Assembly (NCBI RefSeq): GCF_000429125.1
Contig: NZ_KE386849.1
Span: 282,647-346,646 of the forward strand
Direction of reading: 5' to 3'
Source: Aequorivita capsosiphonis DSM 23843
GTDB lineage: Bacteria > Bacteroidota > Bacteroidia > Flavobacteriales > Flavobacteriaceae
DNA: 64,000 nucleotides
The notes below the pieces were generated by a model, which was not told the DNA's origin, ran no database searches, and saw only the letters and a program-made list of their open reading frames with translations. Position numbers and translations under genes: made by a program. Positions 1 through 64,000 of the stretch are shown one piece after another; position 1 is the stretch's first letter, and each line of letters begins with the position of its first letter.

Positions 1-87
1 TCTTCTTTCGATTTCTTTCGAAAAAATGTGAGAAAACGATGAATATAGCCCATTTATATAGATTTAAAAAATGATCATTTATTTAGA

Positions 88-357
88 AGGACGTAGGACT
101 TATTGACGTAAGAAGTACGACTTTCACTTTGGCTTAAAGTACTGCCACGAATGACACTAGCTTACACAAATTACCTCAATTGTTAAAAACGGATGCCCAA
201 TTGGCAAAGTTTTGAATTTCACGAATTTAACAGACTTTTAGTCAGTTTATAATGCCTTGTCAAATTAGTACATCATGGTTTAGTCAAATACTTATTCGCA
301 CAAAATTAATCAACTGATAATCCAACTACTTTATACCTTATACTAGTCCTACGTCCT
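88..357. repeat. 13-bp inverted repeat pair in the gene-free left end
   Basis: AGGACGTAGGACT at 88-100 recurs as its exact reverse complement at 345-357, so a segment of about 270 bp is bounded by 13-bp inverted repeats. No coding frame is convincing between them. The size and ends would fit a small MITE-like element or a relic, but I see no target-site duplication, and chance is possible in AT-rich DNA. The rest of bases 1-360 shows nothing else I can name. Confidence 0.35.
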
Positions 358-360
358 ATG

Positions 361-1080
361 TCAATTCTTTTCCGGTGCTTTCGGGTTTAGTGGTCTAACG
401 GTCATTTCGCTTATCAACATATTATCTGGTGTCTTGAGAATATGCATAAGCGTTGAAGCTATATCATCTGCCTGAAGCATATTATGATGTGACGCTATTC
501 CGGAACTTTTAAAAAATCCTGTATCAATAGAACCGGGATTTAAGCAAGTTACTTTAATATTATCTCCTCTTAATTCCTTAAAAAGTGCTTCACTAAAACC
601 ACTTATTCCATATTTAGTTGCCGAGTAAGCCGCTCCTTCTGCACGCGTGGTGATTCCGAGAATAGAACCGATATTTACTATATGTGCACTTTCCTTTTTA
701 AGCTTCATAAGTTTCACCACTTCTGAAGTGATACAATACATTCCATTTAAATTGGTATTTATCATTTTATACCATTCTTCGGAAGGCATTTCGTCAATCT
801 TTCCGAAGGAGCCTGTACCAGCATTATTGACAAGAATGTCAGGAGATTTGTCTTCGGAAAAAGTTTCGGCACACCATCCTTTTAGAGCCTTTTCATCCGT
901 AATATCTAAGCTCACATAGATAAACTTACTTCCAATACTATTTTGAAGCTCTTGAAGTTTCGTTTCGTTCCTTGCAAGTCCGAAAACGGTGGCGCCAGCT
1001 CCAACTAAGGCTTTAGAAATAGCTGCTCCCAAGCCACTACTGGCTCCCGTAACCATTGCTATTTTATTTGAAATATTCAT
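361..1080 (-). CDS. Short-chain dehydrogenase/reductase (SDR) family oxidoreductase
   Basis: Classical SDR of 239 aa, the usual length of the family. The N-terminal Rossmann motif TGASSGLG lies at about residues 11-18, the structural NNAG motif at about 86-89, and the catalytic YSATK (Tyr-x-x-x-Lys) at about 152-156 with an upstream Ser in the NIGSILG strand. It should be a cytoplasmic NAD(P)-dependent oxidoreductase; the substrate cannot be read from sequence. It is the last gene of a minus-strand run that starts with the cytochrome oxidase genes and continues through a cupin, two AhpD-like proteins and a flavin reductase, so a role in redox or stress metabolism fits. The gap to its upstream neighbour is 36 bp, compatible with cotranscription. 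Confidence 0.9.
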   Translation of the reverse strand: MNISNKIAMVTGASSGLGAAISKALVGAGATVFGLARNETKLQELQNSIGSKFIYVSLDITDEKALKGWCAETFSEDKSPDILVNNAGTGSFGKIDEMPSEEWYKMINTNLNGMYCITSEVVKLMKLKKESAHIVNIGSILGITTRAEGAAYSATKYGISGFSEALFKELRGDNIKVTCLNPGSIDTGFFKSSGIASHHNMLQADDIASTLMHILKTPDNMLISEMTVRPLNPKAPEKN

Positions 1081-1116
1081 ACGATGGTATTCTTAAAATG
1101 TCAATAAAAATTTCTT

Positions 1117-1569
1117 TTACGGCTTATAACTTCCTGGCTCATTTCGGAAAGCGATCGCCAATCGGTTCCAACCATTGATGGCAACAATGGCCATCGTCAA
1201 GGCCAAATGTTCCTTTTCACTGAAATGTTTTTGAACTTCATTATAAAGTGAATCGGATATATCATTTTCAGCAATCAAGGTCATTGCTTCCGTCCAGGCC
1301 AAGGCAGCGCGCTCGCGTTCGGAATAAAAAGATGTTTCCCGCCAGGCCGATAGTGCGTAAAGTCGTTGCTCGGTTTCCCCAGCTTTCCGCGCATCCTTAG
1401 AGTGCATATCTATACAATACGCGCAGCCATTAATCTGGGAGGCGCGAAGTTTTACGAGCTCATAAAGGCTTAATTCAAGTCCCGAACCCGCAACGTATTT
1501 TTCAAGTTCCAACATTCCCTTTATGGCTTTGGGATCTGTTTGGTTGTAATCCAATCTTTTAAGTGACAT
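1117..1569 (-). CDS. Carboxymuconolactone decarboxylase/AhpD-like protein
   Basis: 150 aa with the AhpD-type redox signature CAYCIDMHSKDA (Cys-x-x-Cys followed by His) at about residues 49-60, preceded by the typical LVKLRASQINGC helix. Proteins of this family act as alkylhydroperoxidase-like thiol peroxidases; the two cysteines and the nearby His are the active residues. It is one of two CMD-family genes within 1.8 kb (the other at 2536-2877), separated by a flavin reductase that could supply electrons. Enzymatic activity is inferred from family membership only. The start gives an N-terminus (MSLKRLDY) of normal length. Confidence 0.88.
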   Translation of the reverse strand: MSLKRLDYNQTDPKAIKGMLELEKYVAGSGLELSLYELVKLRASQINGCAYCIDMHSKDARKAGETEQRLYALSAWRETSFYSERERAALAWTEAMTLIAENDISDSLYNEVQKHFSEKEHLALTMAIVAINGWNRLAIAFRNEPGSYKP

Positions 1570-1716
1570 AACTATAAATTATTATTTTCAATACTATTGA
1601 AATAAAATGAGCATATCATACTTTCTGGAAACACTAATATTTTCACTTGATTCTCCGTGAAACTTCGTGATTCTTTGTGCAACCTTGCCCGTGGGCTAGG
1701 CAGGTCTGTGCTATAG

Positions 1717-2388
1717 CTAAAACGCTTCTTTTACAATTCTATCCGCCGGAACTTTCAAATTTGCCAACTGTTTTTCAACAGCCTCCATCATTGGTGGTGG
1801 GCCGCATAGATAAAAATACGAACCTGATGGCCCCATATTCTGCTTTAAGAAGTCTTCTGAAATCTGTCCGTAGGCGTATTCATCTGTCTTTTCCCTAGAA
1901 AGAATGTTGATAAAATTTGCGCCAAGCATATTACTAAATTCCTCTTTCAGAATGATATCATCCCTTTTCTTATTGGAGAAAATCAATTTATTGATTCCCA
2001 GTTTTTTCTTTTCCCTTAAATCACGAAATATGGAAATAAATGGTGTTACTCCTGCTCCACCTGCTATAAAAGTGCCGTCACCTTTATATTCAATAGCACC
2101 AAAAATATCATTTACTATTAAGCTGTCTCCGGCTTTTAAACTGAGTAGTTCATTGGTGACACCTTTCCGCTCCGGATAGGTTTTTATGGTAAACTGAAGA
2201 TGATCATCCTTCGGCAGACAAGTAAATGTAAAAGGTCTACCTTCATTTCGCCAGCCTTCTTTGTCAATAAAGATCTCAGTGGCTTGACCGGGAGTAAAAT
2301 CGGCTCCAAAAGGTTTTTCGGTAACAATCTGCAACACATCGTGTGTAACGTGTTCGATTGATTTAATTTTAACGGGTTCATTTTTCAT
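1717..2388 (-). CDS. Flavodoxin/ferredoxin reductase-like FAD-dependent oxidoreductase
   Basis: 223-aa ferredoxin-NADP+ reductase-type protein without an iron-sulfur domain. The FAD-binding GRPFTFT motif is at about residues 50-56, the NAD(P)-binding GGAGVTPFIS at about 110-119, and the C-terminal YLCGPPPMMEAV at about 193-204. It should pass electrons between NAD(P)H and a small protein or thiol carrier. Its position between two AhpD-like genes suggests it may reduce one of them, but this is inference. Minus strand, in the redox run downstream of the cytochrome oxidase genes. The first Met gives MKNEPVKIKS, a normal start for the beta-barrel domain. Confidence 0.85.
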   Translation of the reverse strand: MKNEPVKIKSIEHVTHDVLQIVTEKPFGADFTPGQATEIFIDKEGWRNEGRPFTFTCLPKDDHLQFTIKTYPERKGVTNELLSLKAGDSLIVNDIFGAIEYKGDGTFIAGGAGVTPFISIFRDLREKKKLGINKLIFSNKKRDDIILKEEFSNMLGANFINILSREKTDEYAYGQISEDFLKQNMGPSGSYFYLCGPPPMMEAVEKQLANLKVPADRIVKEAF

Positions 2389-2465
2389 AGCTATTCTTGT
2401 TTAATTAATTTTAAAACAACTTCATAACAACCGCGCTTTTGTATGAATCTATTTCTATTTCGCAA

Positions 2466-2503
2466 CTCCAAAAAACCCAACTTAATTCATTAAATTTTTG
2501 GAG
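2466..2503 (-). terminator. Intercistronic hairpin
   Basis: CTCCAAAAA at 2466-2474 pairs with TTTTTGGAG at 2495-2503. It lies between two minus-strand genes (2536-2877 and 1717-2388). There is no clean U-tract on the minus strand after it, so attenuation or RNA processing is as likely as termination. Confidence 0.3.
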
Positions 2504-2535
2504 TTTGAGATTTGAATTTTGGGTTTTGGAATTTT

Positions 2536-2877
2536 CTATTTACTATGCTTCTCCATTTCTTCCATTGCAAGTGTTGCGTGGGCGTAAGCTGCTCCTGCGC
2601 GCATTTCTGAAGCTACCCAAATAGCTTCCATTATTTCCTCCTTGCTCGCTCCTTTGCGCATAGCTTGTGGCGTATGAGCGCGGATGCAATAGGGGCATTG
2701 CGTAACGTGCGCTACGGCAACCGCAATAAGTTGTTTTGTTTTTTCATCAAGGGCTCCAGCTTGAAATACTGTTTTGCTGAAATTTCTCCAAGCTTCAACA
2801 TTCTGTGGTGCCAATGCAGCTTTCTTCTCAGCTAATTCGCGGGTTTTATTCGGAAACATATCTGTATTATTCATCAT
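2536..2877 (-). CDS. Carboxymuconolactone decarboxylase family protein, small AhpD-like
   Basis: 113 aa, the length of single-domain CMD proteins. The redox motif CPYCIRAHTPQA (Cys-x-x-Cys then His) is at about residues 58-69, followed by a KGASKEEIMEAIWVASEMRAG helix characteristic of the family. Likely a cytoplasmic peroxidase-like or thiol-redox protein. It differs from the 150-aa AhpD-like protein nearby, so the pair is not a recent duplication. It follows the cupin gene by 48 bp on the same strand and probably belongs to the same unit. Confidence 0.88.
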   Translation of the reverse strand: MMNNTDMFPNKTRELAEKKAALAPQNVEAWRNFSKTVFQAGALDEKTKQLIAVAVAHVTQCPYCIRAHTPQAMRKGASKEEIMEAIWVASEMRAGAAYAHATLAMEEMEKHSK

Positions 2878-2925
2878 TCATTTTTTAAAATTAGTATCAT
2901 TTAAATGAGATTTCTGCTAAATGTT

Positions 2926-3222
2926 CTAGCGTTTAAACTCAATTGCGGAACTATTTTCCATAATAGCAATTGCGTGAAAATCTTCATTAATCTTTAAACT
3001 GTGTTCTACCATCGCCGGAATAATAAAGGTGGCGTTTTTGGAAAGCTTATGGTTTCCGTCGGGCATTTTTAAAACGGACTCCCCTTTTAAAACAACAATT
3101 ACTGCTTCCAGAGTACTATGGTAAAGAGGCATTTCCATGCCAGCTTTGGCGGTTATATTCAGTGTTTTAAATGTTTCGCCCTTGCTAAGTGGCGACATTT
3201 CGGGTTTATTTGGACTTTCCAT
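2926..3222 (-). CDS. Small cupin-domain protein
   Basis: 98 aa forming a single cupin barrel. Recognisable parts are KAGMEMPLYHS (first cupin motif region), ALEAVIVVLKGES-like strands and the second motif VEHSLKINEDF near the C-terminus. The metal ligands are incomplete compared with classical cupins (one clear His in each motif), so it may be a binding or sensor protein rather than a metalloenzyme. Small cupins next to respiratory genes are common in Bacteroidota, but no function is established here. Lies 58 bp downstream of the last oxidase-associated gene. Confidence 0.75.
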   Translation of the reverse strand: MESPNKPEMSPLSKGETFKTLNITAKAGMEMPLYHSTLEAVIVVLKGESVLKMPDGNHKLSKNATFIIPAMVEHSLKINEDFHAIAIMENSSAIEFKR

Positions 3223-3280
3223 AGCAGTTAAATTTTAGATTTCAATTTATGCTAACTTTTTCCCAATTCAAAAGCATTCA

Positions 3281-3703
3281 TTAAAAGAAAGATTTATACA
3301 ATTCCGGACTCCAATACATTATGATATAGAACAATCCGTAACCTATAACCCCCACTAACAAGGCCCAAACCCAAGCAGGAATTGCTTTTGGCGTTTCGGA
3401 ACCTTTAATAACAAAGAAATCTTTTGTTTCACTTCCGTATGCATTAATTATAAGCGGTACTTGCGTGTCCACCGTTTCGTTATCCTTCATACCCACTACC
3501 GAAATAGAGGGTCCGTTACGCACTACAAACGGGACTTCGCGAATACCTTCTATTCCATTAGACGATTTGGCCACAATTTTTAAAGTGTGTTTCCCGTCTG
3601 GGATTTTGGTTGTGTCTAAAACAATTTTTACTGGCGGTGCAAAAGACGCAAATGGTTTTGGGTCTTCATCCAAAAAAATTTTTATGATTCTGTTATCTTC
3701 CAT
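3281..3703 (-). CDS. Oxidase-cluster protein with Ig-like fold and C-terminal membrane anchor
   Basis: 140 aa. Residues about 25-80 read as a beta-sandwich segment (VKIVLDTTKIPDGKHTLKI, then REVPFVVRNGP). A single hydrophobic helix (WVWALLVGVIGYGLFYIIMYW) lies at about 113-133, with no N-terminal signal. It is therefore probably a tail-anchored membrane protein. It begins 3 bp after the 89-aa membrane gene and only two genes after the di-heme cytochrome, so it is likely a subunit or assembly factor of the oxidase. I see no heme or copper motif and do not recognise the family securely. Role is inferred from context. Confidence 0.6.
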   Translation of the reverse strand: MEDNRIIKIFLDEDPKPFASFAPPVKIVLDTTKIPDGKHTLKIVAKSSNGIEGIREVPFVVRNGPSISVVGMKDNETVDTQVPLIINAYGSETKDFFVIKGSETPKAIPAWVWALLVGVIGYGLFYIIMYWSPELYKSFF

Positions 3704-3706
3704 AAT

Positions 3707-3976
3707 TTAAAATCCTTCATTTTTAACGATGTTCTTTATGTGATCTGGATTGTTTTCCTGAGGTCTGATTAAATATTTCAGACTATAGATTAAGGTTGCG
3801 GCTACAATAACTACACCCGTCCAAATAATTACATAATCCAGGGTTCCCGAAGGACCGGCACCGTGAGTTATATTTTCAAAGCCAGCTGGCTGATTCTTTT
3901 TACACACATCACAGGCCCAGCTCAATTGATTTCCTAAAAAAAACAAGACCGTGAAAACTGATAGTATCTTTTTCAT
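3707..3976 (-). CDS. Small membrane protein of the cytochrome oxidase operon
   Basis: 89 aa with a cleavable-looking signal peptide (MKKILSVFTVLFFLGNQLSWA), directly followed by CDVC, a Cys-x-x-Cys pair placed outside the membrane, and one transmembrane helix (VIIWTGVVIVAATLIYSLKYL) at about residues 48-68. The cytoplasmic tail is short and charged. The location, 3 bp after the CcoO/P-like gene, suggests a small accessory subunit or a copper/heme delivery helper; CcoQ-like and copper-chaperone roles are possible but neither is shown. No close family recognised. Confidence 0.6.
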   Translation of the reverse strand: MKKILSVFTVLFFLGNQLSWACDVCKKNQPAGFENITHGAGPSGTLDYVIIWTGVVIVAATLIYSLKYLIRPQENNPDHIKNIVKNEGF

Positions 3977-3979
3977 CTT

Positions 3980-4993
3980 TTATTGATTTAATTCGTTTTT
4001 CACCATTTCTCTAATCTTCTTCACATCCTCTTCCTTTACGGCTGGTGCGTCGTTACCCCAACTACTGCGCTCATGTGTTGTGATGGCTGCAATTTCAGCA
4101 TCGGTTAATTGATCTCCAAACGGTGGCATTACACCATAATTGGGAAGGGCATCATAGCCTTGCAGCACAATTGTTATCAACATTTCAGGATCTTTATCAT
4201 TAACAATATCGCTACCTGCCAATGGTGGAAATGCACCTGTTATCCCTTTTCCATTATCTTGGTGACATGCAGCACAGGTTTGCTTAAATAAATTTTCACC
4301 ATCAAGACCACCTGTAGCTTTATCGCCACCCATTCCGCCAGTCTGGATTTTTTTCAAAGCAGGAATAAAGTCGTTTACGTTACCTCCCGGCAATTCCGTT
4401 TGTTTTAGCGATTTTAGATAATCTACCAAAAACATGGCATCTTCTGTGGCAACTATTTTTGTTCCAGGTTGGTTAAAAATCTCCTTTGGAACCGCAATAG
4501 TCTTTTGGTCCTTTCCAACCAAAGTACTATCAACTTCTCTAAACAACCAAGGGTATGATGGCATCACAGATTCTGAAACTACCGCTCTTGGATTGTATAA
4601 ATGTAATAAGTGCCAATCTTCACTAGGTTGGCGATTTCCTATATTGGTAAGATCCGGTCCTGTGCGCTCACTTCCCAAAAGAGAAGGCGACTGCCTCCAA
4701 ACATCCAATCGTTTCTTACTGTAAAAATAATCTGAAGGAATTGACGGGCGGCTACCCCACATATTATCCATTTCAATATTTCGAACCTGTTGGGTATGGC
4801 AGGCCATACAGTTTTCGGAAACATAGATTTCAAGTCCTTTTCGTTCATTCGCAGTTAACGGTTTTTGGTCTGGAATGGGTTCCGTTTCCTGCATTTGAAA
4901 CGCAGGAAGTATTGCTATCATGATACTCAATGCTATAAATACGACTCCTGCCGTAAGCACTAAATTTTTATGTTCTTTGTGAAAATTCAGCAT
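3980..4993 (-). CDS. ccoO: Di-heme cytochrome c subunit of cbb3-type oxidase (CcoO/CcoP-like fusion)
   Basis: 337 aa with an N-terminal membrane anchor (about residues 10-32) and two c-type heme sites. CMACH lies at residues 62-66 in a CcoO/FixO-like context (GLEIYVSENCMACHTQQVR, then the MPSYPWLF motif). CAACH at about 240-244 lies in a CcoP-like mono-heme domain ending GVMPPFGDQLTDAEIAAI, where the Met is the likely sixth ligand. It thus combines what are usually separate CcoO and CcoP subunits, with one rather than two hemes in the second part. It would carry electrons in the periplasm to CcoN. It starts 12 bp after ccoN. Some NO reductases of the heme-copper family have similar cytochrome partners, so the exact substrate is not certain. 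Confidence 0.85.
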   Translation of the reverse strand: MLNFHKEHKNLVLTAGVVFIALSIMIAILPAFQMQETEPIPDQKPLTANERKGLEIYVSENCMACHTQQVRNIEMDNMWGSRPSIPSDYFYSKKRLDVWRQSPSLLGSERTGPDLTNIGNRQPSEDWHLLHLYNPRAVVSESVMPSYPWLFREVDSTLVGKDQKTIAVPKEIFNQPGTKIVATEDAMFLVDYLKSLKQTELPGGNVNDFIPALKKIQTGGMGGDKATGGLDGENLFKQTCAACHQDNGKGITGAFPPLAGSDIVNDKDPEMLITIVLQGYDALPNYGVMPPFGDQLTDAEIAAITTHERSSWGNDAPAVKEEDVKKIREMVKNELNQ

Positions 4994-5005
4994 TTTTTAA
5001 TCTTA

Positions 5006-6817
5006 TTAAACAGTTATATCTTCTACTTTTTTCGACTTAACTTCAACTTCTACTTTCCGGTAGTTTTTCACCATATAATAGAGGTTATAGACAAAAACCA
5101 GATGCGAAAGGAGCATTAATGAACCACCAATGGCACGCCATACCCAATAAGGTCTCATAAGAATGACCGATTCAATAAAAGCGTTGCCCTCAATCCAGCT
5201 TAGCCCTTTGTAAGTTCCACCTGCCATTAGGGACACCATATAAGCAAAAAGTCCCAAAAATGCCATCCAGAAATGTGCTCCAACCAAGACTTGTGGTGGC
5301 TCCTTTCCGGTCAGTTTTGGTATAATCGCATAAATAGAAGCCCATAAAAAGAAGGCGATAATTCCGTACATCGTCATATGGCTATGTGCTACGTTGAAAT
5401 CGGTAAAGTGCCAAACGAAGTTCGTAAATCGAAAGGCTTGTAGGCTTCCCTGCATCGAACCAACAAAGTAAAAAATGGTTCCAACCAAAAAGAAGGGTAA
5501 GACATAGCTCTTTGTAATATGATTCCAACTACCGCGCATCGTCATCAAGAAGTTTGTTGTTCCAGCAACTACTGGAATCACCATTCCTACACTAAACACA
5601 ATCGCCACAGTTTGTAGCCACCAAGGTAATGGACTAAACACGAAATGGTGCGTTCCTATCATCGTATAAAACAACATTTGTGTCCAGAAAGCCAAGACTC
5701 CTAATGAATATGAATAAATTGGTTTGTTAAGAGAAGATGGTAAATAATAATAAACCAGTCCTAATGTGAAAGTCATAAACCACATTCCTACACCTTGGTG
5801 CATATAATATCCTTGAATTACAGTCTCGCCTAAGCCATCTTGGTAAAAAGGTAAATAACCAATAATAGACAAGACTATGGTCCAAATTAAAGCGGCTAGA
5901 ATAAACCAGTTCGATATATAAATTTCTGAAATTTTACGTTTGGCAACGGTTTTATAGAAATTTATAAATGTAATTATCAATGCGATGGCAAAAAGAAGCA
6001 TAATAGGCCAGATATATTCACGGTACTCCCCGCCTCCATTATTGATACCGGCCATAAGGAATAAACTTCCCAATATGATGGTTGCATTAATAAGTAGCCA
6101 ACCGGTCCAGGCAAGTTTATAGCTGTGAATTATTGTATTTGAAGTTCTTGCTATAACGAAATACCCCAAGCCGATCATTGCCAGCGAAGACCACCCCCAA
6201 AACACCATATTAGTATGTACAGGTCGTAACCTACCAAAAGATAGCCAAGACTGATGATCCATTTCAGGCCAGACAAATTTCATTCCTAAATATTGACCAA
6301 TAGTAGTTCCTAAAACCAACCAAAAGGCTGCTGCAGCTACATAATATATTACAACTTTCTTTAGCGCTTCAGGAGTTTCAATGCTTAACGTAGTTTTCTT
6401 TTTCTCATCAAAAAACGCATTGTTTGGCTTGTTGTCTATATGGTGAACTAAGCCTTTTTCATCTACGGCCTCATTTTCTCCTCCCAATTCATCACCAGAT
6501 AACTTATAAGTAAGTGCAGCTTTTCTTTTTTCGAGAATAGAGTCTATTTCTCCTTCCTCCATGGCAATGATTTCATCATCGAAAGCCATTTTGTTTTTAT
6601 CGTGCTGCTTTTGTTTTAGCGTGTCTATATAGGAGTTTAGTTTCACCAATAGAATTACTGCTGCAACCACCATCACAATGGCAATCAAAACAAAAGTGCC
6701 AATGATTCCAGGACTGGACATCCAGTTTTCCGTAGAGATACTACCTTTATTTTGCGAAATTGCAAGCTGAGGGAGGATTCCTAGAACCAATACTATTAAC
6801 CAATTCATTTTTCTCAT
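5006..6817 (-). CDS. ccoN: cbb3-type heme-copper oxidase subunit I (CcoN-like) with N-terminal extension
   Basis: 603 aa, about 120 longer than a typical CcoN. The extra N-terminus has a signal-like helix, a second membrane helix (TFVLIAIVMVVAAVILLV) and a charged linker rich in K and E. The catalytic core carries the low-spin heme ligand in RPVHTNM, the first CuB His in YYMHQGVGM, the CuB pair in GTHHFVF, and the two heme His in VAHSHMTMYG. A Tyr in the FYFVGSMQG helix may correspond to the cross-linked Tyr of C-family oxidases. It is the first gene of the unit with the di-heme protein and two small membrane proteins. Upstream is only a half-match (TATGAC) to the TATGA-N6-TCA box found elsewhere in the window. 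An oxygen reductase is the best call; an NO reductase is not excluded. Confidence 0.88.
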   Translation of the reverse strand: MRKMNWLIVLVLGILPQLAISQNKGSISTENWMSSPGIIGTFVLIAIVMVVAAVILLVKLNSYIDTLKQKQHDKNKMAFDDEIIAMEEGEIDSILEKRKAALTYKLSGDELGGENEAVDEKGLVHHIDNKPNNAFFDEKKKTTLSIETPEALKKVVIYYVAAAAFWLVLGTTIGQYLGMKFVWPEMDHQSWLSFGRLRPVHTNMVFWGWSSLAMIGLGYFVIARTSNTIIHSYKLAWTGWLLINATIILGSLFLMAGINNGGGEYREYIWPIMLLFAIALIITFINFYKTVAKRKISEIYISNWFILAALIWTIVLSIIGYLPFYQDGLGETVIQGYYMHQGVGMWFMTFTLGLVYYYLPSSLNKPIYSYSLGVLAFWTQMLFYTMIGTHHFVFSPLPWWLQTVAIVFSVGMVIPVVAGTTNFLMTMRGSWNHITKSYVLPFFLVGTIFYFVGSMQGSLQAFRFTNFVWHFTDFNVAHSHMTMYGIIAFFLWASIYAIIPKLTGKEPPQVLVGAHFWMAFLGLFAYMVSLMAGGTYKGLSWIEGNAFIESVILMRPYWVWRAIGGSLMLLSHLVFVYNLYYMVKNYRKVEVEVKSKKVEDITV

Positions 6818-6900
6818 TTGTTTTTAATATTTGCTTTTTACTTTATGGATTATTTGCATTTTCTATTTATGACATCTTTGTCCGAAATAGGATTAAATTT

Positions 6901-7356
6901 TTATCGTTTTAAAAAGGACATTCCAATATCAAGTCCGTTTGCCAATTCATGGAGACTTGTGTTTTCCAACATTTCTCTAAGACTCTCTCTCACAGCCACA
7001 AATTTGGTGTGCATCGGGCAAGGTTGTAGCGCATCGCAACGGTCAAACCCTAAGGCGCACCCCATATAAATGGAATCGCCATCAATAGCAGAAACTATGG
7101 TGCTTAGCTTTATTTTTTCTGCTCTTCCTTTCGGAATTTCAAAGCCACCAGTAGGACCTTTAAGCGACGTTAAAATATCCTGCTTTGCCAATTGGTGAAG
7201 AATTTTTGCGGTAAATGCTTCTGGAGAATTGATGCCGGAGGCTATCTCCTTTAAACTTACGCGATTGCCCATTTCAGACTGCGATGCAATATACACCGAA
7301 GCTTTTATTCCGTACTGACAGGCTTTAGAAAACATAATTTGTGTTTGGTCCTGCAA
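6901..7356 (-). CDS. Rrf2-family transcriptional regulator with three-cysteine cluster motif (1)
   Basis: 151 aa. A winged-helix N-terminus beginning MFSKACQYGIKA (the first Met may be residue 8, at 7335) is followed by three cysteines C100, C107 and C113 (Cys-x6-Cys-x5-Cys, then CPMH), the pattern used by IscR/NsrR-type members to hold a [2Fe-2S] or [4Fe-4S] cluster. It is therefore likely to sense NO, iron-sulfur status or redox state. It lies just upstream of ccoN on the same strand (84 bp gap) and downstream of a second, similar Rrf2 gene, so the two may have arisen by duplication. Likely targets are the oxidase and neighbouring operons, by inference. Confidence 0.9.
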   Translation of the reverse strand: MQDQTQIMFSKACQYGIKASVYIASQSEMGNRVSLKEIASGINSPEAFTAKILHQLAKQDILTSLKGPTGGFEIPKGRAEKIKLSTIVSAIDGDSIYMGCALGFDRCDALQPCPMHTKFVAVRESLREMLENTSLHELANGLDIGMSFLKR

Positions 7357-7378
7357 AGATATGGAAAATTCCTATTTA

Positions 7379-7392
7379 TGATAAAGTTATCA
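7379..7392 (-). promoter_or_regulatory. Palindrome TGATAAAGTTATCA before the first Rrf2 gene
   Basis: A perfect palindrome, TGATAA-AG-TTATCA, ends 23 bp before the start codon of the Rrf2 gene at 7356. The position suits an operator, possibly autoregulatory. The half-site spacing differs from the TATGA-N6-TCA boxes elsewhere, so I treat it as a different site. Confidence 0.4.
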
Positions 7393-7439
7393 GAAATAAA
7401 TATTTTAGAAAAATTAAAGAGAAATTGAAGGTAAGAAAA

Positions 7440-7886
7440 TTATAGTTTTAAAAACGTCTCCCCATTTCGAAGTTTTTCAGCAAGCTGAAGTACGGTTGTG
7501 TTTTCGCACATATTTTTAAGACCTTCCCGAACATCTTGGAATTGATCGTGAACTGGGCAAGGATGTTCTGAGGAGCATTCAGGCAAGCCCAAACTGCAGC
7601 CATTAAAAATAGAAGCTCCATCTATAGTCTCAACAATATCTGCCAGGGTAAGTGTAGAATCCTTCTCCACATAAAAACCTCCATTCGGACCTTTTTTCGA
7701 CAAGATTATTTTTGCTCGTGCAAGTTGCTGACAAATTTTGGCAGTAAAAGGCTCTGGAGAATCTACGGCTTTGGCTATTTCAGAAATATTAGGACGCTTA
7801 TCTTGTTCAGATTGTTCTGCAATAAAAAGCACTGACCTAATTCCATATTCACAAGCTTTGGAAAACATAATATTTGTTTTCTTCAA
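7440..7886 (-). CDS. Rrf2-family transcriptional regulator with three-cysteine cluster motif (2)
   Basis: 148 aa, a paralogue of the 151-aa regulator immediately downstream. It has the same MFSKACEYGIR helix start, the same SPEPFTAKICQQLA recognition region and cysteines C97, C104 and C110 in Cys-x6-Cys-x5-Cys spacing followed by CPVH. Iron-sulfur ligation and redox/NO sensing are inferred from the IscR/NsrR family. The pair is separated by 83 bp that contain a palindrome. Both being retained suggests non-identical targets or signals. Confidence 0.9.
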   Translation of the reverse strand: MKKTNIMFSKACEYGIRSVLFIAEQSEQDKRPNISEIAKAVDSPEPFTAKICQQLARAKIILSKKGPNGGFYVEKDSTLTLADIVETIDGASIFNGCSLGLPECSSEHPCPVHDQFQDVREGLKNMCENTTVLQLAEKLRNGETFLKL

Positions 7887-7936
7887 ATTTAAATAATTCC
7901 AGCTACTTAAAAGATAAATAAATCTTAAAGTATAGA

Positions 7937-7962
7937 GGCTCTTTTCAAAATTGAAAGAGCCG
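7937..7962 (-). terminator. Hairpin after the CoA-hydrolase gene
   Basis: GGCTCTTT at 7937 pairs with AAAGAGCC ending 7962, with further CAA/TTG pairing towards the loop. It lies 20 bp past the stop codon of the minus-strand acetyl-CoA hydrolase-like gene, the expected place for a factor-independent terminator. Confidence 0.6.
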
Positions 7963-7981
7963 GAAAAGAGGGAATAAACGC

Positions 7982-9246
7982 CTAATGAAACCTTTTTCTT
8001 GCTTCTCGCTCCAATGCTTCCCGATGATCTGGATGCGCTATGGAAATAAGGGCTTTGGCCCTCTGCTCCAATCCTTTTCCGAAGAGGTTTACTACACCGT
8101 ATTCCGTAACCACATAATGAACATGGGCTCGGGTTGTGGTAACACTTGCACCTTCTTTTAAAAATGGAGTGATTTTGGAAATACCTTTATTGGTAATAGA
8201 CGGCATGGCAATAATAGGCTTCCCTCCTTCTGATAGTGACGCACCACGAATAAAATCCATCTGTCCACCAACTCCAGAATATTGATACATCCCAATGCTA
8301 TCTGCACAGACTTGCCCGGTTAAATCTATTTCAATTGCGCTGTTAATGGCGGTTACCTTTGGGTTCCGTCTAATAATTGCAGTATCGTTGGTATAAGCGG
8401 CTTCCTTAAAATGGATATTTGGGTTGTCGTCAATAAAATCATATAATTTCTTGGTGCCCATCGCAAAACAAGTAACAATTTTCCCTGTTTTTATCTGTTT
8501 TTCTTCGCCTGTGATAATTCCTTTTTCAACCAAAGGAAGAATCCCGTCGCTAAACATTTCGGTGTGGATTCCCAGTCTTTTATGATTGCCCAAATTGTGA
8601 AGTACTGCGTTTGGAATATTGCCGATTCCCATTTGCAAGGTAGCTCCATCTTCCACCAATTCTGCAATATTTCTACCGATTATAGCCTCTATTTCAGAAG
8701 GCTCGCCTATTGTGGTAGCATAAACTGGCGTATTTATTTCCACTCCAAAATCGATACTATTTATATGAATAATGCCATCGCCATGGGTTCTTGGAACATT
8801 CGGGTTTATTAAAGCAACAACTCGTTTTGCAGTTTGGATAGCCGGTAAAGTAACATCTACGGAAAGTCCCAAAGAACAATACCCATGTTTGTCTGGCGGA
8901 GAAACCTGAATAAAAGCCACGTCTAGAGGAAGAATATTTCTTCTAAACAGCCAATGGATTTCACTTAAAAAAACTGGAATATAGTCACCGTGCGGCGTGT
9001 CTACACCTTTCCGAGTATTATCACCAACAAAACAACTGGCAAGGCTGAAAGCCTCGGTATAGGGCGCCATGGTGTATTTTCTTCTCCATGCGTATGAATT
9101 TGGACAATTTCAACATTTTTCAGTTCGCGATAGCTTTCACATAAGGTGTCTATCAACAAATTGGGCGTCATTGCTGCGCCCTGAAAAAACACGCGATTAT
9201 TTGATTTTACTATGGATACAGCTTCTTGAGCGGAAACGATTTGCAT
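7982..9246 (-). pseudogene. Acetyl-CoA hydrolase/CoA-transferase family gene, frameshifted
   Basis: The protein is split over two frames. The N-terminal part starts at 9246 (MQIVSAQEAV) and reads to NVEIVQIHTHGE. The rest (APYTEAFSLASCFVGDNTRKG onward, 361 aa to SIAHPDHREALEREARKRFH) is in another frame that is open from 9070. The joined span is 1265 bp, one base short of a multiple of three plus full length, so a single one-base indel near 9070-9090 (in or beside GAAGAAAATACACC) breaks it. The intact family (acetyl-CoA hydrolase, 4-hydroxybutyrate or succinyl CoA-transferase) is about 420-430 aa. The active-site region (GIGNIPNAVL, later the conserved GVGGQMDF motif) is intact. It may be a real recent pseudogene or a sequencing error in a short A-run. 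Confidence 0.8.
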
Positions 9247-9369
9247 GATTAGCCCCCTTAATCCGCTGCGGCGGAGAACCCAGGGTGGGTGTTTAATTAT
9301 ACTAAGCAAAGGTTGTGAAACTGTTAGGTTTTATAAATGATATTAGTCAGGTTTTTGGAGAAATTGACG

Positions 9370-9443
9370 GGTTGAATAATGACGAGATGAACCACGACGG
9401 TTGGAATCACGATGATTGGAACCACGACGGTTTGAACCACAAG
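9370..9443. repeat. Five degenerate 15-bp repeats (GGTTTGAACCACGAC type)
   Basis: Units of 14-15 bp at 9370, 9384, 9399, 9414 and 9429 follow the pattern GGttGGAACCACGAC. An apparent short frame with N-H-D-G/W repeats here is a by-product. Further right, the strand-reversed motif recurs (GTCGTGG and CCTGGTTCCCG near 9541-9585), and a common flavobacterial intergenic motif (ACTGAGCGAAGTCGAAGT) lies at about 9507-9524. The 351 bp between genes (9247-9597) therefore hold repeats only. Confidence 0.6.
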
Positions 9444-9597
9444 GTATTGAGAAAAGTTTATTTTGAATACGATCTCTTTCTTGGATCGTTTCACAACGCG
9501 GCGGTTACTGAGCGAAGTCGAAGTATCACAGGTCAAATAGTCGTGGCTCCCTTTAGTCCTGGTTCCCGTTAGTCGTGGGTCAAATCGTCCTTTATTA

Positions 9598-10194
9598 TTA
9601 CGCTTTTACCTCCAGCGTTTCCAAAACATCATTTATAATCGATACACCTTTATCATTATTATACCAAACTTGTAGCATTTCTTTAAAGGCATCGTCAATT
9701 ACTCCATGTTCTGCTTTGTAATCGCTAACCAACTTTGTTGCAGCTTTAGAGCGTGGGCCAAAAGTTTGAATCACATTCATATCTGAATCTAGCATGATCA
9801 CTACAGGAATAGACTGCGAACCATTGGTTAAAAACTGGTCCATCAGCTCTGGATTTTCATCGCGGAGTACTATTTTAAGTTCAATGTATTCTGAAAGCTG
9901 CGCAATCTTGTTTAAAAAAGGAAGTGTTTGTGCAGCATCGCCACACCAAGGTTCACTGATTACTAACCAAGTTTGTTCACTGGAGATATTTTTAAAAGCC
10001 TCAGTCGCTTCTTCAAAAATTTTGGCCGTTTTATCCAACCGCTTCGTGCGACTCAAATTCAATTTCGTATAATCAATTTTCTCTTGGGTTTGCTCGCCAG
10101 TAGTTCTACCTTCTTCCACTAATTGTTTAAAAAGCAAGTTGTACTGGGTATAATCCACTGCTTTTGCTATCGATTTTTCTATTAACGTTTTCAT
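9598..10194 (-). CDS. Thioredoxin family protein
   Basis: 198 aa. A thioredoxin-like core is visible at about residues 75-150: the LVISEPWCGDAAQTLPFL stretch holds WCGDAAQ in the position of the usual WCxxC, so only the first cysteine remains. Then follow a cis-Pro region (SQSIPVVIML) and a C-terminal helix. Single-Cys thioredoxin-fold proteins of this type are frequent in Bacteroidota. It overlaps the nadB stop by 4 bp and ends the norC-norB-nadA-nadB run, suggesting cotranscription. Function could be thiol repair or oxidative/nitrosative defence; this is inferred from position only. No signal peptide, so cytoplasmic. Confidence 0.85.
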   Translation of the reverse strand: MKTLIEKSIAKAVDYTQYNLLFKQLVEEGRTTGEQTQEKIDYTKLNLSRTKRLDKTAKIFEEATEAFKNISSEQTWLVISEPWCGDAAQTLPFLNKIAQLSEYIELKIVLRDENPELMDQFLTNGSQSIPVVIMLDSDMNVIQTFGPRSKAATKLVSDYKAEHGVIDDAFKEMLQVWYNNDKGVSIINDVLETLEVKA

Positions 10195-11768
10195 ATTATT
10201 TCTTTTATGTTTATTTTATTGTAATCTTCATTATAATATCCACCGCGGTTTTTTTTTCTAATCAAGGATTGCTGAATTATCAAATGTGCAACATTAACCA
10301 TATTTCGAAGTTGGCAAAGAACGGTGTTCAATTTGTATTTTTGATATAATAGTTCTGTTTCAGTATATAATCTTTCAAGTTGAAGTGAGGCTTCATTTAA
10401 ATCAGTATTATTTCGAACCACGCCGGCAAATCTTCTCATTACTTGTTGTAATTCAATTGTTTTCTCTTGCATATTTTCTGATTCCCTCAGCAAAAGCGTA
10501 CCTGTATCATCCCATTCAGCAATTGAGATAGTCGTTCGCAAAGGTAGGTTCTTACTAATGTATTTAAAAATTCGGTCGGCATAAACCAAAGCTTCCAACA
10601 ACGAATTGGATGCCAAACGATTGGCGCCATGTAAACCTGTGTAAGAACACTCGCCACAGGCAAATAGATTTTTTACTGAGGTTTTGCCGTCCACGTCCAC
10701 CGCCACACCACCACATAAGTAATGCGCGGCTGGCACTACGGGAATCCAGTCTTTTTCCAAATCTATATCTTTCTGCAAACAGGTTTCGTATATGTTCGGA
10801 AAATGTAGTTTCAATGCGTCAATATCTAGATGGGTACAGTCCAGATAAACGCACTCTTCCCCAGATTTTTTTATTTCAGAATCTATTGCTCGAGAAACAA
10901 TATCTCGCGATGCCAATTCCCCGCGAGGGTCGTAATTCAACATAAACCGCTCCCCTTTTTTATTCCGAATAAAGGCTCCAAAACCACGTATGGCTTCAGA
11001 AATTAAAAAAGAAGATCCGTTTTTCCCATCGTAAAGCGCCGTGGGATGAAACTGGATAAACTCCATATTTTCAATGCGAGCTTTTGCCCGGTAGGCCATT
11101 GCAATCCCATCACCTGTAGCAACTGCGGGATTTGTAGTGTGGCCGTATACTTGTCCCATTCCACCCGAGGCCAAGATGGTACAATCTGCTTTTATAGGAA
11201 AAATACTTCCCGAAATTTGGTCTAAAACATAGGCTCCATAACAAGAGGTTTCATCGGTTTTTAATTCGGGAAAATGATGTTCGGTAATTAAATCTATCGC
11301 AAAATGATGCGCTAGAATTGTAATGTTCGGCAATTGCTCGGTGCGTTCCAAAAGCGCGCGCTCAATTTCGTTGCCTGTGGTATCTTTATGATGAATCACC
11401 CTAAACTTGGAATGTCCTCCTTCCCTACCCAGGGAAAGTTCTCCATCTTCATTGGTGTCAAAATTAGCACCCCATTCCATTAATTCCTTTAGGCGAAGTG
11501 GGCCTTCTTTGATTACCATTTCCACGATTTCCTTATCGCAAAGTCCGTCGCCAGCAATCAGTGTATCTTCAATGTGTTTTTGAAAGGAATCTCCCTTTAA
11601 ATCAAAAACCGCCGCCACCCCGCCCTGGGCATATTTAGTGTTGGACTCCGATTGGTGGGCTTTGGTAACAACTGTAATTTTTTTCTTTGGAAATTTCGCA
11701 GCAAGTTTTACCGCAAGTGTCAACCCCGCTGCCCCAGAACCGATAATTAAGAAATTGGTTTCCATCAT
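10191..11768 (-). CDS. nadB: L-aspartate oxidase
   Basis: 525 aa, the normal length. The N-terminal FAD dinucleotide-binding motif GSGAAGLTLA is at about residues 8-17. The conserved succinate dehydrogenase/fumarate reductase-like elements follow: KYAQGGVAAV, HHKDTTGNEIERAL, FIQFHPTALY, and the C-terminal GEC-YTGLHGANRLASNSLLEALVY region in pieces. It oxidises aspartate to iminoaspartate for NAD synthesis, using O2 or fumarate as acceptor. It starts one base after the end of nadA (shared base) and overlaps the thioredoxin gene by 4 bp. Its place behind norB is unusual and suggests coregulation with NO reduction. Confidence 0.97.
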   Translation of the reverse strand: MMETNFLIIGSGAAGLTLAVKLAAKFPKKKITVVTKAHQSESNTKYAQGGVAAVFDLKGDSFQKHIEDTLIAGDGLCDKEIVEMVIKEGPLRLKELMEWGANFDTNEDGELSLGREGGHSKFRVIHHKDTTGNEIERALLERTEQLPNITILAHHFAIDLITEHHFPELKTDETSCYGAYVLDQISGSIFPIKADCTILASGGMGQVYGHTTNPAVATGDGIAMAYRAKARIENMEFIQFHPTALYDGKNGSSFLISEAIRGFGAFIRNKKGERFMLNYDPRGELASRDIVSRAIDSEIKKSGEECVYLDCTHLDIDALKLHFPNIYETCLQKDIDLEKDWIPVVPAAHYLCGGVAVDVDGKTSVKNLFACGECSYTGLHGANRLASNSLLEALVYADRIFKYISKNLPLRTTISIAEWDDTGTLLLRESENMQEKTIELQQVMRRFAGVVRNNTDLNEASLQLERLYTETELLYQKYKLNTVLCQLRNMVNVAHLIIQQSLIRKKNRGGYYNEDYNKINIKEII

Positions 11769-12694
11769 TATTTTGATAATTCAAGCATTCGCTCAATGGG
11801 CAAAATGGCTTTTTTTCGTATTTCTTCGGAAATTTCTATCTGCGGATTTTCGTTTAACAAACAGTCATATAGTTTTTGCAAAGTGTTCATTTTCATAAAT
11901 GCACATTCGCTACACGCACAAGTATTGTCTTCGTCTACAGGAGCGGGAATCAATATGGCTTCTGGCACTTCCTGTTGCATTTTATGAAGAATTCCAGCTT
12001 CCGTAGCAACTATAAATTTTTCCAAAGGATATTTTTTTACATAATCAATCATTCCAGCAGTTGAACCCACATAAGTCGCAGTTTCCAAAATATGGCTTTC
12101 GCTTTCAGGATGTGCTATAATTCTGGAACCAGGATTTTCTTTATAAATCTTCAGGAGTTTATCCATAGAAAAAGCTTCGTGCACAATACACGCGCCGTCC
12201 CAAAGCAACATTTTTCTTCCGGTTACTTTCTGAATATATTTTCCCAAGTTCTTATCCGGCGCAAAAATAATCGGCACATCTTTCGGTACAGAATTCACAA
12301 TTTTTTCAGCATTGGAAGAGGTACAGATAATATCACTCAAGGCTTTTACTTCCGCAGAACAATTAACATAGGTTATAACCAGGTGATCTGGATGCGCTTC
12401 CACTAATCTCTGGAAAGCATCTGGCGGACAAGAATCTGCCAAAGAACATCCCGCCATCAAATCTGGCAACAACACTTTTTTGTTTGGGTTTAATATTTTA
12501 GCGGTTTCTGCCATAAAATGAACTCCAGCGAAAACGATTATCTCAGCATCGGTTTCTGCCGCTTTTTGCGAAAGTCCTAAACTGTCACCCACATAATCTG
12601 CGACTTCCTGAATTTCGGACACTTGATAATAATGCGCGAGGATAACGGCATTTTTCTGTTTTTTCAGTTCAGTTATCTTTTGATGTAAGTCCAC
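11768..12694 (-). CDS. nadA: Quinolinate synthase A
   Basis: 308 aa. The three cysteine regions that bind the [4Fe-4S] cluster are visible: [10 protein letters not shown] (about 82-91), YVNCSAEV (about 109-116) and the [13 protein letters not shown] segment (about 257-270). The substrate motifs AHYYQ near the N-terminus and AHPES at about 195 are also present. It condenses iminoaspartate with dihydroxyacetone phosphate to quinolinate. It begins 5 bp after the norB stop and ends on the first base of nadB, so norC-norB-nadA-nadB-thioredoxin looks like a single transcript. The iron-sulfur cluster is a known NO-sensitive type, giving a possible reason for the linkage. No nadC in the window. Confidence 0.97.
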
Positions 12695-12699
12695 GGTAT

Positions 12700-14025
12700 T
12701 TATACTTTAATTTTTTGAAGAAATAATTTAAAAATCGGCAACGCCACAACCAGCAGAGAAACAAAAATGCCTATTCCAAATACGAAAAATGAAATATAAT
12801 ATGGAATCAGTGAATCCTGCATTTCAGAAAACGAACCTTCTTTTGAAACATACATCCAATAACTTCGCATTCCACCAGCAATAAATAGCGAAACACAAAA
12901 AATAAAGAGTGAAATATTAAAGGAAATAAATCCACGTTTAACCCACTTTTTATCAGTTTCAAAATCTGGGTAAAGATGATGGGCTATAAAAAACAATGCT
13001 GAAAAAAGAATGGTGGTGTTAATACCTATGGTAGTTCCCATTGAATGTGCAACCGTAATATGGGTGCCGTGGGTATAGTAATTTATAGCGGGAATAGAAA
13101 ACAGCAAGGCAATGATAATATTGATAAAAATCCATAAATCCGTGGCTAGTAGAAAACGATATGCCATGGGATGGTTTTCCTTTTCAACTTTTAAAACCGA
13201 GCGTTTCCAGTTGTAGATAATCGACGCCAATACAATCCACTCAGTCATACTGATGCCATAGGCCACATAGCGAATCCAGGGTTGGGTAGGCACTAAATAA
13301 GTATGGTGCGCCCAGCCGAACATCAAATTTGTCAGTCCGAGGAAGTAAAAGAAAAAGGCCATTTTATTGGTGGCGACATTGCTGTCTTTCTTTATTTTGG
13401 ACATCAAATAAATCGAAATTCCGTAAACCAACATATTCCACGAGCCGGTAAAGGAGCCAGTTGATTTCCATTGTACTGAAAAATCCTTGATAAAGTTCAG
13501 TCTAAAAAAGTCGAACAGCCAAAAATGTGCTTCCATTAGATGGTAACACATAAAAACAATTCCAGTGCCCCACATCCAATAATACACTGGCCATCCTTTT
13601 ACATTTTTATAAAGTGTTTTAAAATAATTTATTCCGAAGAGGACCCACCCCAATAAAATAGGAATCATCAAAACCGGATAAAAAGCGAAGTATTCCCTGC
13701 CTTTGGTATAATCAAAAGCAAATGAAAAGTAAATTGCGATTCCCGTTAGAAGGAAAATTATAAAATGCAGTTTGACCAAGAAAGGTGAAAAAATCTTAAA
13801 CTTTTCAACATAAGTCAGGAAAAAATAAATACATCCCGTCGCTGAAAGTACAATCCAAGAAATAACTGAAGTAACGTGAAAAGGTCGCAATTTGGAAAAC
13901 GGAACATATTCCTTGATAAATTCGGGCATTAAGTATTGAAACGAGGCAGTCATTCCGAAGAACATTCCCAAAAACAAGGCGAGCATTGCAAATAGGAGAA
14001 AATAAATAGGGAGTTTACTCTTCAT
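12700..14025 (-). CDS. norB: Nitric-oxide reductase large subunit, variant (NorB-like heme-copper protein)
   Basis: 441 aa, about 12 membrane helices, paired with a NorC-type cytochrome. Visible ligands: H50 (PFHVTS, low-spin heme), H162 and the H240-H241 pair (non-heme metal), and H327 (high-spin heme) in [13 protein letters not shown]. Two departures from canonical cNOR: the second His of the usual H-x-H (low-spin heme ligand) is Met329, and the Glu after the first metal His is at i+3 (E165) rather than i+4. A Glu in the GISMTEW helix matches the second conserved Glu. The call rests on these motifs, the NorC partner, overlap with norC by 11 bp, and a box before norC. It may belong to a non-classical NOR family; an oxygen reductase is less likely. 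Confidence 0.8.
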
Positions 14026-14446
14026 TTCTATACTTAATTTTCACCCAGCCTGTAGCTTCAATTTTGGCGTTGTAGTTAGGGTAGATTCCGGTTTCATCCA
14101 CTTGTTTGAGATATTCCACCAAAGCAAGTTTTTCTTGTTCCGAAAAATTAAACTGTGGCATGCTCTTTACCCCACTATTTAAAAATGCTTTTATATACAA
14201 TGGACCTTTATTTTTTTCAGAATAGACATTGGTAAGATCCGGCCCCAAATAGCCGCCCAAGCCATATAATTGATGACAGGACCAGCAACGATTGCTTTGG
14301 AACAGCTGCTGACCTTCTACTGCCACTGGCGATAATTTTTCTACTGCAACATAACCTTCTGTGTTGTAAACAATGTAATTGTAAACACTAAAAAGGAGAA
14401 TCAAGATTGCAATGCTTAGAATGTAGGGCTTTGAATTAGTGATCAT
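14015..14446 (-). CDS. norC: Nitric-oxide reductase cytochrome c subunit
   Basis: 143 aa. One N-terminal membrane helix (residues about 8-27) anchors a periplasmic monoheme domain. CWSCH at residues 54-58 is followed by QLYGLGGYLGPDLTNV, the NorC-type sequence that distinguishes it from other small cytochromes, and by the axial Met in SMPQFNF at about 105-111. It would donate electrons to the NorB-like subunit, whose gene overlaps the end of this one by 11 bp. It is the first gene of the norC-norB-nadA-nadB-thioredoxin run. A TATGA-N6-TCA box is centred about 58 bp before the start codon. Confidence 0.9.
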   Translation of the reverse strand: MITNSKPYILSIAILILLFSVYNYIVYNTEGYVAVEKLSPVAVEGQQLFQSNRCWSCHQLYGLGGYLGPDLTNVYSEKNKGPLYIKAFLNSGVKSMPQFNFSEQEKLALVEYLKQVDETGIYPNYNAKIEATGWVKIKYRNEE

Positions 14447-14496
14447 TTTTAGATGCTAATATTGGTGTAAAAATATTTCAACAGGACAGACTAGAA

Positions 14497-14512
14497 TATG
14501 ACAAATATCAAG
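14497..14512 (-). promoter_or_regulatory. Fnr/CRP-family-like box before norC
   Basis: TATGACAAATATCAAG contains TGA (14499-14501), six bases, and TCA (14508-14510), the spacing of Fnr/Dnr half-sites. Its centre is 58.5 bp before the norC start. Nearly the same sequence lies before four other genes in the window. Confidence 0.6.
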
Positions 14513-14515
14513 TTT

Positions 14516-14531
14516 AAGATAAATGTATCTT
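14516..14531. promoter_or_regulatory. Perfect palindrome AAGATA-N4-TATCTT in the norC/acyl-CoA synthetase divergent promoter
   Basis: AAGATAAATGTATCTT lies midway between the two Fnr-like boxes of the divergent promoter region. It may bind a second regulator, or simply be an AT-rich palindrome. No known operator is matched. Confidence 0.3.
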
Positions 14532-14576
14532 ATTATTTGGAAATAATCAAGCTATCATTTTGTACATTTATTCAAA

Positions 14577-14592
14577 TATGATTTTTATCATA
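14577..14592 (+). promoter_or_regulatory. Fnr/CRP-family-like box before the ADP-forming synthetase gene
   Basis: TATGATTTTTATCATA is a perfect palindrome with TGA-N6-TCA spacing, centred about 51 bp before the start at 14636. Close to the Fnr consensus TTGAT-N4-ATCAA. Confidence 0.6.
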
Positions 14593-14635
14593 CCCACCCT
14601 CTAGAACAAATTTTACTTTTACCCCCTCATTCCCG

Positions 14636-16696
14636 ATGATAATGATCAATAAACAACTCCTTCAACCCCAGAGCATTGTAGTAATAGGTGCCTCCAACGA
14701 CACTAAAAAACCCGGCGGCAATATGCTGAAAAACATAATCTCCGGTAGTTTTAAAGGAAAGTTGAGCGTTGTAAACCCAAAAGAGGAAAAAGTACAGGGA
14801 ATTAAAAGTTATTCTTCCGTTGAAGAAATTCCGCAAACAGATCTTGCCATTCTCGCTATTGCCGCAAAGTATTGTCCAGCGACCATTAAAACTTTGGCAG
14901 AAGAGAAAAATACAAAGGCATTTATAATAATTTCCGCAGGTTTTGGAGAAGGTGATGAACAGGGAAAACAATGGGAAGAAGAAATTACGGAAACTGTAAA
15001 CAGTGTAAACGGCTGTTTGATCGGTCCAAACTGTATCGGCGTTATTACCGAAGATTATAAAGGAGTTTTTACCGCGCCAGTGCCGCCGTTCAACCCCAAA
15101 GGATGTGATCTTATTTCAGGTTCTGGTGCCACAGCAGTTTTTATTATGGAAGCTGGAATGGCTTTGGGCGTTACTTTTGCCAATGTGTTTTCAACTGGAA
15201 ACGCAGCTCAGACAACGGTTGAAGATATTTTGGAATATATGGATTTACACTTCAATCCGGAAACTGATCCTTTGGTTAAATTACTCTACTTAGAAACTAT
15301 TTCCAATCCAAAGAAGCTTTTAAAACACGCTTCTTCCCTTATCAAAAAAGGAGCTAAAATTGCTGCTATCAAAGCAGGAAGTACAGCTGAAGGAAGTCGT
15401 GCCGCAACTTCGCATACCGGAGCGATTGCCAGTAGTGATATGACGGTGCGGGCACTTTTCCACAAAGCGGGAATTGTGTATTGCAGCAGCCGTGAACAAT
15501 TGTTAAGCGTGGCAGCAATTTTCAACTATAAAAAATTAAAAGGGAAAAATATCGCCATTATCACCCACGCTGGTGGTTCGGCGGTAATGCTTGCGGATCA
15601 ACTTTCAAAGGGCGGACTTAAAGTTCCCGAAATATCCGGCCCCGATGCCGAAAAGCTAAAATCCTTCTTATATCCTGGTTCCTCCATTGCCAATCCCATA
15701 GATTTTTTGGCGACGGGAACCGCAGAGCAATTAGGTATTATCATCGACTACTGCGAACATAAATTCGATAATATAGATGCGATGGTCGTGGTATTTGGAA
15801 GTGCGGGTTTATTCAACGTTGAAAATGTTTACAACGTTTTAAGCGTAAAGCTCGAGATCTGTAACAAACCCATTTTCCCGGTTTTGCCTTCAGTAGTTAA
15901 TGCCCAAAGAGAAATCCAATCCTTTTTAAAGAAAGGACATATTCATTTTCCGGATGAAGTAGTTTTAGGGAAAGCCTTGGCGCAGGTTTATAATACGCCC
16001 GAACCCCAATCCCAAAAAGTTTCCCTGCCAAAAATTGATGTGGAGACCATTAGAGCTTTAATAGATTCTGCTTCCGAAGGATACCTTTCCCCCCAACAAA
16101 CTGTCGAATTACTGGATGCAGCTGGAATTCCACGAGTTCAAGAAATTGTTGAGAATTCAAAGGAGAAACTCCTTGCCGCAATGGGATCTATGGATTTTCC
16201 TGTTGTGATGAAAGTGGTTGGCCCACTTCACAAATCGGATGCTCAAGGCGTGGTATTGAATATTGCCAACAAAGACGAAGCTGCCGAAACTTTCGATCAA
16301 TTAATGGCTATCGATACTGCCACCGCAGTTATGGTACAACCACAATTAGCGGGTCTGGAATTGTTTGTTGGCGTACTGAAAGAACCAGGATTTAACCATA
16401 CTATTTTATGTGGTTTGGGCGGAATTTTTATCGAAGTGCTAAACGATGTTGCCGCAGGATTAAGCCCCATCTCCAAGAATGAAGCAAAAGAAATGGTGCA
16501 ATCTCTGAGAGGCTATAAGCTCATCCAAGGTGCCCGCGGACAAAAGGGTGCTAATGAAAAAATATTCGTTGAAATTATTCAGCGGCTTTCAGCACTGGTA
16601 GAAGCTGCGCCAGAGATTATCGAGATGGATATTAATCCGCTTATTGGAACACAACGAGCGATTACTGCGGTGGATGCGCGGATAAAGATTGGATAG
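14636..16696 (+). CDS. Acetate--CoA ligase (ADP-forming), fused alpha and beta subunits
   Basis: 686 aa. The N-terminal CoA-binding Rossmann domain ([15 protein letters not shown], about residues 15-29) is followed by succinyl-CoA synthetase-like domains with the phospho-histidine site ATSHTGAIA (about 258-266). The C-terminal ATP-grasp domain starts at about residue 490, with [17 protein letters not shown] and the final EMDINPLIG. This order is the fused ADP-forming acyl-CoA synthetase, which makes ATP from acetyl-CoA by substrate-level phosphorylation in low-oxygen metabolism, or runs in reverse. It is divergent from norC with 189 bp between, sharing a promoter region with two Fnr-like boxes, which fits energy conservation under anoxia. 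The start could also be the Met two codons later (14642). Confidence 0.92.
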
Positions 16697-16717
16697 ACGG
16701 TAGCTGGTAGCCGGTAG

Positions 16718-16785
<68 letters not shown>

Positions 16786-16836
16786 TATAGTGACTAGTCG
16801 AATGGTATTGCGAAAAAAACAGTTAAAATTAGAGGT

Positions 16837-17229
16837 ATGAAGAAAAATAAAACAATCAAAAATGTTATTGCAATTGTATTAGTTGCTTTTGCTTTAGTTA
16901 CCATTTTTATGAGCAGTTCTGTGCTTTTCGACTTGTTTGATATTCGTGCAAAAGTAGGCAACTATATTCCTTTTGTGGTAAAGACCAATCTAACGGCCGG
17001 GTTTTTATATTTACTTGCTGCCTACGGATTTACAAACTCTTATAAATGGGCTTTTTGGGCGATGCTCTCTGTAGCCCTTCTTCTTTTTTACGCCCTTACT
17101 TTATCTTATGTCCACATCCACACGGGCGGACTTTTTGAAAACCGCACTATAGTTGCCTTGATTTTTAGGATTTTATTTACGTTAGTATTTGCAGTACTTC
17201 TCTATAGGTATACAGATAAACAGGCGTGA
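16837..17229 (+). CDS. Four-helix integral membrane protein of unknown function
   Basis: 130 aa. A short basic N-terminus (MKKNKTIKN) is followed by four hydrophobic helices at about residues 10-30, 45-63, 68-90 and 100-125. No enzymatic motif is visible; a central [11 protein letters not shown] loop contains two His. It might be a DoxX-like or small DUF family member, but I do not recognise it. It stands alone, convergent with the sheath-like gene at 17325-18851 and preceded by the 7-bp repeats. The start is chosen at the first Met after an AT-rich leader. Confidence 0.7.
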
Positions 17230-17324
17230 CCATTTGAAAAAGCACTTGATTTATGTACGGATTAAACTGGCATCATAGATAAGCGTTCTTTGGTGCTTTA
17301 GCAAGCATATTGCCTGTGTTTATA

Positions 17325-18851
17325 TTAGTTGTTGCTCATTTCTTGTGTGAGTTTCAGCCTAATAAACTCTGTCGGTCGTACTGCCGCTATTCCTATTTCA
17401 AGAATCATTTTTCCATCTTGTACATCGCGAGCGGTCATGGTTTCACCTACCCCTATTCTTACGTAAAAAGCCTTTTCAAGTTTATCACCTGCCAGGGCTC
17501 CTGATCGCCATAGCGTGGTGAGGTAATTTTCCGTCATCGCCTTTATTCTTATCCAAGTTTCAGCATCATTAGGCTCATTAACAAAGCGCGCTGTAGCATT
17601 TTTTACAGACTGTTCTATCATATTCGCCAGTCGTCTTACAGGGATGTACCTCCATTCGTTATCATTTCCGGCCAAAGTACGAGCGCCCCATACCATAACG
17701 CCCTTGCCACTGAAAGCACGAATAGCGTTAATCGATTTTCCCGTATTGCTTACATTCAGATTTTCCTGTTGGGCAGCATCAATTTTAAGGCTTGGCGCTT
17801 TTACTTTGTTAAGGGAAACATTCGCCGGAGCTTTCCAAACGCCTCTGGCAGCGTCTGTTCTGGCATAAACACCTGCCACGGCCGCACTTGGCAATAGTTC
17901 CAGGTTTTTAGCATCTATACTGGTTTTTATTTCTTGGTATTGCTTTTTGTATTTTCCATTTTCCGCATGATATAAGGATTTCTCCCTTCTATTGGGATCG
18001 TCCGAAATTGATTGTTCTGTATGTCTTAGTACCATAATCTTACTCGCGCTCTCCACCGTCATTGGGCTCTTATTTAGTTTCACTCGAATCTTATCTTCTG
18101 AATACTTGTACTTTAGGCTTGTTTGTAAGGGCGGAAAATAAGCCGCAGCATATTTTAGATTTTCTGTACCTATAGCGGTTCGGAATTGCTCGGCTGATTT
18201 TGTAATATTAGCATCGATTTCCGCTACATCACAAATGAGAAATCGGTTCATTTTATCAGCACATTGCATCAGCGCTGCCTTGTAAAGTTCTGTTGGATCT
18301 TCATTGATTTCGGGGCTATAGGCATCGGCAAAAACGATTAAGGTGGGCACCTCTTCATTATTGAGCAGGAGGAGCCCCTTCTCCATCGCATCATTTTGCG
18401 AGCTGTCTTCATAATTTCCTACGGAAACGATAAAGCAATCCTTCCCACCATTGGCGAAAAACATTTCGAGCATATAATACATCCTGTATGCGGGAGTGGA
18501 TTTAATTTCTGGGGAAGCGACGGTTCCGTCATTCGCTATTTCGAATTCTCCTATTTCATCATTGGAAGGGCCACCAAATTTACTTTTATAGTCCGCCATA
18601 GAACTAATTTTTGTAGGCGTACTAGGACCTTTTTCCGTAAATCCGATAAAGGCTGGAATGGCCGTTTCAACCTGCATAACTGTGGGAGGTGAAAAATCAT
18701 CGTTTAATCCCGAAATACGGGTTTTTACTTTTGAAGTTCTCTCGATTTTTTTCATGTTGGTCTTATTCGCTTTAGATTTCACCTGTGAAAACAGCGCAGT
18801 ATTAAAAATAAGAAAGAAAGCAAGGCTAAGGGCGCAAGATTTGTTCATCAT
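17325..18851 (-). CDS. Contractile tail-sheath-like protein with an N-terminal signal peptide (orphan)
   Basis: 508 aa. The N-domain reads VMQVETAIPAFIGFTEKGPS, very like sheath N-termini of phage-tail-like contractile injection systems. The middle has AYRMYYMLEMFFANGGKDCF. The C-terminal region (about 390-505) carries the sheath hallmarks WRYIPVRRLANMIEQS, FVNEPNDAETW, LWRSGALAGD, and a final EIGIAAVRPTEFIRLKLTQ. What is odd: the protein starts with a clear signal peptide (MMNKSCALSLAFFLIFNTALFSQ) in place of the usual TPGVYVEE start, so it would leave the cytoplasm. A downstream Met (residue 33, at 18755) would remove it. No tube, baseplate, spike or ATPase gene lies nearby. It may be a domesticated sheath with an envelope role. 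Confidence 0.8.
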   Translation of the reverse strand: MMNKSCALSLAFFLIFNTALFSQVKSKANKTNMKKIERTSKVKTRISGLNDDFSPPTVMQVETAIPAFIGFTEKGPSTPTKISSMADYKSKFGGPSNDEIGEFEIANDGTVASPEIKSTPAYRMYYMLEMFFANGGKDCFIVSVGNYEDSSQNDAMEKGLLLLNNEEVPTLIVFADAYSPEINEDPTELYKAALMQCADKMNRFLICDVAEIDANITKSAEQFRTAIGTENLKYAAAYFPPLQTSLKYKYSEDKIRVKLNKSPMTVESASKIMVLRHTEQSISDDPNRREKSLYHAENGKYKKQYQEIKTSIDAKNLELLPSAAVAGVYARTDAARGVWKAPANVSLNKVKAPSLKIDAAQQENLNVSNTGKSINAIRAFSGKGVMVWGARTLAGNDNEWRYIPVRRLANMIEQSVKNATARFVNEPNDAETWIRIKAMTENYLTTLWRSGALAGDKLEKAFYVRIGVGETMTARDVQDGKMILEIGIAAVRPTEFIRLKLTQEMSNN

Positions 18852-19100
18852 AAAATTTTATGGTTAAGTTGAAGGGGGCATAAAATATACGAACAATTTA
18901 TTTATACGAAAAGATATCAATGCGTTTTAAGAATTTATACATCTGTCGTTCTTCTATAAGCCCTCCTTTCTGAGTTATTAACTTTGGAGAAAAATATTGC
19001 CACAGGACGGGAAAGTTATCTTATGGTAAAACTTCTATGAGAAATCCTATATTAAAATAATGAAGAGAATTTCCACAAAAGGAAGCCTGTAAAAAGATTT

Positions 19101-19862
19101 TTATATTTCACCCTCCATAGCAGTAATCAATGCTTCGGAGATTTCCAGGTTGTGATAGACGTTTTGGACATCCTCATCTTCTTCGAACTTTTCTTCCAGA
19201 TCTAAAATCTCTTTTGAGTCCGTTACAGAGAGCTCAATAGTATTCATAGGGATTCGGTCTAGTTTGGAATTAACCACCTCGACACCCAATTTCTCCAAAG
19301 CTTCTGACATTCTGCCAAAATCCGTAAAATCGGCATAAATGGTCAAAAAACCTTCTTCCAGCTCAAATTTCTCCGCGCCGGAATCTATTAGCTCCAGTTC
19401 CAACTCATCCAAAGGTTTCGGGATTGATTCCTTTTCTATCGTAAAAACGCTTTTTCGCTCAAACATAAATTCTACAGAACCATTTACGCCGAGACTGCCG
19501 TTGTTTTTGGAAAAAATAGATCGTATAGATGCTACCGTACGATTGGTATTGTTGGTGGTGCATTCCACAAAAAAGGCAATTCCGTGAGGCCCATATCCCT
19601 CAAAGGATACTTCCTCATAATTCTCTGCGTCATCACCACCGGCTTTTTTAATGGCGCGTTCAATGGTGTCCTTGGGCATATTGACTCCCTTGGCGTTTAC
19701 AATGGCATTGCGCAAGGCGGCGTTGGCGTCTGGATCCCCGCTTCCCCCTTCCTTTATGGAAACATAAATCTCCTTTATTGCCCGTGTAAATTCCTTCCCA
19801 CGTTTTTTGTCCTGCGCTCCTTTCCGGCGCTTGATATTTGCCCATTTACTATGTCCAGCCAA
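19101..19862 (-). CDS. yebC: YebC/PmpR-family protein
   Basis: 253 aa with the diagnostic start MAGHSKWANIKRRKGAQD and the central GYGPHGIAFFVECTTNNTNRT motif (about residues 88-108). YebC-family proteins bind DNA or, as TACO1-like factors, assist translation of difficult sequences such as polyproline; which applies here cannot be told. Full length. It has 249 bp of gene-free sequence downstream towards the sheath gene and 247 bp upstream. Monocistronic by appearance. Confidence 0.96.
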   Translation of the reverse strand: MAGHSKWANIKRRKGAQDKKRGKEFTRAIKEIYVSIKEGGSGDPDANAALRNAIVNAKGVNMPKDTIERAIKKAGGDDAENYEEVSFEGYGPHGIAFFVECTTNNTNRTVASIRSIFSKNNGSLGVNGSVEFMFERKSVFTIEKESIPKPLDELELELIDSGAEKFELEEGFLTIYADFTDFGRMSEALEKLGVEVVNSKLDRIPMNTIELSVTDSKEILDLEEKFEEDEDVQNVYHNLEISEALITAMEGEI

Positions 19863-19923
19863 AACTTAAATCTTTTATTTCACCCAAAGATAGCCATTGT
19901 TGGGCAGAGCAGAAAGTAAAGGA

Positions 19924-19941
19924 CTCCGAGGCCCGTCGGAG
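19924..19941 (-). terminator. Hairpin CTCCGA-N6-TCGGAG after the AraC-type gene
   Basis: A six-base stem lies about 170 bp past the stop codon of the minus-strand AraC-type gene, next to a second short inverted repeat (GGAG/CTCC). No strong U-tract. The remainder of 19863-20109 shows nothing recognisable. Confidence 0.3.
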
Positions 19942-20109
19942 GTTGGAGAATCCTCCTGATATAGATATTTCATTCTTATTTGCTTGGCATCAAGAGATAC
20001 AAATGATGTAACGAAAATTTAAATAAAAATTGGAAAGGCTTAAAGTTGCAAACCTGTACAAGGGGACCGAAATTAAATAGTTTCCATTCAATGAAAAATT
20101 CAAAACCCC

Positions 20110-20922
20110 TCACAAACTCTGCTTTTTAAATTCTGTGGGAGATCTGTTCACTATTTGTTGAAAAGCATAACTAAAGGCAGCCAAACTGCTATGGCCCGTG
20201 CTATAGGCAATTTCACTGATGGAGAGATCTGTTTGCAAAAGAAGCTCCATACCTTTTATAACGCGCGTAAGCTTAATGTATTGAAGAAAGGAAGTGCTGA
20301 TATTTTTTTGGAACAATCGCGATAAGGTTCGCGGACTATAGCCAAATTCGGCAGCCACATTTTCCAGATACAAAGGTTGATCGATATGCCTGTGGATATA
20401 CACCAAAACAGGGCGTAACCTTTCATTTTTTGTCGTCGGCAATACCACGGGAAGCGGGTTGGTGGCAGCTTCTATAACAATATTCCTAAAGGCAATCATA
20501 AACTCATATTTGGTATTATCAGCTGCCATAATATTACCTGTCCAATCCTCACAATGGTAGATCATTTCCTTAAGTAAGTCTGTCACTGGAAAAATCCCTC
20601 CTCTTTGCAAGCGGTCGTTTGGTGGAAACAAATCTGCCGGGAAAAAAAAGTTATGCGCCATTTTTACCGAGGTGCGGGAAGCTACCTGATGTTCCAGACC
20701 CGCAGGAATCCAGATGAAATGTCTGGCGGGAAAGAAATAGGAATTTTTTTGGGTGTTTAGAAAAGCCACGCCTCCTTCCACATAGGCCATTTGATGCTTT
20801 TGGTGACTGTGCATGGACAGCTTCTCCTCTATTCTGGTATGATGAATAAAGATGGCCTCCGGGTATTCATCAACTTTCTGTAGGAATGGATGCAATACAG
20901 TACTGTCCAGTTTATTTTCCAT
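20110..20922 (-). CDS. AraC-family transcriptional regulator of the divergent efflux operon
   Basis: 270 aa. An N-terminal cupin-like sensor domain (HTRIEEKLSMHSHQKHQMAYVEGG, H-x-H metal-type pattern, residues about 27-60, with ARHFIWIPAGLEHQ) precedes a C-terminal AraC DNA-binding domain with two helix-turn-helix units. The second unit contains SISEIAYSTGHSSLAAFSYAFQQIVNRSP. It is divergent from tolC-hlyD-MFS with about 70 bp between the start codons, so it very probably controls that operon in response to a small molecule. The ligand is unknown. Confidence 0.93.
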   Translation of the reverse strand: MENKLDSTVLHPFLQKVDEYPEAIFIHHTRIEEKLSMHSHQKHQMAYVEGGVAFLNTQKNSYFFPARHFIWIPAGLEHQVASRTSVKMAHNFFFPADLFPPNDRLQRGGIFPVTDLLKEMIYHCEDWTGNIMAADNTKYEFMIAFRNIVIEAATNPLPVVLPTTKNERLRPVLVYIHRHIDQPLYLENVAAEFGYSPRTLSRLFQKNISTSFLQYIKLTRVIKGMELLLQTDLSISEIAYSTGHSSLAAFSYAFQQIVNRSPTEFKKQSL

Positions 20923-20992
20923 TGGCTTAAATTATAAAATAATTGTCTAAATATTGAAAATAAGCCTTGGTTTATTGTCGGAAATTTGCAGT

Positions 20993-22336
20993 ATGAAAGT
21001 TTCCAATACTCAATTACTCCCTAAATCACTGATTCTGCTACTATTGGTGGTTTTTTCAACACAGGTACAGGGGCAGGAAATCACCAAGGATAGCATTTCC
21101 TTAAGCCTTGAACAAGCTTGGACAGGAGCCAATGCCCATAGTAAGGAATTAAGAATAAAACACTATGAAACCGGGATGGGCAAGGAAGGCGTCTTGGATG
21201 CAAAAAATGAATGGCTTCCTAAAATTCGGATTCACGGGCAGTACGGACAGCTTTCCAATATTCCAGTGTTTAACAACGGGATAAACAATGATGCCGACTT
21301 TATTCATTTGGAAGATCATACCTCCTATGATGCGGGAATCGAAACTTACTTCAATGTGTACAATGGCGGAAAAACAAAATTGCATCTACAAAAAGCGGAA
21401 ACAAAAGAAGATTTATTAAAGATCCTGGAAGAGGAAAATTCCTCCCAAATCCATTATAAGGTGGCCCAAGCCTATCTGGATATGCAGCGGTCTATGGCTT
21501 TTGAGAAATTGGTTAAAAACAACATCTATCGCAATGACCGTTTACTTGATCAGATTACAAAACTCTATGACAATGGGGTGGTTTTAAAAAGTGATCTTTT
21601 ACGGGCGCAGCTTCAGCTTTCACGCCAAAACACACGATTTATGGAAATGGAAAACAATGTAGCCCTGGCCCGCCAATCTCTTAATATTCTCATTGGTTAT
21701 CCCGATGATCAACCCATTAAACCCATTGATGGTCTTGCATTTACTTTACCTGGGCGAGATTTTCAAATAAATATTAAGGAAGCGGTAGAAGGTTCCCCAC
21801 AGGAAGAAATTGCCAAAAAACAGATTGAAATAAAAGCACTGGAAGAAAAAGAAATGAAAACTGGAAAACTTCCCAAGCTGGGAGTTTTTGGGGAATATTC
21901 CTATTCCTATCCGCAGATCAAGCTCTATCCTTATGAAACCTCACCCTATTTATTGGGAATGGCAGGCATAAAGCTCACTTATGATATTTCCAATATTTAT
22001 CACGACAAGCATAAGGAAGTCGCGGCCAAGATTGCCGTGGAAAAACAAGAACTGGCCAAACAGCATCTGGAAGATAATCTTCGGAAGAAAATCACCGCTG
22101 CCTATAAACATTTTCAGGAAGACTTACAGAAAATTGAGGTTGCTAAGATGAATATAGAACAGGCAAAGGAAAATTATAGAATTGTAAACCAGACCTATTT
22201 CAATCAATTATCACTATTGACGGACTTACTGGATGCAGACGACCAGCTTTTGCAAGCTAAGTTTGAATTGGTCAACAGCCAGATAATGGCAAAAATACAT
22301 TACTACGAATTATTAAATATAACCGGAAAACTCTAA
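20993..22336 (+). CDS. TolC-family outer-membrane efflux protein
   Basis: I choose the Met at 20993 (MKVSNTQLLPKSLILLLL), which gives a proper signal peptide ending near STQVQGQ; an upstream in-frame Met at 20954 would add 13 unlikely residues. The mature protein of about 420 aa has two repeats of long coiled-coil segments (about 60-240 and 280-440), with FNVYNGGKTKLHLQKAE in the position of the usual N-G-G-K strand turn of TolC proteins. It would form the outer-membrane duct for the HlyD and MFS proteins encoded next (EmrAB-TolC type). Its stop overlaps the next start by one base (TAATG). Confidence 0.92.
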   Translation: MKVSNTQLLPKSLILLLLVVFSTQVQGQEITKDSISLSLEQAWTGANAHSKELRIKHYETGMGKEGVLDAKNEWLPKIRIHGQYGQLSNIPVFNNGINNDADFIHLEDHTSYDAGIETYFNVYNGGKTKLHLQKAETKEDLLKILEEENSSQIHYKVAQAYLDMQRSMAFEKLVKNNIYRNDRLLDQITKLYDNGVVLKSDLLRAQLQLSRQNTRFMEMENNVALARQSLNILIGYPDDQPIKPIDGLAFTLPGRDFQINIKEAVEGSPQEEIAKKQIEIKALEEKEMKTGKLPKLGVFGEYSYSYPQIKLYPYETSPYLLGMAGIKLTYDISNIYHDKHKEVAAKIAVEKQELAKQHLEDNLRKKITAAYKHFQEDLQKIEVAKMNIEQAKENYRIVNQTYFNQLSLLTDLLDADDQLLQAKFELVNSQIMAKIHYYELLNITGKL

Positions 22337-23397
22337 TGAGCGAAAAATTAAAGAAATACGAAAAAATAGATCGGTTCACTGTAAAAATGACTTACCTCAT
22401 TGCACTGATCATTCTTGTGGTCCTATTGATCTGGGGTTTGGTAAAGGTTTTTCATTTTTGGAATTATGAAGAAACAAACGATGCCCAGGTGCAGGAATAC
22501 ATCAATCCTATTTTAAGCCGTTCCAGTGGTTATGTACAGGAGATACGCTATAGAGATCATCAAAAAGTGCAGAAAGGAGATACTTTGGTCATCTTGGATA
22601 GCGAGGAAACCAAAGTGCAAATAGCAGAGGCCAAAGCCAACCTAGCCTCAAGTGAGGCTCAATTGGAAGTCATGAAAAGCAATGTAAATACCGCGCACAG
22701 TTATGCCAGCGTAAGCCAGGCAAAAATAAACGCAGCCAAGGCAGAGCTGTGGCAACAGCAGCAAGAATTTCAACGCTATAAAAAATTATATGAAGGGGAA
22801 GCAGTGACGCAACAGAAATTTGAAAATATAAAAACTCAATTGGCGGTAGCCGAATCCAACTTTGAAGCCATTAAAAACTCCCTTAGTGTCTCCCAAAATA
22901 AAACCAATGATGCCTCTGCCCAGATTGCCGTTGCCGAAGCAAGTATTGCACAGAAAAAAGCTGCCGTGGACCGTCTGGAACTCGAAATTAAGTATGCCGT
23001 AATTACCGCGCCCTCCAATGGGTTTATGGGCAAAAAAACCTTGCAGGAAGGCCAGTTCGTAAAAAAAGGACAGACCTTAGGATTTATAGTTGATGAGAAT
23101 CAGGGGAAATGGATTCTGGCCAACTTTGAAGAAACGCAGATAGCAAATCTGCACGAAGGTCAAAAGGCGAAGATAAGCGTAGATGCTTTTCCCGGCGAAA
23201 CATTCCAGGGGGAAATAGAATCCCTTTCCCCAGCAACGGGCTCCCAATTCTCTCTCCTTCCTCCGGATAATGCCACGGGGAATTTTGTAAAGATCACCCA
23301 ACGCTTTCCAGTGCGCATCAAAATTACCGAAGACAAACAGAAACTTGTTAAGTTGAGAGCAGGAATGAATGCCGAGGTATCAATTCCAAAATCATAA
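22336..23397 (+). CDS. HlyD/EmrA-family membrane fusion protein
   Basis: 353 aa. One N-terminal membrane helix (about residues 18-40), then the biotinyl-lipoyl half-domain beginning NDAQVQEYINPILSRSSGYV, a long alpha-helical hairpin (about 85-215), the second lipoyl half (VITAPSNGFMGKKTLQEGQFVKKGQTL), and a beta-barrel domain with ANFEETQIANLHEGQKAKISVDAFPG. This is the EmrA/HlyD architecture, the periplasmic adaptor between an MFS pump and TolC. It overlaps the TolC stop by one base and is followed by the pump gene 3 bp later. Confidence 0.95.
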   Translation: MSEKLKKYEKIDRFTVKMTYLIALIILVVLLIWGLVKVFHFWNYEETNDAQVQEYINPILSRSSGYVQEIRYRDHQKVQKGDTLVILDSEETKVQIAEAKANLASSEAQLEVMKSNVNTAHSYASVSQAKINAAKAELWQQQQEFQRYKKLYEGEAVTQQKFENIKTQLAVAESNFEAIKNSLSVSQNKTNDASAQIAVAEASIAQKKAAVDRLELEIKYAVITAPSNGFMGKKTLQEGQFVKKGQTLGFIVDENQGKWILANFEETQIANLHEGQKAKISVDAFPGETFQGEIESLSPATGSQFSLLPPDNATGNFVKITQRFPVRIKITEDKQKLVKLRAGMNAEVSIPKS

Positions 23398-23400
23398 CCT

Positions 23401-24993
23401 ATGCAGAATAGACGGATCTTTAAAAGTTGGGTGCCTCAATGGCTTATTTTTCTTGCCATTTTCATCACTCTCTTACCCGTTGCCTCCGTAATGGGAATCT
23501 ATATGGGCGGGATGCAAAGTGCCATGAGCTATTATGGCGTAGATTCCATTGATATCCGCTATTCCGTCGTGGTTTATTATCTGGCAATCGCCGGAGCCTT
23601 TCCCTTGGAAAAACGTTTCTTTAACTCACTTTCCTCTAAACCTTATTTGGCCATAGTAAGTATTATCTATATTCTGGTGAATATCGTTTTATACAATGCT
23701 ACGAGCTTTAGCATACTTCTTGTTTTCCGATTTATTGGAGGAATGCTGTCCTTGGGATTTATTGGTATCCTCTTTAATCTGCTGTTTGCCCAGTTCCAGC
23801 AACAGAGAAGTAGGGTTCTGGGTTATGCCACCCTTTATGCCACTTTGTTTTCTACCCTACCCTTTGCCTATATCTTGGATGCTTATGTGTTTTCCAATTT
23901 CAATTTTAATATGATCTTCATCTTTAAGATCTATCTTTTTCTGCCAGGAATCATCTTGATGTTTATCATTCTAAGTCCTGATTTGGATTTGAGGAAACAA
24001 CGAAAAATCCCCTTGGTAAATGTTGATTGGAAAAGTTTTGTCCTCTATGTAAGCAGTCTTTTATTGTTTGCTTACATCCTTCTTTATGGCCAATATTACA
24101 ATTGGTTTAAAGGTTTGCGAATCACTTTGCTCAGTTTGGCCTTTATAATACTGTTGGGTCTGTTTATATTCCGGCAGGTAAAATTGCACAGGCCTTATAT
24201 AGATTTAAGTATTTATAAATATCGGAATTTTAGAATCGGGATGCTTTTATTGATTGCCTTTTACCTGGGGAAAGGTGATCTCAGTGTCTCTTACGGATTT
24301 TTTGCCAACAGCGTCAATCTGGACGTGTATCATAAAGGATATATTATGCTCATCAATGGGTTGGGAATAATTATCGGGGCAGCATTGACCGCCAGATTTA
24401 TATTAACCGGAACAAACATTCGCCTCGTCTGGCTCACCGGGTTTGGGGCACTTTTGGGATTTCACCTGTATATGCTTTCCATTTTAAGCAGCCAAGCGGA
24501 AATCAGTGATCTATTGATCCCGTTATTCCTGCAGGGTTTTGGAAATGGAACCCTTATACTTTCTATCGTACTTTTTTATGTGAGTGCCGTCCCCCAGAAA
24601 ATCGCCTTTTTTGCTTCGGTCATGGGGGTGGTTTTTCGCTTTGCTACCTTTACCACCAGCTTGGCCTTAATTTCATTTCTGGGCCTGCAGCAGAATAGTG
24701 TGCATTTACACAGTTTTGCCAATCAAATTCAACAAACCAATCCACAGCTTAACGATAGGATGCAAACTTATGAAAGTCTGCTTCTAAGCAACGGAGCTAC
24801 CGATCTACAAGCAAGGGTAGGCGCTAATAAAATGCTTGGAAAAAATGTCGCGCAACAGGCAAACCTTCTTTTTGTTCGGGATTATTACACCTATATGAGC
24901 GCATTTATATTTTTTGTTATGCTGCTTATCGCTCTGGTTCCGCGTTTCCATTTTCATCTTCAGAAAATAGGCGCCAAGCTTATTCCGGTATAA
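23401..24993 (+). CDS. MFS transporter, EmrB-like (about 14 membrane helices)
   Basis: 530 aa, hydrophobic along its length with about 14 predicted membrane helices, as in the DHA2 family. Typical MFS loop motifs are weak (the VLGYATLYATLFSTLPFAYILD stretch replaces the usual G-R-x-x-G-x-x-x-G loop), common in Bacteroidota EmrB-like pumps. With the adaptor and TolC genes directly upstream it forms a three-part proton-driven efflux system. Substrates are unknown: toxic organic compounds or fatty acids are typical of the family. It ends 48 bp before the convergent mcrC gene. Confidence 0.88.
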   Translation: MQNRRIFKSWVPQWLIFLAIFITLLPVASVMGIYMGGMQSAMSYYGVDSIDIRYSVVVYYLAIAGAFPLEKRFFNSLSSKPYLAIVSIIYILVNIVLYNATSFSILLVFRFIGGMLSLGFIGILFNLLFAQFQQQRSRVLGYATLYATLFSTLPFAYILDAYVFSNFNFNMIFIFKIYLFLPGIILMFIILSPDLDLRKQRKIPLVNVDWKSFVLYVSSLLLFAYILLYGQYYNWFKGLRITLLSLAFIILLGLFIFRQVKLHRPYIDLSIYKYRNFRIGMLLLIAFYLGKGDLSVSYGFFANSVNLDVYHKGYIMLINGLGIIIGAALTARFILTGTNIRLVWLTGFGALLGFHLYMLSILSSQAEISDLLIPLFLQGFGNGTLILSIVLFYVSAVPQKIAFFASVMGVVFRFATFTTSLALISFLGLQQNSVHLHSFANQIQQTNPQLNDRMQTYESLLLSNGATDLQARVGANKMLGKNVAQQANLLFVRDYYTYMSAFIFFVMLLIALVPRFHFHLQKIGAKLIPV

Positions 24994-25040
24994 AAGGAAG
25001 GTGGATAATAGTGGCCACTACTGTAGTGGTTATGTTTTTT

Positions 25041-26306
25041 TTAAATTAATGAGGTAGTAGCAGGATCCTTATCCAAAAACCCCACCCCTTCAAAAGCTTC
25101 CACCAACCGCTCCCCTATTCTTTGATCCAATTTTCCATCTTCATTCAAAACATTGATTTTTAAAATCCCACAAGAATGGTCGGGAAAGTGAAACGGACGG
25201 TGGAAGATATCGGATTGATGTGCGCCAGGATATAAGAGGATTGAGAATTTGGAATTCCAGTGATCGTTATAAACATACATCTGCCGAAGATCATTGGTGG
25301 AAGGTTTATTACCTTCAATTTGTTTCCATTTGGTGTCTATGATAACTTTGGTGCAATCAGCTTGTTTGATGACTATATCAGGACGGAGACTCATGTTGCC
25401 CCAAAAGTTTTTTGATTGCTGCCCTGTAACAGTGTACGTTGTATTTATGCAGGCTTTTTTCAATTGCACGAGTATATACTCTTCCCAAAGACTGTTCATA
25501 TCAAAGAGCAATGCCAACATTCTTTCGGAACCGGAAGAGATATTGGGGGCATAATTTAAAATAATCAATCTAGCAATCTCCAGAGCTTTTTCGTAAGGCT
25601 GGCTTTTGCGGTTGAGTTTTAATTTATCAAAAGTTGTTCCACTACATTTTATCGCTGATACTTCGGGGAAATCTAATTGAACCCGTTTGCATTTTGCATA
25701 GAGATAACTGCCTTTACTCAACTGCTCAATAACCATTAACGCCAGATTTAATATCTGATGGATTTCGTGATCCTTGTCATAAATTTGATGGGTGGTATAA
25801 AATCGTTCTTTATGGATCAGATTTTTGGAAATATGACCGGCAAACTCCAATTTACCTTTTAAAGCAGTTACGTTTTTGGTTTCTTTGTAATAGCGTTTAA
25901 TCAGGCCTTGCCGAATAAGGATTTCCACTTCGCGCATAAACCAATCAAAATAAATATCCAATAAGTGGATATTCTGTTTGTTAACATCTGCTTGCCCTAC
26001 TTGATTAACTTTTAGTTTTCGGGTAACGCGAAGCATTTCAATAAGTACGTTCCGCCAAACTGTAGTGTTCTCAATAGCTTTATCCGCTTTTGGTAAGATC
26101 TCTATAGTAAGAGTATCTATTTGAATGATTCCCACATATTGCGAAAATTTAATGCCTTTGTTAACAAGGATGAAATATTTGTTATCGTGCAGCATATTCA
26201 GTTTTGCCAAGGCTTCAAAATGTTTTTGGGTAAAGGCCACACCCTTATACTCTCTACCATAGTAAAGAGTCTGATGCTCAAACACCTGTATTGGCTTATT
26301 GCGCAT
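25041..26306 (-). CDS. mcrC: McrC, nuclease subunit of the McrBC modification-dependent restriction system
   Basis: 421 aa. The C-terminal PD-(D/E)XK nuclease core is visible at about residues 307-335: LRPDIVIKQ, then VIIDTKWKQI (Asp, Asp/Glu and Lys of the catalytic triad in RPD...DTKWK). The N-terminus is the McrC-specific beta domain that contacts the McrB ring. McrC cuts DNA containing modified cytosine when activated by McrB GTP hydrolysis. It overlaps mcrB by 11 bp and is the last gene of the eight-gene defence run. Confidence 0.93.
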   Translation of the reverse strand: MRNKPIQVFEHQTLYYGREYKGVAFTQKHFEALAKLNMLHDNKYFILVNKGIKFSQYVGIIQIDTLTIEILPKADKAIENTTVWRNVLIEMLRVTRKLKVNQVGQADVNKQNIHLLDIYFDWFMREVEILIRQGLIKRYYKETKNVTALKGKLEFAGHISKNLIHKERFYTTHQIYDKDHEIHQILNLALMVIEQLSKGSYLYAKCKRVQLDFPEVSAIKCSGTTFDKLKLNRKSQPYEKALEIARLIILNYAPNISSGSERMLALLFDMNSLWEEYILVQLKKACINTTYTVTGQQSKNFWGNMSLRPDIVIKQADCTKVIIDTKWKQIEGNKPSTNDLRQMYVYNDHWNSKFSILLYPGAHQSDIFHRPFHFPDHSCGILKINVLNEDGKLDQRIGERLVEAFEGVGFLDKDPATTSLI

Positions 26307-28278
26307 TTCTGTTTAAAAGTAGACTAACAGCTTCTTCAATGTCATCTATATCCTTGACTAATTCACAAAGCGTTACATTGTCAGGTTCGTTTATACCGTC
26401 AAAGCTTGGGAATTTAATAACGTGATTGGTTTTTACCGTAACAAAACCAGCACCAAGAATAAGGGCGATTTTTTCGTAATCGTGGTAAAAGTATTCTTGG
26501 AGTAATGGAATCACTTTATTCTTAAAAACCTCTTCCAATGCTAGCGTATCTCCACTTTCCACGTTCATAAAGTAAGAATGTCCAATAGTGTGATCTCTGT
26601 CCAATAAAAACTTGATACGCTCATTGATGGTAAGGAGTACTTCTTCGAGGTTAAATTCGTCAAATTCTATATCTGTAAGCAAAGAGGGCTCTGGCATTAT
26701 CTCCTTAAAACTAAACCTTCTTCTCAGCGCGCTGTCCAGTGCTTCAACTGAACGGTCGGCGGTATTCATGGTGGCTATTATATACAAATTTTTGGGTACA
26801 CCAAATTTCTGTTTGGAATAGGGAAGCATTACTTCCAAAGCTTCCTCTGCTCCAGTACGTTTGTCGGGTTCAATAAGAGTAATTAGTTCACCGAAAATTC
26901 CAGATACGTTTCCCCGATTGATTTCATCAATGATGAACACATAAGGTTTGTCATTATTTTTAATTTCAGAGAACTTAGGGAGATGATAATTTCTGTACAA
27001 ATGTTCCAAAATTCCCTTTACATACGAAGGATTGTAAAGATCCGTGAGAGGAGCTCCTTCATATAGCATACGAATATTTTCTATTGCGGCCGGATATTGT
27101 GGGTTTTCAACATTTGACTCGTGCGGTCGAATGCGAAAGGTTGTCTGCCCAGTATAATTGACATCAAATTTATTACCTCGGTCAGTTGTTAAGGTAATAG
27201 GGCCATTATCAAGTATATCATTTTTTAATCTCGTAACAATAGCATCAAAATCGCCAGATTTTATTGAGCCCGTGCGTGATTTATCGCAAATGGACCTAAA
27301 AATCCCTTTCTGCACCACATAAATAATATCTTTTTCATTTATAATCTCTGGTTTAATACCCTCAACGAAGTCTTCATAGGAAAAACTTTGATGGAAAGTA
27401 CAAAAGGCAATCTGTCCACCGCCTTCGCTCCAATTGTTTATTAATAGACGATCGTATTCCTCCTTTATTGACTTTCGATTCCCCTTATTCGCGTTATAAA
27501 AATCTGGGTTAATAATTTTTACAGCCAAGCTAACTGTTTCAAATGTTTTTCCGGTTCCAGGTGGTCCATACAAGATTTGATTTAAAGGTTTCCTATTTTT
27601 ATCGTTAGGTAATTCATTATTAGAGGCAATATTATGACTGATAATCTTAGGTTCATCGTCAGAAATATTAATATTATTATATTTTGAAAAACGTTTTCCT
27701 AAATTACTTTGCATTCTATTGAATTCAGACAAAGTAATTCTATGTGAAACAAATTCAGGATTTTTTCTTTTAATTTCCTGAATAGCAGAATCTACAATTG
27801 GCATTATTATTTCTAAGTCCTTATCTATATCCTCTAACATGGCATCAATAGAAGTATAGCTGTTTTGTCTTGGAGCTATTTTGAAATTAAGCATTTTATT
27901 GTGGTCTGGACTGTCATAAGAAAAGTTCAATTTTTTTTTAATTGCTGAATCTTTTATTAATGAAATAAGCTCAAGAGCCCATTTATTTTGATCGTCATGA
28001 GGTGATTTCGTTTGGTTAAACTCAAAATTATAGCCAAAATAGTTATCCTTGGAACCAAATATTATACTAATTGCATCTCCTGAAGATCCAGGAAAACTAA
28101 CAGGTATGGTCCAAAGTGTAGTAGCAAAATAATTTGATCTTTTTGTTCCAACAAAATAGTCACTCTCAGCACCCTTTGAGCCTTTCATTCTTACTGAAAA
28201 AGTAAAACTCGGATCATTTGTATGTTTTTCTTGTAGCCAAGAATATACTTGTTTTTCGTACTCTTTATAATCAATCAT
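26296..28278 (-). CDS. mcrB: McrB, GTP-dependent AAA+ subunit of McrBC
   Basis: 660 aa. The AAA+ domain has Walker A GPPGTGKTFE at about residues 236-245, Walker B VFIIDEINRGN at about 444-454, the McrB/GTP-type motif MNTADRS at about 505-511, and an arginine-finger region with ALDSALRRRF. The first 200 residues form a DUF3578-like N-terminal recognition domain (FSVRMKGSKGAESDYFVG, then SFPGSSGDAISIIFG), which decides what DNA modification is read. This differs from E. coli McrB and could read other cytosine bases. It begins 197 bp after the CoiA-like gene and overlaps mcrC by 11 bp. Confidence 0.95.
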   Translation of the reverse strand: MIDYKEYEKQVYSWLQEKHTNDPSFTFSVRMKGSKGAESDYFVGTKRSNYFATTLWTIPVSFPGSSGDAISIIFGSKDNYFGYNFEFNQTKSPHDDQNKWALELISLIKDSAIKKKLNFSYDSPDHNKMLNFKIAPRQNSYTSIDAMLEDIDKDLEIIMPIVDSAIQEIKRKNPEFVSHRITLSEFNRMQSNLGKRFSKYNNINISDDEPKIISHNIASNNELPNDKNRKPLNQILYGPPGTGKTFETVSLAVKIINPDFYNANKGNRKSIKEEYDRLLINNWSEGGGQIAFCTFHQSFSYEDFVEGIKPEIINEKDIIYVVQKGIFRSICDKSRTGSIKSGDFDAIVTRLKNDILDNGPITLTTDRGNKFDVNYTGQTTFRIRPHESNVENPQYPAAIENIRMLYEGAPLTDLYNPSYVKGILEHLYRNYHLPKFSEIKNNDKPYVFIIDEINRGNVSGIFGELITLIEPDKRTGAEEALEVMLPYSKQKFGVPKNLYIIATMNTADRSVEALDSALRRRFSFKEIMPEPSLLTDIEFDEFNLEEVLLTINERIKFLLDRDHTIGHSYFMNVESGDTLALEEVFKNKVIPLLQEYFYHDYEKIALILGAGFVTVKTNHVIKFPSFDGINEPDNVTLCELVKDIDDIEEAVSLLLNRNAQ

Positions 28279-28475
28279 GTTGCTATTTATTAAATCTTTT
28301 GATTTGCTTTATTCACACCTCTTAATTTCGAGCACATATTCTTATGGCTTCTTGTCGTTATCAATCATAGTTTCCATTCTATAATACTGTCTATATTTTA
28401 TCCACTTATTCTATTTAAATATTGGTAGATTCAATTTCTCTATCAAACTTTTCTAAAAACCATTCTAAAGATTTA

Positions 28476-30215
28476 TTACTCTTTCCAAGTTCCCTTTTTA
28501 AAAAACTCTCGTGCTCGTTTATAGAATTCTTCTTGGCGTTGAGCATCTTTGTAATCGTGTCCCACTCGCTGTGCTTCCAATACATACTTAATTCGTTTGG
28601 GAAATTGGCTGGGGGAACTTCTGAATTCTTCAAGAAATTGATCAAAAATTGCTCTTTCTGATCGCTGTTCCTCTTCAATAAGAACAGCTTCTTCTCTATC
28701 AAAACTTTGTTGTTCTTCTTTTTCAAGTTTTCCAAACGTTCTTGATAGGGTTTGCTCTTCGATTCGTAATCTTGCAATAATTCGTTCTTCCTCGCTATAA
28801 GCTTCTGATAATTTTTCTTTTCTATTTCTAAATTGAATTCCAATTCGTTCTTTAATCTCGTTTTTTCTAATTGTAAAGCTACCAAGTTCTTCTCTTTCAA
28901 GGTTTTTATGGATTGTAACGAGCTCGTTTTGTTCTTGTAATAATCTTGAGATAGATTCTTCTTTTGCTTGGATAAGCTGTCCAAATTCTTTTGTAAATTT
29001 TTCAAATTCAATTCGTAACTTTTCCCTATCTGATTCAAATCTATCTGTAACAGTTGCCTCAGTCCATCCATTTTCGAGCTCCTCTCTTTTATCGCTATCA
29101 ATTCCTGCTTGCTCTGTTTCAAGCTTTCCTTTTTTTGAATTATATCTTGCTTCCAAATCATTAAAGTATTCTCGAAATCTACTTTCATTATCAACAAGCT
29201 TTCCTCCCTGTCTTTCAAGGTTGATGTTTTGATCTGTAAATTGTTTTCGTACTTCTTTATCAATTCCTCCTTCCAATTCTCCCAATCTCTTTTGCTCTCC
29301 TCTTGTAGCTTTCTCAATTCTTGATATTTCAGATTCAAGGTGTTGTTCAGCTCCTCTGTACGATTTTGACTGTAGGAATTTTTTAATAGTTCGTAACGTG
29401 TTATTAAGTCTTGCCTTGCGGCAACTGATATCTTCATCAAAAATTCTTCTTTGGTCTTCATCAAATTCCAATATTCCTTCTGAAGTTCTAAAGGAAACTC
29501 TTTCGTAAGTGGTGTTTGCTTCGTTTTCATTGTATTCCCATTTTATGCGTTGTGTTGAATTAAAATTATCTTCAATGTCTTGTTCTGAAGATTTAGGAAC
29601 AATAATGCTGATGGTATCAATACCTAATCGTCGTAACTTTATCTTTTTCTCAGCACTTACTTTATGAGTTATTACTAATTCTATTAATAAAATTGGCTTT
29701 TCATTTACATCAAAAAAAACCACATCAGGTCTTATTAATAAGTATCTATTTTCTACATCTGCATTTTTGCCAAACTTTACTGCACCTTCATCATCTTCAT
29801 AAAAAGTAAGTTGGGATTTTACCTTATGTGCTTTTACGAATTTTGCTTTTTCTAAAAGCATGGGTGTTCCATCTTCTCCTTTTGGAGGATATTTATAAAC
29901 ACTTGGTACTTTTATGAGTTTTAGCCTTTGTAGAATATCTGTTGCTAAAAGTTCTCTATATTGTCTATTGCTAAAAGTGCAGGGTGTTTCATCTTTCGTG
30001 ATGTCAACGGGAACGTGTCTAAAGAAAGACCTATGATTGAGATTCTTTTTTTTCTTAACTGCCTCCATTTCCTTATCACATCCAATACAGAAATAACCTT
30101 TACGACCACTAATTGCATTATCGATATAAAGATGATTGCCTTTTACATCTTTAGCCCAATCATTATTGGATTCAACATCATATTTTTTTTCTTCTAAAGG
30201 CATAATTCCACTCAC
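28476..30215 (-). CDS. CoiA-like nuclease protein with zinc-binding N-terminus and long coiled coil
   Basis: 579 aa. Residues 43-79 hold a possible zinc site (Cys43, Cys46, His61, His67, Cys79). At about 155-180 a nuclease-like core reads RPDVVFFDVNEKPILLIELV, with Asp and Glu in PD-(D/E)XK order but Val where Lys is usual. The rest (about 240-560) is a very charged coiled coil rich in E, K and R. Zinc motif plus nuclease resembles competence CoiA-type proteins, so I infer a DNA-acting defence or repair protein. It follows the PD-(D/E)XK gene by 26 bp. Oddly, a second frame is also open over the coiled coil (see rejected list). The start could be the Met four residues in (30203). Confidence 0.7.
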   Translation of the reverse strand: MSGIMPLEEKKYDVESNNDWAKDVKGNHLYIDNAISGRKGYFCIGCDKEMEAVKKKKNLNHRSFFRHVPVDITKDETPCTFSNRQYRELLATDILQRLKLIKVPSVYKYPPKGEDGTPMLLEKAKFVKAHKVKSQLTFYEDDEGAVKFGKNADVENRYLLIRPDVVFFDVNEKPILLIELVITHKVSAEKKIKLRRLGIDTISIIVPKSSEQDIEDNFNSTQRIKWEYNENEANTTYERVSFRTSEGILEFDEDQRRIFDEDISCRKARLNNTLRTIKKFLQSKSYRGAEQHLESEISRIEKATRGEQKRLGELEGGIDKEVRKQFTDQNINLERQGGKLVDNESRFREYFNDLEARYNSKKGKLETEQAGIDSDKREELENGWTEATVTDRFESDREKLRIEFEKFTKEFGQLIQAKEESISRLLQEQNELVTIHKNLEREELGSFTIRKNEIKERIGIQFRNRKEKLSEAYSEEERIIARLRIEEQTLSRTFGKLEKEEQQSFDREEAVLIEEEQRSERAIFDQFLEEFRSSPSQFPKRIKYVLEAQRVGHDYKDAQRQEEFYKRAREFFKKGTWKE

Positions 30216-30241
30216 GATATGTATTTACATGATTTTAAATA

Positions 30242-31513
30242 TTAGATTTGATTTGGTTCGTCATTTAAAATATTTTCAATACCATTAGCTCTGTTACTTT
30301 CAATTTCCTCTACGACCGTCGTATATTCATTTATAAATTTAATAACCTGTAAAACTGTCTCTTCAAGTAAATCTTTAAATGTCTGGGAGTTTTCATCATT
30401 TAATTTTTGAAGTAAATCACCGCTATTTAGATGAAGTGAATTGCCCTTAGGGGTTCTAATTAACCTAATAACTGGCCAGTATTTACTTAAATATTTATCA
30501 GACTCCTCATTTGCAAAATCAATATTAATTTCTTGAGTTAATCTATCGAAAATACCAATAAAGATTTTACCATTTTCATTTCCTTTACCACTAAATGATT
30601 CAATACCAAAACGCATACTTAAATCTTTCGTTTTATTTAACTCGATCCAAATCTGAGAATAATGATAATCTGATGCATTTCCGCTTACTACCCTATAATT
30701 TCTATCAATCAATACATTTTGTAAGTTTCGTATTACAGCTTGTCTAAAAGACTCTCGAACATTATAAATAAGCTTATCAAAATTACTATGAACATATTGA
30801 GCAGCTTCATAATTATTTAAAATACTTGATGTCAATTCTTTCTCACGTGTTTTGTCCATAGTTTTAGTAAGTTTTTTTAATAGTAATATGTATTGTTTGA
30901 GTGATAAAGAAAGAATAGAGTCTTTTTTTAATAATTCTCTACTTTCAGTTAGCCAACTAATAATATCTTCTTTATAACTAATTTTTTGTATAGTTTCCAA
31001 TTTTAGGGTATGGTAACTATACTTAGTGGGTTCATTACCATAAAGATTCAAGTAGACCAATATTGTTTTTGTTTCGTTGTATTTGCTATATCTATAAAGT
31101 TGCTTTCTTTGGTCTTTTGCATAGATTTTATTCTCTAGTGCAATTGTTTTCCCATTATCAAATCTTATAAGGATATCAATAAATCCTCCTCTCTCGTAAT
31201 TCTCATCGATTTTACCTAAATGAAATTCCTGAGTTACAGTTGTATTATTTAAATCCTTCCCATCAAATTTATAACCGATAATCTTTAAGAATTTATCAAG
31301 AAAAAAATCTTTTTTATAATGATTCTGCCTCGGATCAAGAAGTGTTGCAATGATTGCAGAGTGTGTGTATGTTTCATTTGACTCCATTCCCATAATACTG
31401 AATAGATTGAAGTCTTCTCCTTTTTCCTTTGATATTTCTTTATGTCGATTCGTTATTGCTCCAACATCCTGTAAAAAGGGATCGAGATTTTCTTTAATCG
31501 TACTTTCGTTCAT
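30242..31513 (-). CDS. PD-(D/E)XK nuclease family protein (PDDEXK_4-like)
   Basis: 423 aa. The first 145 residues match the PDDEXK_4 pattern: ETYTHSAIIATLLDP (about 47-61), then GGFIDILIRFDNGKTIALENK (about 109-129) with Asp113, Glu127 and Lys129 as catalytic residues, and QLYRYSKY with a conserved Gln/Tyr. The remaining 280 residues have no motif I recognise and may bind DNA or a partner. It lies 31 bp after hsdR and 26 bp before the CoiA-like gene on the same strand. Such nucleases occur often beside restriction genes; the trigger and target are unknown. Confidence 0.85.
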   Translation of the reverse strand: MNESTIKENLDPFLQDVGAITNRHKEISKEKGEDFNLFSIMGMESNETYTHSAIIATLLDPRQNHYKKDFFLDKFLKIIGYKFDGKDLNNTTVTQEFHLGKIDENYERGGFIDILIRFDNGKTIALENKIYAKDQRKQLYRYSKYNETKTILVYLNLYGNEPTKYSYHTLKLETIQKISYKEDIISWLTESRELLKKDSILSLSLKQYILLLKKLTKTMDKTREKELTSSILNNYEAAQYVHSNFDKLIYNVRESFRQAVIRNLQNVLIDRNYRVVSGNASDYHYSQIWIELNKTKDLSMRFGIESFSGKGNENGKIFIGIFDRLTQEINIDFANEESDKYLSKYWPVIRLIRTPKGNSLHLNSGDLLQKLNDENSQTFKDLLEETVLQVIKFINEYTTVVEEIESNRANGIENILNDEPNQI

Positions 31514-31544
31514 CTATTTTTATTGTTAAGTATTTCTATAATTC

Positions 31545-34500
31545 CTAAGCACTCCACTCCCCAAATTGCCCCTCAGCCTGCAACATTATTTCCTGCATTA
31601 TCTCATTAAGCTCAGAGATAGATATCTTCCCGCGCAATTCCTTTTTTACTGCCAATCTAATTGCCGCTTTTGCATTTTCCTTTTTGGTCCAGTCTAGCTG
31701 CAGGTTTTTCTTTACGGCTTTTACTACTCCGTGAACGATATCCTGTATCGGCCCTTCTTCCTTGATTATATCTTTTTTAGCGGCTAGAATATCATAAAAA
31801 GCCAATTCCTCATCGGTCAGGCCTAATGATTGTTTGCGCTCGTCTTCCTGCTGAAGGTCCTTTGCGCGGGATATTAGTTCAGCAATAGTTGCGTAGGAGT
31901 CGAGGGCATTGGAATGGTAGCGATCTATCACCTTTTCCAGCTCTTCTCTTAGGGAAGTATATTTCTTTATGTTTTTATGAAGTCTAAGTTTTATCTCGTC
32001 CTTCAATATGTTTTTAATCAATTCTATTTTTAGTGCCAATCCGTCTTTTTCCTGTTTGGCTCCTAGGAGAAAAGTTTCATCTAAAATGGAAATATCAGCT
32101 CTTTCAATTCCTGCCATTGCGAAAACATCTACAATATCTTCACTGTCTATACTTTGGCTGATTAACTCCTTTACTTTTTCTTTTCGGTCGTTTCTGCTGG
32201 AAGTAACTGATTTCGCATTTCGCACCGCTTTGGAAACGTGCTGCATAAACAAAACATCTATGGCGAAGTCTTGTATGGCTGGTTGACTTTTTACAATACT
32301 CAGCAAACTAGTAAGCGATTTTTCCGCTTTCATAAAGTCTTCGGAATCCTCATCGCTTTTAATAATAACGTTAATGGCTCGTTTTACTAAAAGCAATTTA
32401 TCACCATCTCGCAAGGCCTTCCAATGACTATAATCTATATCCTGCGGAATAAATACCTTACACTTTTCAATCTGATTGAAGAACAATTCTAACGCTTGCT
32501 CCATATCGATTGTGGGTTTCCCCTTTCTTCCTTCTTGGGTGTATTTGCTGGTAGCAGTTTTTAGGTTATCGCCAATCCCGATATAATCCACTATAACTCC
32601 GTTTCGTTTATCGAAGAAAACTCTATTAGTACGCGTTATGGCCTGCATTAGCGTATGGCCTCTCATTATCTTATCTACATACATAGTATGCACGCAAGGG
32701 GCGTCAAAACCAGTAAGCCACATATCGCGTACAATTACAATCTGCAATGGATCATCTGGGGTTCTAAAGCGTTTCTTCATCCCTTCCGTAGCATCCTTGG
32801 TACGAATATGCTCATTCCACGAAAGCGGATCTTTACTTATGTTTCCGGTCATAATAACGGCAACCTCAGGACAGCCTTCCAAAGCAGTAAGCGCATTATA
32901 CATCTTGACGCAATTTCTACGGCTCATACATACCACCATTGCCTTTCCTTCCAACGTATCGGTTCGGGTGGTATAATGGCGTAAGATATCTGCGGCAATT
33001 TTATTTACACGGTCTTCGGAACCTGCTGCATCTTCAATCGCAGCCCAACGCAAGGAAGGGTCATCTTCTGCCGATTCAGCTATTTCGTCCACATCGCTAT
33101 CAATGGCTTCATTCCATAAATGGAGTTTTGCCAAACGCGGTTCATAAAAGATATTTACGGTGGCGTTATCATCAACAGCCTGTTTTATGTCGTAAACGTG
33201 AATTAGGTTTCCAAAAACCTCAACGGTGTCCGCATCTTTGCTATCTATGGGCGTACCCGTAAAACCGATAAAGGAAGCATTGGGTAAGGCTTTGCGCATA
33301 TTACTTGCAAACCCATCCAACAAACCATATTGGGTCCGGTGTGCCTCGTCTGCCATTACAATTATGTTCTCGCGTTCGCTAAGTGTGGGATGCTCTAACT
33401 CACCAAGTTTTTCGTCGGTGGATTGTTTTAAACGGAACTTTTCAATAGTAGTAAAGATTACGCCTCCAGCTCCCACCGAAAGCAATCTTCGAAGGTGATC
33501 GGTACTCTCGGCGTGCTGTACATCTCCTACTAGATCTTTTGCCAATACAAAATTTTCATAGAGCTGAATATCCAAATCGCTTCTGTCCACTTGTACGATT
33601 ATGGTAGGGTTTTTCAATTCTGGCAAACTTCGTAGAATTCCAGTGTACATTGCCATACTCATACTTTTACCACTTCCCTGTGTATGCCATATTACGCCAA
33701 TACGACCATCTCCAAAAGGACGAACGGATTTCTTGGCTGCTTCTACAGCAAAGGCAACTCCAAAGAATTGGTGATACTTGGCGCCTTTTTTTATTAAAGT
33801 GCCGTTGTGGTCTTCATGAAAAATAAAGTTCTTGATATAGTTTAGCAATCTATCTTTTGGGAAAAGCCCAAAGAGCAGGGTATGCATCTGAAAGTCGTCT
33901 TCCTGAACGGTATCAACCCCATTTATACTTTTCCAAGCTGCGTACCATTCCATACCCGAGCTATACATTCCGTGTTGCGCCTCGTTGCCATCGCTGATTA
34001 CGGTGATGGCGTTGTACTCGAACAAAACAGGAATATCTTTTATATAATGCCCTATCTGGTTATGAGCTTCTTTTAGGTTGGTAGTATCGTCATACCAGTT
34101 TTTAAGTTCGAAGACTACAAGCGGCAAGCCATTTATATAAATGATAATATCGGGTCTTCGTTTGTTTTTGCCCGTAATGCTAAACTGATTTACTGCCCAA
34201 AAGGCATTATTTTTAGGGTTTTCAAAATCTATAGGATAAATATGAACCGCTTTTTCCTCGCCATCCACATCTTCGTAAGCATATTCTTTGCCTTTGGTAA
34301 GCTTTAGGTGAAAGTCACGATTGCGATGGTCTAAATCTGCGCCTACATTATTGGTGAGTTCTGCAACAGCAAGCGCTTGAATCTCTTGGGGTATATTCGG
34401 GTATTGCTTTTCAATAAACGCCAATAAGGGTTCCTTAAGCACCACCTCAGTATTATTCTGTGGCAAGCCTGTACCCAGTTTATGGGTGTACCCCAAATCT

Positions 34501-34577
34501 GTAAGCCAATCTATGGCGGCTTGTTCTATTGTTGCTTCTTTGGTCATATTCGTTATTGCAAAACAATCATTTTTCAA
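31545..34577 (-). CDS. hsdR: Type I restriction enzyme R subunit
   Basis: 1010 aa. An N-terminal nuclease core at about residues 135-165 reads RPDIIIYINGLPLVVFELKN (Asp, Glu, Lys), then an SF2 helicase with Walker A HTQGSGKSMS at about 296-305, DEAH-box MADEAHRTQYG at about 407-417, TGTP (motif III) and later helicase motifs with LTGFDAPCVHTMYVDK and ITRTNR. All motifs appear intact, so the enzyme is probably active. It cuts unmodified DNA after translocation. Alternative start: the Met at residue 11 (34547). It begins 7 bp after hsdS and 31 bp before the PD-(D/E)XK gene. Confidence 0.96.
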   Translation of the reverse strand: MKNDCFAITNMTKEATIEQAAIDWLTDLGYTHKLGTGLPQNNTEVVLKEPLLAFIEKQYPNIPQEIQALAVAELTNNVGADLDHRNRDFHLKLTKGKEYAYEDVDGEEKAVHIYPIDFENPKNNAFWAVNQFSITGKNKRRPDIIIYINGLPLVVFELKNWYDDTTNLKEAHNQIGHYIKDIPVLFEYNAITVISDGNEAQHGMYSSGMEWYAAWKSINGVDTVQEDDFQMHTLLFGLFPKDRLLNYIKNFIFHEDHNGTLIKKGAKYHQFFGVAFAVEAAKKSVRPFGDGRIGVIWHTQGSGKSMSMAMYTGILRSLPELKNPTIIVQVDRSDLDIQLYENFVLAKDLVGDVQHAESTDHLRRLLSVGAGGVIFTTIEKFRLKQSTDEKLGELEHPTLSERENIIVMADEAHRTQYGLLDGFASNMRKALPNASFIGFTGTPIDSKDADTVEVFGNLIHVYDIKQAVDDNATVNIFYEPRLAKLHLWNEAIDSDVDEIAESAEDDPSLRWAAIEDAAGSEDRVNKIAADILRHYTTRTDTLEGKAMVVCMSRRNCVKMYNALTALEGCPEVAVIMTGNISKDPLSWNEHIRTKDATEGMKKRFRTPDDPLQIVIVRDMWLTGFDAPCVHTMYVDKIMRGHTLMQAITRTNRVFFDKRNGVIVDYIGIGDNLKTATSKYTQEGRKGKPTIDMEQALELFFNQIEKCKVFIPQDIDYSHWKALRDGDKLLLVKRAINVIIKSDEDSEDFMKAEKSLTSLLSIVKSQPAIQDFAIDVLFMQHVSKAVRNAKSVTSSRNDRKEKVKELISQSIDSEDIVDVFAMAGIERADISILDETFLLGAKQEKDGLALKIELIKNILKDEIKLRLHKNIKKYTSLREELEKVIDRYHSNALDSYATIAELISRAKDLQQEDERKQSLGLTDEELAFYDILAAKKDIIKEEGPIQDIVHGVVKAVKKNLQLDWTKKENAKAAIRLAVKKELRGKISISELNEIMQEIMLQAEGQFGEWSA

Positions 34578-34584
34578 ATTCCAT

Positions 34585-35679
34585 TTATGCGTTCACTGGC
34601 TCAAACTCTTTTAATCGTACTTCGCCACTTATCAATTTTGGCAATAGGGTGTTGCGGAGTTGGGTTAGGGTTTGATTCTCTTCAATGTTAGCTTTTATAC
34701 TACTGAAGTATCTATTTACCGTTTCATCAAATATTTTAATTTGATCTATATCGGGAACTAAAATCTTTATTCTATTTAATAATTCAGTTGTTAAACTTGG
34801 AATTGCAGAACCTACATCCATTCCTGCCAAGTCAGTTACTTTTAAAAAGTGAAATGTGTATTTACCGAAATATTTCTCTTTAATTATTGAATAGAACATT
34901 GTATCAACTGACCAAAATGGTTCAGTTAAATAAAATAAATTACTCAAAGTTCCCTTTCTTGGAATTAAAATTGACTCTTCGTTATATAAATATTGATCTA
35001 CATATCTCATTATACCTCCTGAACCGTAAACTGGATATTTTCCGTCGGCAAGCTTTTTATGAGCCTTTCCATATTTTATGTCTAAGATATGGTCTAATCG
35101 TTTCACCATCCATTCTTTTGGAATTTCTCCCAACTCACTTTCCACGAACTCCCCATCCTTAAACGGTCCAAAATCTACAAACCAATGTTTATAAAGTTCC
35201 ATTGCCATTTCTTCCAAGGTTTTATTAATAGCCAGGTTGTTTTCTATTTTATCGTCTATGTCGGAAAGGATTTGGGCTATTGCTTTTTGTTCGGGGAGAG
35301 ATGGGATTTGAACGTCCAAACTATGAACATCATTCCTATTTAAGGTTGGGACACTAGTACCGGAATTAAACAATTCAAAATTTAAAGTTTGTAAGAAATA
35401 ATAAATGAATTTCGCATTATTACCATGAAAATCTTTTACCCAAAGAGCAGTATTCAAAGGCCAATAATCTCCTTCCTCATAAAATACTTGCCCAAGAGTT
35501 CCTGATCTTCCAGTTGTAACACCAGGACCTTTAACCTTAAATTCATTATGCCAAGAACTAAATCCTGAAGCAGCGATCACGGGATAATCTCCATGTATTC
35601 TTTTAGGATTAGGCAAGTCAAATCCTCTTTGTAAAGTGGATACTTTTCCAAGTTTATATGTTTTCCAGTTTTGGGACAT
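34585..35679 (-). CDS. hsdS: Type I restriction enzyme S subunit
   Basis: 364 aa, with two target-recognition domains and two conserved helical regions. TRD1 begins WKTYKLGKVSTLQRG; the first coiled-coil linker is IPSLPEQKAIAQILSDIDDK followed by FVDFGPF. TRD2 runs from WMVKRLDHILDIKYGKA to a second helix ending LTQLRNTLLPKLISGEVRL. The two halves set the bipartite DNA target of both modification and cutting; the target cannot be read by eye. It starts 3 bp after the KAP NTPase gene, not directly behind hsdM as usual. Confidence 0.95.
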   Translation of the reverse strand: MSQNWKTYKLGKVSTLQRGFDLPNPKRIHGDYPVIAASGFSSWHNEFKVKGPGVTTGRSGTLGQVFYEEGDYWPLNTALWVKDFHGNNAKFIYYFLQTLNFELFNSGTSVPTLNRNDVHSLDVQIPSLPEQKAIAQILSDIDDKIENNLAINKTLEEMAMELYKHWFVDFGPFKDGEFVESELGEIPKEWMVKRLDHILDIKYGKAHKKLADGKYPVYGSGGIMRYVDQYLYNEESILIPRKGTLSNLFYLTEPFWSVDTMFYSIIKEKYFGKYTFHFLKVTDLAGMDVGSAIPSLTTELLNRIKILVPDIDQIKIFDETVNRYFSSIKANIEENQTLTQLRNTLLPKLISGEVRLKEFEPVNA

Positions 35680-35682
35680 TGT

Positions 35683-38601
35683 CTATAAATTATTAAATGT
35701 AAAACGTTTAATGAACGTATTATGTTTTTTAAAGATTTTTACTTTCTGATTTATAAGAACAAGATCGTTATCATCAATCGTTTTTAGTAAAAGATACCTT
35801 AAATCATCATGGTTTTCATCAGTAAAAGACTGCAATTCCTTTTCAATATTTTTAGGATTATTAAGCCATTCTTCAAAGGGTTTTACAAGTTTTCGAAACT
35901 TCCCTAAAGGCAAAGCAATTAAAAACATTACAGCTAACAACTCACCATCCTCTGCCTCATTTGAATATTTAAAGTCTTCGTGTGCTTTGATTATTCTATA
36001 TATGTTCACAAAACGTTTTAAAGCCCTTGGGTTGGTTCCTAAAACATCAGACATACTCTGTAAAAGTTCAATTTCCTTATCTGAAAATTTTAGAGATTCT
36101 ATTGTTTCCTTTTGAATAAACTCAGGTATATTAGATTCATCTGGCTCAATTTTGTCTAATACCCTGTTTTCTTTATTAAGATAACCAAAAGAATGTTCTA
36201 CTTCATTGTAAATTAGGTTGTCCTCAATTATTTCAGATTCCGGCTGTGACTCGGCTAAAGTTTTAAGCATATGTTTTACGCTTTTATTGGTAGCAGATTT
36301 TAGCTGAAAAGGGACTTGGAATATTTTTTCCAAATAACCAGACGGCTCTATATTTTCAAAATCATTAGAGTTCTCTTCATTATTAAATTGTAAGCTATAT
36401 TTCTTAGTTAATGCATTTTTAACCCAACGCGGATCTACGCCAACCACTACTACAAACAATGGATACGCCATGAGTAAATTAACTGCCTCAAGAACCTCAA
36501 CAACCCGATCATCTGAACAACGATCTAGATCGTCTATATATAAAATAATTCGCTCTAATGGGTTACTGAATTTCTTTTTAAATTCTTCAGATTCTTTTGA
36601 TTTAATTAATTCCTCTTGATGGCCGCTAAATAACTCACTCAATATTTCAAAATCTTTTCGAATTACGGAAACAATACCTAAATGCTTTTTATAATCATCA
36701 CTTACTGATCTTTTTTCAATAAAATTGAAAAGAGCTTCTGTTGTTAATGTATTTTCTAATCGATATTCTATGTCGAGTTTAGTTTGCTTGGCTTGAGAAA
36801 TTTGTTTATTAAGCGTTACTATTTCGGTTTTATAGTTGTCGATTTCAAACTTCAAAGCTTTTTCTTCTTGATTGACTTTAAAAATAACTTCTCTTTTCTG
36901 TAGCTCATAATCTTCCTTGATTTTCCAAAATGACGAAATTAGAGGCTGTAGATGTTTAAATGTTTGAATATTTCTAATAACAAAACCACCAATTATGGTA
37001 ATAATATACCAAGCTTTGGTAGTTATTGTAAAATCTGTATTTCCTAAAACATAAGTAACCATGAATACGAAACCTTTAACTGCTATAACAAATATTAAAA
37101 TTAGAAACAACCAAACTAAATTAGCTTTCCAACTTGCTCCTTCAAAGAAGGTTTTAATAAAAGTGTATTTAGATTTTACTTTTTTGTATAACTCTGTTGG
37201 GTTTTGCCAATATTCTTTTGGCACTATTTCACCAAATTTTTCAGTTGAACTGTTGAAAGAATTATTTGATGCTAAAGCATCTGCAACTTTCTCTGAAATA
37301 TTAAATGAAGCATCTAATTGATATAAAACCGATTTTATTGATTTGCCTTTTATCTCATTAATTTTCCCTTGTAGCGATTCCTCCGCTCTATCTTTTTGGG
37401 ACTCTAAAGTTTTTATTTTATTATCAATACTCTTTTTTTGATATTCTAAATCTGTAATTTCATCGTGTGAGATGTTAAGTTTTTTTGTGAGCTCTTTTTC
37501 AATATCTTTTTTGTCCTTGCTAGCCTTAGTGTCATTAGTAATGTACTCCTGTAAACCTTCAAAAATCCTAGTTATAATTCCTGCCCACAAATTAGAATCC
37601 ATATAAGACCAAGCATTAAAATGAACGTGAGCAATACCACTACAGTAAGCATTTTGGGTATTATCAATTTTAGAAAGGTCCTGTATTCGTTCCTTTAATT
37701 TTCGCATAAAAAAACTCTTCCCTGATCCCCACTTACCTAATAGAGCAATCGCTAAAGGTGGTCTGAAACTTTTTGCTGAAATTACTTTTGCAAAAGCATT
37801 TATATCTTTTGAGATATCAAGATAATCGTCACCTGAATCTGCATCACTTATTAAACCTGCGATTGTGGTTATACTTTTTACTTCTGCCTCTGAATGTGGT
37901 TCTTCCTTTTTTGATTTTTCTGAATAAATTTTCTTTTCTTCTGGATACCTACCTTTTATTACTTCAGAAGAAGAGTATTTTGAGGATTCATTATCATCTA
38001 TTTTGCTTTCGCTTGATTCAACATTTGTTGTAAATTCCTCATTTCTAAAATTAAAGCTTTCACCTGAAGAAGGTCTTAGTTCTTCACTTTTTTCTATATC
38101 GTTTTTGTATTGTAAGTTGTAGCTTTCAAATGTTTTAATAAACTCCATACCCCTATTATCATCAGGTATTGCAATAGTGAAATGTATATTTTTAAATTGT
38201 TTTAAAACACCGACTATAGTATCATAGCTATCAACAAATTCAAGCTTACCTACGCCTGTTCCCATTAATGGCACCCATACTTTTTTTGATTTTAAAAATG
38301 ATTTATTCTCCTCTAATGCTAATTTTAAATTTCTTTGAAGAGCAATTCCAGAGAATTCATCATTACCAACTGTTACAATAAAAAGCAATGGTTTGTTTTT
38401 ATTATTATTTAGAAGGTAATAACCTTTTGACACATCGATTTTTTCTGCTTCGTAAGGATGATAACCTAGTTCCTCTAAAACAAAAAGGTTTAATTCGCCT
38501 AAACTTCCTCTGGAATTAATTGAAGCCAAAGCAATATTATACTTAATAGGTGAAACACCAAGTTCTGTTTTTATGTGGCTGTATGTATCTCTTTGTGCCA
38601 T
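35683..38601 (-). CDS. KAP-family P-loop NTPase with macro-like N-terminal domain, inserted in the type I R-M operon
   Basis: 972 aa. Residues about 1-155 resemble a macro-type (ADP-ribose-binding) fold, with IALASINSRGSLGEL and WVPLMGTGVGKLEF in the right order. Residues 160-240 form an acidic, Ser-rich linker. The KAP NTPase has Walker A LLGKWGSGKSFF at about 284-295 and Walker B RIILYIDDLDRCSDD at about 682-696, with long coiled coils between. Two membrane helices at about 492-518 and 528-545 interrupt the NTPase, as is typical of KAP proteins. It sits between hsdM and hsdS with 3 bp on each side, so it must be coexpressed with the R-M system. I infer an anti-phage role at the membrane; the macro-like domain is a weaker call than the NTPase. 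Confidence 0.85.
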   Translation of the reverse strand: MAQRDTYSHIKTELGVSPIKYNIALASINSRGSLGELNLFVLEELGYHPYEAEKIDVSKGYYLLNNNKNKPLLFIVTVGNDEFSGIALQRNLKLALEENKSFLKSKKVWVPLMGTGVGKLEFVDSYDTIVGVLKQFKNIHFTIAIPDDNRGMEFIKTFESYNLQYKNDIEKSEELRPSSGESFNFRNEEFTTNVESSESKIDDNESSKYSSSEVIKGRYPEEKKIYSEKSKKEEPHSEAEVKSITTIAGLISDADSGDDYLDISKDINAFAKVISAKSFRPPLAIALLGKWGSGKSFFMRKLKERIQDLSKIDNTQNAYCSGIAHVHFNAWSYMDSNLWAGIITRIFEGLQEYITNDTKASKDKKDIEKELTKKLNISHDEITDLEYQKKSIDNKIKTLESQKDRAEESLQGKINEIKGKSIKSVLYQLDASFNISEKVADALASNNSFNSSTEKFGEIVPKEYWQNPTELYKKVKSKYTFIKTFFEGASWKANLVWLFLILIFVIAVKGFVFMVTYVLGNTDFTITTKAWYIITIIGGFVIRNIQTFKHLQPLISSFWKIKEDYELQKREVIFKVNQEEKALKFEIDNYKTEIVTLNKQISQAKQTKLDIEYRLENTLTTEALFNFIEKRSVSDDYKKHLGIVSVIRKDFEILSELFSGHQEELIKSKESEEFKKKFSNPLERIILYIDDLDRCSDDRVVEVLEAVNLLMAYPLFVVVVGVDPRWVKNALTKKYSLQFNNEENSNDFENIEPSGYLEKIFQVPFQLKSATNKSVKHMLKTLAESQPESEIIEDNLIYNEVEHSFGYLNKENRVLDKIEPDESNIPEFIQKETIESLKFSDKEIELLQSMSDVLGTNPRALKRFVNIYRIIKAHEDFKYSNEAEDGELLAVMFLIALPLGKFRKLVKPFEEWLNNPKNIEKELQSFTDENHDDLRYLLLKTIDDNDLVLINQKVKIFKKHNTFIKRFTFNNL

Positions 38602-38604
38602 AAA

Positions 38605-40215
38605 TTAGAACTTATTAAAATTCTCCAAAATCTTTTCTTTCAATTCACTTCCATTAATAAATTGCTCTTTCAACTGAGTTTTTAAACCCTCCATTTTTTC
38701 TTCAAAGGGTATTCCGTCGTCTTCCACTGCCTCGCTTCCAACATAGATTCCAGGGGTGAGTTTGTAATCTTGTTTTTGAACTTCAGCAAGGGTGGCGCTG
38801 TAGCAGAAGCCGTCAATGTTTTGGTATGCGGCAGATTGCTTCACTCCGCTCGCAATGACGTTGCGCCAATTGTGGTAAACGTCGGTTACTTTTTCAATAT
38901 CTTCATCGGTAAATACGCGGAGTTTTCGGCTTTCCATAGTTCCCATTTTACTGGTGTCTATAAAAAGAATCTCATTCGTTCGTTCACGGTGCTTGCCATC
39001 TTTGCCATCCCGGTTTTTGCTAAGTATAAAAATACAAGCAGGAATTCCAGTGGTTAAAAACAACTTGTCTGGTAGGCGTACAATACAGTCTACCATACTG
39101 TTGTTAACCATAAACTCACGCACGTTCTTTTCGCCTCGGTTATTACTGGTCATTGCTCCATTTGCCATAACGATAGAAGCCGTTCCCGTGTCGCTTAAAT
39201 GGCTCCAAAAGGTTTGCATCCACATATAATTGGCGTTGCCATCTGTGGTAAAATCTTCTTTGGGTCCGAATAATCGTGGATCATTATCTGGTAGGTCTTC
39301 AGGATGCCATTGGCTTACGTTAAACGGTGGGTTTACTATAATAAAATCGGCTTTTAAATCTGGGAATTTATCCTGTAATAATGAGTCACCAAGACGCACG
39401 TCAAATGATAAATCGCGCAGCGCTAAGTTCATCTTGCAAAGCCGAAGTGTACCATCATAGCGTTCCTGTCCGTAAATGGAAATGTTTCGCTTATCGCCTC
39501 CGTGAGCTTCCAAAAACTTTAAGCTCTGCACAAACATACCACCAGAACCACAAGCGGCATCGAATATTTTTCCTTCATAAGGTTCTATCATTTCTACCAT
39601 TAGCCGTACAATACTGCCTGGAGTAAAAAACTGCCCTGCACCAGAACCTTCGGCAATTGCAAACTTGCCAATATAATATTCATAGACCCTTCCCAAGATA
39701 TCACTTTCAGGATTTTCTTTTTGAGAAAGCTTTGGGTTTGCCAAGAGATTTATCAATCCCGCAACTTGTTTGGCCGTCAGTTGACTTTTTACAAATATAC
39801 GTGGCAAGATTCCCTTTAAGTCTGGACGAAAGTCAGCAAGGGTCTTGTCTAATACATCAAAAGCATCGTCAACCAACGCTTTTATATTATCCTGCTCTGC
39901 ATTGTCCTGCAAAAATTGCCAAGTTGCTTCTTTGGGGATGATATAGGTGTTTTTGGAAAGGTATTCGTCTGGATCTTCTAATACATAATTGCGCTCTTCC
40001 TTATCCAGCGTGTAGTAATCAGATTCGGGATCGTTAAGAAGTTTTAATAGTGTTTCCTTTCGTATCTCATAGCGCTCCGAGATATGTTTTAAAAATATTA
40101 AAGGAAGGACGTAATCTTTATATTGATTTTCAGCAACAGCGCCACGAAGTTCGTTTGCTGCTTTCCAAAGTTCCTGTTCAAAATTAATATCAGCTTTGGG
40201 GGTGATTTTTGTCAT
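38605..40215 (-). CDS. hsdM: Type I restriction enzyme M subunit (N6-adenine methyltransferase)
   Basis: 536 aa. The HsdM N-terminal helical domain (FEQELWKAANELRGAV, VLPLIFLKHISERYE) precedes the methyltransferase: GAGQFFTPGSIVRLMV, the SAM-binding DAACGSGGMF at about 221-230, and the catalytic NPPF at about 294-297 in IIVNPPFNVSQW. It methylates adenine in the target set by HsdS. It is the first gene of the eight-gene defence run. A TATATTTG box, matching the Bacteroidota -7 element TAnnTTTG, lies on the minus strand at 40251-40244, 29 bp before the start, with a TTTACGGGATTCCGCA-type inverted repeat further upstream. Confidence 0.97.
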   Translation of the reverse strand: MTKITPKADINFEQELWKAANELRGAVAENQYKDYVLPLIFLKHISERYEIRKETLLKLLNDPESDYYTLDKEERNYVLEDPDEYLSKNTYIIPKEATWQFLQDNAEQDNIKALVDDAFDVLDKTLADFRPDLKGILPRIFVKSQLTAKQVAGLINLLANPKLSQKENPESDILGRVYEYYIGKFAIAEGSGAGQFFTPGSIVRLMVEMIEPYEGKIFDAACGSGGMFVQSLKFLEAHGGDKRNISIYGQERYDGTLRLCKMNLALRDLSFDVRLGDSLLQDKFPDLKADFIIVNPPFNVSQWHPEDLPDNDPRLFGPKEDFTTDGNANYMWMQTFWSHLSDTGTASIVMANGAMTSNNRGEKNVREFMVNNSMVDCIVRLPDKLFLTTGIPACIFILSKNRDGKDGKHRERTNEILFIDTSKMGTMESRKLRVFTDEDIEKVTDVYHNWRNVIASGVKQSAAYQNIDGFCYSATLAEVQKQDYKLTPGIYVGSEAVEDDGIPFEEKMEGLKTQLKEQFINGSELKEKILENFNKF

Positions 40216-40243
40216 TTAGTTTTTTTGGTTGTTGTTATCTTTT

Positions 40244-40320
40244 CAAATATAAAGTAATACAATTTCATTCCTTTACGGGATTCCGCAATTGCAAGAAATT
40301 TAAATGCAGTCTCAAATATA
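40244..40320 (-). promoter_or_regulatory. Promoter region of the defence run with copy A of the TTTACGGGATTCCGCA module
   Basis: Reading the minus strand: TATATTTG (40320-40313), about 24 bp later the inverted-repeat-like TTGCGGAATCCCGTAAA (40288-40272), then a second TATATTTG (40251-40244) and the hsdM start at 40215. TATATTTG fits the Bacteroidota -7 consensus. The inverted repeat recurs at 42381, 44909 and 48062. The gap 40216-40550 holds this module only. Confidence 0.55.
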
Positions 40321-40550
40321 GCATTTATCTTAAGAGTATTTTAACATAAAGAAAATCATTTAAAAAAGCATTTATCAGGCTCTTCTTAAACAACTTTTCT
40401 ATAAAAATCTGTAAGATTACTATGGTAAAACCTAAAGAAAAAACAACAAATAACTGCAAATCAACAAATTACAGGGTTTTTCCTGTTTTTTAATCGGAGG
40501 ATATTGATTATTTTAGTTTTTCAAGCTCGTTAAACTTAAATTATATAGAT

Positions 40551-40778
40551 ATGGATGCAAAAAGAAACAAATTAAGAGCAGATTGGATCAAGAAAATCGT
40601 TCTTAGAGAAGAAGAAGTAATGGCAATGTTTGGGTGGAGTAAGCCTACTATTGCCAGGTTACGCAGAAATGGGGAATTGCCGCATTCAAAAGTTGGGGGT
40701 TCTAGTTTTTATCAACCAAAAGCTCTTAAAAAGATGCTAAAGGACAGAATGGTAAAGCCTAAACCGCAAACCCCATAA
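40551..40778 (+). CDS. Small helix-turn-helix DNA-binding protein (HTH_17/excisionase-like)
   Basis: 75 aa. REEEVMAMFGWSKPTIARLRRNGELPHSKVGG is a MerR/excisionase-type helix-turn-helix with the usual wing after the recognition helix, followed by a basic tail (KKMLKDRMVKPKPQ). Proteins of this size occur as excisionases or as small regulators in mobile and accessory regions. No integrase lies nearby, so a regulatory role is as likely. It is divergent from hsdM and ends just before a strong shared terminator. It is a candidate to bind the TTTACGGGATTCCGCA repeats, by inference. Confidence 0.8.
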   Translation: MDAKRNKLRADWIKKIVLREEEVMAMFGWSKPTIARLRRNGELPHSKVGGSSFYQPKALKKMLKDRMVKPKPQTP

Positions 40779-40800
40779 CAGTCTTGACTGTCTAGAAGAA

Positions 40801-40828
40801 AAATGGCGAGGATTGCTCCTCGCCATTT
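40801..40828. terminator. Bidirectional factor-independent terminator
   Basis: AAATGGCGAGGA pairs perfectly over 12 bp with TCCTCGCCATTT around a TTGC loop, flanked by an A-rich and a T-rich side. It serves both convergent genes, the HTH gene ending at 40778 and the DUF6266 gene ending at 40848. Confidence 0.92.
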
Positions 40829-40847
40829 TAATTAAACCACTTTTTTC

Positions 40848-41495
40848 TTAGGTCACATTGGCCGTCCCCATATAGGAACTTATTGCCTTTGCTTTCCTAT
40901 CTGCAGAAACCATAGTTCCCCATACTTGCACCTCTTCGCCACTAAAATAAGTAGGTAAGTTCAGCTGTACGGTCGCTTCACTTCGCAGCGCAGCAGGGTT
41001 AAAAATTTGAAACAATTCCTGGGTAGCGGAATACACAACTACCAACACCAAATCATCATCGGCTGCGGAGCCCTGCCCGCTGTTGTCTGTCCAGTTTAGT
41101 TCCAATACACTTCCCGGCTGTGCAGCTATTGTTCCACTTTCCATGCCTCTAAGGCCTCCTTTGCTAAGGAGCACCTTGGAGTAATCTAACGCAAAGCCAC
41201 CTCCCGGGACCGCGATAACCGCGTTGATAAGATTGTAACTAGTCGCTAGATTAAAACGTGATCTAGATCTGTATTTGTTGCCAAAATACGCACCCACCAC
41301 TTCTTGAATGGGTGTTAAGAACTTTATTACCAAAGCAAACTTCTCACGTTGTTCCAGTTGCTTTACAGTGCCAGAGTCCTTAGCTCGTTTTCTGGGGGCT
41401 TTGCGCAGCATGTCTTCCCCGCGCCAGTTGTACCCCACTACTCTTCCTACTCTTCCGGAGAAACCTCCGAAAATTCCATCAGGTATTTTTCCCAT
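40848..41495 (-). CDS. DUF6266-family protein
   Basis: 215 aa from the Met at 41495 (MGKIPDGIFGGFSGRVGRVV), which matches the standard start of DUF6266 proteins, common in Bacteroidota and of unknown function; an upstream Met at 41519 would add 8 residues. The conserved N-terminal segment continues GYNWRGEDMLRKAPRKR. The C-terminal half is beta-rich, with DDDLVLVVVYSATQELFQI and QVWGTMVSADRKAKAISSYMG, possibly an adhesion-type fold. No signal peptide and no enzymatic motif. It is alone, convergent with the HTH gene. Confidence 0.8.
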   Translation of the reverse strand: MGKIPDGIFGGFSGRVGRVVGYNWRGEDMLRKAPRKRAKDSGTVKQLEQREKFALVIKFLTPIQEVVGAYFGNKYRSRSRFNLATSYNLINAVIAVPGGGFALDYSKVLLSKGGLRGMESGTIAAQPGSVLELNWTDNSGQGSAADDDLVLVVVYSATQELFQIFNPAALRSEATVQLNLPTYFSGEEVQVWGTMVSADRKAKAISSYMGTANVT

Positions 41496-41903
41496 GGTCC
41501 TAAAATTTAAATTAAACATTCAGTTAAAATATCAAGGCTAAAATAGAACACAAAATACTGATAAACAAACAGATAGAAGCATTGATCGTTTTTGATAAAC
41601 ATTGATTGTTTAAAACAAGTTTAAGGAGATTTTTGACAACTTTTGCCGAATTTAGGACAGCTTTTGTTTCCTACAAAACGCTAATAACAACCCAATCTAG
41701 ATTTTGGTCGATTTTCTTCAATTTTAAAAACCTTTTTAAAATAAACATCATTTTTTATCCAGAATAAAAACACATTTTAATATCTATTGGTCAGCTTTGA
41801 CAGTCTTTGCTGCGCTTTGCTTTCTTAAAAATGTTTTTGCCCTCTTTTTACCCATTTTTGACTCTAACTTCCCCGCAAACCAAATCAGGCTTTTTAAGTC
41901 TTT

Positions 41904-41985
41904 GTTCGAGTCTTGTTCGAGACTCGTTCGTGTCTGCTTCGAATACGAGCCGTTTATTCGAACAACGTTCGAACAAGTGTCGAAT
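41904..41985. repeat. Dense cluster of TTCGA-based direct and inverted repeats
   Basis: Within 82 bp: GAGTCT-N6-AGACTC (41908-41925), TTCGAACAA twice with 11-bp spacing (41957 and 41968), the palindrome TTCGAA-CAACG-TTCGAA (41957-41973), and several further TTCGA and GTTCG words. This looks like a multi-site binding or recombination element. The gene-free stretch 41496-42738 holds it and copy B of the inverted-repeat module (42381-42428); the short frames there are not convincing. Confidence 0.55.
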
Positions 41986-42380
41986 GAGAGTAAAACATGG
42001 ATGGGTTTTTAGATGAAGGGTTAAAAGGAAAATAATGTAGCTAAAAAAGATGAAATACCCTTCGGTAGATTTCGCAGAATTTTCGAAAACACTCAAGGAA
42101 AGACGTAAAATACCAAATGATAAAAAACAAATAAATTCCACAGTTCAATGAGTCTGGAAATTTTTCGAGTTTGGTAGGAGGAGTTAGTTCATTTTTTATT
42201 AAATCAAATGAAGTCTATATTCGAAGAGATATTTTGTGGAGTCGACGATTGTTGTAACTATCACATTTCTAATTCACAATTTATACAACATTACTTTTTC
42301 TCTATACACGCATTTATATTTTTATTCTTTCAAGTTTAATAAAAATGTTGGGTGAGAATAATCGAAACTATATTTTCTTC

Positions 42381-42428
42381 TTTACGGGATTCCGCATTCT
42401 GGACAGGTTTGTATCAAATCCCCAAATA
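42381..42428 (-). promoter_or_regulatory. Copy B of the TTTACGGGATTCCGCA module with a TATATTTG box
   Basis: TTTACGGGATTCCGCA at 42381-42396, then CAAATATA at 42423-42430 (TATATTTG on the minus strand), and AGATTTATCTTGGGGGG-TATTTTAAC further on, match copy A (40272-40345) along about 75 bp with small gaps. No minus-strand gene starts directly after it; the next is DUF6266 at 41495. Confidence 0.5.
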
Positions 42429-42738
42429 TAAGATTTATCTTGGGGGGTATTTTAACAATTGACAGAGGTAAAGGGTTCCTAAGTCATTTGGTCATAAAGG
42501 TTAAATAGTTATTTTGGTAGTGTTTAATTTTTTATTCTCCATTTTTTGGGAAAAAAATAAAAATAACTAATCAACCTCCTCCCCTTGTACAACATAAAAA
42601 ATAACAATCCCATATTTTTATAGTAGACCAGGTAAGAATCCATCTCTCCAAACAATCTATATAATTTTGAAAAATTTTATCCAAACCAGCATGCCTGAAA
42701 TTGGAAATATTCCATAATTTTGGAACAAATCCCAGTCT

Positions 42739-42987
42739 ATGAAATACATAAAATATTTTAGTACCTTCCTAAAGACAAGAACCCCTCATTTAAACTCCAA
42801 TCAAATGAGAAGATTATTAAACATTGTCGCCTTGGAAACCACTATTAAAACCTTCGAAGACCTACGTATGACTGGGAGCACAGCATATAAAATGACGAAA
42901 AACTCAAAAGACACCCTAAAGCACCTAACAAAAGACCAAACCACAGAAAACCTCTTAGAAGAAATGATGAGGTTATCCCAAACCTAA
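42739..42987 (+). CDS. Small hypothetical protein
   Basis: 82 aa, basic N-terminus and mostly helical (RRLLNIVALETTIKTFEDL, then KDQTTENLLEEMMRL). No family recognised. No Shine-Dalgarno, which is normal here. The frame is a plausible small gene of the accessory region, but could be fortuitous; lack of neighbours on the same strand weakens it. Confidence 0.35.
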   Translation: MKYIKYFSTFLKTRTPHLNSNQMRRLLNIVALETTIKTFEDLRMTGSTAYKMTKNSKDTLKHLTKDQTTENLLEEMMRLSQT

Positions 42988-43146
42988 AACAAGAAACCTG
43001 AAACTTGAAACCATATTTCAAGGCCTATCCAAAGAAGCAGCAAATGAAAGCAGATGCCTAATTATAGCCGATGCCTTTTTTAAACCCCAAAAGTCACCGG
43101 CACCTCCATCTCCTATTTCTAATACATAACAATCCAAATCTAAGAT

Positions 43147-43164
43147 CCTGAGTGTTTTCTCAGG
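43147..43164. terminator. Hairpin CCTGAG-TGTTTT-CTCAGG
   Basis: A perfect six-base stem 70 bp past the end of the HNH gene on the minus strand and 160 bp past the small plus-strand frame. It could end either transcript; no strong U-tract. Confidence 0.3.
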
Positions 43165-43233
43165 CGCGACAGAGCAAGAGAAAAAGTACCGAAGAGATGG
43201 AGGCCAATCTATTTTTCGCTGAGGTTAAGATTT

Positions 43234-43983
43234 TTAGCTGTTGTTTTGTTCTTTATCTTCAAATTTTTGTCTGTGATGTTCTAAATATTTCTGGATTGTT
43301 GGTGTGATTTTATTCAGTTGTAGAATTTCATTTCCTGTGATTTTTAGACTAGCCAAATCTGTTTGTTCGAGGCTTTGAGACAATAAAATACTACCGTCAT
43401 TTTTGAATGAAATTAAATAACGATCAAAAAGTTTATCAAATGTAGGTTATAGTAGTAATCCGTTATTTGTATCATACTTTTCGTAATCATCTGACTCTGA
43501 ATATGGTTTAATATGTGAAGCTATTAAAAGAGCGCTGTTTTTACATTCCGTTATTGAACAACCCTCCCAATAAAGTAAGAGGCTTTTTCTGAATTTCCCT
43601 TGTTGAAGTCTATACTTAACGAGTATTTCCTTTTCCGTGCGGGAAAGTTTTATCACTTCAGATTGTATTTCGCTTGATGGATTATAACTCCTATATATTT
43701 CTCTCGCACGTTCTTTTACCCAAGAACCATTAGGAATATTATTTTCCTTCTTTTTTAGAATAATATGCTCCAAAGCTTCTAATTCGAGATTTTCTTCAAA
43801 AATCCTTTTACCATTACTAGCTTTTTGTCCTTTGCTATTTTCTTTCCAAGTTTCATTATTAATATCAAATAATGCCATTAATTCATCTCTGCTTGATGTA
43901 GCAAATTTTTCGAAGTACTTTATAAAGGTTTCTGTCCCTACAGAATTTATTAACCTGTCAATGTTTGATACTTTATTATTCAT
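43234..43983 (-). pseudogene. HNH endonuclease interrupted by one in-frame TAA
   Basis: The frame reads 178 codons to NNGLLL, then a TAA stop at 43449-43447, then continues in the same frame as PTFDKLFDRYLISFKNDGSI and on to a TAA at 43234, 250 codons in all including stops. HNH nucleases of this type normally read HIKPW...NGLLL-x-PxxDxLFDxxLISF, so the stop falls inside the active-site motif at one position and nothing else is broken. His (IASHIKPYSES) and Asn (DTNNGLLL) of the motif are present. Likely a recent nonsense mutation (TCA or TTA to TAA), or a sequencing error. Upstream, CSITECKNSALL is the usual Cys-containing lead-in. It may have been an accessory restriction nuclease. Confidence 0.85.
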
Positions 43984-44061
43984 ATGTTTTCGTTTTTTTT
44001 AATAATTGATCCCCGCTTCCATGCGATTGCATCGCCTACTACAATCCCAAACTCCCTGATC

Positions 44062-44094
44062 CCACGCTCCCGACGATTCGGGAGACTCGCGTGG
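44062..44094. repeat. Nested inverted repeat CCACGC...CTCCCGA-N4-TCGGGAG...GCGTGG
   Basis: The inner stem CTCCCGA/TCGGGAG (44067-44084) is enclosed by CCACGC/GCGTGG (44062-44094). It resembles REP-type palindromes seen as CCCGATAGCTATCGGG elsewhere in the window. It lies in the gap between the HNH gene and the 208-aa gene. Confidence 0.5.
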
Positions 44095-44182
44095 CTATCC
44101 CAAACTGGTACCTCCCCCCAAATTCCGAGACATTCATATTGATTCCCACCACACGAAGCTTAGACATCACATCCAGCTTTCC

Positions 44183-44809
44183 TTATAACTGCCTCATAAA
44201 TTCTAATTGATGATGATCAATAGGGGTTTGTATAATTTTTGCCAATCCATCTAGTTCATTTCGGATTTCGAAATTATTCTTTTTGTAAAATTCGAGCTCA
44301 AGTTTTAAGTTCCTTAAGTAGATGCTGTTGAAATCGTTATCTCCTTCATTTTCCAATCCGTGAATGGTAAATTCATCTTTGTAAATAACCACACTTTCTT
44401 TCTTGTTGTCAATTATAATGTTATCATTTTGATACTCAATAGTATCATCGGGCACAAAAGAAATGCTTATACCCATGGCTAAATCATTATAAGGAAATCC
44501 TAATTTGGTTTGTCCCTGATAGGAATTAATAAAATCTTTAAAATATCTTAACGTCTGATTATGTGAAATATATTCTTTCCCAAGACCCTGTAGAAAGACA
44601 TCCATGTAACTTTGATAGGCACTAAAACAGGCTTCTCTTGCCTCTATTAAATTATCATTTCTAAATTCTTTGTAAATCTTTACTGTTTCGTGGGTTTTTC
44701 CTTTTTCCCGATAAATTTCTCCTCTGAGTATATAAAGCATCTTATTGTATTTATTAGTATAAAATTTTATTTCTCCTTTTTTTGCGAGTGCGTCAAGTGG
44801 CAATACCAA
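44183..44809 (-). CDS. Hypothetical protein, no recognised domain
   Basis: 208 aa from the first Met; the Met at residue 24 (44740, MLYILRGEIYREKG) is an equally possible start. The sequence is mixed helical and charged: ACFSAYQSYMDVFLQGLGKEY, NQTLRYFKDFINSYQGQ, and a C-terminal beta-like stretch with IDNKKESVVIYKDEF. No signal, membrane helix, or catalytic motif. It stands alone with copy C of the TTTACGGGATTCCGCA module about 100 bp upstream, and may be the rest of a larger gene since it starts abruptly. The 293 bp upstream (44810-45102) hold only that module. Confidence 0.55.
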   Translation of the reverse strand: MVLPLDALAKKGEIKFYTNKYNKMLYILRGEIYREKGKTHETVKIYKEFRNDNLIEAREACFSAYQSYMDVFLQGLGKEYISHNQTLRYFKDFINSYQGQTKLGFPYNDLAMGISISFVPDDTIEYQNDNIIIDNKKESVVIYKDEFTIHGLENEGDNDFNSIYLRNLKLELEFYKKNNFEIRNELDGLAKIIQTPIDHHQLEFMRQL

Positions 44810-44908
44810 GTTCCATTCGATTCAAACTCCCGCGCTGAACCGACAACCGACATTTTACATCATCTTATCCCTCAGCCATCAAACATACTACAATCCAACA
44901 TCCTGAAG

Positions 44909-44923
44909 TTACGGTAATCCGCA
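44909..44923 (-). promoter_or_regulatory. Copy C of the TTTACGGGATTCCGCA module
   Basis: TTACGGTAATCCGCA at 44909-44923 followed by CAAATAATCCTAAATTTATC from 44941; the order matches copies A and B with a shorter spacer. It lies about 100 bp before the minus-strand gene starting at 44809. A weaker copy than the others. Confidence 0.4.
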
Positions 44924-45102
44924 GTAAGAGCACATTTGCCCAAATAATCCTAAATTTATCAGTGGCCTAGAGGGAAGATTACTAGGGCGATTTTTATCAG
45001 GTTTGCCAGCATCATTGTTCTAAAAGATTAAAACTCTATAAAGACGAGTCTAAAGTGTCTTTGGAACGTGTTAGAACTCTACAGCATCATAAAAGATAAA
45101 CA

Positions 45103-46011
45103 TTATTTTAAAATAAACTCTTTTATGATCTTGTCCATATTTGATGGCAAGCCAGCAGTTTTAATATCATAACGCCCTACTTCCATAGCATCAAACCAGT
45201 CACTCCAGTATTTTCTAATCACCTCTTCTTCATAAGGGTTTTTTGAGTCAGGATTTAAGCCAAGGACCAGAACTTCCAGGTTTTCAAGACCTTTTGTTGC
45301 AGCTATAAAACCAAATTCTTTTTCAACCATCTTGTCTTTCCAAGCTTTATCATTCAGTCTATTGGTTCTAATTACTTGGGGGGTTATATATGTAGTTAGA
45401 TTCCCTTCGTTCATTTTAGTGTCTTTATGATAGATGTACCCGTCTGTTAGAATGATCAAAATATTTCTAAAATTATCTTCAATACAGAAATCCTTCACTT
45501 TTGTTTTGAAAAACTTCCACGTATCTGAGCCTACATAATGGTCATCCTTTATGGCGAGATCATAAATCTCTAATGGCTTGTTGGCATAGGTGTATTTAAT
45601 TTTATCCAAAAGCTCTATAGAAGCATTTTCACGTTTTACGGTATAGCGAAGGTCGTTGGAAATAGAGTTTATGTTTTGATTTTTAGGTTCCGGATCAAAA
45701 AACACTTGAATCTTATCATTCATTTCCCTTACCTTTTTAGTCCTTAAATGACTGTCAAATGCCTCTGAAACAGATTTTATGTATCCCACGTCACGCAAAT
45801 AATACTGCATGGATTCATTTGGATATTTTTTTGGATTTATTCTGTCTGAAAGATCTAAAAGGAAACTAATGTTTAAATCATCACCTTTTCCGCGTTTGGT
45901 AACAACATCTGTAGTTGCTACTGCTTCTTGATTTTCCTTTTTAACATCCGCACAAGAAACCAAAAGAGCCATTGCGGAAAAAACTAGAATTGTAGTGTAT
46001 ATTTTTTTCAT
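45103..46011 (-). CDS. Lipoprotein with VWA-like domain
   Basis: 302 aa. Signal peptide with lipobox LVSC (Cys20), so anchored in the envelope. A von Willebrand A-like core starts at about residue 47: LNISFLLDLSDRI has Asp-x-Ser-x-Arg in the place of the usual Asp-x-Ser-x-Ser metal site, and NILIILTDGYIYHK supplies the later Thr/Asp motif. It may therefore be a VWA fold with an altered metal site. It is the last of four genes with a double zinc ribbon, a TerB-like protein and a coiled-coil membrane protein, 4 bp after the latter. Function unknown; TerB plus VWA recalls Ter stress systems. Confidence 0.75.
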   Translation of the reverse strand: MKKIYTTILVFSAMALLVSCADVKKENQEAVATTDVVTKRGKGDDLNISFLLDLSDRINPKKYPNESMQYYLRDVGYIKSVSEAFDSHLRTKKVREMNDKIQVFFDPEPKNQNINSISNDLRYTVKRENASIELLDKIKYTYANKPLEIYDLAIKDDHYVGSDTWKFFKTKVKDFCIEDNFRNILIILTDGYIYHKDTKMNEGNLTTYITPQVIRTNRLNDKAWKDKMVEKEFGFIAATKGLENLEVLVLGLNPDSKNPYEEEVIRKYWSDWFDAMEVGRYDIKTAGLPSNMDKIIKEFILK

Positions 46012-46015
46012 TGTA

Positions 46016-47278
46016 TTAATTTTTTTCGAATACTAAATTTTGAAACTCCATATTATTCAGATTTAAAACTTCAAGATGCGTTTTTGCTACTTCTTCACAT
46101 TTTATGTGCAGTTCATCTAACTGTTTGATAGGGAATTGTAATTCGGAATTAATTGCTTGATACCAGCCTTCAACATATTGATAGTGATAATGGAGATATT
46201 CCTTCACTGGAAAGATAAATCCATCGATTTTAGATTGAAGTTCAGAGATGGCTCCGTTTATGCTGGAAATATCATTCTTAATGCCTTCTATTTGAGCTAT
46301 TAATTCATTTTTTTTGTTCTCTGTATTTTTAATTTCCTCTTGTTTTGCCCTAATAAACGCCCTTACTTTATCCACGTTTTCATGCTCTTTCATTACAAAA
46401 TCGAACACTAGCCCCCATATTACATAAACTATAAAGCCGGCGAATATTATTCCCCAGAAATTAACGCTCTGTAAGGCATCCATTGGTGTGAATTTTTCGC
46501 CAAGTACCGCGTCAAATAGGAAGATCTTCTTTTCTATTAAGTAAGCCAGAATCAAGTCAAACACAAAGGTTAAAAGGAAAAGCATTGCTAACTTTATATA
46601 AGCCTGCCAGCCTTTTGTTTTTTGAAACATATGCACTAAATAGCCCAGCCCCATAAAAACGAAAGGGATTGTACCTACAAAAACTGCTTCCAGCCAACCA
46701 TCGCCTATAGCTTTACTTAGTGCATTCGCATCGAAGATTGCAGCTGTAAGACTCCCTGTTTCAAAATCTTTAAAGAATCCCGAGTAAGATGCGGAAATAT
46801 AAAACACGAAAAGATAAATTGTTATAGGCAGTAAAAGAAAAAGACCGATATAAAACTGGGCTTTTGGGCGTTTGTCTGAGTCAATTCCATATTTTTCAGG
46901 GTTTTGTTTTACATCTACAATTTCAAATTTATGTTTATCAATGTCATTCTCTAAACCTACTTTTGAATCTTCATATATTGATAATGCGGTTTCCCTTTTT
47001 TTGAATTCCGTTTTTTGTTTTTCTTGGGCTTCAATATAGGGTTGTTTTAAACGTTGCTGTTCATTCAATTGTTTTCTGCACAACTCTTCAAAGCTGTTAA
47101 ACAGGTTATGTAATGCTACACGGAAGGTGGTTGGGTTTCCACTCGCCTTTATAGATGCCCCATATCCACTTTGGTAATAGGTAATTCTTATCTGTTCTCT
47201 AGCTTCTTGCGTCTCATCTTCAATTAGCTTAGTAGCTTCCTTGGTTTTTAGTTTGAATAAATTATTAATTGCAGCCAT
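46016..47278 (-). CDS. Coiled-coil membrane protein of the TerB/VWA-like operon
   Basis: 420 aa. A coiled coil (about residues 15-125), four membrane helices (about 148-168, 203-222, 226-247, 272-295), then a second coiled coil (about 300-360) and a short C-terminal helical part. No enzymatic motif. The shape suggests a scaffold that spans the inner membrane, able to link the cytoplasmic TerB-like protein with the envelope VWA-like lipoprotein. It starts 2 bp after the TerB-like gene and ends 4 bp before the lipoprotein gene. I do not recognise the family. Confidence 0.75.
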   Translation of the reverse strand: MAAINNLFKLKTKEATKLIEDETQEAREQIRITYYQSGYGASIKASGNPTTFRVALHNLFNSFEELCRKQLNEQQRLKQPYIEAQEKQKTEFKKRETALSIYEDSKVGLENDIDKHKFEIVDVKQNPEKYGIDSDKRPKAQFYIGLFLLLPITIYLFVFYISASYSGFFKDFETGSLTAAIFDANALSKAIGDGWLEAVFVGTIPFVFMGLGYLVHMFQKTKGWQAYIKLAMLFLLTFVFDLILAYLIEKKIFLFDAVLGEKFTPMDALQSVNFWGIIFAGFIVYVIWGLVFDFVMKEHENVDKVRAFIRAKQEEIKNTENKKNELIAQIEGIKNDISSINGAISELQSKIDGFIFPVKEYLHYHYQYVEGWYQAINSELQFPIKQLDELHIKCEEVAKTHLEVLNLNNMEFQNLVFEKN

Positions 47279-47280
47279 AG

Positions 47281-47673
47281 TTATGCGTTTATATTTTTGA
47301 TGATTTCTTCTTTAGGCAAACCTTTCTTAGCACTGTCTAATAAATAGTCAGCCAGTTCAGTGATATTGTCTTCCATAAACTCAAATTTTCTGCAATATTT
47401 TTTGAGTGTTATATACTCATCCTCTGTGATTTTTTCATCGGCCCAAATCATAATCGCCAGATCATATAAATATTCAACTCTTTTTTCCAAAGACTTTGGA
47501 ATTGAGGAATCGTGTGATGGGTTTAATAAAACCTCATTTAATTGCTCCCGTGAAAATCCACGGTCTTCAGCAAACCTATATAGCATCTGCATTTCTAAAA
47601 CATCAAAATTATCATCAGAAAAGGCTATTTGGTATAAGCGTAAAAAATGACTTCTTAGTTCGGTTGTAATCAT
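47281..47673 (-). CDS. TerB-like helical protein
   Basis: 130 aa, all helical, with the acidic TerB-type signatures repeated twice: FSDDNFDVLEMQMLYRFAEDRG (about 17-38) and IMIWADEKITEDEYITLKKY (about 75-94), each a helix with conserved Asp/Glu. TerB-family proteins are metal-binding cytoplasmic or membrane-associated factors of tellurite-resistance and phage-inhibition systems. The match is to the fold and not to canonical TerB. It starts 75 bp after the zinc-ribbon gene and ends 2 bp before the membrane protein. Confidence 0.75.
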   Translation of the reverse strand: MITTELRSHFLRLYQIAFSDDNFDVLEMQMLYRFAEDRGFSREQLNEVLLNPSHDSSIPKSLEKRVEYLYDLAIMIWADEKITEDEYITLKKYCRKFEFMEDNITELADYLLDSAKKGLPKEEIIKNINA

Positions 47674-47747
47674 AATGGTTTCGGTTAGTTAGTTTAATTA
47701 AAAAATCTGTTCAAAAGTTGTAATTCACTTCAAATTGAATTCTAGTT

Positions 47748-47978
47748 TTATAACCTACTCCAAGAATGACTTGAAGCTTGAGGGCATCCTAAAGTTGAAG
47801 GAGTTGATTTTGTCTGGACGACTGTGCCACATTTTTTGCAGTTGTAATTTATATCTCCCACATCACCCAACCTAGACCATCTATGAGATGATTTTGTGGA
47901 ACATCCCAATGTGCTTGGGGTAGAATCTTTTTTAATTGCAATTGCACAATTTTTACATTGAAACCATTTTAAAGCCAT
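47748..47978 (-). CDS. Double zinc-ribbon protein with an internal duplication
   Basis: 76 aa made of two copies of one unit: FQCKNCAIAIKKDSTPSTLG then CSTKSSHRWSRL, and YNCKKCGTVVQTKSTPSTLG then CPQASSHSWSRL. Each has Cys-x-x-Cys and a later Cys and His, a complete set of four zinc ligands. Between the two copies is a short linker (GDVGDIN). Probably a small protein-protein or nucleic-acid binding module. It is the first gene of the TerB/VWA-like run and has copy D of the repeat module 84 bp upstream. Confidence 0.8.
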   Translation of the reverse strand: MALKWFQCKNCAIAIKKDSTPSTLGCSTKSSHRWSRLGDVGDINYNCKKCGTVVQTKSTPSTLGCPQASSHSWSRL

Positions 47979-48061
47979 AAGAATTTATTTAAATTTTTGC
48001 CTACTCTCTCGGTTTTCGGCATTTCCATTTAGACAAACCTAAGACATCTCATTGGAGATAT

Positions 48062-48078
48062 TTTACGGGATTCCGTAA
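48062..48078 (-). promoter_or_regulatory. Copy D of the TTTACGGGATTCCGCA module
   Basis: TTTACGGGATTCCGTAA at 48062-48078 has the best palindrome of the four copies: TTACGG-GATT-CCGTAA. It lies 84 bp before the start of the zinc-ribbon gene on the minus strand. The TATATTTG box of copies A and B is not evident here. Confidence 0.45.
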
Positions 48079-48310
48079 TCTGGTCGTTTTTTTTTGAAAA
48101 ACTTTTAAATGGGAGCGCGCTTGGAAGTGAAGTGAATACAATAAACTTCTAAAGGATAAAGCTTGAGTTGGGTTGACAATCGCCTTCTTAGAACCAATTC
48201 CGAAGGGATTATATATTTATTAGTCGTGTCTGATAAAGACTTAAGACCCTCCAACGGCGGACAGGCCGTCCAGAAAGCTAACGGGACTAAAAAATATAAG
48301 ACGTAAGATT

Positions 48311-48974
48311 AAATCTTTAATAGGTTGACATTAGGTTAGATTGATTACCCATACCTTTTATTTCCTATTTTACCGCAAAGGCGCTAAGAACGCAGAGTTT
48401 AAGAATTTTGAATTTAGTTAGATGATAGACCTCATCTTTAATAATTTGACAAGTAGGTTAGATTGAGTAAGCATACCTATTATTTCTTATTTTACCGCAA
48501 AGACGTTAAGAACGCAGCGTTTAAGAATTTTTGAAATTAGCTAGATGATAAACCTCATCTTTAATAGGTTGACAATTAGGTTAGACTGATGAAGCATACC
48601 TTTTATTTCCTATTTTACCGCAAAGGCGCTAAGAACGCAGAGTTTAAGAATTTTTGAAATTAGCTAGATGATAAACCTCATCTTTAATAGGTTGACAAGT
48701 AGGTTAGACTGATGAAGCATACCTTTTATTTCCTATTTTACCGCAAAGGCGCTAAGAACGCAGAGTTTAAGAATTTTTGAAATTAGCTAGATGATAGACC
48801 TCATCTTTAATAGGTTGACAATTAGGTTAGACTGATGAAGCATACCTTTTATTTCCTATTTTACCGCAAAGGCGCTAAGAACGCAGCGTTTAAGAATTTT
48901 TGAAATTAGCTAGATGATATCCCTCATCTTTAATAGGTTGACAAGTAGATTAAATTGATTACCCATACCTTTTA
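48311..48974. repeat. Minisatellite: five to six 121-123-bp tandem units
   Basis: TAGGTTGACA-type starts occur at 48321, 48442, 48565, 48688, 48811 and 48934, so the period is 121, then 123 four times. Each unit holds TAGGTTGACA, GCATACCTTTTATTTCC, and the purine-rich GCAAAGGCGCTAAGAACGCA, a motif common in bacterial intergenic repeats. The last unit is partial. Units 3-5 are nearly identical, so they are young duplications. The 1.3-kb gap 47979-49292 holds this array, copy D and two hairpins at its end. Confidence 0.95.
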
Positions 48975-49117
48975 GTTGTTAAATCTCGATGGTCAATTTA
49001 ATAGCAAGCTATTTAAAAAAAATGTTTTGGATGCCTGTTAGCTTTGGCTCAACAGAATTTTATCTTTTTAATTGGGCCTTAATTTATATTTATAGAATTA
49101 TTGTTACATCCAAAATA

Positions 49118-49184
49118 CGACCCCTCTGGGGTCGCACTATCCTTTACGGCTGTGTGTCTATAGATATTTGAACCCTCCGGGTTC
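49118..49184 (-). terminator. Two GC-rich hairpins after the 600-aa gene
   Basis: CGACCCC-TCT-GGGGTCG at 49118-49134 and GAACCC-TCC-GGGTTC at 49170-49184 are perfect stems with three-base loops. They lie about 109-175 bp past the stop of the minus-strand gene ending at 49293. They may end its transcript or be mobile palindromes (REP type). Confidence 0.45.
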
Positions 49185-49292
49185 ATTTCCAAACGAAAGG
49201 AATAAAAGCGTTTATACGTCTATTATAAGCCGAAAAGGTTGAAGCATGAATCGCGGTGCTGCCTTAATTTTGGGAACTGTTCAATCCAATCC

Positions 49293-51095
49293 CTACCCAA
49301 TCGCCAACTGAGACTCCCGCAGGCGTGAAACCGTTATTTTAGCATCTTCCAAATCCTGTTCAAATTGCACCTTACTGGCTATAATGTAATTTGATGCCAA
49401 ATCGCGGTAATGCTCAATGCCATCCAAAAGGTTCTGGCTGAATTTTTCCCAAGCTTTAAAGTCACGCGTGGTAGGGGACGTATTTCGTCCGATCTCTTTT
49501 CTAAGGAAATCGATATAAAGCCTTAATTCCGTAACAAACATGGAAGCTCTATTAGGGTTTTGCACAATATCGTTCCGGCCGTAAATATGGTCGGTCATTT
49601 CGCGAAGACTTCTTGTTTTGGAAAAGTTTATAATATTGGGGCCCGGACAAATTGTGACTGCCGTTAGTTTTTTTAAGAAGGGTACGTCATAACTTAAAGG
49701 GGCGGCGTTGCTTAAACCAATGCACAGACACTCTTTGGCAAGAACATCTTCTACTTGTTGGTTGTATTCTGTTTCTGGAAGATCCAAGGTTTTTAACTGC
49801 TCCAACTTCAGTTTTTGATATTTGGTGGAAGCGGTACATATTGGGGTTTCGGTGAATTCTGTATTCGACTCCAATAATTTTTCGGTACAGGGGCTGCCGG
49901 GTTTTTCTTTGTTAATTCTTCCTAGTCGCTCCTTTTCCGCGGTGGTGTTTTTTAAGTAGTTGAATTCCACTCCCAAAGGGGAGGCCTTGCTACGTACAAC
50001 ATCATTCTCTTTGGATTTTGCTAATAGTTCCAGGGTATTATCATCAACCGTTGTAGCTTCTGGGCATAATAAAAACGGAGTGCCCCACCCGGTGGCGTCC
50101 ACTTGATAATGCTTATGTAGCAAAGTGTCTTCTTCGTTGGTTCCAATTCCGCCTTGAAAGGTAACTTTTATAGGATGGGGTTTATCGAAGCTAGGCTTTC
50201 CCTTTGCCCTAATTGCAGGAATATACAGTTCAAAAAGGCTATCCTGCAATTCTTGTTTTTTCTCTTTAAATTCCTGTAGGATTGGTCCCATCAGTAAGCC
50301 TTGGGTTGCAAACACGTGGCCACCACAATTAAGTCCGGATTCAATGCGGAACTCACTGACCCAAATTCCTTTTTTAGCCAGATATTTTCCTTGAATTAAG
50401 GCGGAACGATAATCGCTCACCTTGATGATGACCTTCTTATGAAAACCACCCAATTCGTAGGCATCAAAAGCTGAAAAGCCTTCCATATAATTGTACAGTC
50501 GCGGATTCATTCCAGCGGAAAGTACCAAGGACGAATTGCTTAACTCACAATCCGCATATCCTTTTAAAGCGGTGAGGGCATCCGATCCATTTTCTATGGG
50601 TTGTTTCTGCTTGTCCAATTGCTCCTTGTCCACTTTGGTCATTATATTAACCTCGATAGCACCGGGAACAAGGCTTTCCAGCAATAGTTTTTCAGCAGTT
50701 TCCTTTTCTTCAGGATCTGAAAGTGAAAACCATTCGTGATATTTCTCTTTCAACATACTATTATCGGGAAGCATTTCAAAATACTTGACGATATCTGAAC
50801 CTGTTTCAAAGGCAGAAGTTTTCAGTTTCTCCATTTTGGAAGATACAATCCGTTGCATCAAATTGAGGTAGTCTGTAACTCTACGTGCACGCGAATCTGC
50901 TTCCTTTGGGGAGATAGGAACATAAGTCTCGTTATTTTGCTGGTAGTAATATTTTCGCATTACCTCTATTAAATTATCTTCAATAATGGAAAGGGTAGAA
51001 TTGATACCGAAATGAGCAACTTTTATAGGTGAATCGATCGTAAAAGCGATTCCCATTACGGGAATATGGAAACTGTGCGGGCTTGTAATCTGCAT
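49293..51095 (-). CDS. Conserved-looking protein of unknown function, possible TIM-barrel enzyme
   Basis: 600 aa without signal or membrane helix. The stretch IKVTFQGGIGTNEEDTLLHK followed by DATGWGTPFLLCPEATTVDD resembles the phosphate-binding Gly-rich end of flavin-dependent TIM barrels such as nitronate monooxygenase, and HIPVMGIAFTIDSPIKVAHFG resembles their first strand. A cluster of cysteines (CSCT-like CPGPN, CTEK, CTAS, CLCIG) lies in the last 200 residues and could hold a metal or cluster. I do not recognise the family and this is a weak fold guess. A perfect Fnr-like box (51152-51167) lies 64 bp upstream, so the gene probably belongs to the anaerobic regulon. Monocistronic. Confidence 0.6.
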   Translation of the reverse strand: MQITSPHSFHIPVMGIAFTIDSPIKVAHFGINSTLSIIEDNLIEVMRKYYYQQNNETYVPISPKEADSRARRVTDYLNLMQRIVSSKMEKLKTSAFETGSDIVKYFEMLPDNSMLKEKYHEWFSLSDPEEKETAEKLLLESLVPGAIEVNIMTKVDKEQLDKQKQPIENGSDALTALKGYADCELSNSSLVLSAGMNPRLYNYMEGFSAFDAYELGGFHKKVIIKVSDYRSALIQGKYLAKKGIWVSEFRIESGLNCGGHVFATQGLLMGPILQEFKEKKQELQDSLFELYIPAIRAKGKPSFDKPHPIKVTFQGGIGTNEEDTLLHKHYQVDATGWGTPFLLCPEATTVDDNTLELLAKSKENDVVRSKASPLGVEFNYLKNTTAEKERLGRINKEKPGSPCTEKLLESNTEFTETPICTASTKYQKLKLEQLKTLDLPETEYNQQVEDVLAKECLCIGLSNAAPLSYDVPFLKKLTAVTICPGPNIINFSKTRSLREMTDHIYGRNDIVQNPNRASMFVTELRLYIDFLRKEIGRNTSPTTRDFKAWEKFSQNLLDGIEHYRDLASNYIIASKVQFEQDLEDAKITVSRLRESQLAIG

Positions 51096-51151
51096 TTGAA
51101 TGGAATTTAGATTGAAAAGTTGTAAATGTGAGGAATCTAAATTCGTTATAA

Positions 51152-51167
51152 TATGACTTAAGTCATA
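51152..51167 (-). promoter_or_regulatory. Fnr/CRP-family-like box before the 600-aa gene
   Basis: TATGACTTAAGTCATA is a perfect palindrome with TGA-N6-TCA spacing, centred about 64 bp before the start at 51095. The half-site TATGAC matches the norC and uspA boxes. The gap 51096-51437 holds this box plus a short motif TTGGCAACAAG at 51347-51357. Confidence 0.6.
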
Positions 51168-51437
51168 AACAATACTTTTTAATCTTTATTTTAAATTTGG
51201 GATGTTTTTCTGAAACTTCAAATAATTGGATAACGAAAGAGAAGATTATTGCTGAAAGTACAGTTAATTGGTTTTTGTGTTATATTTGATGATAAACCGT
51301 TTATGATATAGTATGAGTAAATACTACAGTGGTGTTTATCCAGATGTTGGCAACAAGCTGAAAAAAAACGAACTTTATAAAAACCGAGGCAACCCTTTGA
51401 ATAGATAGAATTTATAAACTATAACGACCAAACCAAT

Positions 51438-51851
51438 ATGTTAGAAAACCAAAAAGTAAACATCAAAATCAAACTTGCTTCATTGTGGGCTTCCGCAACT
51501 TTCTGCTACTTATATGGAGATTATTTTGAGTTATATACGCCTGATAAAGTTAATAGTTTAATTTCGGGCGATAATATTATGGATAATCCAACCACATTAT
51601 TAATAGCATCAATAATTTTGGCGATTCCATCTCTAATGGTTGCAGCTTCAATTTTCCTTAAACCAAAAATAAACCGAATTCTTAATATTTTATTTGGAAT
51701 ACTATTTACGATAATGATGGTGGTAATAGGAATAAGTTCGACTAATGAATGGTACTTATTTTACGTGTTTTTAGCATTTTTAGAGAGTATTATTACTGCT
51801 TTAATTGTTTGGTATGCTTGGAAATGGCCTAAAGAAAAATCAGAACTGTAA
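51438..51851 (+). CDS. DUF6326-like four-helix membrane protein
   Basis: 137 aa with four membrane helices (about residues 12-30, 52-72, 80-102, 108-128). The sequence LWASATFCYLYGDYFELYTP and the later NEWYLFYVFLAFLESIITALIVWYAWKWP are the pattern of DUF6326, a small family of unknown function. It is bounded by TTGGCAACAAG upstream (51347) and TTGCCAACAAG downstream (51936), a cassette-like arrangement. No partner gene on the same strand except the Fic gene 290 bp later. Confidence 0.75.
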   Translation: MLENQKVNIKIKLASLWASATFCYLYGDYFELYTPDKVNSLISGDNIMDNPTTLLIASIILAIPSLMVAASIFLKPKINRILNILFGILFTIMMVVIGISSTNEWYLFYVFLAFLESIITALIVWYAWKWPKEKSEL

Positions 51852-51947
51852 ATAAGCGAAAATCAATTTTAAGAAATAAAAACTAAACTCGGAGGAAAAG
51901 GAATTGGAATGAATTGCAGAAAGAATAAAAGCCAGTTGCCAACAAGG

Positions 51948-52054
51948 TATAACCGCAGTTACGGCGGATTCGACTGCGTCCGAATCCACGCGTAATTGCT
52001 AACTTTAGTGCCAAACCGAAAATTAATGCATATCAACCCGTAACTGCGGTTATA
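51948..52054. repeat. Structured inverted-repeat element, attC/MITE-like
   Basis: TATAACCGCAGTTACGG (51948-51964) pairs perfectly over 17 bp with CCGTAACTGCGGTTATA (52038-52054). Inside is a second stem, GGATTCG (51966-51972) with CGAATCC (51981-51987). The element of about 107 bp would fold into a long stem with a side hairpin on single-stranded DNA. TTGCCAACAAGG precedes it. Such elements are frequent in Bacteroidota intergenic DNA. Function unknown: recombination target, MITE or terminator. Confidence 0.75.
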
Positions 52055-52142
52055 CTAAACGTAGCCCGTAATTTGATAAGGATAACGCAAAAAAAAAGTA
52101 AGAAGAAAAAAGTATCTTCGCTATTAAAATTTAACTACAAGA

Positions 52143-52865
52143 ATGAAACTTTTAGAAACATTACAAGAAGAAAAATCGAGCAATCTAAAAGGTGGGATTT
52201 ATCATAAAACCCAAATAAGGCTTACTTACAATACAAACAGAATTGAAGGCAGTAAATTATCTGAAGAACAAACAAGATATATTTATGAAACCAATACCTT
52301 CTTTACGGAAGAAGGAGAAAACACCGCAAACATTGACGATATTGTTGAAACAGTAAATCACTTCCAATGTTTTGATTATATGCTTAAAATAGCAAAAGAA
52401 CCTCTATCAGAAATACACATAAAGGAATTTCATAAAATTTTAAAATTCAACACTTCTGATTCAAAAAAAGAATGGTTTAAAGTTGGAGCATATAAATTAA
52501 AACCCAATATTGTTGGAGGAGTTGAAACATCCAAACCTAAGGAGGTAGAAAAACACATTACTAAATTATTGAAAAATTATAATGAAAAAAATAATATTGA
52601 AATTTTTGATATTATAGACTTTCATTATGAATTTGAGAAAATACACCCATTTCAAGACGGAAATGGAAGAGTTGGAAGACTTATAATGTTTAAGGAATGC
52701 CTAAAGAATAACGTTGTTCCATATATAATAGCCGATGAATTTAAGTTTTTCTATTACAGAGGTTTATCTGAATATCCAAAAATAAAAGAATATTTGACCG
52801 ACACCTGCCTATCTGCACAAGATGATTATATGGAATTAATGAAATATTTTGAAATTGAAAAGTAA
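52143..52865 (+). CDS. Fic-domain protein (likely AMP-transferase) with N-terminal inhibitory helix
   Basis: 240 aa. The catalytic motif HPFQDGNGRVGR begins at His168, with all core residues. The inhibitory motif (S/T)-x-x-x-E-(G/N) is present near the N-terminus as Thr31-Asn-Arg-Ile-Glu35-Gly36, so this is a class II Fic whose own helix blocks ATP. The target is unknown. It is alone on the plus strand between the structured repeat and the convergent nos genes. It could be a stress regulator or part of a toxin pair; no antitoxin lies beside it and the inhibitory helix is built in. Confidence 0.93.
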   Translation: MKLLETLQEEKSSNLKGGIYHKTQIRLTYNTNRIEGSKLSEEQTRYIYETNTFFTEEGENTANIDDIVETVNHFQCFDYMLKIAKEPLSEIHIKEFHKILKFNTSDSKKEWFKVGAYKLKPNIVGGVETSKPKEVEKHITKLLKNYNEKNNIEIFDIIDFHYEFEKIHPFQDGNGRVGRLIMFKECLKNNVVPYIIADEFKFFYYRGLSEYPKIKEYLTDTCLSAQDDYMELMKYFEIEK

Positions 52866-52927
52866 AAATTAAGAGCAATAACCAAGCCTTCGCGTTTAAT
52901 AAATTGCTTGATTCTCCCCTACCTACA

Positions 52928-52949
52928 AGTCCCGATAGCTATTGCGACT
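52928..52949. repeat. REP-like palindrome of the CCCGATAGCTATCGGG family
   Basis: AGTCCCGATAGCTATTGCGACT is a 22-bp palindrome with two mismatches, related to the perfect copy at 57014-57029. Lies in the convergent gap between Fic and nosY. Confidence 0.5.
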
Positions 52950-53036
52950 CGCGGATTATCTATTCAGTTTTTATTGGCTAAATTAGATAATGAAACACAC
53001 AACTAATAGATTGTCAAAACTACAAAGCTAAACCCA

Positions 53037-53819
53037 CTAAAAATCCTTCCGCTTAGCAATTCTCCAAATAAAGAAAGTAGGGACTACAACCCAAACAACC
53101 AACATTACAAAGGATAGAATCAATCCAAAACTAGTTCCAAAGAATTTTTGAAATACTGCCCCAGTATATCCCAATAAGGCTGAGATATCCAGTTTTAAAA
53201 GAATCAATACTCGTGATAAATCCACTGGATTCAGCATCGTGGCGACTAAGGAAAATTTATCCAGTGGGTAATCTTCAAAATACAGAAGCGACATTAAAAA
53301 GATACCGTCATAGATTACCGCCATAAACAGCCAAAGCAAGATGGCATAACCAAAACCCTTGATTCTATTTTCGTTGGAAAGGGCAATTACAAATGCCAAA
53401 GCTGTAAAAATAAAGGTCAGGAAACCACCGGTTATTAGCAGTAGGGTAAAATCCCAAATAGCGCTGCTATTGAAAATTCCGTAGAACACAAAGGGCAAGC
53501 CTAAGCCGATGATCAAGCTCATTGCCAAAGAGGTGGCGACTCCGAAATATTGTCCTAGGAAAATAGAACTTCTTTTTACGGGTTGTGCTAACAGCAGTTC
53601 GGTAAACTCACGGGAGTTGTAATAATACATCACCCCGAAAATGGTTCCGATAAGCGGCACTAGAATGATGATAACATTCATCAAGGTTATCACTGCTTTG
53701 GACAGGTCGTTGTTAAGAAATAAAAGCACAACGCCTAGTAGCAAATAGAACAAGAAATATACGTAGCTCCAACGGCTTCGCATTAAATCGTAAAAACTGT
53801 ATTTTAGTATCTTAAGCAT
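53037..53819 (-). CDS. nosY: NosY, ABC-transporter membrane subunit for nitrous-oxide reductase maturation
   Basis: 260 aa with six membrane helices in the ABC-2 pattern (first at about 17-40, last at about 230-250) and the NosY-type loop with EFTELLLAQPVKRSSIFLGQYFG (about 71-93). It pairs with the ATPase NosF, overlapping it by 8 bp, and with the periplasmic NosD. The three are needed to build the copper-sulfide site of NosZ. It is the last gene of the nos operon. Confidence 0.9.
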   Translation of the reverse strand: MLKILKYSFYDLMRSRWSYVYFLFYLLLGVVLLFLNNDLSKAVITLMNVIIILVPLIGTIFGVMYYYNSREFTELLLAQPVKRSSIFLGQYFGVATSLAMSLIIGLGLPFVFYGIFNSSAIWDFTLLLITGGFLTFIFTALAFVIALSNENRIKGFGYAILLWLFMAVIYDGIFLMSLLYFEDYPLDKFSLVATMLNPVDLSRVLILLKLDISALLGYTGAVFQKFFGTSFGLILSFVMLVVWVVVPTFFIWRIAKRKDF

Positions 53820-54522
53820 AACTAGCGGATAAAATGGAGGCTATTGCGTGTTCAAAATCAAGTTGTTCGGTCTTGGATTTTAGTTCTGGAATTGTTCCTT
53901 TGAAATAAATTTTACCTTCTAAAATAAAAACGATCTCATCGGAAATTTCTTCTACAAAACTTAAAATATGTGAGGTTACAAGAATGGTTTTTCCTTTGGC
54001 CTTTTCAGCAAAAATCAAGTTTTTCAATCGCAGATGTGAAATAGGATCCAGGCCGCTGGTAGGTTCATCGAGAATTACCAAGGGGCTATCAAACATAAAC
54101 GTAAGCACGAGGTTTACTTTCTGCTTTGTACCTCCTGAAAGGTTTACCAATCTTTTATTGAGAAAGGGCTGCAACTTAAATAAATCTATCAGCTCCTCGT
54201 CATTGGTAGCTTTACCAGCTCTTAAGTCTTTGATCATGGCAATAAGCTCATTCACTTTTAAGTTTCCTGGGAAGTTGGCAATTTGTGGCAAGTAATCAAT
54301 CTTATCGCGGTATTTAAAATCGTTTTTTAAGGATTTTCCGTTGATCAAAATTTCACCTGAATCGGGTATCACCATTCCCAAAATTGATTTTATAAGCGTG
54401 GTTTTTCCAGAACCATTGGGTCCTAGAATGGAGAAGATTCCACCTTCACCAATGGAAAGATCAATACCTTTTAGCACCTCGTTCTTTCCGAATTTTTTAT
54501 GTAAATCCTTAATTTCTATCAT
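53812..54522 (-). CDS. nosF: NosF, ATPase subunit for nitrous-oxide reductase maturation
   Basis: 236 aa ABC ATPase. Walker A GPNGSGKTT at about 35-43, signature LSGGTKQKV at about 127-135, Walker B VILDEPTSGLDP at about 149-160, and the switch His in VTSH at about 184. It drives NosY/NosD and overlaps nosD by 14 bp and nosY by 8 bp. The position in the nos operon separates it from general ABC ATPases. Confidence 0.92.
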   Translation of the reverse strand: MIEIKDLHKKFGKNEVLKGIDLSIGEGGIFSILGPNGSGKTTLIKSILGMVIPDSGEILINGKSLKNDFKYRDKIDYLPQIANFPGNLKVNELIAMIKDLRAGKATNDEELIDLFKLQPFLNKRLVNLSGGTKQKVNLVLTFMFDSPLVILDEPTSGLDPISHLRLKNLIFAEKAKGKTILVTSHILSFVEEISDEIVFILEGKIYFKGTIPELKSKTEQLDFEHAIASILSASYA

Positions 54523-55762
54523 GGTCTATGAGTTTCATTCTTGGATTTTCATCCGATAAATCGTCTGGTGTGAATACTGGGGAAACTTTTTCAGAAAAAT
54601 CTATGATGTCTATAAAAAGACTTCGCAGTAAAATGATGGTTTCCGGGGTGCGGTTCACTATATATGAAAACAATTTTACCGGACGGAAGGGCACATCGCC
54701 TATTCCGTTTTTGTCTAGATCGTAACCCGTATAGTTGCTCCAGTAATTGTTATCAAATTTATTGTCGTTGATTCTTCCATTATAGGAAATATCGAATGAG
54801 TTATATAAAAAGTTGTTCTTTATTATTTGATTGGCGTAGCACGCACCTTTCACTCGTATTGCGTAGCCATTACTTGTGAAATCGTTGTTGGAGTACACGA
54901 GTCGGTTACTTCCTTCAACCGTGATGCCAACCGTATTTTCAAGAAAGATGTTGTTTTTGAGATCCACATCGTTTACTTCCTTCAACAGTAAACCGTAGGC
55001 TGCCGTGCCCCAGTTTTTCTTAATAATATTATTTTCCACCTTCATAAATTTTGAAAACATCAAGGCAATTCCGGCGCCATTGGTTTCAAATACATTGTTG
55101 GTGACCGTATTATTATTACTAAACATAAAATGAAGACCATAACGGACATTGTTCTTACTGAAGTTATCATCGATGGTTATATTATCTGAAAATTCAAGGT
55201 AAATTCCATCGCGGACATTTTGGACATCATTCCCGCGTACCTCAACATTTTTACAATACCATAAATGAACTGCATTTCCTGAATTGAATTCGGTTACGGC
55301 CTCTCCCCTAACCTTGTTGTTCAGTACTTTTCCATTATTGGCTTTTTGCAGATAAATTCCGAAGAAAAGTTTTTCCAACTCCAAATTCTGAATGGTAAAA
55401 CCTTCGCTGTTTACAACTCTTACCGCAGCATAATCTGTGGTATAACTAACGCCAACGTTGATGATCTTAAACCCGTCCAAGGTAACATTATCTGCGCCAA
55501 TGGTTATGATTTCTCCTTTTTCTTCTCCATCTATTGTAGGCAGATCTTCACCAATTAAAGTGATGCCTTTGTCAATTTTTATATTGGCTTCCTTATAAAT
55601 TCCTTTTTTCACCAAAATGGTATCACCTTCCGAAGCTTGGTTTACCGCTTCTTGAATGGTTTTGACGCTACACGTGGAGCATACTGTTATGGTGCTTGAC
55701 CATACATTTGTGATGGATAGCAATAGGATTAAAAGGGAGAATATATAATGTTTGTTTTTCAA
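54509..55762 (-). CDS. nosD: NosD, periplasmic copper-processing beta-helix protein
   Basis: 417 aa. Signal peptide at residues 1-22, then a right-handed parallel beta-helix built of short repeats rich in N, G and V (for example DNVTLDGFKI, NNKVRGEAV, NNTVTNNVFETNGAG), the CASH-type fold of NosD. A CSTC motif follows the signal peptide in SSTITVCSTCSVK, possibly copper-binding. It assists assembly of the NosZ CuZ cluster. It overlaps nosF by 14 bp. The gap to nosL (55763-55816) is a run of TATTATTATC-type simple sequence. Confidence 0.93.
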   Translation of the reverse strand: MKNKHYIFSLLILLLSITNVWSSTITVCSTCSVKTIQEAVNQASEGDTILVKKGIYKEANIKIDKGITLIGEDLPTIDGEEKGEIITIGADNVTLDGFKIINVGVSYTTDYAAVRVVNSEGFTIQNLELEKLFFGIYLQKANNGKVLNNKVRGEAVTEFNSGNAVHLWYCKNVEVRGNDVQNVRDGIYLEFSDNITIDDNFSKNNVRYGLHFMFSNNNTVTNNVFETNGAGIALMFSKFMKVENNIIKKNWGTAAYGLLLKEVNDVDLKNNIFLENTVGITVEGSNRLVYSNNDFTSNGYAIRVKGACYANQIIKNNFLYNSFDISYNGRINDNKFDNNYWSNYTGYDLDKNGIGDVPFRPVKLFSYIVNRTPETIILLRSLFIDIIDFSEKVSPVFTPDDLSDENPRMKLIDHDRN

Positions 55763-55816
55763 AATAGATTATTATTATCTATTGCCGTTATTTATTACTA
55801 TTATCTATTATTATTG

Positions 55817-56254
55817 TTATTTTTTAAGTCTTAGGTGATCTTGGATTTCTTTCCAAGTGTAAACATCACCCGTGAATTTTTCTTGGGCCTTTCTACCAGC
55901 TTCTTTGTCTAAAAAGGCTGAAAGATTAGCGCCCATAGGGCTTTGCAATTGTTTGCTCACCAAATAGGAAGCTTTTTCAGCTTCAATTAAATCACCTGGT
56001 TGATAAAAGTTTGCTACTAAATAATGCGCCATTTCCGTGTCCTTAAACTCATCTTGTAACGAATGGACCATACACTCAATGGCATCGTATTTATAAGCCT
56101 TCCCCTTGGCAGTTACCAATTGTGAGGCGTGCTGTCTATCTACAATGGTCATATCACAAAAATGGCACGCATCTGAGCCGTATTGTATTTCTTGCGGACT
56201 CACATTGCAGGCCGTAAACAACAATGAAATAAGTAATAGTTTTATGATTTTCAT
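55817..56254 (-). CDS. nosL: NosL, copper-binding lipoprotein
   Basis: 145 aa. The lipobox LFTAC at residue 16 anchors it, and the NosL signature DACHFCDMTIVDRQHA (about 28-43) carries the Cys-x-x-Cys and Met that bind Cu(I). The later C-M-V-H motif (AIECMVHSL) is also typical. It delivers copper to NosZ. It lies between the membrane protein and nosD on the minus strand. Confidence 0.93.
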   Translation of the reverse strand: MKIIKLLLISLLFTACNVSPQEIQYGSDACHFCDMTIVDRQHASQLVTAKGKAYKYDAIECMVHSLQDEFKDTEMAHYLVANFYQPGDLIEAEKASYLVSKQLQSPMGANLSAFLDKEAGRKAQEKFTGDVYTWKEIQDHLRLKK

Positions 56255-56310
56255 AGTTTCAAAAATTTAAGGATTTGCCCCTTGGTCTCAATAAAACGTT
56301 GACACGTTTA

Positions 56311-56376
56311 TTAATCCTCCTTCCCCTGATTGCTTCTCTGGATGGCTATCGGGATCGCAAGGGGAAGGAGCATTAA
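56311..56376 (-). terminator. Large hairpin between the membrane gene and nosL
   Basis: TTAATCCTCCTTCCCCT pairs with AGGGGAAGGAGCATTAA with one mismatch. It sits in the 129-bp gap between the minus-strand membrane gene and nosL, so it may reduce expression of nosLDFY or be an inserted palindrome. A REP-like GGCTATCGGGA lies in its loop. Confidence 0.5.
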
Positions 56377-56383
56377 TTATTTT

Positions 56384-56995
56384 TTATTTTGATTTCCATT
56401 CTTTTTTACCAACAAAGAAGGCTACTACTGTAAGCAACATTCCCGCAAATATCATATAGGCTCCTGTTGCTGGCCAAGAATCGACATCAAAGTTGAGCAT
56501 TTTTTGGTAACCAAGCAAAGGTGGTTTATAAGTCATCGGGGTACCATCTAAATTTTCAAGTTTCATTATGGCTTTTGGATCAAGATCAGTTCCGTATTCT
56601 ATTAGCCATAAGTTGAAATCATACATTCCCATAATTCCAAGTATAGACATTACCACAAACCAGCCAAGGAACCATTTGTAGCTAACTTTGCCAAAGAAAC
56701 CAAGGATTCCGATAATGACCCCAAGTGCTACCATTATCCCAATTACCAATGGAAATACTTCAAACTCCCACATATCCTCTGCTTTCGGAATAGTCTTCAT
56801 TCCAATATAATGGTTTAGGCCGTCAATATTTTGAATATCAAATTCTTCTACTCCCTGTATTCCTTGAATATAAATATCCATCCCTAGTGGGTCTGGATAT
56901 TGTGGCGCACCTAATACAATGTTCCATAATGGAAATTTAAAAAGACCCAATAACAGCAAGGATCCAATGATCATTATTATTCCTGCTTTTTTCAT
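56384..56995 (-). CDS. Nos-cluster membrane protein of unknown function
   Basis: 203 aa with four membrane helices (about 5-23, 82-102, 108-126, 178-198). The first helix is near the N-terminus, and a periplasmic loop of about 60 residues follows, with NIVLGAPQYPDPLGM and IQNIDGLNHYIGMKTI. Such a protein is present in the nos clusters of many Bacteroidota between nosZ and nosL. It may be a NosB-like membrane component, but I cannot assign it. A strong terminator-like hairpin separates it from nosZ. Confidence 0.65.
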   Translation of the reverse strand: MKKAGIIMIIGSLLLLGLFKFPLWNIVLGAPQYPDPLGMDIYIQGIQGVEEFDIQNIDGLNHYIGMKTIPKAEDMWEFEVFPLVIGIMVALGVIIGILGFFGKVSYKWFLGWFVVMSILGIMGMYDFNLWLIEYGTDLDPKAIMKLENLDGTPMTYKPPLLGYQKMLNFDVDSWPATGAYMIFAGMLLTVVAFFVGKKEWKSK

Positions 56996-57013
56996 TTTTA
57001 AAGAGATTTGAGT

Positions 57014-57029
57014 CCCGATAGCTATCGGG
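57014..57029. repeat. Perfect palindrome CCCGATAGCTATCGGG
   Basis: A 16-bp perfect palindrome in the gap between nosZ and the following membrane gene. Related copies at 52928 and 56346 suggest a scattered REP-type family. Confidence 0.6.
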
Positions 57030-57119
57030 TGAGAAATGAGATTTGAGATTTGAGATGTTAGAAATAAATGCTGAGAACTTTGCTCTTACATCTAAAGTCA
57101 AGAATCTAACATCTTTATA

Positions 57120-57151
57120 AAAGACGGGGGAAATCAACAACCCCCGTCTTT
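57120..57151 (-). terminator. Terminator-like hairpin after nosZ
   Basis: AAAGACGGGGG (57120-57130) pairs perfectly with CCCCCGTCTTT (57141-57151). On the minus strand it is followed by TTTATAAAG-type A/T-rich sequence, as in a factor-independent terminator. It lies 54 bp past the nosZ stop (57205), so nosZ and the genes after it may be partly separate transcripts. Confidence 0.75.
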
Positions 57152-57204
57152 ACTGAAAATACTATTAATCACTAATGCGTATTTTCACAACTAAAAACAA
57201 CTTA

Positions 57205-59175
57205 TTAATCTTCGCCTAGACCCCAAGACAATTCAATATCAGAATCTGCTGGGCTTACGCGAACATAGCCTTGCATTTCTTGGTGCAGTGCAGAACAGAA
57301 GTCAGTACAATAGAATGGCCATACTCCTACTTGTTTAGGCTCCCAAACTAGAGTTTCAGTTTTTCCAGGAACAATAAGCATTTCGGCAGTGTTTGCCCCA
57401 ATTACAGCAAAACCGTGCGGTACATCAAAATCTTGTTCGTGGTTTGTAATATGGAAGTACACTTTGTCTCCTACTTTTACACCTTCAATGTTATCAGGGT
57501 TAAAGTGACTACGGATCATATTCATATAGATATGAACCTCTTTCCCGTCACGCTCTACTCTAACATCACTATCTTGAATAACAGCATGTTTGTGTTTGTT
57601 CTCTGAAAGTTTATAGATCTTTCTAGAGTTTGGCGCAACCATTTCTGCAGGAATTGCAGCAGCATAGTGAGGCTCCCCAATGGTTGGGAAATCCAATAAC
57701 AATTCCATTTTGTCTCCTGTTATATCGAATAACTGAGCAGACTGCGTTAGCTCTGGCCCTGTTGGCAGGTATCTGTCTTTTGTAATCTTATTAAGGGCTA
57801 CAAAGTATTTACCAAATGGCTCCCGTGAGTTTCCACCAGGAATCATCCCGTGACCTACAGAGTAAAACACTGGCTGGCGGTCTAAAACCTCCCAAGTTCC
57901 AACTTTCCATTTTACTACTTCAGAAGAGATAAAGAACGTGGTATAAGCATTTCCTTTTCCATCAAATTCGGTATGGAGTGGTCCTAAACCTGGTTGCTTA
58001 ACAACACCAGCAAGAATATCCTCAAAGTTTAAGATTGGAATTCCATAAGCTTCCCCATCAAATTTTTCATTTTCAATAGCATCAAGCATTTTGGTAAAAC
58101 TGTGCACTGTCAAGTCAGCAGATAATTTTCCGTTACCAATAATATATTCTCCTGTTGGATCTACGTCACAACCGTGTGGAGATTTTGGAGTTGGCAAGAA
58201 ATAAACAGCTCCAGGAACATCCATTGGGTTCACGGTAAGAACTTCATCTAACATGGTAGAAGTAGCAGTATGGGTATGTTCATCTCTTACGTTATGTGCA
58301 TATTTAGCAGGAACTTTTTTTCCTCCACCGTTGTTTACATATTCTTCTATTTTTTTCCAGTTTACCGCAGCGATAAAATCCTTATCGTTTTGTGATGCGT
58401 TAACTTCTAAAAGTGTGTGGGCTTCTTCCGTATTATAAGTAGTAAAGAAGAACCATCCGTGACTCTTATCACGTCCAGGGTGCGAAAGATCATAGTTAAA
58501 CCCAGGCATCATCAATTGGAATTTAATCCCCATTCTTCCTGAATCTGGATCTACACTAATAAATGTAAGCGCTCCTTTAAAGTTACCTTTGTAGTCTTTA
58601 ATAGACATATCTTTCTGTGGCACTGGCACAGAGAAACGGGTTCCTGCTACCACATATTCTGTGTTTTCAGTAATAAAAGATGAACTGTGGTTACCGGCAC
58701 TATTTGGAATTTCAATGATTTCCTCAGTTTCGAAATTTTTCAGATCAATTCGTGCGATTCTGGGAGTGTTATTACCATTAATAAACACCCAACGTCCATC
58801 TAACTTTCCAGTTGTTTGTGAAATATCCGGGTGGTGAGAGTCATCCCAAGGCACAAAACCGTACGATGTATTCAACATTGGTTTGGTTTCCTCAGTGTAC
58901 CCATATCCACTTTCGGGATTCTGTGAGAATACGGGAAGTACTTTTAACAAACGCCCTGATGGCAAGCCGTAAACGCCAAGTTGCCCACTAAATCCTCCAG
59001 ACATAAAGGCGTAGAATTCGTCGTGTTCACCCGGAGCAACATATACTCTCTCGGCAGCGTTGGTTGCAAGACCGCCTTGGCCTTTGCTACTGCTCCTTTT
59101 GTCATTTCCGTTGTTACAGCCAACCAATCCAGCAGCTATAACCAAGAAAAATAAAATATTAATTGATTTTTTCAT
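57205..59175 (-). CDS. nosZ: Nitrous-oxide reductase, clade II type
   Basis: 656 aa. Catalytic CuZ-domain beta-propeller with DSHHPD (about 116-121) and further His motifs, and a C-terminal cupredoxin domain whose CuA site FYCTDFCSALHQEM is at about 621-634. The N-terminus is a Sec-type signal with lipobox LVGC (MKKSINILFFLVIAAGLVGC) instead of the Tat twin-arginine signal of clade I. The enzyme would therefore be exported by Sec as a membrane-anchored lipoprotein. It reduces N2O to N2. It is preceded by the cytochrome c and fasciclin genes that may supply electrons or stability. Confidence 0.97.
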   Translation of the reverse strand: MKKSINILFFLVIAAGLVGCNNGNDKRSSSKGQGGLATNAAERVYVAPGEHDEFYAFMSGGFSGQLGVYGLPSGRLLKVLPVFSQNPESGYGYTEETKPMLNTSYGFVPWDDSHHPDISQTTGKLDGRWVFINGNNTPRIARIDLKNFETEEIIEIPNSAGNHSSSFITENTEYVVAGTRFSVPVPQKDMSIKDYKGNFKGALTFISVDPDSGRMGIKFQLMMPGFNYDLSHPGRDKSHGWFFFTTYNTEEAHTLLEVNASQNDKDFIAAVNWKKIEEYVNNGGGKKVPAKYAHNVRDEHTHTATSTMLDEVLTVNPMDVPGAVYFLPTPKSPHGCDVDPTGEYIIGNGKLSADLTVHSFTKMLDAIENEKFDGEAYGIPILNFEDILAGVVKQPGLGPLHTEFDGKGNAYTTFFISSEVVKWKVGTWEVLDRQPVFYSVGHGMIPGGNSREPFGKYFVALNKITKDRYLPTGPELTQSAQLFDITGDKMELLLDFPTIGEPHYAAAIPAEMVAPNSRKIYKLSENKHKHAVIQDSDVRVERDGKEVHIYMNMIRSHFNPDNIEGVKVGDKVYFHITNHEQDFDVPHGFAVIGANTAEMLIVPGKTETLVWEPKQVGVWPFYCTDFCSALHQEMQGYVRVSPADSDIELSWGLGED

Positions 59176-59206
59176 TATTCTATTGTTTAAATTAAATTGT
59201 TTAAAA

Positions 59207-59782
59207 TTAGTTTGCTGGCAATATCACTTTATCTACTACGTGAACAATTCCATTTCCTGCGGGGATGCTTGCTATAATTTTAGCACCGCCCACATACACG
59301 TCATCACCCTTCACTTCCACTGTGGCATCTTCGCCACCGGCCTGTCCAACTTTTTTGAATTTCTTCAAGAAATCCTTTGAATAGTTACCCGGAGTTACGT
59401 GATGCTTAAGTATGGAAGCCAATTTTTCTTTGTTTTCAGGCTTCAAAAGTTCTTCTACGGTTCCAGCTGGAAGAGCATCAAAAGCTGCATTGGTTGGCGC
59501 AAAGACCATCAAAGGGCCCGCATTTACCAAGGAGTTTTCCAATCCCGCTGCTTGCACAGCTGCTACCAATGTGCTGTGATCTGGCGAACCAATAGCAATT
59601 TGTAGTACGTTTGGTTTTGACTCATCGTCTTCAATAAACGCCTGCCCTTGTTTGGCAGAAGCATCAGTTTTTGCGGGGTTCTCGATTAGGGTTCCGCTCC
59701 CTTCAGAGTTTGTTTCGTTTTTACAGGCTGAAAACACAAGTAATGCAGTCGAAACAAAGAGCAATTTAATGGTTGTTTTCAT
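59207..59782 (-). CDS. Fasciclin-domain lipoprotein of the nos operon
   Basis: 191 aa. A lipobox VFSAC near residue 20 follows a signal peptide. The single fasciclin (FAS1) domain is recognised by GPLMVFAPTNAAFDALP and ILKHHVTPG, with NGIVHVVDKVILP at the C-terminus. FAS1 proteins are envelope adhesion or binding proteins; its function in nos clusters is unknown, but this placement between a cytochrome and nosZ is repeated in other Bacteroidota by general knowledge. It ends 31 bp before nosZ. Confidence 0.92.
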   Translation of the reverse strand: MKTTIKLLFVSTALLVFSACKNETNSEGSGTLIENPAKTDASAKQGQAFIEDDESKPNVLQIAIGSPDHSTLVAAVQAAGLENSLVNAGPLMVFAPTNAAFDALPAGTVEELLKPENKEKLASILKHHVTPGNYSKDFLKKFKKVGQAGGEDATVEVKGDDVYVGGAKIIASIPAGNGIVHVVDKVILPAN

Positions 59783-59801
59783 TTTGGTTTTGGTTTTTTA
59801 A

Positions 59802-59830
59802 CCCTTGCAGGGGTTAGCTTCCTGCAAGGG
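59802..59830 (-). terminator. Hairpin between cytochrome c and fasciclin genes
   Basis: CCCTTGCAGG (59802-59811) pairs perfectly with CCTGCAAGGG (59821-59830) around a nine-base loop. Lies in the 72-bp gap; no U-tract, so it may be an RNA-stability or attenuator stem. Confidence 0.5.
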
Positions 59831-59854
59831 CTGGTTGGTTGTTTAAGTATCTAT

Positions 59855-60358
59855 TTAAAGGGTTCTAAAATATTCTAATATCTGTCTTGTCTGTTCCTCC
59901 GTCATATGTTGGTTGGCCATTGGCGAACCATTAAACTCCATCAATAAGGCTTTGGCAAGTGGATCATTTTTGGTCATCCCTTCTGGATCCATAATCATAT
60001 TCATTACCCACTCTGGAGTACGTCTTTCTAAAATTCCTTTTGGAGCTGGTCCAATAAATTTCTTGTCAGTTTTATGACATGCCGTACAATTCATTTTATA
60101 AATCTCTGCCCCTTTGGCAGCCATAGCCTCGTCAATCTCTGCAGGAATATCTACATTTTTGATTGGGCCAACCCCTTTGTTTGTGAGGTCTATCGTTTGT
60201 GAAGGCTTCACGTCTGAGGCCGGAGCCTCTTTTGGAGTTTCAGTAGCAGCAGGTTTTTGACCTATCTGGATACCGTCTTTCTTTTTTTCTTCTTTTCCAC
60301 CGCAACTTACCAAAAGTAGTATTGCTAAAGCGGCCATTGATTTTAGTACATTTTTCAT
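59855..60358 (-). CDS. Cytochrome c lipoprotein of the nos operon
   Basis: 167 aa from the Met at 60358 (MKNVLKSMAALAILLLVSCGG), which gives a clean lipobox LVSC; an upstream Met at 60385 would add 9 residues. After a Lys/Pro/Ala-rich linker, one c-type heme domain has CTACH and an axial Met in the SPMANQHM region. It should carry electrons to NosZ in the periplasm. It is the first gene of the nos operon and has an Fnr-like box centred about 61 bp upstream. Confidence 0.9.
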   Translation of the reverse strand: MKNVLKSMAALAILLLVSCGGKEEKKKDGIQIGQKPAATETPKEAPASDVKPSQTIDLTNKGVGPIKNVDIPAEIDEAMAAKGAEIYKMNCTACHKTDKKFIGPAPKGILERRTPEWVMNMIMDPEGMTKNDPLAKALLMEFNGSPMANQHMTEEQTRQILEYFRTL

Positions 60359-60410
60359 AGTTGTTAGTATTAATTTACGGTACAAAACTAATTTGAATGG
60401 GCCATATAGA

Positions 60411-60428
60411 ATATGATTTTCGTCATAT
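60411..60428 (-). promoter_or_regulatory. Fnr/CRP-family-like box before the nos operon
   Basis: ATATGATTTTCGTCATAT holds TGA (60414-60416), six bases and TCA (60423-60425), centred about 61 bp before the cytochrome c start at 60358. Confidence 0.65.
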
Positions 60429-60521
60429 ATGAGACTTTTTACTCTTTAATTTTTTAAACCTGAAATCTTATCTCATAACACATTCGATAGCAAAGATTAA
60501 CACTTTTTAACAACTGGATTA

Positions 60522-60533
60522 TGACAAAAATCA
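60522..60533 (+). promoter_or_regulatory. Fnr/CRP-family-like box before the universal stress gene
   Basis: TTATGACAAAAATCAG contains TGA-N6-TCA (60522-60533), centred about 52 bp before the start at 60580. The right half is weaker than in the other sites. Confidence 0.5.
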
Positions 60534-60579
60534 GTTCAGTAATGATTCTGAACATTTACATTTGAGAAAAGACAAAACA

Positions 60580-61407
60580 ATGAAAAACATACTTTTACCC
60601 ACAGACTTTTCCGAAAATTCGAAAAACGCAATCAAGTATGCCATAAAAATTTATGAAGGTGAAACCTGCACATTTCATATTTTAAACTCTCAAAAACCTT
60701 CAAATTATATAACTGCAGATGTTGTTTCCCGAGCTTCAGGCGTTTCAGTATATGAAGGCGTTTTAGACGATAATAAAGTGAAGCTTGATGAAATGGTTCA
60801 ATTTTGTAAATCAATTTCTGAAGGAGAAGATTTCAGCTTTAAACCGAAGTTAGATTTTGACAACATTGTTGATGCCGTAAATCAAGTGATTGCCAGTAAT
60901 AATATTGAAGTTATAGTTATGGGTACCAATGGTGCTACGAATGCTTCGGAAGTTCTATTTGGAAGCAATACCTTAAAAATTATACGAAATGCAAGCTGTC
61001 CAATTATTGCTGTGCCCGAAGGATACATTTACCAGAAAATAGCGTCCGTTTTATTGTCTCTTAATTATCAGTATGACATAACGGGGGAAAATTTCAAAAT
61101 ACTTTTAAATCTATTAAAGAAAAAGAATGCGTCCTTAAAAATTTTAGCGATTGAGGAGGAAAAGATTCACCTAGCAGATCAAAGAAAGCAGGCTGAAGAA
61201 TTTTTTAAGGAAACGAACTTCGAAACTTTTACAATTAAAAATCTACCCGCTCCAATGGCGATAAATGCTTTTGAGCAGTTGATCCCAATCCAGCTTCATG
61301 CCATGGTGGTTGAACGCAAAAGTTTTTTAAACCGTTTTATTTTTGGATCCCATACTTCAGAAATAAGCTACGGCTCGCAAGTTCCATTATTGGTGATTCG
61401 CGAATAG
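60580..61407 (+). CDS. Universal stress protein with two UspA-like domains
   Basis: 275 aa starting at the Met at 60580 (MKNILLPTDFSENS); a TTG upstream would add six residues. The first UspA domain has LLPTDFSENSKNAIKYA and the ATP-binding GTNGATNASEVLFGSNT; the second half (about 145-275) is a degenerate repeat ending SEISYGSQVPLLVIRE. Tandem Usp proteins are typical of Bacteroidota and are often induced by anoxia or growth arrest. It is divergent from the nos operon, with an Fnr-like box on each side. Confidence 0.92.
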   Translation: MKNILLPTDFSENSKNAIKYAIKIYEGETCTFHILNSQKPSNYITADVVSRASGVSVYEGVLDDNKVKLDEMVQFCKSISEGEDFSFKPKLDFDNIVDAVNQVIASNNIEVIVMGTNGATNASEVLFGSNTLKIIRNASCPIIAVPEGYIYQKIASVLLSLNYQYDITGENFKILLNLLKKKNASLKILAIEEEKIHLADQRKQAEEFFKETNFETFTIKNLPAPMAINAFEQLIPIQLHAMVVERKSFLNRFIFGSHTSEISYGSQVPLLVIRE

Positions 61408-61456
61408 GTTTCTGATTATGGTTCTTTGGATTTGGAATTGGAATTGAGGTATTTTA

Positions 61457-62089
61457 CTACTTTTCCAATAGGAAATTATTCTTTTTAAACATTCGCATAA
61501 GCGTTTTTACATAATCCCTTATGGTTGTTTGCGCTCCCGGTGGGTCGATTATATCAATAGTTCCACGCCATATTAAATCTTGATCACTATCAGGACAAAG
61601 ACAATAAAGTGAAGTTTCGGTATTGTAAACAGGATAATCCTCAGTAGCCTCTTTTCCTGAAATAACTCTATTTTCATTATAGTAATCACTGAAAGTTTGA
61701 AAAGATTTAGTCAAGTTTCTATAGGCTTGAGCGACCGTAACTTTACTCCCCTGCCCTTTAACTTTTGAAAAAAGAACCGCATTAAAACCAGCCTTTATAA
61801 GTTCGCTTTCTAGAGTAGCCAAGTTTTCTTCCGATTGATTGTTTTCGTCCACAGTGCCTTCAAAATAATCAACACTTTTTACGGCAATCACATTTTCTGC
61901 CTCTAGGGCGTTCACAAGACTATATTCAAATTGACGCTGCAATCCTCCATCAGGCGTTAAACCTACAACCAAAACTTTATGGACTCGAAAATTTGGGTTT
62001 TCAGTGTTCACATATTCATCTACTAACCGACTACTGGAACAGCTAGAAACCAGCACAGCGAAAATTAACAACGTAAATAGTTTTTTCAT
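61457..62089 (-). CDS. Lipoprotein of unknown function
   Basis: 210 aa from the Met at 62089 (MKKLFTLLIFAVLVSSCSSS), which gives a proper lipobox (LVSSC); an upstream Met at 62146 would add 19 residues. The mature part has alternating helix and strand (VHKVLVVGLTPDGG, NAVLFSKVKGQGSK) and may be a Rossmann-like fold. No catalytic motif. Function unknown. Convergent with the universal stress gene, about 230 bp from the divergent TetR-type gene. Confidence 0.75.
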   Translation of the reverse strand: MKKLFTLLIFAVLVSSCSSSRLVDEYVNTENPNFRVHKVLVVGLTPDGGLQRQFEYSLVNALEAENVIAVKSVDYFEGTVDENNQSEENLATLESELIKAGFNAVLFSKVKGQGSKVTVAQAYRNLTKSFQTFSDYYNENRVISGKEATEDYPVYNTETSLYCLCPDSDQDLIWRGTIDIIDPPGAQTTIRDYVKTLMRMFKKNNFLLEK

Positions 62090-62289
62090 GGAAATGATTT
62101 TAGCAAATGTCATTACAGTAAGCATATGTAAATATACAGTTCTCATTTAGAAATTTGGGGTGATAATAAAAGATGACCTAAAGCTTATGAGAATAAAAGG
62201 CTTCTAAAGTGATATTTGTGATTTCTTCTTAGATATTCTTTAATTTTTTTTCAAATAATCCTGACGTAAAGATAAATCAGTTATATTTG

Positions 62290-62305
62290 TTAACCAAATG
62301 GTTAA
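62290..62305 (+). promoter_or_regulatory. Palindrome TTAACC-AAAT-GGTTAA, likely TetR operator
   Basis: A perfect palindrome ending 18 bp before the TetR-type start at 62323. Its position suits autoregulation of the tetR-tolC operon. Confidence 0.65.
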
Positions 62306-62322
62306 ACCATAAAGTTAGAGCA

Positions 62323-62937
62323 ATGGCAAAAGCGAATAAAAATCAAGACACTGAAGGAGAAATACTTGAAGCGGCAAAAAACGTGTTCCAAAAGAAAGGA
62401 ATGGACGGTGCGCGTATGCAAGAAATTGCAAATGAAGCAGGTATAAACAAGGCCATGCTTCACTATTATTATCGCAGCAAACAATTGCTTTTTGATGCAG
62501 TGTTTAGCAATGCATTCTCCCTTTTGGCACCAGAACTCAACAAGGTTTTAAATGACGATTCATCGATAGAGGAAAAGGTAAAAAACTTCACGAGCAATTA
62601 CATTTCCTTTATATCGAAGCATCCGTATTTACCTAATTTCATAATTCAAGAATTGAATCGGAACCCGAAATTTTTCGAGAAAATACAAAAAAATGCGGCT
62701 TTTCCGACACTGGAAAAATTCAATAATCAAGTTGCGAACGAGGTGAAAAAAGGCATTTTAAAACCGATTGAAGGTCAACAACTGTTTATCAATATTATTT
62801 CTCTGAATATTTTCCCTTTCGTGGCAACCCCATTAATTAAGGGACTTTTAGATATTGACGACAAGGGATTTAAACAATTAATGGAGCATCGGAAAGTAGC
62901 CGTTTCTGAGTTTATTATCAATTCCATAAAAAAATGA
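62323..62937 (+). CDS. TetR-family regulator of the adjoining efflux operon
   Basis: 204 aa from the Met at 62323; an in-frame Met at 62287 overlaps the palindrome and is unlikely. The helix-turn-helix reads EILEAAKNVFQKKGMDGARMQ, then EIANEAGINKAMLHYYYRSKQ, the classic TetR pattern. The C-terminal ligand-binding domain is all-helical. It overlaps the TolC-family gene by 4 bp (ATGA) and probably represses the operon. Ligand unknown. Confidence 0.93.
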   Translation: MAKANKNQDTEGEILEAAKNVFQKKGMDGARMQEIANEAGINKAMLHYYYRSKQLLFDAVFSNAFSLLAPELNKVLNDDSSIEEKVKNFTSNYISFISKHPYLPNFIIQELNRNPKFFEKIQKNAAFPTLEKFNNQVANEVKKGILKPIEGQQLFINIISLNIFPFVATPLIKGLLDIDDKGFKQLMEHRKVAVSEFIINSIKK

Positions 62938-64000
62938 AAAAGTTTCTATTTATACTTTTTGCAATCGCTCCCCTTCTGGGCTATGCACAGCAAACGCTCA
63001 CCTTGGAAACCTGCTACGCTTTAGCCGAAGAAAACTATCCATTGGCAAAACAGAAGACATTGTTGGAAGAAAAACTAAATTCTGAAATCAAAATTTTAGA
63101 AAAGGAAAAACTTCCAAAGTTACATTTAAATGCGCAGGCTACCTACCAATCTGATGTTATTGAATTTCCATTGAACCTTCCAAATACAAATATCCAACCA
63201 CCAAACAAAGACCAATACCGTGCAACAATAGACGCCAATCAATTGATTTATAATGGCGGAAACATTGCTGCAACCACAAGACTTAAAACCGCCGAACTAG
63301 CAACCCAACAACAACAAGTTGCAGTAAATCTTTACACGCTAAAGTCACGGATTAATCAAAATTATTTCAGTGTACTCCTTTTTCAGGAACAGGAAAAACT
63401 ACTTCTTTCTAAAATGGAACAGCTTGGCGCACGCTTAAAAGAAGCAAGTACAGGGGTGAAATACGGAGCGGTACTCCCCGCTTCTGAACAATTATTAAAA
63501 GCCGAATTATTAAAGCTAGAGCAACAACTGTCCCAAATAACTTTTGATAGGGAGAAAGCTTTAAAAAGCCTTTCTATCTTGATTTCCCAAAATTTAGACA
63601 ATGATATAAGCTTGATTGATCCTAACACTTTAGTTGCGCTAGAAATTGATTCGCAACGGCCCGAACTGGCACTTTTCAACCTACAAGAAACGCAACTGGA
63701 ATCTTCAAAAGAAGTGATTTCTAAAAGTAATTACCCGAAACTATTAGGTTTTGCACAGGCCGGATACGGAAATCCAGGATTGAATATGCTTGACAATTCA
63801 TTTCAGGATTTTTATATGCTTGGATTAAAACTAAACTGGAACATTTTTGATTGGGGAAAAACAAAGGAGAAAAAACAGGCCGTCAATATTTCAAAAGAAA
63901 TAGTTTCCACCGAGAAAGAGACCTTTTTATTGAATAACAAAATGCAGTTGAAAGATGCCGAAAGTGATATTAATAAATATGAAGCTATGCTATATAAGGA
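62934..64000 (+). CDS. TolC-family outer-membrane efflux protein (runs past the window end)
   Basis: Starts ATG at 62934 within the TetR stop (ATGA) and stays open to the window end, over 355 codons. The signal peptide MKKFLFILFAIAPLLGYAQQ is followed by TLETCYALAEENYPLAKQK, the TolC first helix. The NQLIYNGGNIAATT segment resembles the TolC-type N-G-G turn. The rest is coiled-coil helices, with a second repeat from about residue 260. It would continue with the end of the second repeat and perhaps HlyD and RND genes beyond the window. Confidence 0.9.
   Translation, partial: MKKFLFILFAIAPLLGYAQQTLTLETCYALAEENYPLAKQKTLLEEKLNSEIKILEKEKLPKLHLNAQATYQSDVIEFPLNLPNTNIQPPNKDQYRATIDANQLIYNGGNIAATTRLKTAELATQQQQVAVNLYTLKSRINQNYFSVLLFQEQEKLLLSKMEQLGARLKEASTGVKYGAVLPASEQLLKAELLKLEQQLSQITFDREKALKSLSILISQNLDNDISLIDPNTLVALEIDSQRPELALFNLQETQLESSKEVISKSNYPKLLGFAQAGYGNPGLNMLDNSFQDFYMLGLKLNWNIFDWGKTKEKKQAVNISKEIVSTEKETFLLNNKMQLKDAESDINKYEAMLYK

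What the first reader, a model, noticed from the sequence alone, without database searches (positions are those of the whole stretch)
25041..40215. Eight-gene defence operon: type I R-M, KAP NTPase, two orphan nucleases and McrBC in one run
hsdM, KAP NTPase, hsdS, hsdR, PDDEXK_4-like nuclease, CoiA-like nuclease, mcrB and mcrC all lie on the minus strand with gaps of 3, 3, 7, 31, 26 and 197 bp and one overlap. A restriction system cutting unmodified DNA is fused in one transcript with one cutting modified DNA, plus three proteins of unknown trigger. This looks like a layered defence module, with the orphan nucleases as the possible new parts.
Basis: partly seen in the sequence, partly recalled or inferred. 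Interest (0 to 1): 0.75.

Follow-up and report, generated by a model that had tools for sequence, protein, structure and literature searches.

The report
Swappable cargo slot in restriction operon
A run of eight bacterial defence genes turns out to be an ordinary DNA-restriction operon with one exchangeable slot, here filled by a membrane-bound NTPase carrying a ligand-sensing domain, followed by other defence genes that were not seen together with it elsewhere.

Summary
They are not a conserved eight-gene system. What recurs is hsdM-KAP-hsdS-hsdR: in 9 of 80 fetched KAP loci KAP lies between hsdM and hsdS. An HsdM-first census (70% identity or more) found that slot filled in 7 of 7 operons: KAP in 5, an OLD-type nuclease in 1, RhuM-Fic in 1. 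In three operon pairs DNA similarity stops at the hsdM stop codon and resumes at the hsdS start codon, so single cargo genes are exchanged. HsdM and HsdR trees agree on two clades; the KAPs do not follow them (AU p = 5e-52). The window's KAP begins with a macro domain (AlphaFold pLDDT 90.5; Foldseek's best hit and 25 of 50 listed rows are titled macro domains) and has a membrane hairpin between Walker A and B. The tail genes (PDC-S26 nuclease, CoiA-like, McrBC) mostly occur elsewhere in other contexts. Likely working: type I restriction with an exchangeable, co-expressed backup effector, here a macro-sensing membrane NTPase. Embedded genes such as PrrC and TgvAB are known, so this is a new variant. 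Function is inferred, not tested.

The parts
38605..40215 (-). hsdM, type I DNA methyltransferase subunit (536 aa)
   Evidence: Pfam N6_Mtase E 7e-94 and HsdM_N E 1e-21; NCBIfam hsdM 182 bits, below its cut-off of 243
35683..38601 (-). KAP NTPase (972 aa), cargo gene in the slot between the hsdM stop and the hsdS start
   Evidence: Pfam KAP_NTPase E 2.8e-31; KAP between hsdM and hsdS in 9 of 80 KAP loci; cargo edges by blastn
38122..38601 (-). macro domain, residues 1-160 of the KAP protein
   Evidence: AlphaFold2 (pLDDT 90.5 for the domain alone); Foldseek against PDB; profile hit to 2dx6 E 0.011
37714..37737 (-). Walker A GKWGSGKS, residues 289-296
   Evidence: 6 of 8 residues invariant and 1 nearly invariant in 30 aligned KAPs
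37036..37140 (-). membrane hairpin, residues 488-522, between Walker A and Walker B
   Evidence: Kyte-Doolittle scan, maximum 2.81; comparable stretches in the listed relatives
36520..36549 (-). Walker B IILYIDDLDR, residues 685-694
   Evidence: 8 of 10 residues invariant and 1 nearly invariant in 30 aligned KAPs
34585..35679 (-). hsdS, type I specificity subunit (364 aa)
   Evidence: Pfam Methylase_S E 4e-38, two stretches
31545..34577 (-). hsdR, type I restriction subunit (1010 aa from TTG)
   Evidence: Pfam HSDR_N, SWI2_SNF2, T1RH-like_C; NCBIfam hsdR 561 bits, cut-off 285
30242..31513 (-). PDC-S26 candidate defence nuclease, PD-(D/E)XK family PDDEXK_4 (423 aa); variable tail
   Evidence: PADLOC PDC-S26 E 4e-140; Pfam PDDEXK_4 E 7e-29; other contexts
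28476..30215 (-). CoiA-like protein: Cys/His zinc-binding-like N-terminus, nuclease-like core (RPDV...IELV), long coiled coil (579 aa; features by eye); variable tail
   Evidence: alignment of 8 family members; CoiA_N in 2 of 8; 4 of 395 phylum genomes including this one, 5 plasmid records
26296..28278 (-). mcrB, AAA+ GTPase of a type IV restriction system (660 aa); variable tail
   Evidence: Pfam AAA_5 E 1.4e-13; NCBIfam McrB 121 bits, cut-off 637
25041..26306 (-). mcrC nuclease subunit (421 aa); variable tail
   Evidence: Pfam McrBC E 7e-60; NCBIfam McrC 84 bits, cut-off 338

Best explanation
The run is a type I restriction-modification operon of a particular Bacteroidota HsdM subfamily, followed by further defence genes stacked behind it. 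This subfamily keeps a cargo slot between the hsdM stop codon and the hsdS start codon. Defence genes are exchanged in and out of the slot while hsdM and hsdR stay; KAP NTPases are the usual cargo seen (shown by comparison). The cargo here is a macro domain, a linker, and a KAP P-loop NTPase with a membrane hairpin between its Walker motifs (shown by sequence and by predicted structure). It probably works as a second line (inferred): HsdMSR cuts unmodified DNA; if a phage gets past that, infection changes an ADP-ribose- or NAD-related ligand or modification that the macro domain senses, the NTPase assembles at the membrane, and the cell stops growing or dies before the phage is made. Because the same macro-KAP architecture also exists with no hsd match nearby, and other effectors use the same slot, the slot most likely supplies co-expression and mobility rather than a bespoke contact with HsdMSR. 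PDC-S26, the CoiA-like protein and McrBC (the last aimed at modified DNA) then act independently.
For: KAP-first: the scan matched 238 stretches, 178 encode relatives, and the best 80 were kept; 9 of these 80 have KAP between hsdM and hsdS, with hsdM-KAP spacings from -14 to 3 bp in 8 of the 9 (in L072 another gene lies between). HsdM-first: the operons with HsdM at 70% identity or more found number 7 with the window; slot cargo is KAP in 5 (window, L106, L107, L135, L022), OLD-type ATPase-TOPRIM in 1 (L105), RhuM-Fic in 1 (L136), none in 0. In the 24 loci with HsdM below 50% (L108-L131), hsdS follows hsdM directly in 20 and no KAP was seen in that slot in any. Edges: window against L105 is similar up to the hsdM end and again from the hsdS start; the same in L107 against L135 and L025 against L107. 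Trees: clade alpha against beta 100/100 in both HsdM and HsdR; the alpha KAPs as one clade are rejected, AU p = 5e-52, on a 9-row tree; the embedded label needs 7 changes on a 54-row KAP tree, 6 forced by starred branches, 9.4 expected for shuffled labels. GC3 of KAP is below that of hsdM in 10 of 10 operons measured. Macro domain. Macro-KAPs outside the slot: 28 of 42 non-embedded KAPs from L026-L075, of which L026 and L037 have hsd-like genes in the same stretch; L046 and L047 are in the window's genus.
Against: No function was tested; antiphage activity, ligand and membrane action are all inferred. Only the best 80 of 178 KAP relatives were examined, and the HsdM-first set has 7 members, one of them broken (L022). 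L072 has KAP between hsdM and hsdS (with other genes) although its HsdM is only 41% identical, so the slot is not strictly tied to the subfamily. The AU test does not reject window and L065 as KAP sisters (p = 0.325), so not every KAP in the slot must have been swapped. In the pair L027 and L136 the similarity resumes inside hsdS, not at its start. hsdS is as poor in GC3 as KAP in several operons, so low GC3 alone does not mark imported cargo. Five of 13 embedded KAPs, including the broken L022, lack the macro domain by profile, so macro sensing is not general to the slot. The ligand pocket was not compared residue by residue.
Confidence: 0.6

Rival explanations
1. PrrC-like guard: the KAP protein binds HsdMSR and is held silent by it; a phage anti-restriction protein releases it and the cell dies. 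(The odds of best explanation and rivals overlap; they are not exclusive.)
For: The gene sits inside the hsd operon, as prrC does (passage of PMC3874165 read: prrC is embedded in the operon and PrrC is sequestered within the type I complex). The embedded state changes several times on the KAP tree and KAPs do not follow the HsdM/HsdR clades.
Against: The same macro-KAP architecture occurs outside the slot in 28 of 42 non-embedded KAPs, and unrelated proteins (OLD-type, RhuM-Fic) use the slot, which argues against a specific contact surface.
Confidence: 0.2
2. Layered eight-gene system: all eight genes act and are inherited as one unit.
For: Same strand, short gaps, no minus-strand terminator-like site in the gaps between the genes; Crocinitomix (L070) has hsdM-KAP-TIR-hsdS-hsdR-PLD-mcrB-mcrC.
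Against: No relative with the whole set among the loci read; the tail genes are found apart; GC3 is uneven (hsdM, hsdR, mcrC 0.38-0.40; KAP, PDC-S26, CoiA-like 0.21-0.22); a 197-bp gap precedes mcrB.
Confidence: 0.08
3. Passive hot spot: the slot is just a place where homologous hsdM and hsdS flanks recombine, and KAP genes are there only because they are common mobile defence genes.
For: Conserved flanks on both sides (hsdM 70% identity or more; the first 32, 35 and 41 bp of hsdS 90-94% identical in three pairs); varied cargo.
Against: No empty slot in 7 of 7 HsdM-first operons, and KAP in 5 of 7, where a passive site should also be empty or hold many other gene types; small sample.
Confidence: 0.25
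4. Member of a known multi-gene system such as MADS, Qat or BREX.
For: Weak hits: MAD2, MAD5 and QatA models, BrxC_BrxD E 0.056 for KAP.
Against: MAD2, MAD5 and QatA are far below the curated cut-offs (59 of 720, 39 of 400, 73 of 600 bits); no other component of these systems appears in the rows shown for the eight proteins (the lists for HsdM and HsdS are capped at 25).
Confidence: 0.02

Closest known systems
EcoprrI with PrrC (type I R-M with embedded anticodon nuclease)
   Same: An abortive effector gene inside a type I operon; passage read in PMC3874165
   Different: Cargo here is a membrane KAP NTPase, in a slot after hsdM, exchanged for other cargo; no tie to HsdMSR shown
TgvAB, type IV restriction embedded in a type I operon
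   Same: Type I plus a modification-dependent system in one cluster; passages read in PMC11411939
   Different: There two GmrSD-like genes are embedded in the cluster, between hsdS and hsdR (and gene numbers); here McrBC lies behind the operon and the embedded gene is KAP
ThsA TM-macro effectors of Thoeris
   Same: A macro domain joined to membrane helices; the macro domain binds ADPR and IAD and clusters (abstract and introduction passages of PMC11204291)
   Different: No KAP NTPase named in the passages; works with a TIR protein, ThsB. None of the window's eight proteins has a TIR hit; a TIR gene does sit beside KAP in L070, whose KAP lacks the macro domain by profile
KAP NTPases PifA and QatA
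   Same: KAP P-loop with a membrane insert (KAP definition recalled); weak PADLOC hits to both
   Different: QatA cut-off not met (73 of 600 bits); no hit to other Qat proteins in the rows shown; macro N-terminus
PADLOC candidate PDC-S26
   Same: The PDDEXK_4 protein of the tail, E 4e-140
   Different: None found; it belongs to that candidate family. Elsewhere without hsd matches (L132, L134) or in another type I operon (L133)

Membership tests
Type I restriction-modification | HsdM, HsdS and HsdR encoded together with intact domains | tested here: met
   Pfam above cut-off for all three; HsdR passes its NCBIfam cut-off; HsdM does not reach NCBIfam hsdM (182 of 243 bits)
Type I restriction-modification | Sequence-specific methylation and cleavage far from the site | not testable with these tools
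   needs methylome and plating data
KAP NTPase family | KAP P-loop domain with Walker A and Walker B | tested here: met
   Pfam KAP_NTPase 109 bits, cut-off 20; motifs conserved in 30 members
KAP NTPase family | Transmembrane segment inserted between Walker A and Walker B (recalled definition) | tested here: met
   hydrophobic stretch 488-522 lies between residues 289-296 and 685-694
Macro domain | Macro fold | tested here: met
   AlphaFold pLDDT 90.5; Foldseek: best hit a macro domain, 25 of 50 listed rows titled macro domain or MacroH2A, 2dx6 TM 0.73 by target; full model likewise, where the first two rows are designed hydrolases; sequence profile only E 0.011 to 2dx6; no Pfam macro hit
Macro domain | Binds ADP-ribose or a related ligand | not testable with these tools
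   only the GTGxG-type loop is seen conserved
Qat system | QatA above its curated cut-off and QatBCD present | tested here: not met
   73 of 600 bits; no other Qat hit in the rows shown
MADS | MAD2 and MAD5 above cut-off and the other MAD genes present | tested here: not met
   59 of 720 and 39 of 400 bits; HsdM hits PADLOC mad2 (E 3e-49) but no other mad gene appears in the rows shown
PrrC-type guarded effector | Effector bound and silenced by HsdMSR, released by an anti-restriction protein | not tested
   needs biochemistry; only the position inside the operon is known
McrBC type IV restriction | McrB AAA+ and McrC nuclease encoded next to each other | tested here: met
   Pfam AAA_5 and McrBC; NCBIfam equivalog cut-offs not reached
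CoiA | CoiA domain by profile | tested here: inconclusive
   no hit for the window protein; CoiA_N in 2 of 8 members

The most novel reading that the evidence does not exclude
One subfamily of Bacteroidota type I restriction systems is a two-stage immune machine: it carries a dedicated effector bay between hsdM and hsdS, filled in every operon seen, and macro-KAP cargo turns restriction failure into membrane-level cell shutdown by reading an NAD- or ADP-ribose-derived signal of infection.
Probability: 0.25. Interest if true: 0.75.

Novelty: new variant of a known kind. Interest (0 to 1): 0.5.

Why it matters
Genes embedded in type I operons are known singly (PrrC, TgvAB), but whether the position itself is a functional bay is open. 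Here near-matched pairs (window and L105; Zobellia L027 and L136) have homologous hsdM and hsdR and different cargo, which makes that question directly testable by cargo swapping. The macro-KAP protein is a candidate effector whose ligand can be guessed and assayed. In the lists returned by the paper searches I saw no title or abstract start that describes a KAP gene in this slot or a macro-KAP protein; several of these lists were capped, most papers on them were not opened, the library is open-access only, and the 2004 paper that I recall as the founding KAP paper was not held.

Tried and rejected
Whole-operon DNA search of plasmids: no match. CoiA-like relatives in viral contigs: one weak hit over 61 residues of the coiled coil, ignored. 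HsdM, KAP and PDC-S26 in viral contigs: 4 HsdM relatives at 34-46%, 1 KAP relative at 34%, no PDC-S26; not followed. Sigma-70-type promoter scan: 56 sites against 57.5 expected; a Bacteroidetes-type motif (recalled) was not found on the minus strand of the region; neither is evidence on transcript structure. Left-flank gene in three genus mates: one distant hit at 25%, so no empty site was defined. The second domain found in most KAP relatives looks PUA/EVE-like to me by eye, but a profile search of solved structures gave no support, so I do not name it. The HsdM tree with the 41% outlier L072 was poorly resolved and was rebuilt without L072 and the truncated L022, with L135 and L136 added; L065 HsdR, cut by the contig end, was left out of the HsdR trees. 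The 54-row KAP tree used 54 of the 81 KAPs gathered: L107, the split or odd L052, L063 and L078, and all but four of the loci above L075 were left out; several long branches were flagged. The AU test of window plus L025 in HsdM and HsdR was chosen after seeing identities, so I lean on the test of clade alpha, which was defined from HsdM/HsdR and tested on KAP. G186 (HsdM 50%) falls in neither census group and was not fetched at that place. The fifth plasmid CoiA-like hit (Hymenobacter) was not opened. MADS, Qat and BREX membership was considered and rejected on cut-offs or missing parts.
Full report
Observation. The eight genes, their strand and their gaps are as described. Family profiles support seven labels. 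The CoiA-like label rests on relatives: 2 of 8 aligned members hit CoiA_N, the window protein none. The PDDEXK_4 protein is PADLOC candidate PDC-S26. The window lies in a genome of 4.04 Mb. A genus mate (G398) has a KAP locus on a contig of 18,748 bases, the same length as Aequorivita antarctica NZ_VORT01000022, which came up with the same KAP, so the genus is probably Aequorivita; this is inference.

What recurs. A scan of the genome-contig collection (one genome for each of 84,980 species) with a KAP alignment matched 238 stretches, of which 178 encode relatives; the best 80 were kept and their gene order read, a KAP ORF being labelled in 79. Twelve of the 80 loci carry an hsdM-like gene. 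In 9 the KAP gene lies between hsdM and hsdS: L025 Lutibacter, L027 Zobellia, L050 Flavobacterium, L056 Roseivirga, L059, L065 Leeuwenhoekiella, L070 Crocinitomix, L072 and L074. In L072 a further gene lies between hsdM and KAP; in L056, L070 and L072 further genes lie between KAP and hsdS. In L026 a KAP follows hsdR of another type I cluster and in L099 it follows an hsdS. If KAP genes fell at random among some 3,500 genes with at most two hsdM-hsdS junctions per genome (my assumption), about 0.05 of 80 would be expected in the slot.

HsdM-first count. Searching by HsdM instead of KAP: 395 order genomes, 395 phylum genomes, 354 family genomes (the draws overlap and the cut-offs differ) and 72,556 plasmid records. 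Operons with HsdM at 70% identity or more: the window, L105 (G750), L106 (G771; contig length and gene order equal those of Zobellia L027), L107 (G367), L135 (G939), L136 (G1022) and plasmid pSD15 of Microscilla (L022). Slot content: KAP in 5 of 7 (window, L106, L107, L135, L022; in L107 and L135 a distant KAP, Pfam E 3e-33 and 2e-32; in L022 hsdM and KAP are broken), OLD-type AAA-TOPRIM in L105, RhuM-Fic in L136 with a 154-aa gene that looks GIY-YIG-like by eye. No slot is empty. In the 24 fetched loci with HsdM under 50% (L108-L131) hsdS follows hsdM directly in 20; in L110 and L111 small genes lie between, and in L109 and L113 no hsdS was identified. No KAP was seen between hsdM and hsdS in the 24 (BLASTP with the window's KAP; the genes there are too small for a KAP). 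Extra genes lie between hsdS and hsdR in 17 of the 24, once a KAP (L121, Pfam E 4e-48).

Exchange. HsdM and HsdR trees agree on clade alpha (window, L065, L050, L070, L105; L065 HsdR is cut off and left out) against beta, support 100/100 in both. KAPs do not follow: alpha KAPs as one clade are rejected, AU p = 5e-52 (9 rows). The window's KAP is closest to that of beta operon L025 (71% over 762 residues), although HsdR of the two is 57% identical and HsdR of the window and L065 is 80% over 373 residues. The AU test does not reject window and L065 as KAP sisters (p = 0.325). On a 54-row KAP tree the embedded state needs 7 changes, 6 forced by starred branches; shuffled labels need 9.4 on average, and 8 of 500 shuffles are as low, so the label is clustered but has several origins or losses. 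Close operons with different cargo exist: window and L105 (KAP, OLD; sisters in the HsdR tree, 91/89, unresolved within four in the HsdM tree) and L027 and L136 (KAP, RhuM-Fic; sisters in both, 100/99). By blastn the similarity between window and L105 runs to the hsdM stop (2397 against 2396 in the oriented piece) and resumes at the hsdS start (5321 against 5322); L107 against L135 and L025 against L107 break at the same edges; in L027 against L136 it ends by the hsdM stop but resumes inside hsdS. GC3 of KAP is lower than that of hsdM in 10 of 10 operons measured, but hsdS is often low as well. I read this as cargo exchange between homologous operons.

The cargo protein. Residues 1-160 form a macro domain: AlphaFold2 from 26 sequences gives pLDDT 90.5. 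Foldseek's best hit is a viral macro domain, and 25 of the 50 rows listed (of 1,025 matches at E 10 or less) are titled macro domain or MacroH2A; others are proteins that I recall as macro proteins (TTHA0132, TARG1, Poa1p, MACROD2, YmdB), designed OSH55 hydrolases and SPX carrier fusions that I take to be macro-based from recall. With the full model the first two rows are OSH55 designs, then MacroH2A1.1. The sequence profile finds 2dx6 (TTHA0132) at E 0.011, over the PLxGTGxGG loop; no Pfam model calls the domain. The full model is weaker (mean pLDDT 69.8, residues 162-248 mostly below 50). A membrane hairpin lies at 488-522 between the Walker motifs. By profile, 8 of 13 embedded KAPs and 28 of 42 others from L026-L075 have the macro domain; a second domain is found in 11 of 13 and 37 of 42 but is missing in the window's copy (the profiles were built from some of these rows, so those hits are by construction).

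The tail. CoiA-like genes: 4 of 395 phylum genomes including this one and 5 plasmid records; seven of the eight other loci were compared with the nine reference proteins and none holds PDC-S26, McrBC or KAP. PDC-S26: 4 of 395 order genomes including this one; of the three others L133 has hsdM-hsdS-S26-334aa-hsdR, and L132 and L134 have it without hsd matches; 2 plasmid records have partial relatives, not opened. An mcrB-like gene appears in 2 of 80 KAP loci and mcrB with mcrC in 1, Crocinitomix L070, behind hsdR and a PLD protein. So association of such genes with type I operons repeats, but this set was not seen again.

How it works. Shown: domains, slot, exchange. Inferred: HsdMSR restricts unmodified DNA, McrBC modified DNA, PDC-S26 and the CoiA-like protein cut nucleic acid, and the KAP protein is a membrane effector tuned by its macro domain. 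ThsA TM-macro effectors give a precedent for macro domains that bind ADPR-type ligands and cluster membrane helices (PMC11204291, abstract and passages). PrrC gives a precedent for an abortive gene inside a type I operon (PMC3874165, passage), TgvAB for a modified-DNA system inside one (PMC11411939, passages). Macro-KAPs outside the slot and non-KAP cargo inside it argue that the slot gives expression and mobility rather than a fixed contact; the guard model stays open.

Novelty. The parts are known kinds. I saw no title or abstract start describing the exchangeable KAP slot or the macro-KAP architecture in the lists (several capped). I read passages of six papers; the other papers were seen as listings.

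Noticed in passing
L070 (Crocinitomix catalasitica), about 7300-21740: hsdM-KAP-TIR-hsdS-hsdR-PLD-mcrB-mcrC: another stacking of McrBC behind a KAP-bearing type I operon, with a TIR gene between KAP and hsdS.
   Followed up: partly
window 35683-38601, residues 162-248 of KAP: The window's KAP lacks a second domain (roughly 120-180 residues) found by profile in 48 of the 55 KAPs counted; a low-confidence linker stands in its place.
   Followed up: partly
L133 (G580:C10): PDC-S26 relative between hsdS and hsdR of another type I operon.
   Followed up: no
L134 (G698:C8), 9383-11419: Two PDC-S26-like ORFs in tandem, one short (195 aa).
   Followed up: no
window 43447-43983: HNH protein that ends inside the HNH_2 profile (matches 1-50 of 66), perhaps truncated.
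   Followed up: no
window 45103-47673: Three-gene minus-strand run: a lipoprotein-like protein (by eye), a membrane coiled-coil protein with a weak PADLOC LmuB hit (E 0.007), and a short protein with a TerB match below the Pfam cut-off.
   Followed up: no
window 52143-52865: Fic/DOC family protein.
   Followed up: no
L018 (Fibrella plasmid CP155472), 2921-13623: CoiA-like gene after an ATP-binding protein and a RloB family gene, near a Piwi-domain gene and a methyltransferase: looks like a plasmid defence cluster.
   Followed up: no
L022 (Microscilla plasmid pSD15): hsdM and KAP of the same module are broken, and a RelE/ParE-like and an ImmA/IrrE gene follow KAP, as a similar pair does in Roseivirga L056.
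   Followed up: partly
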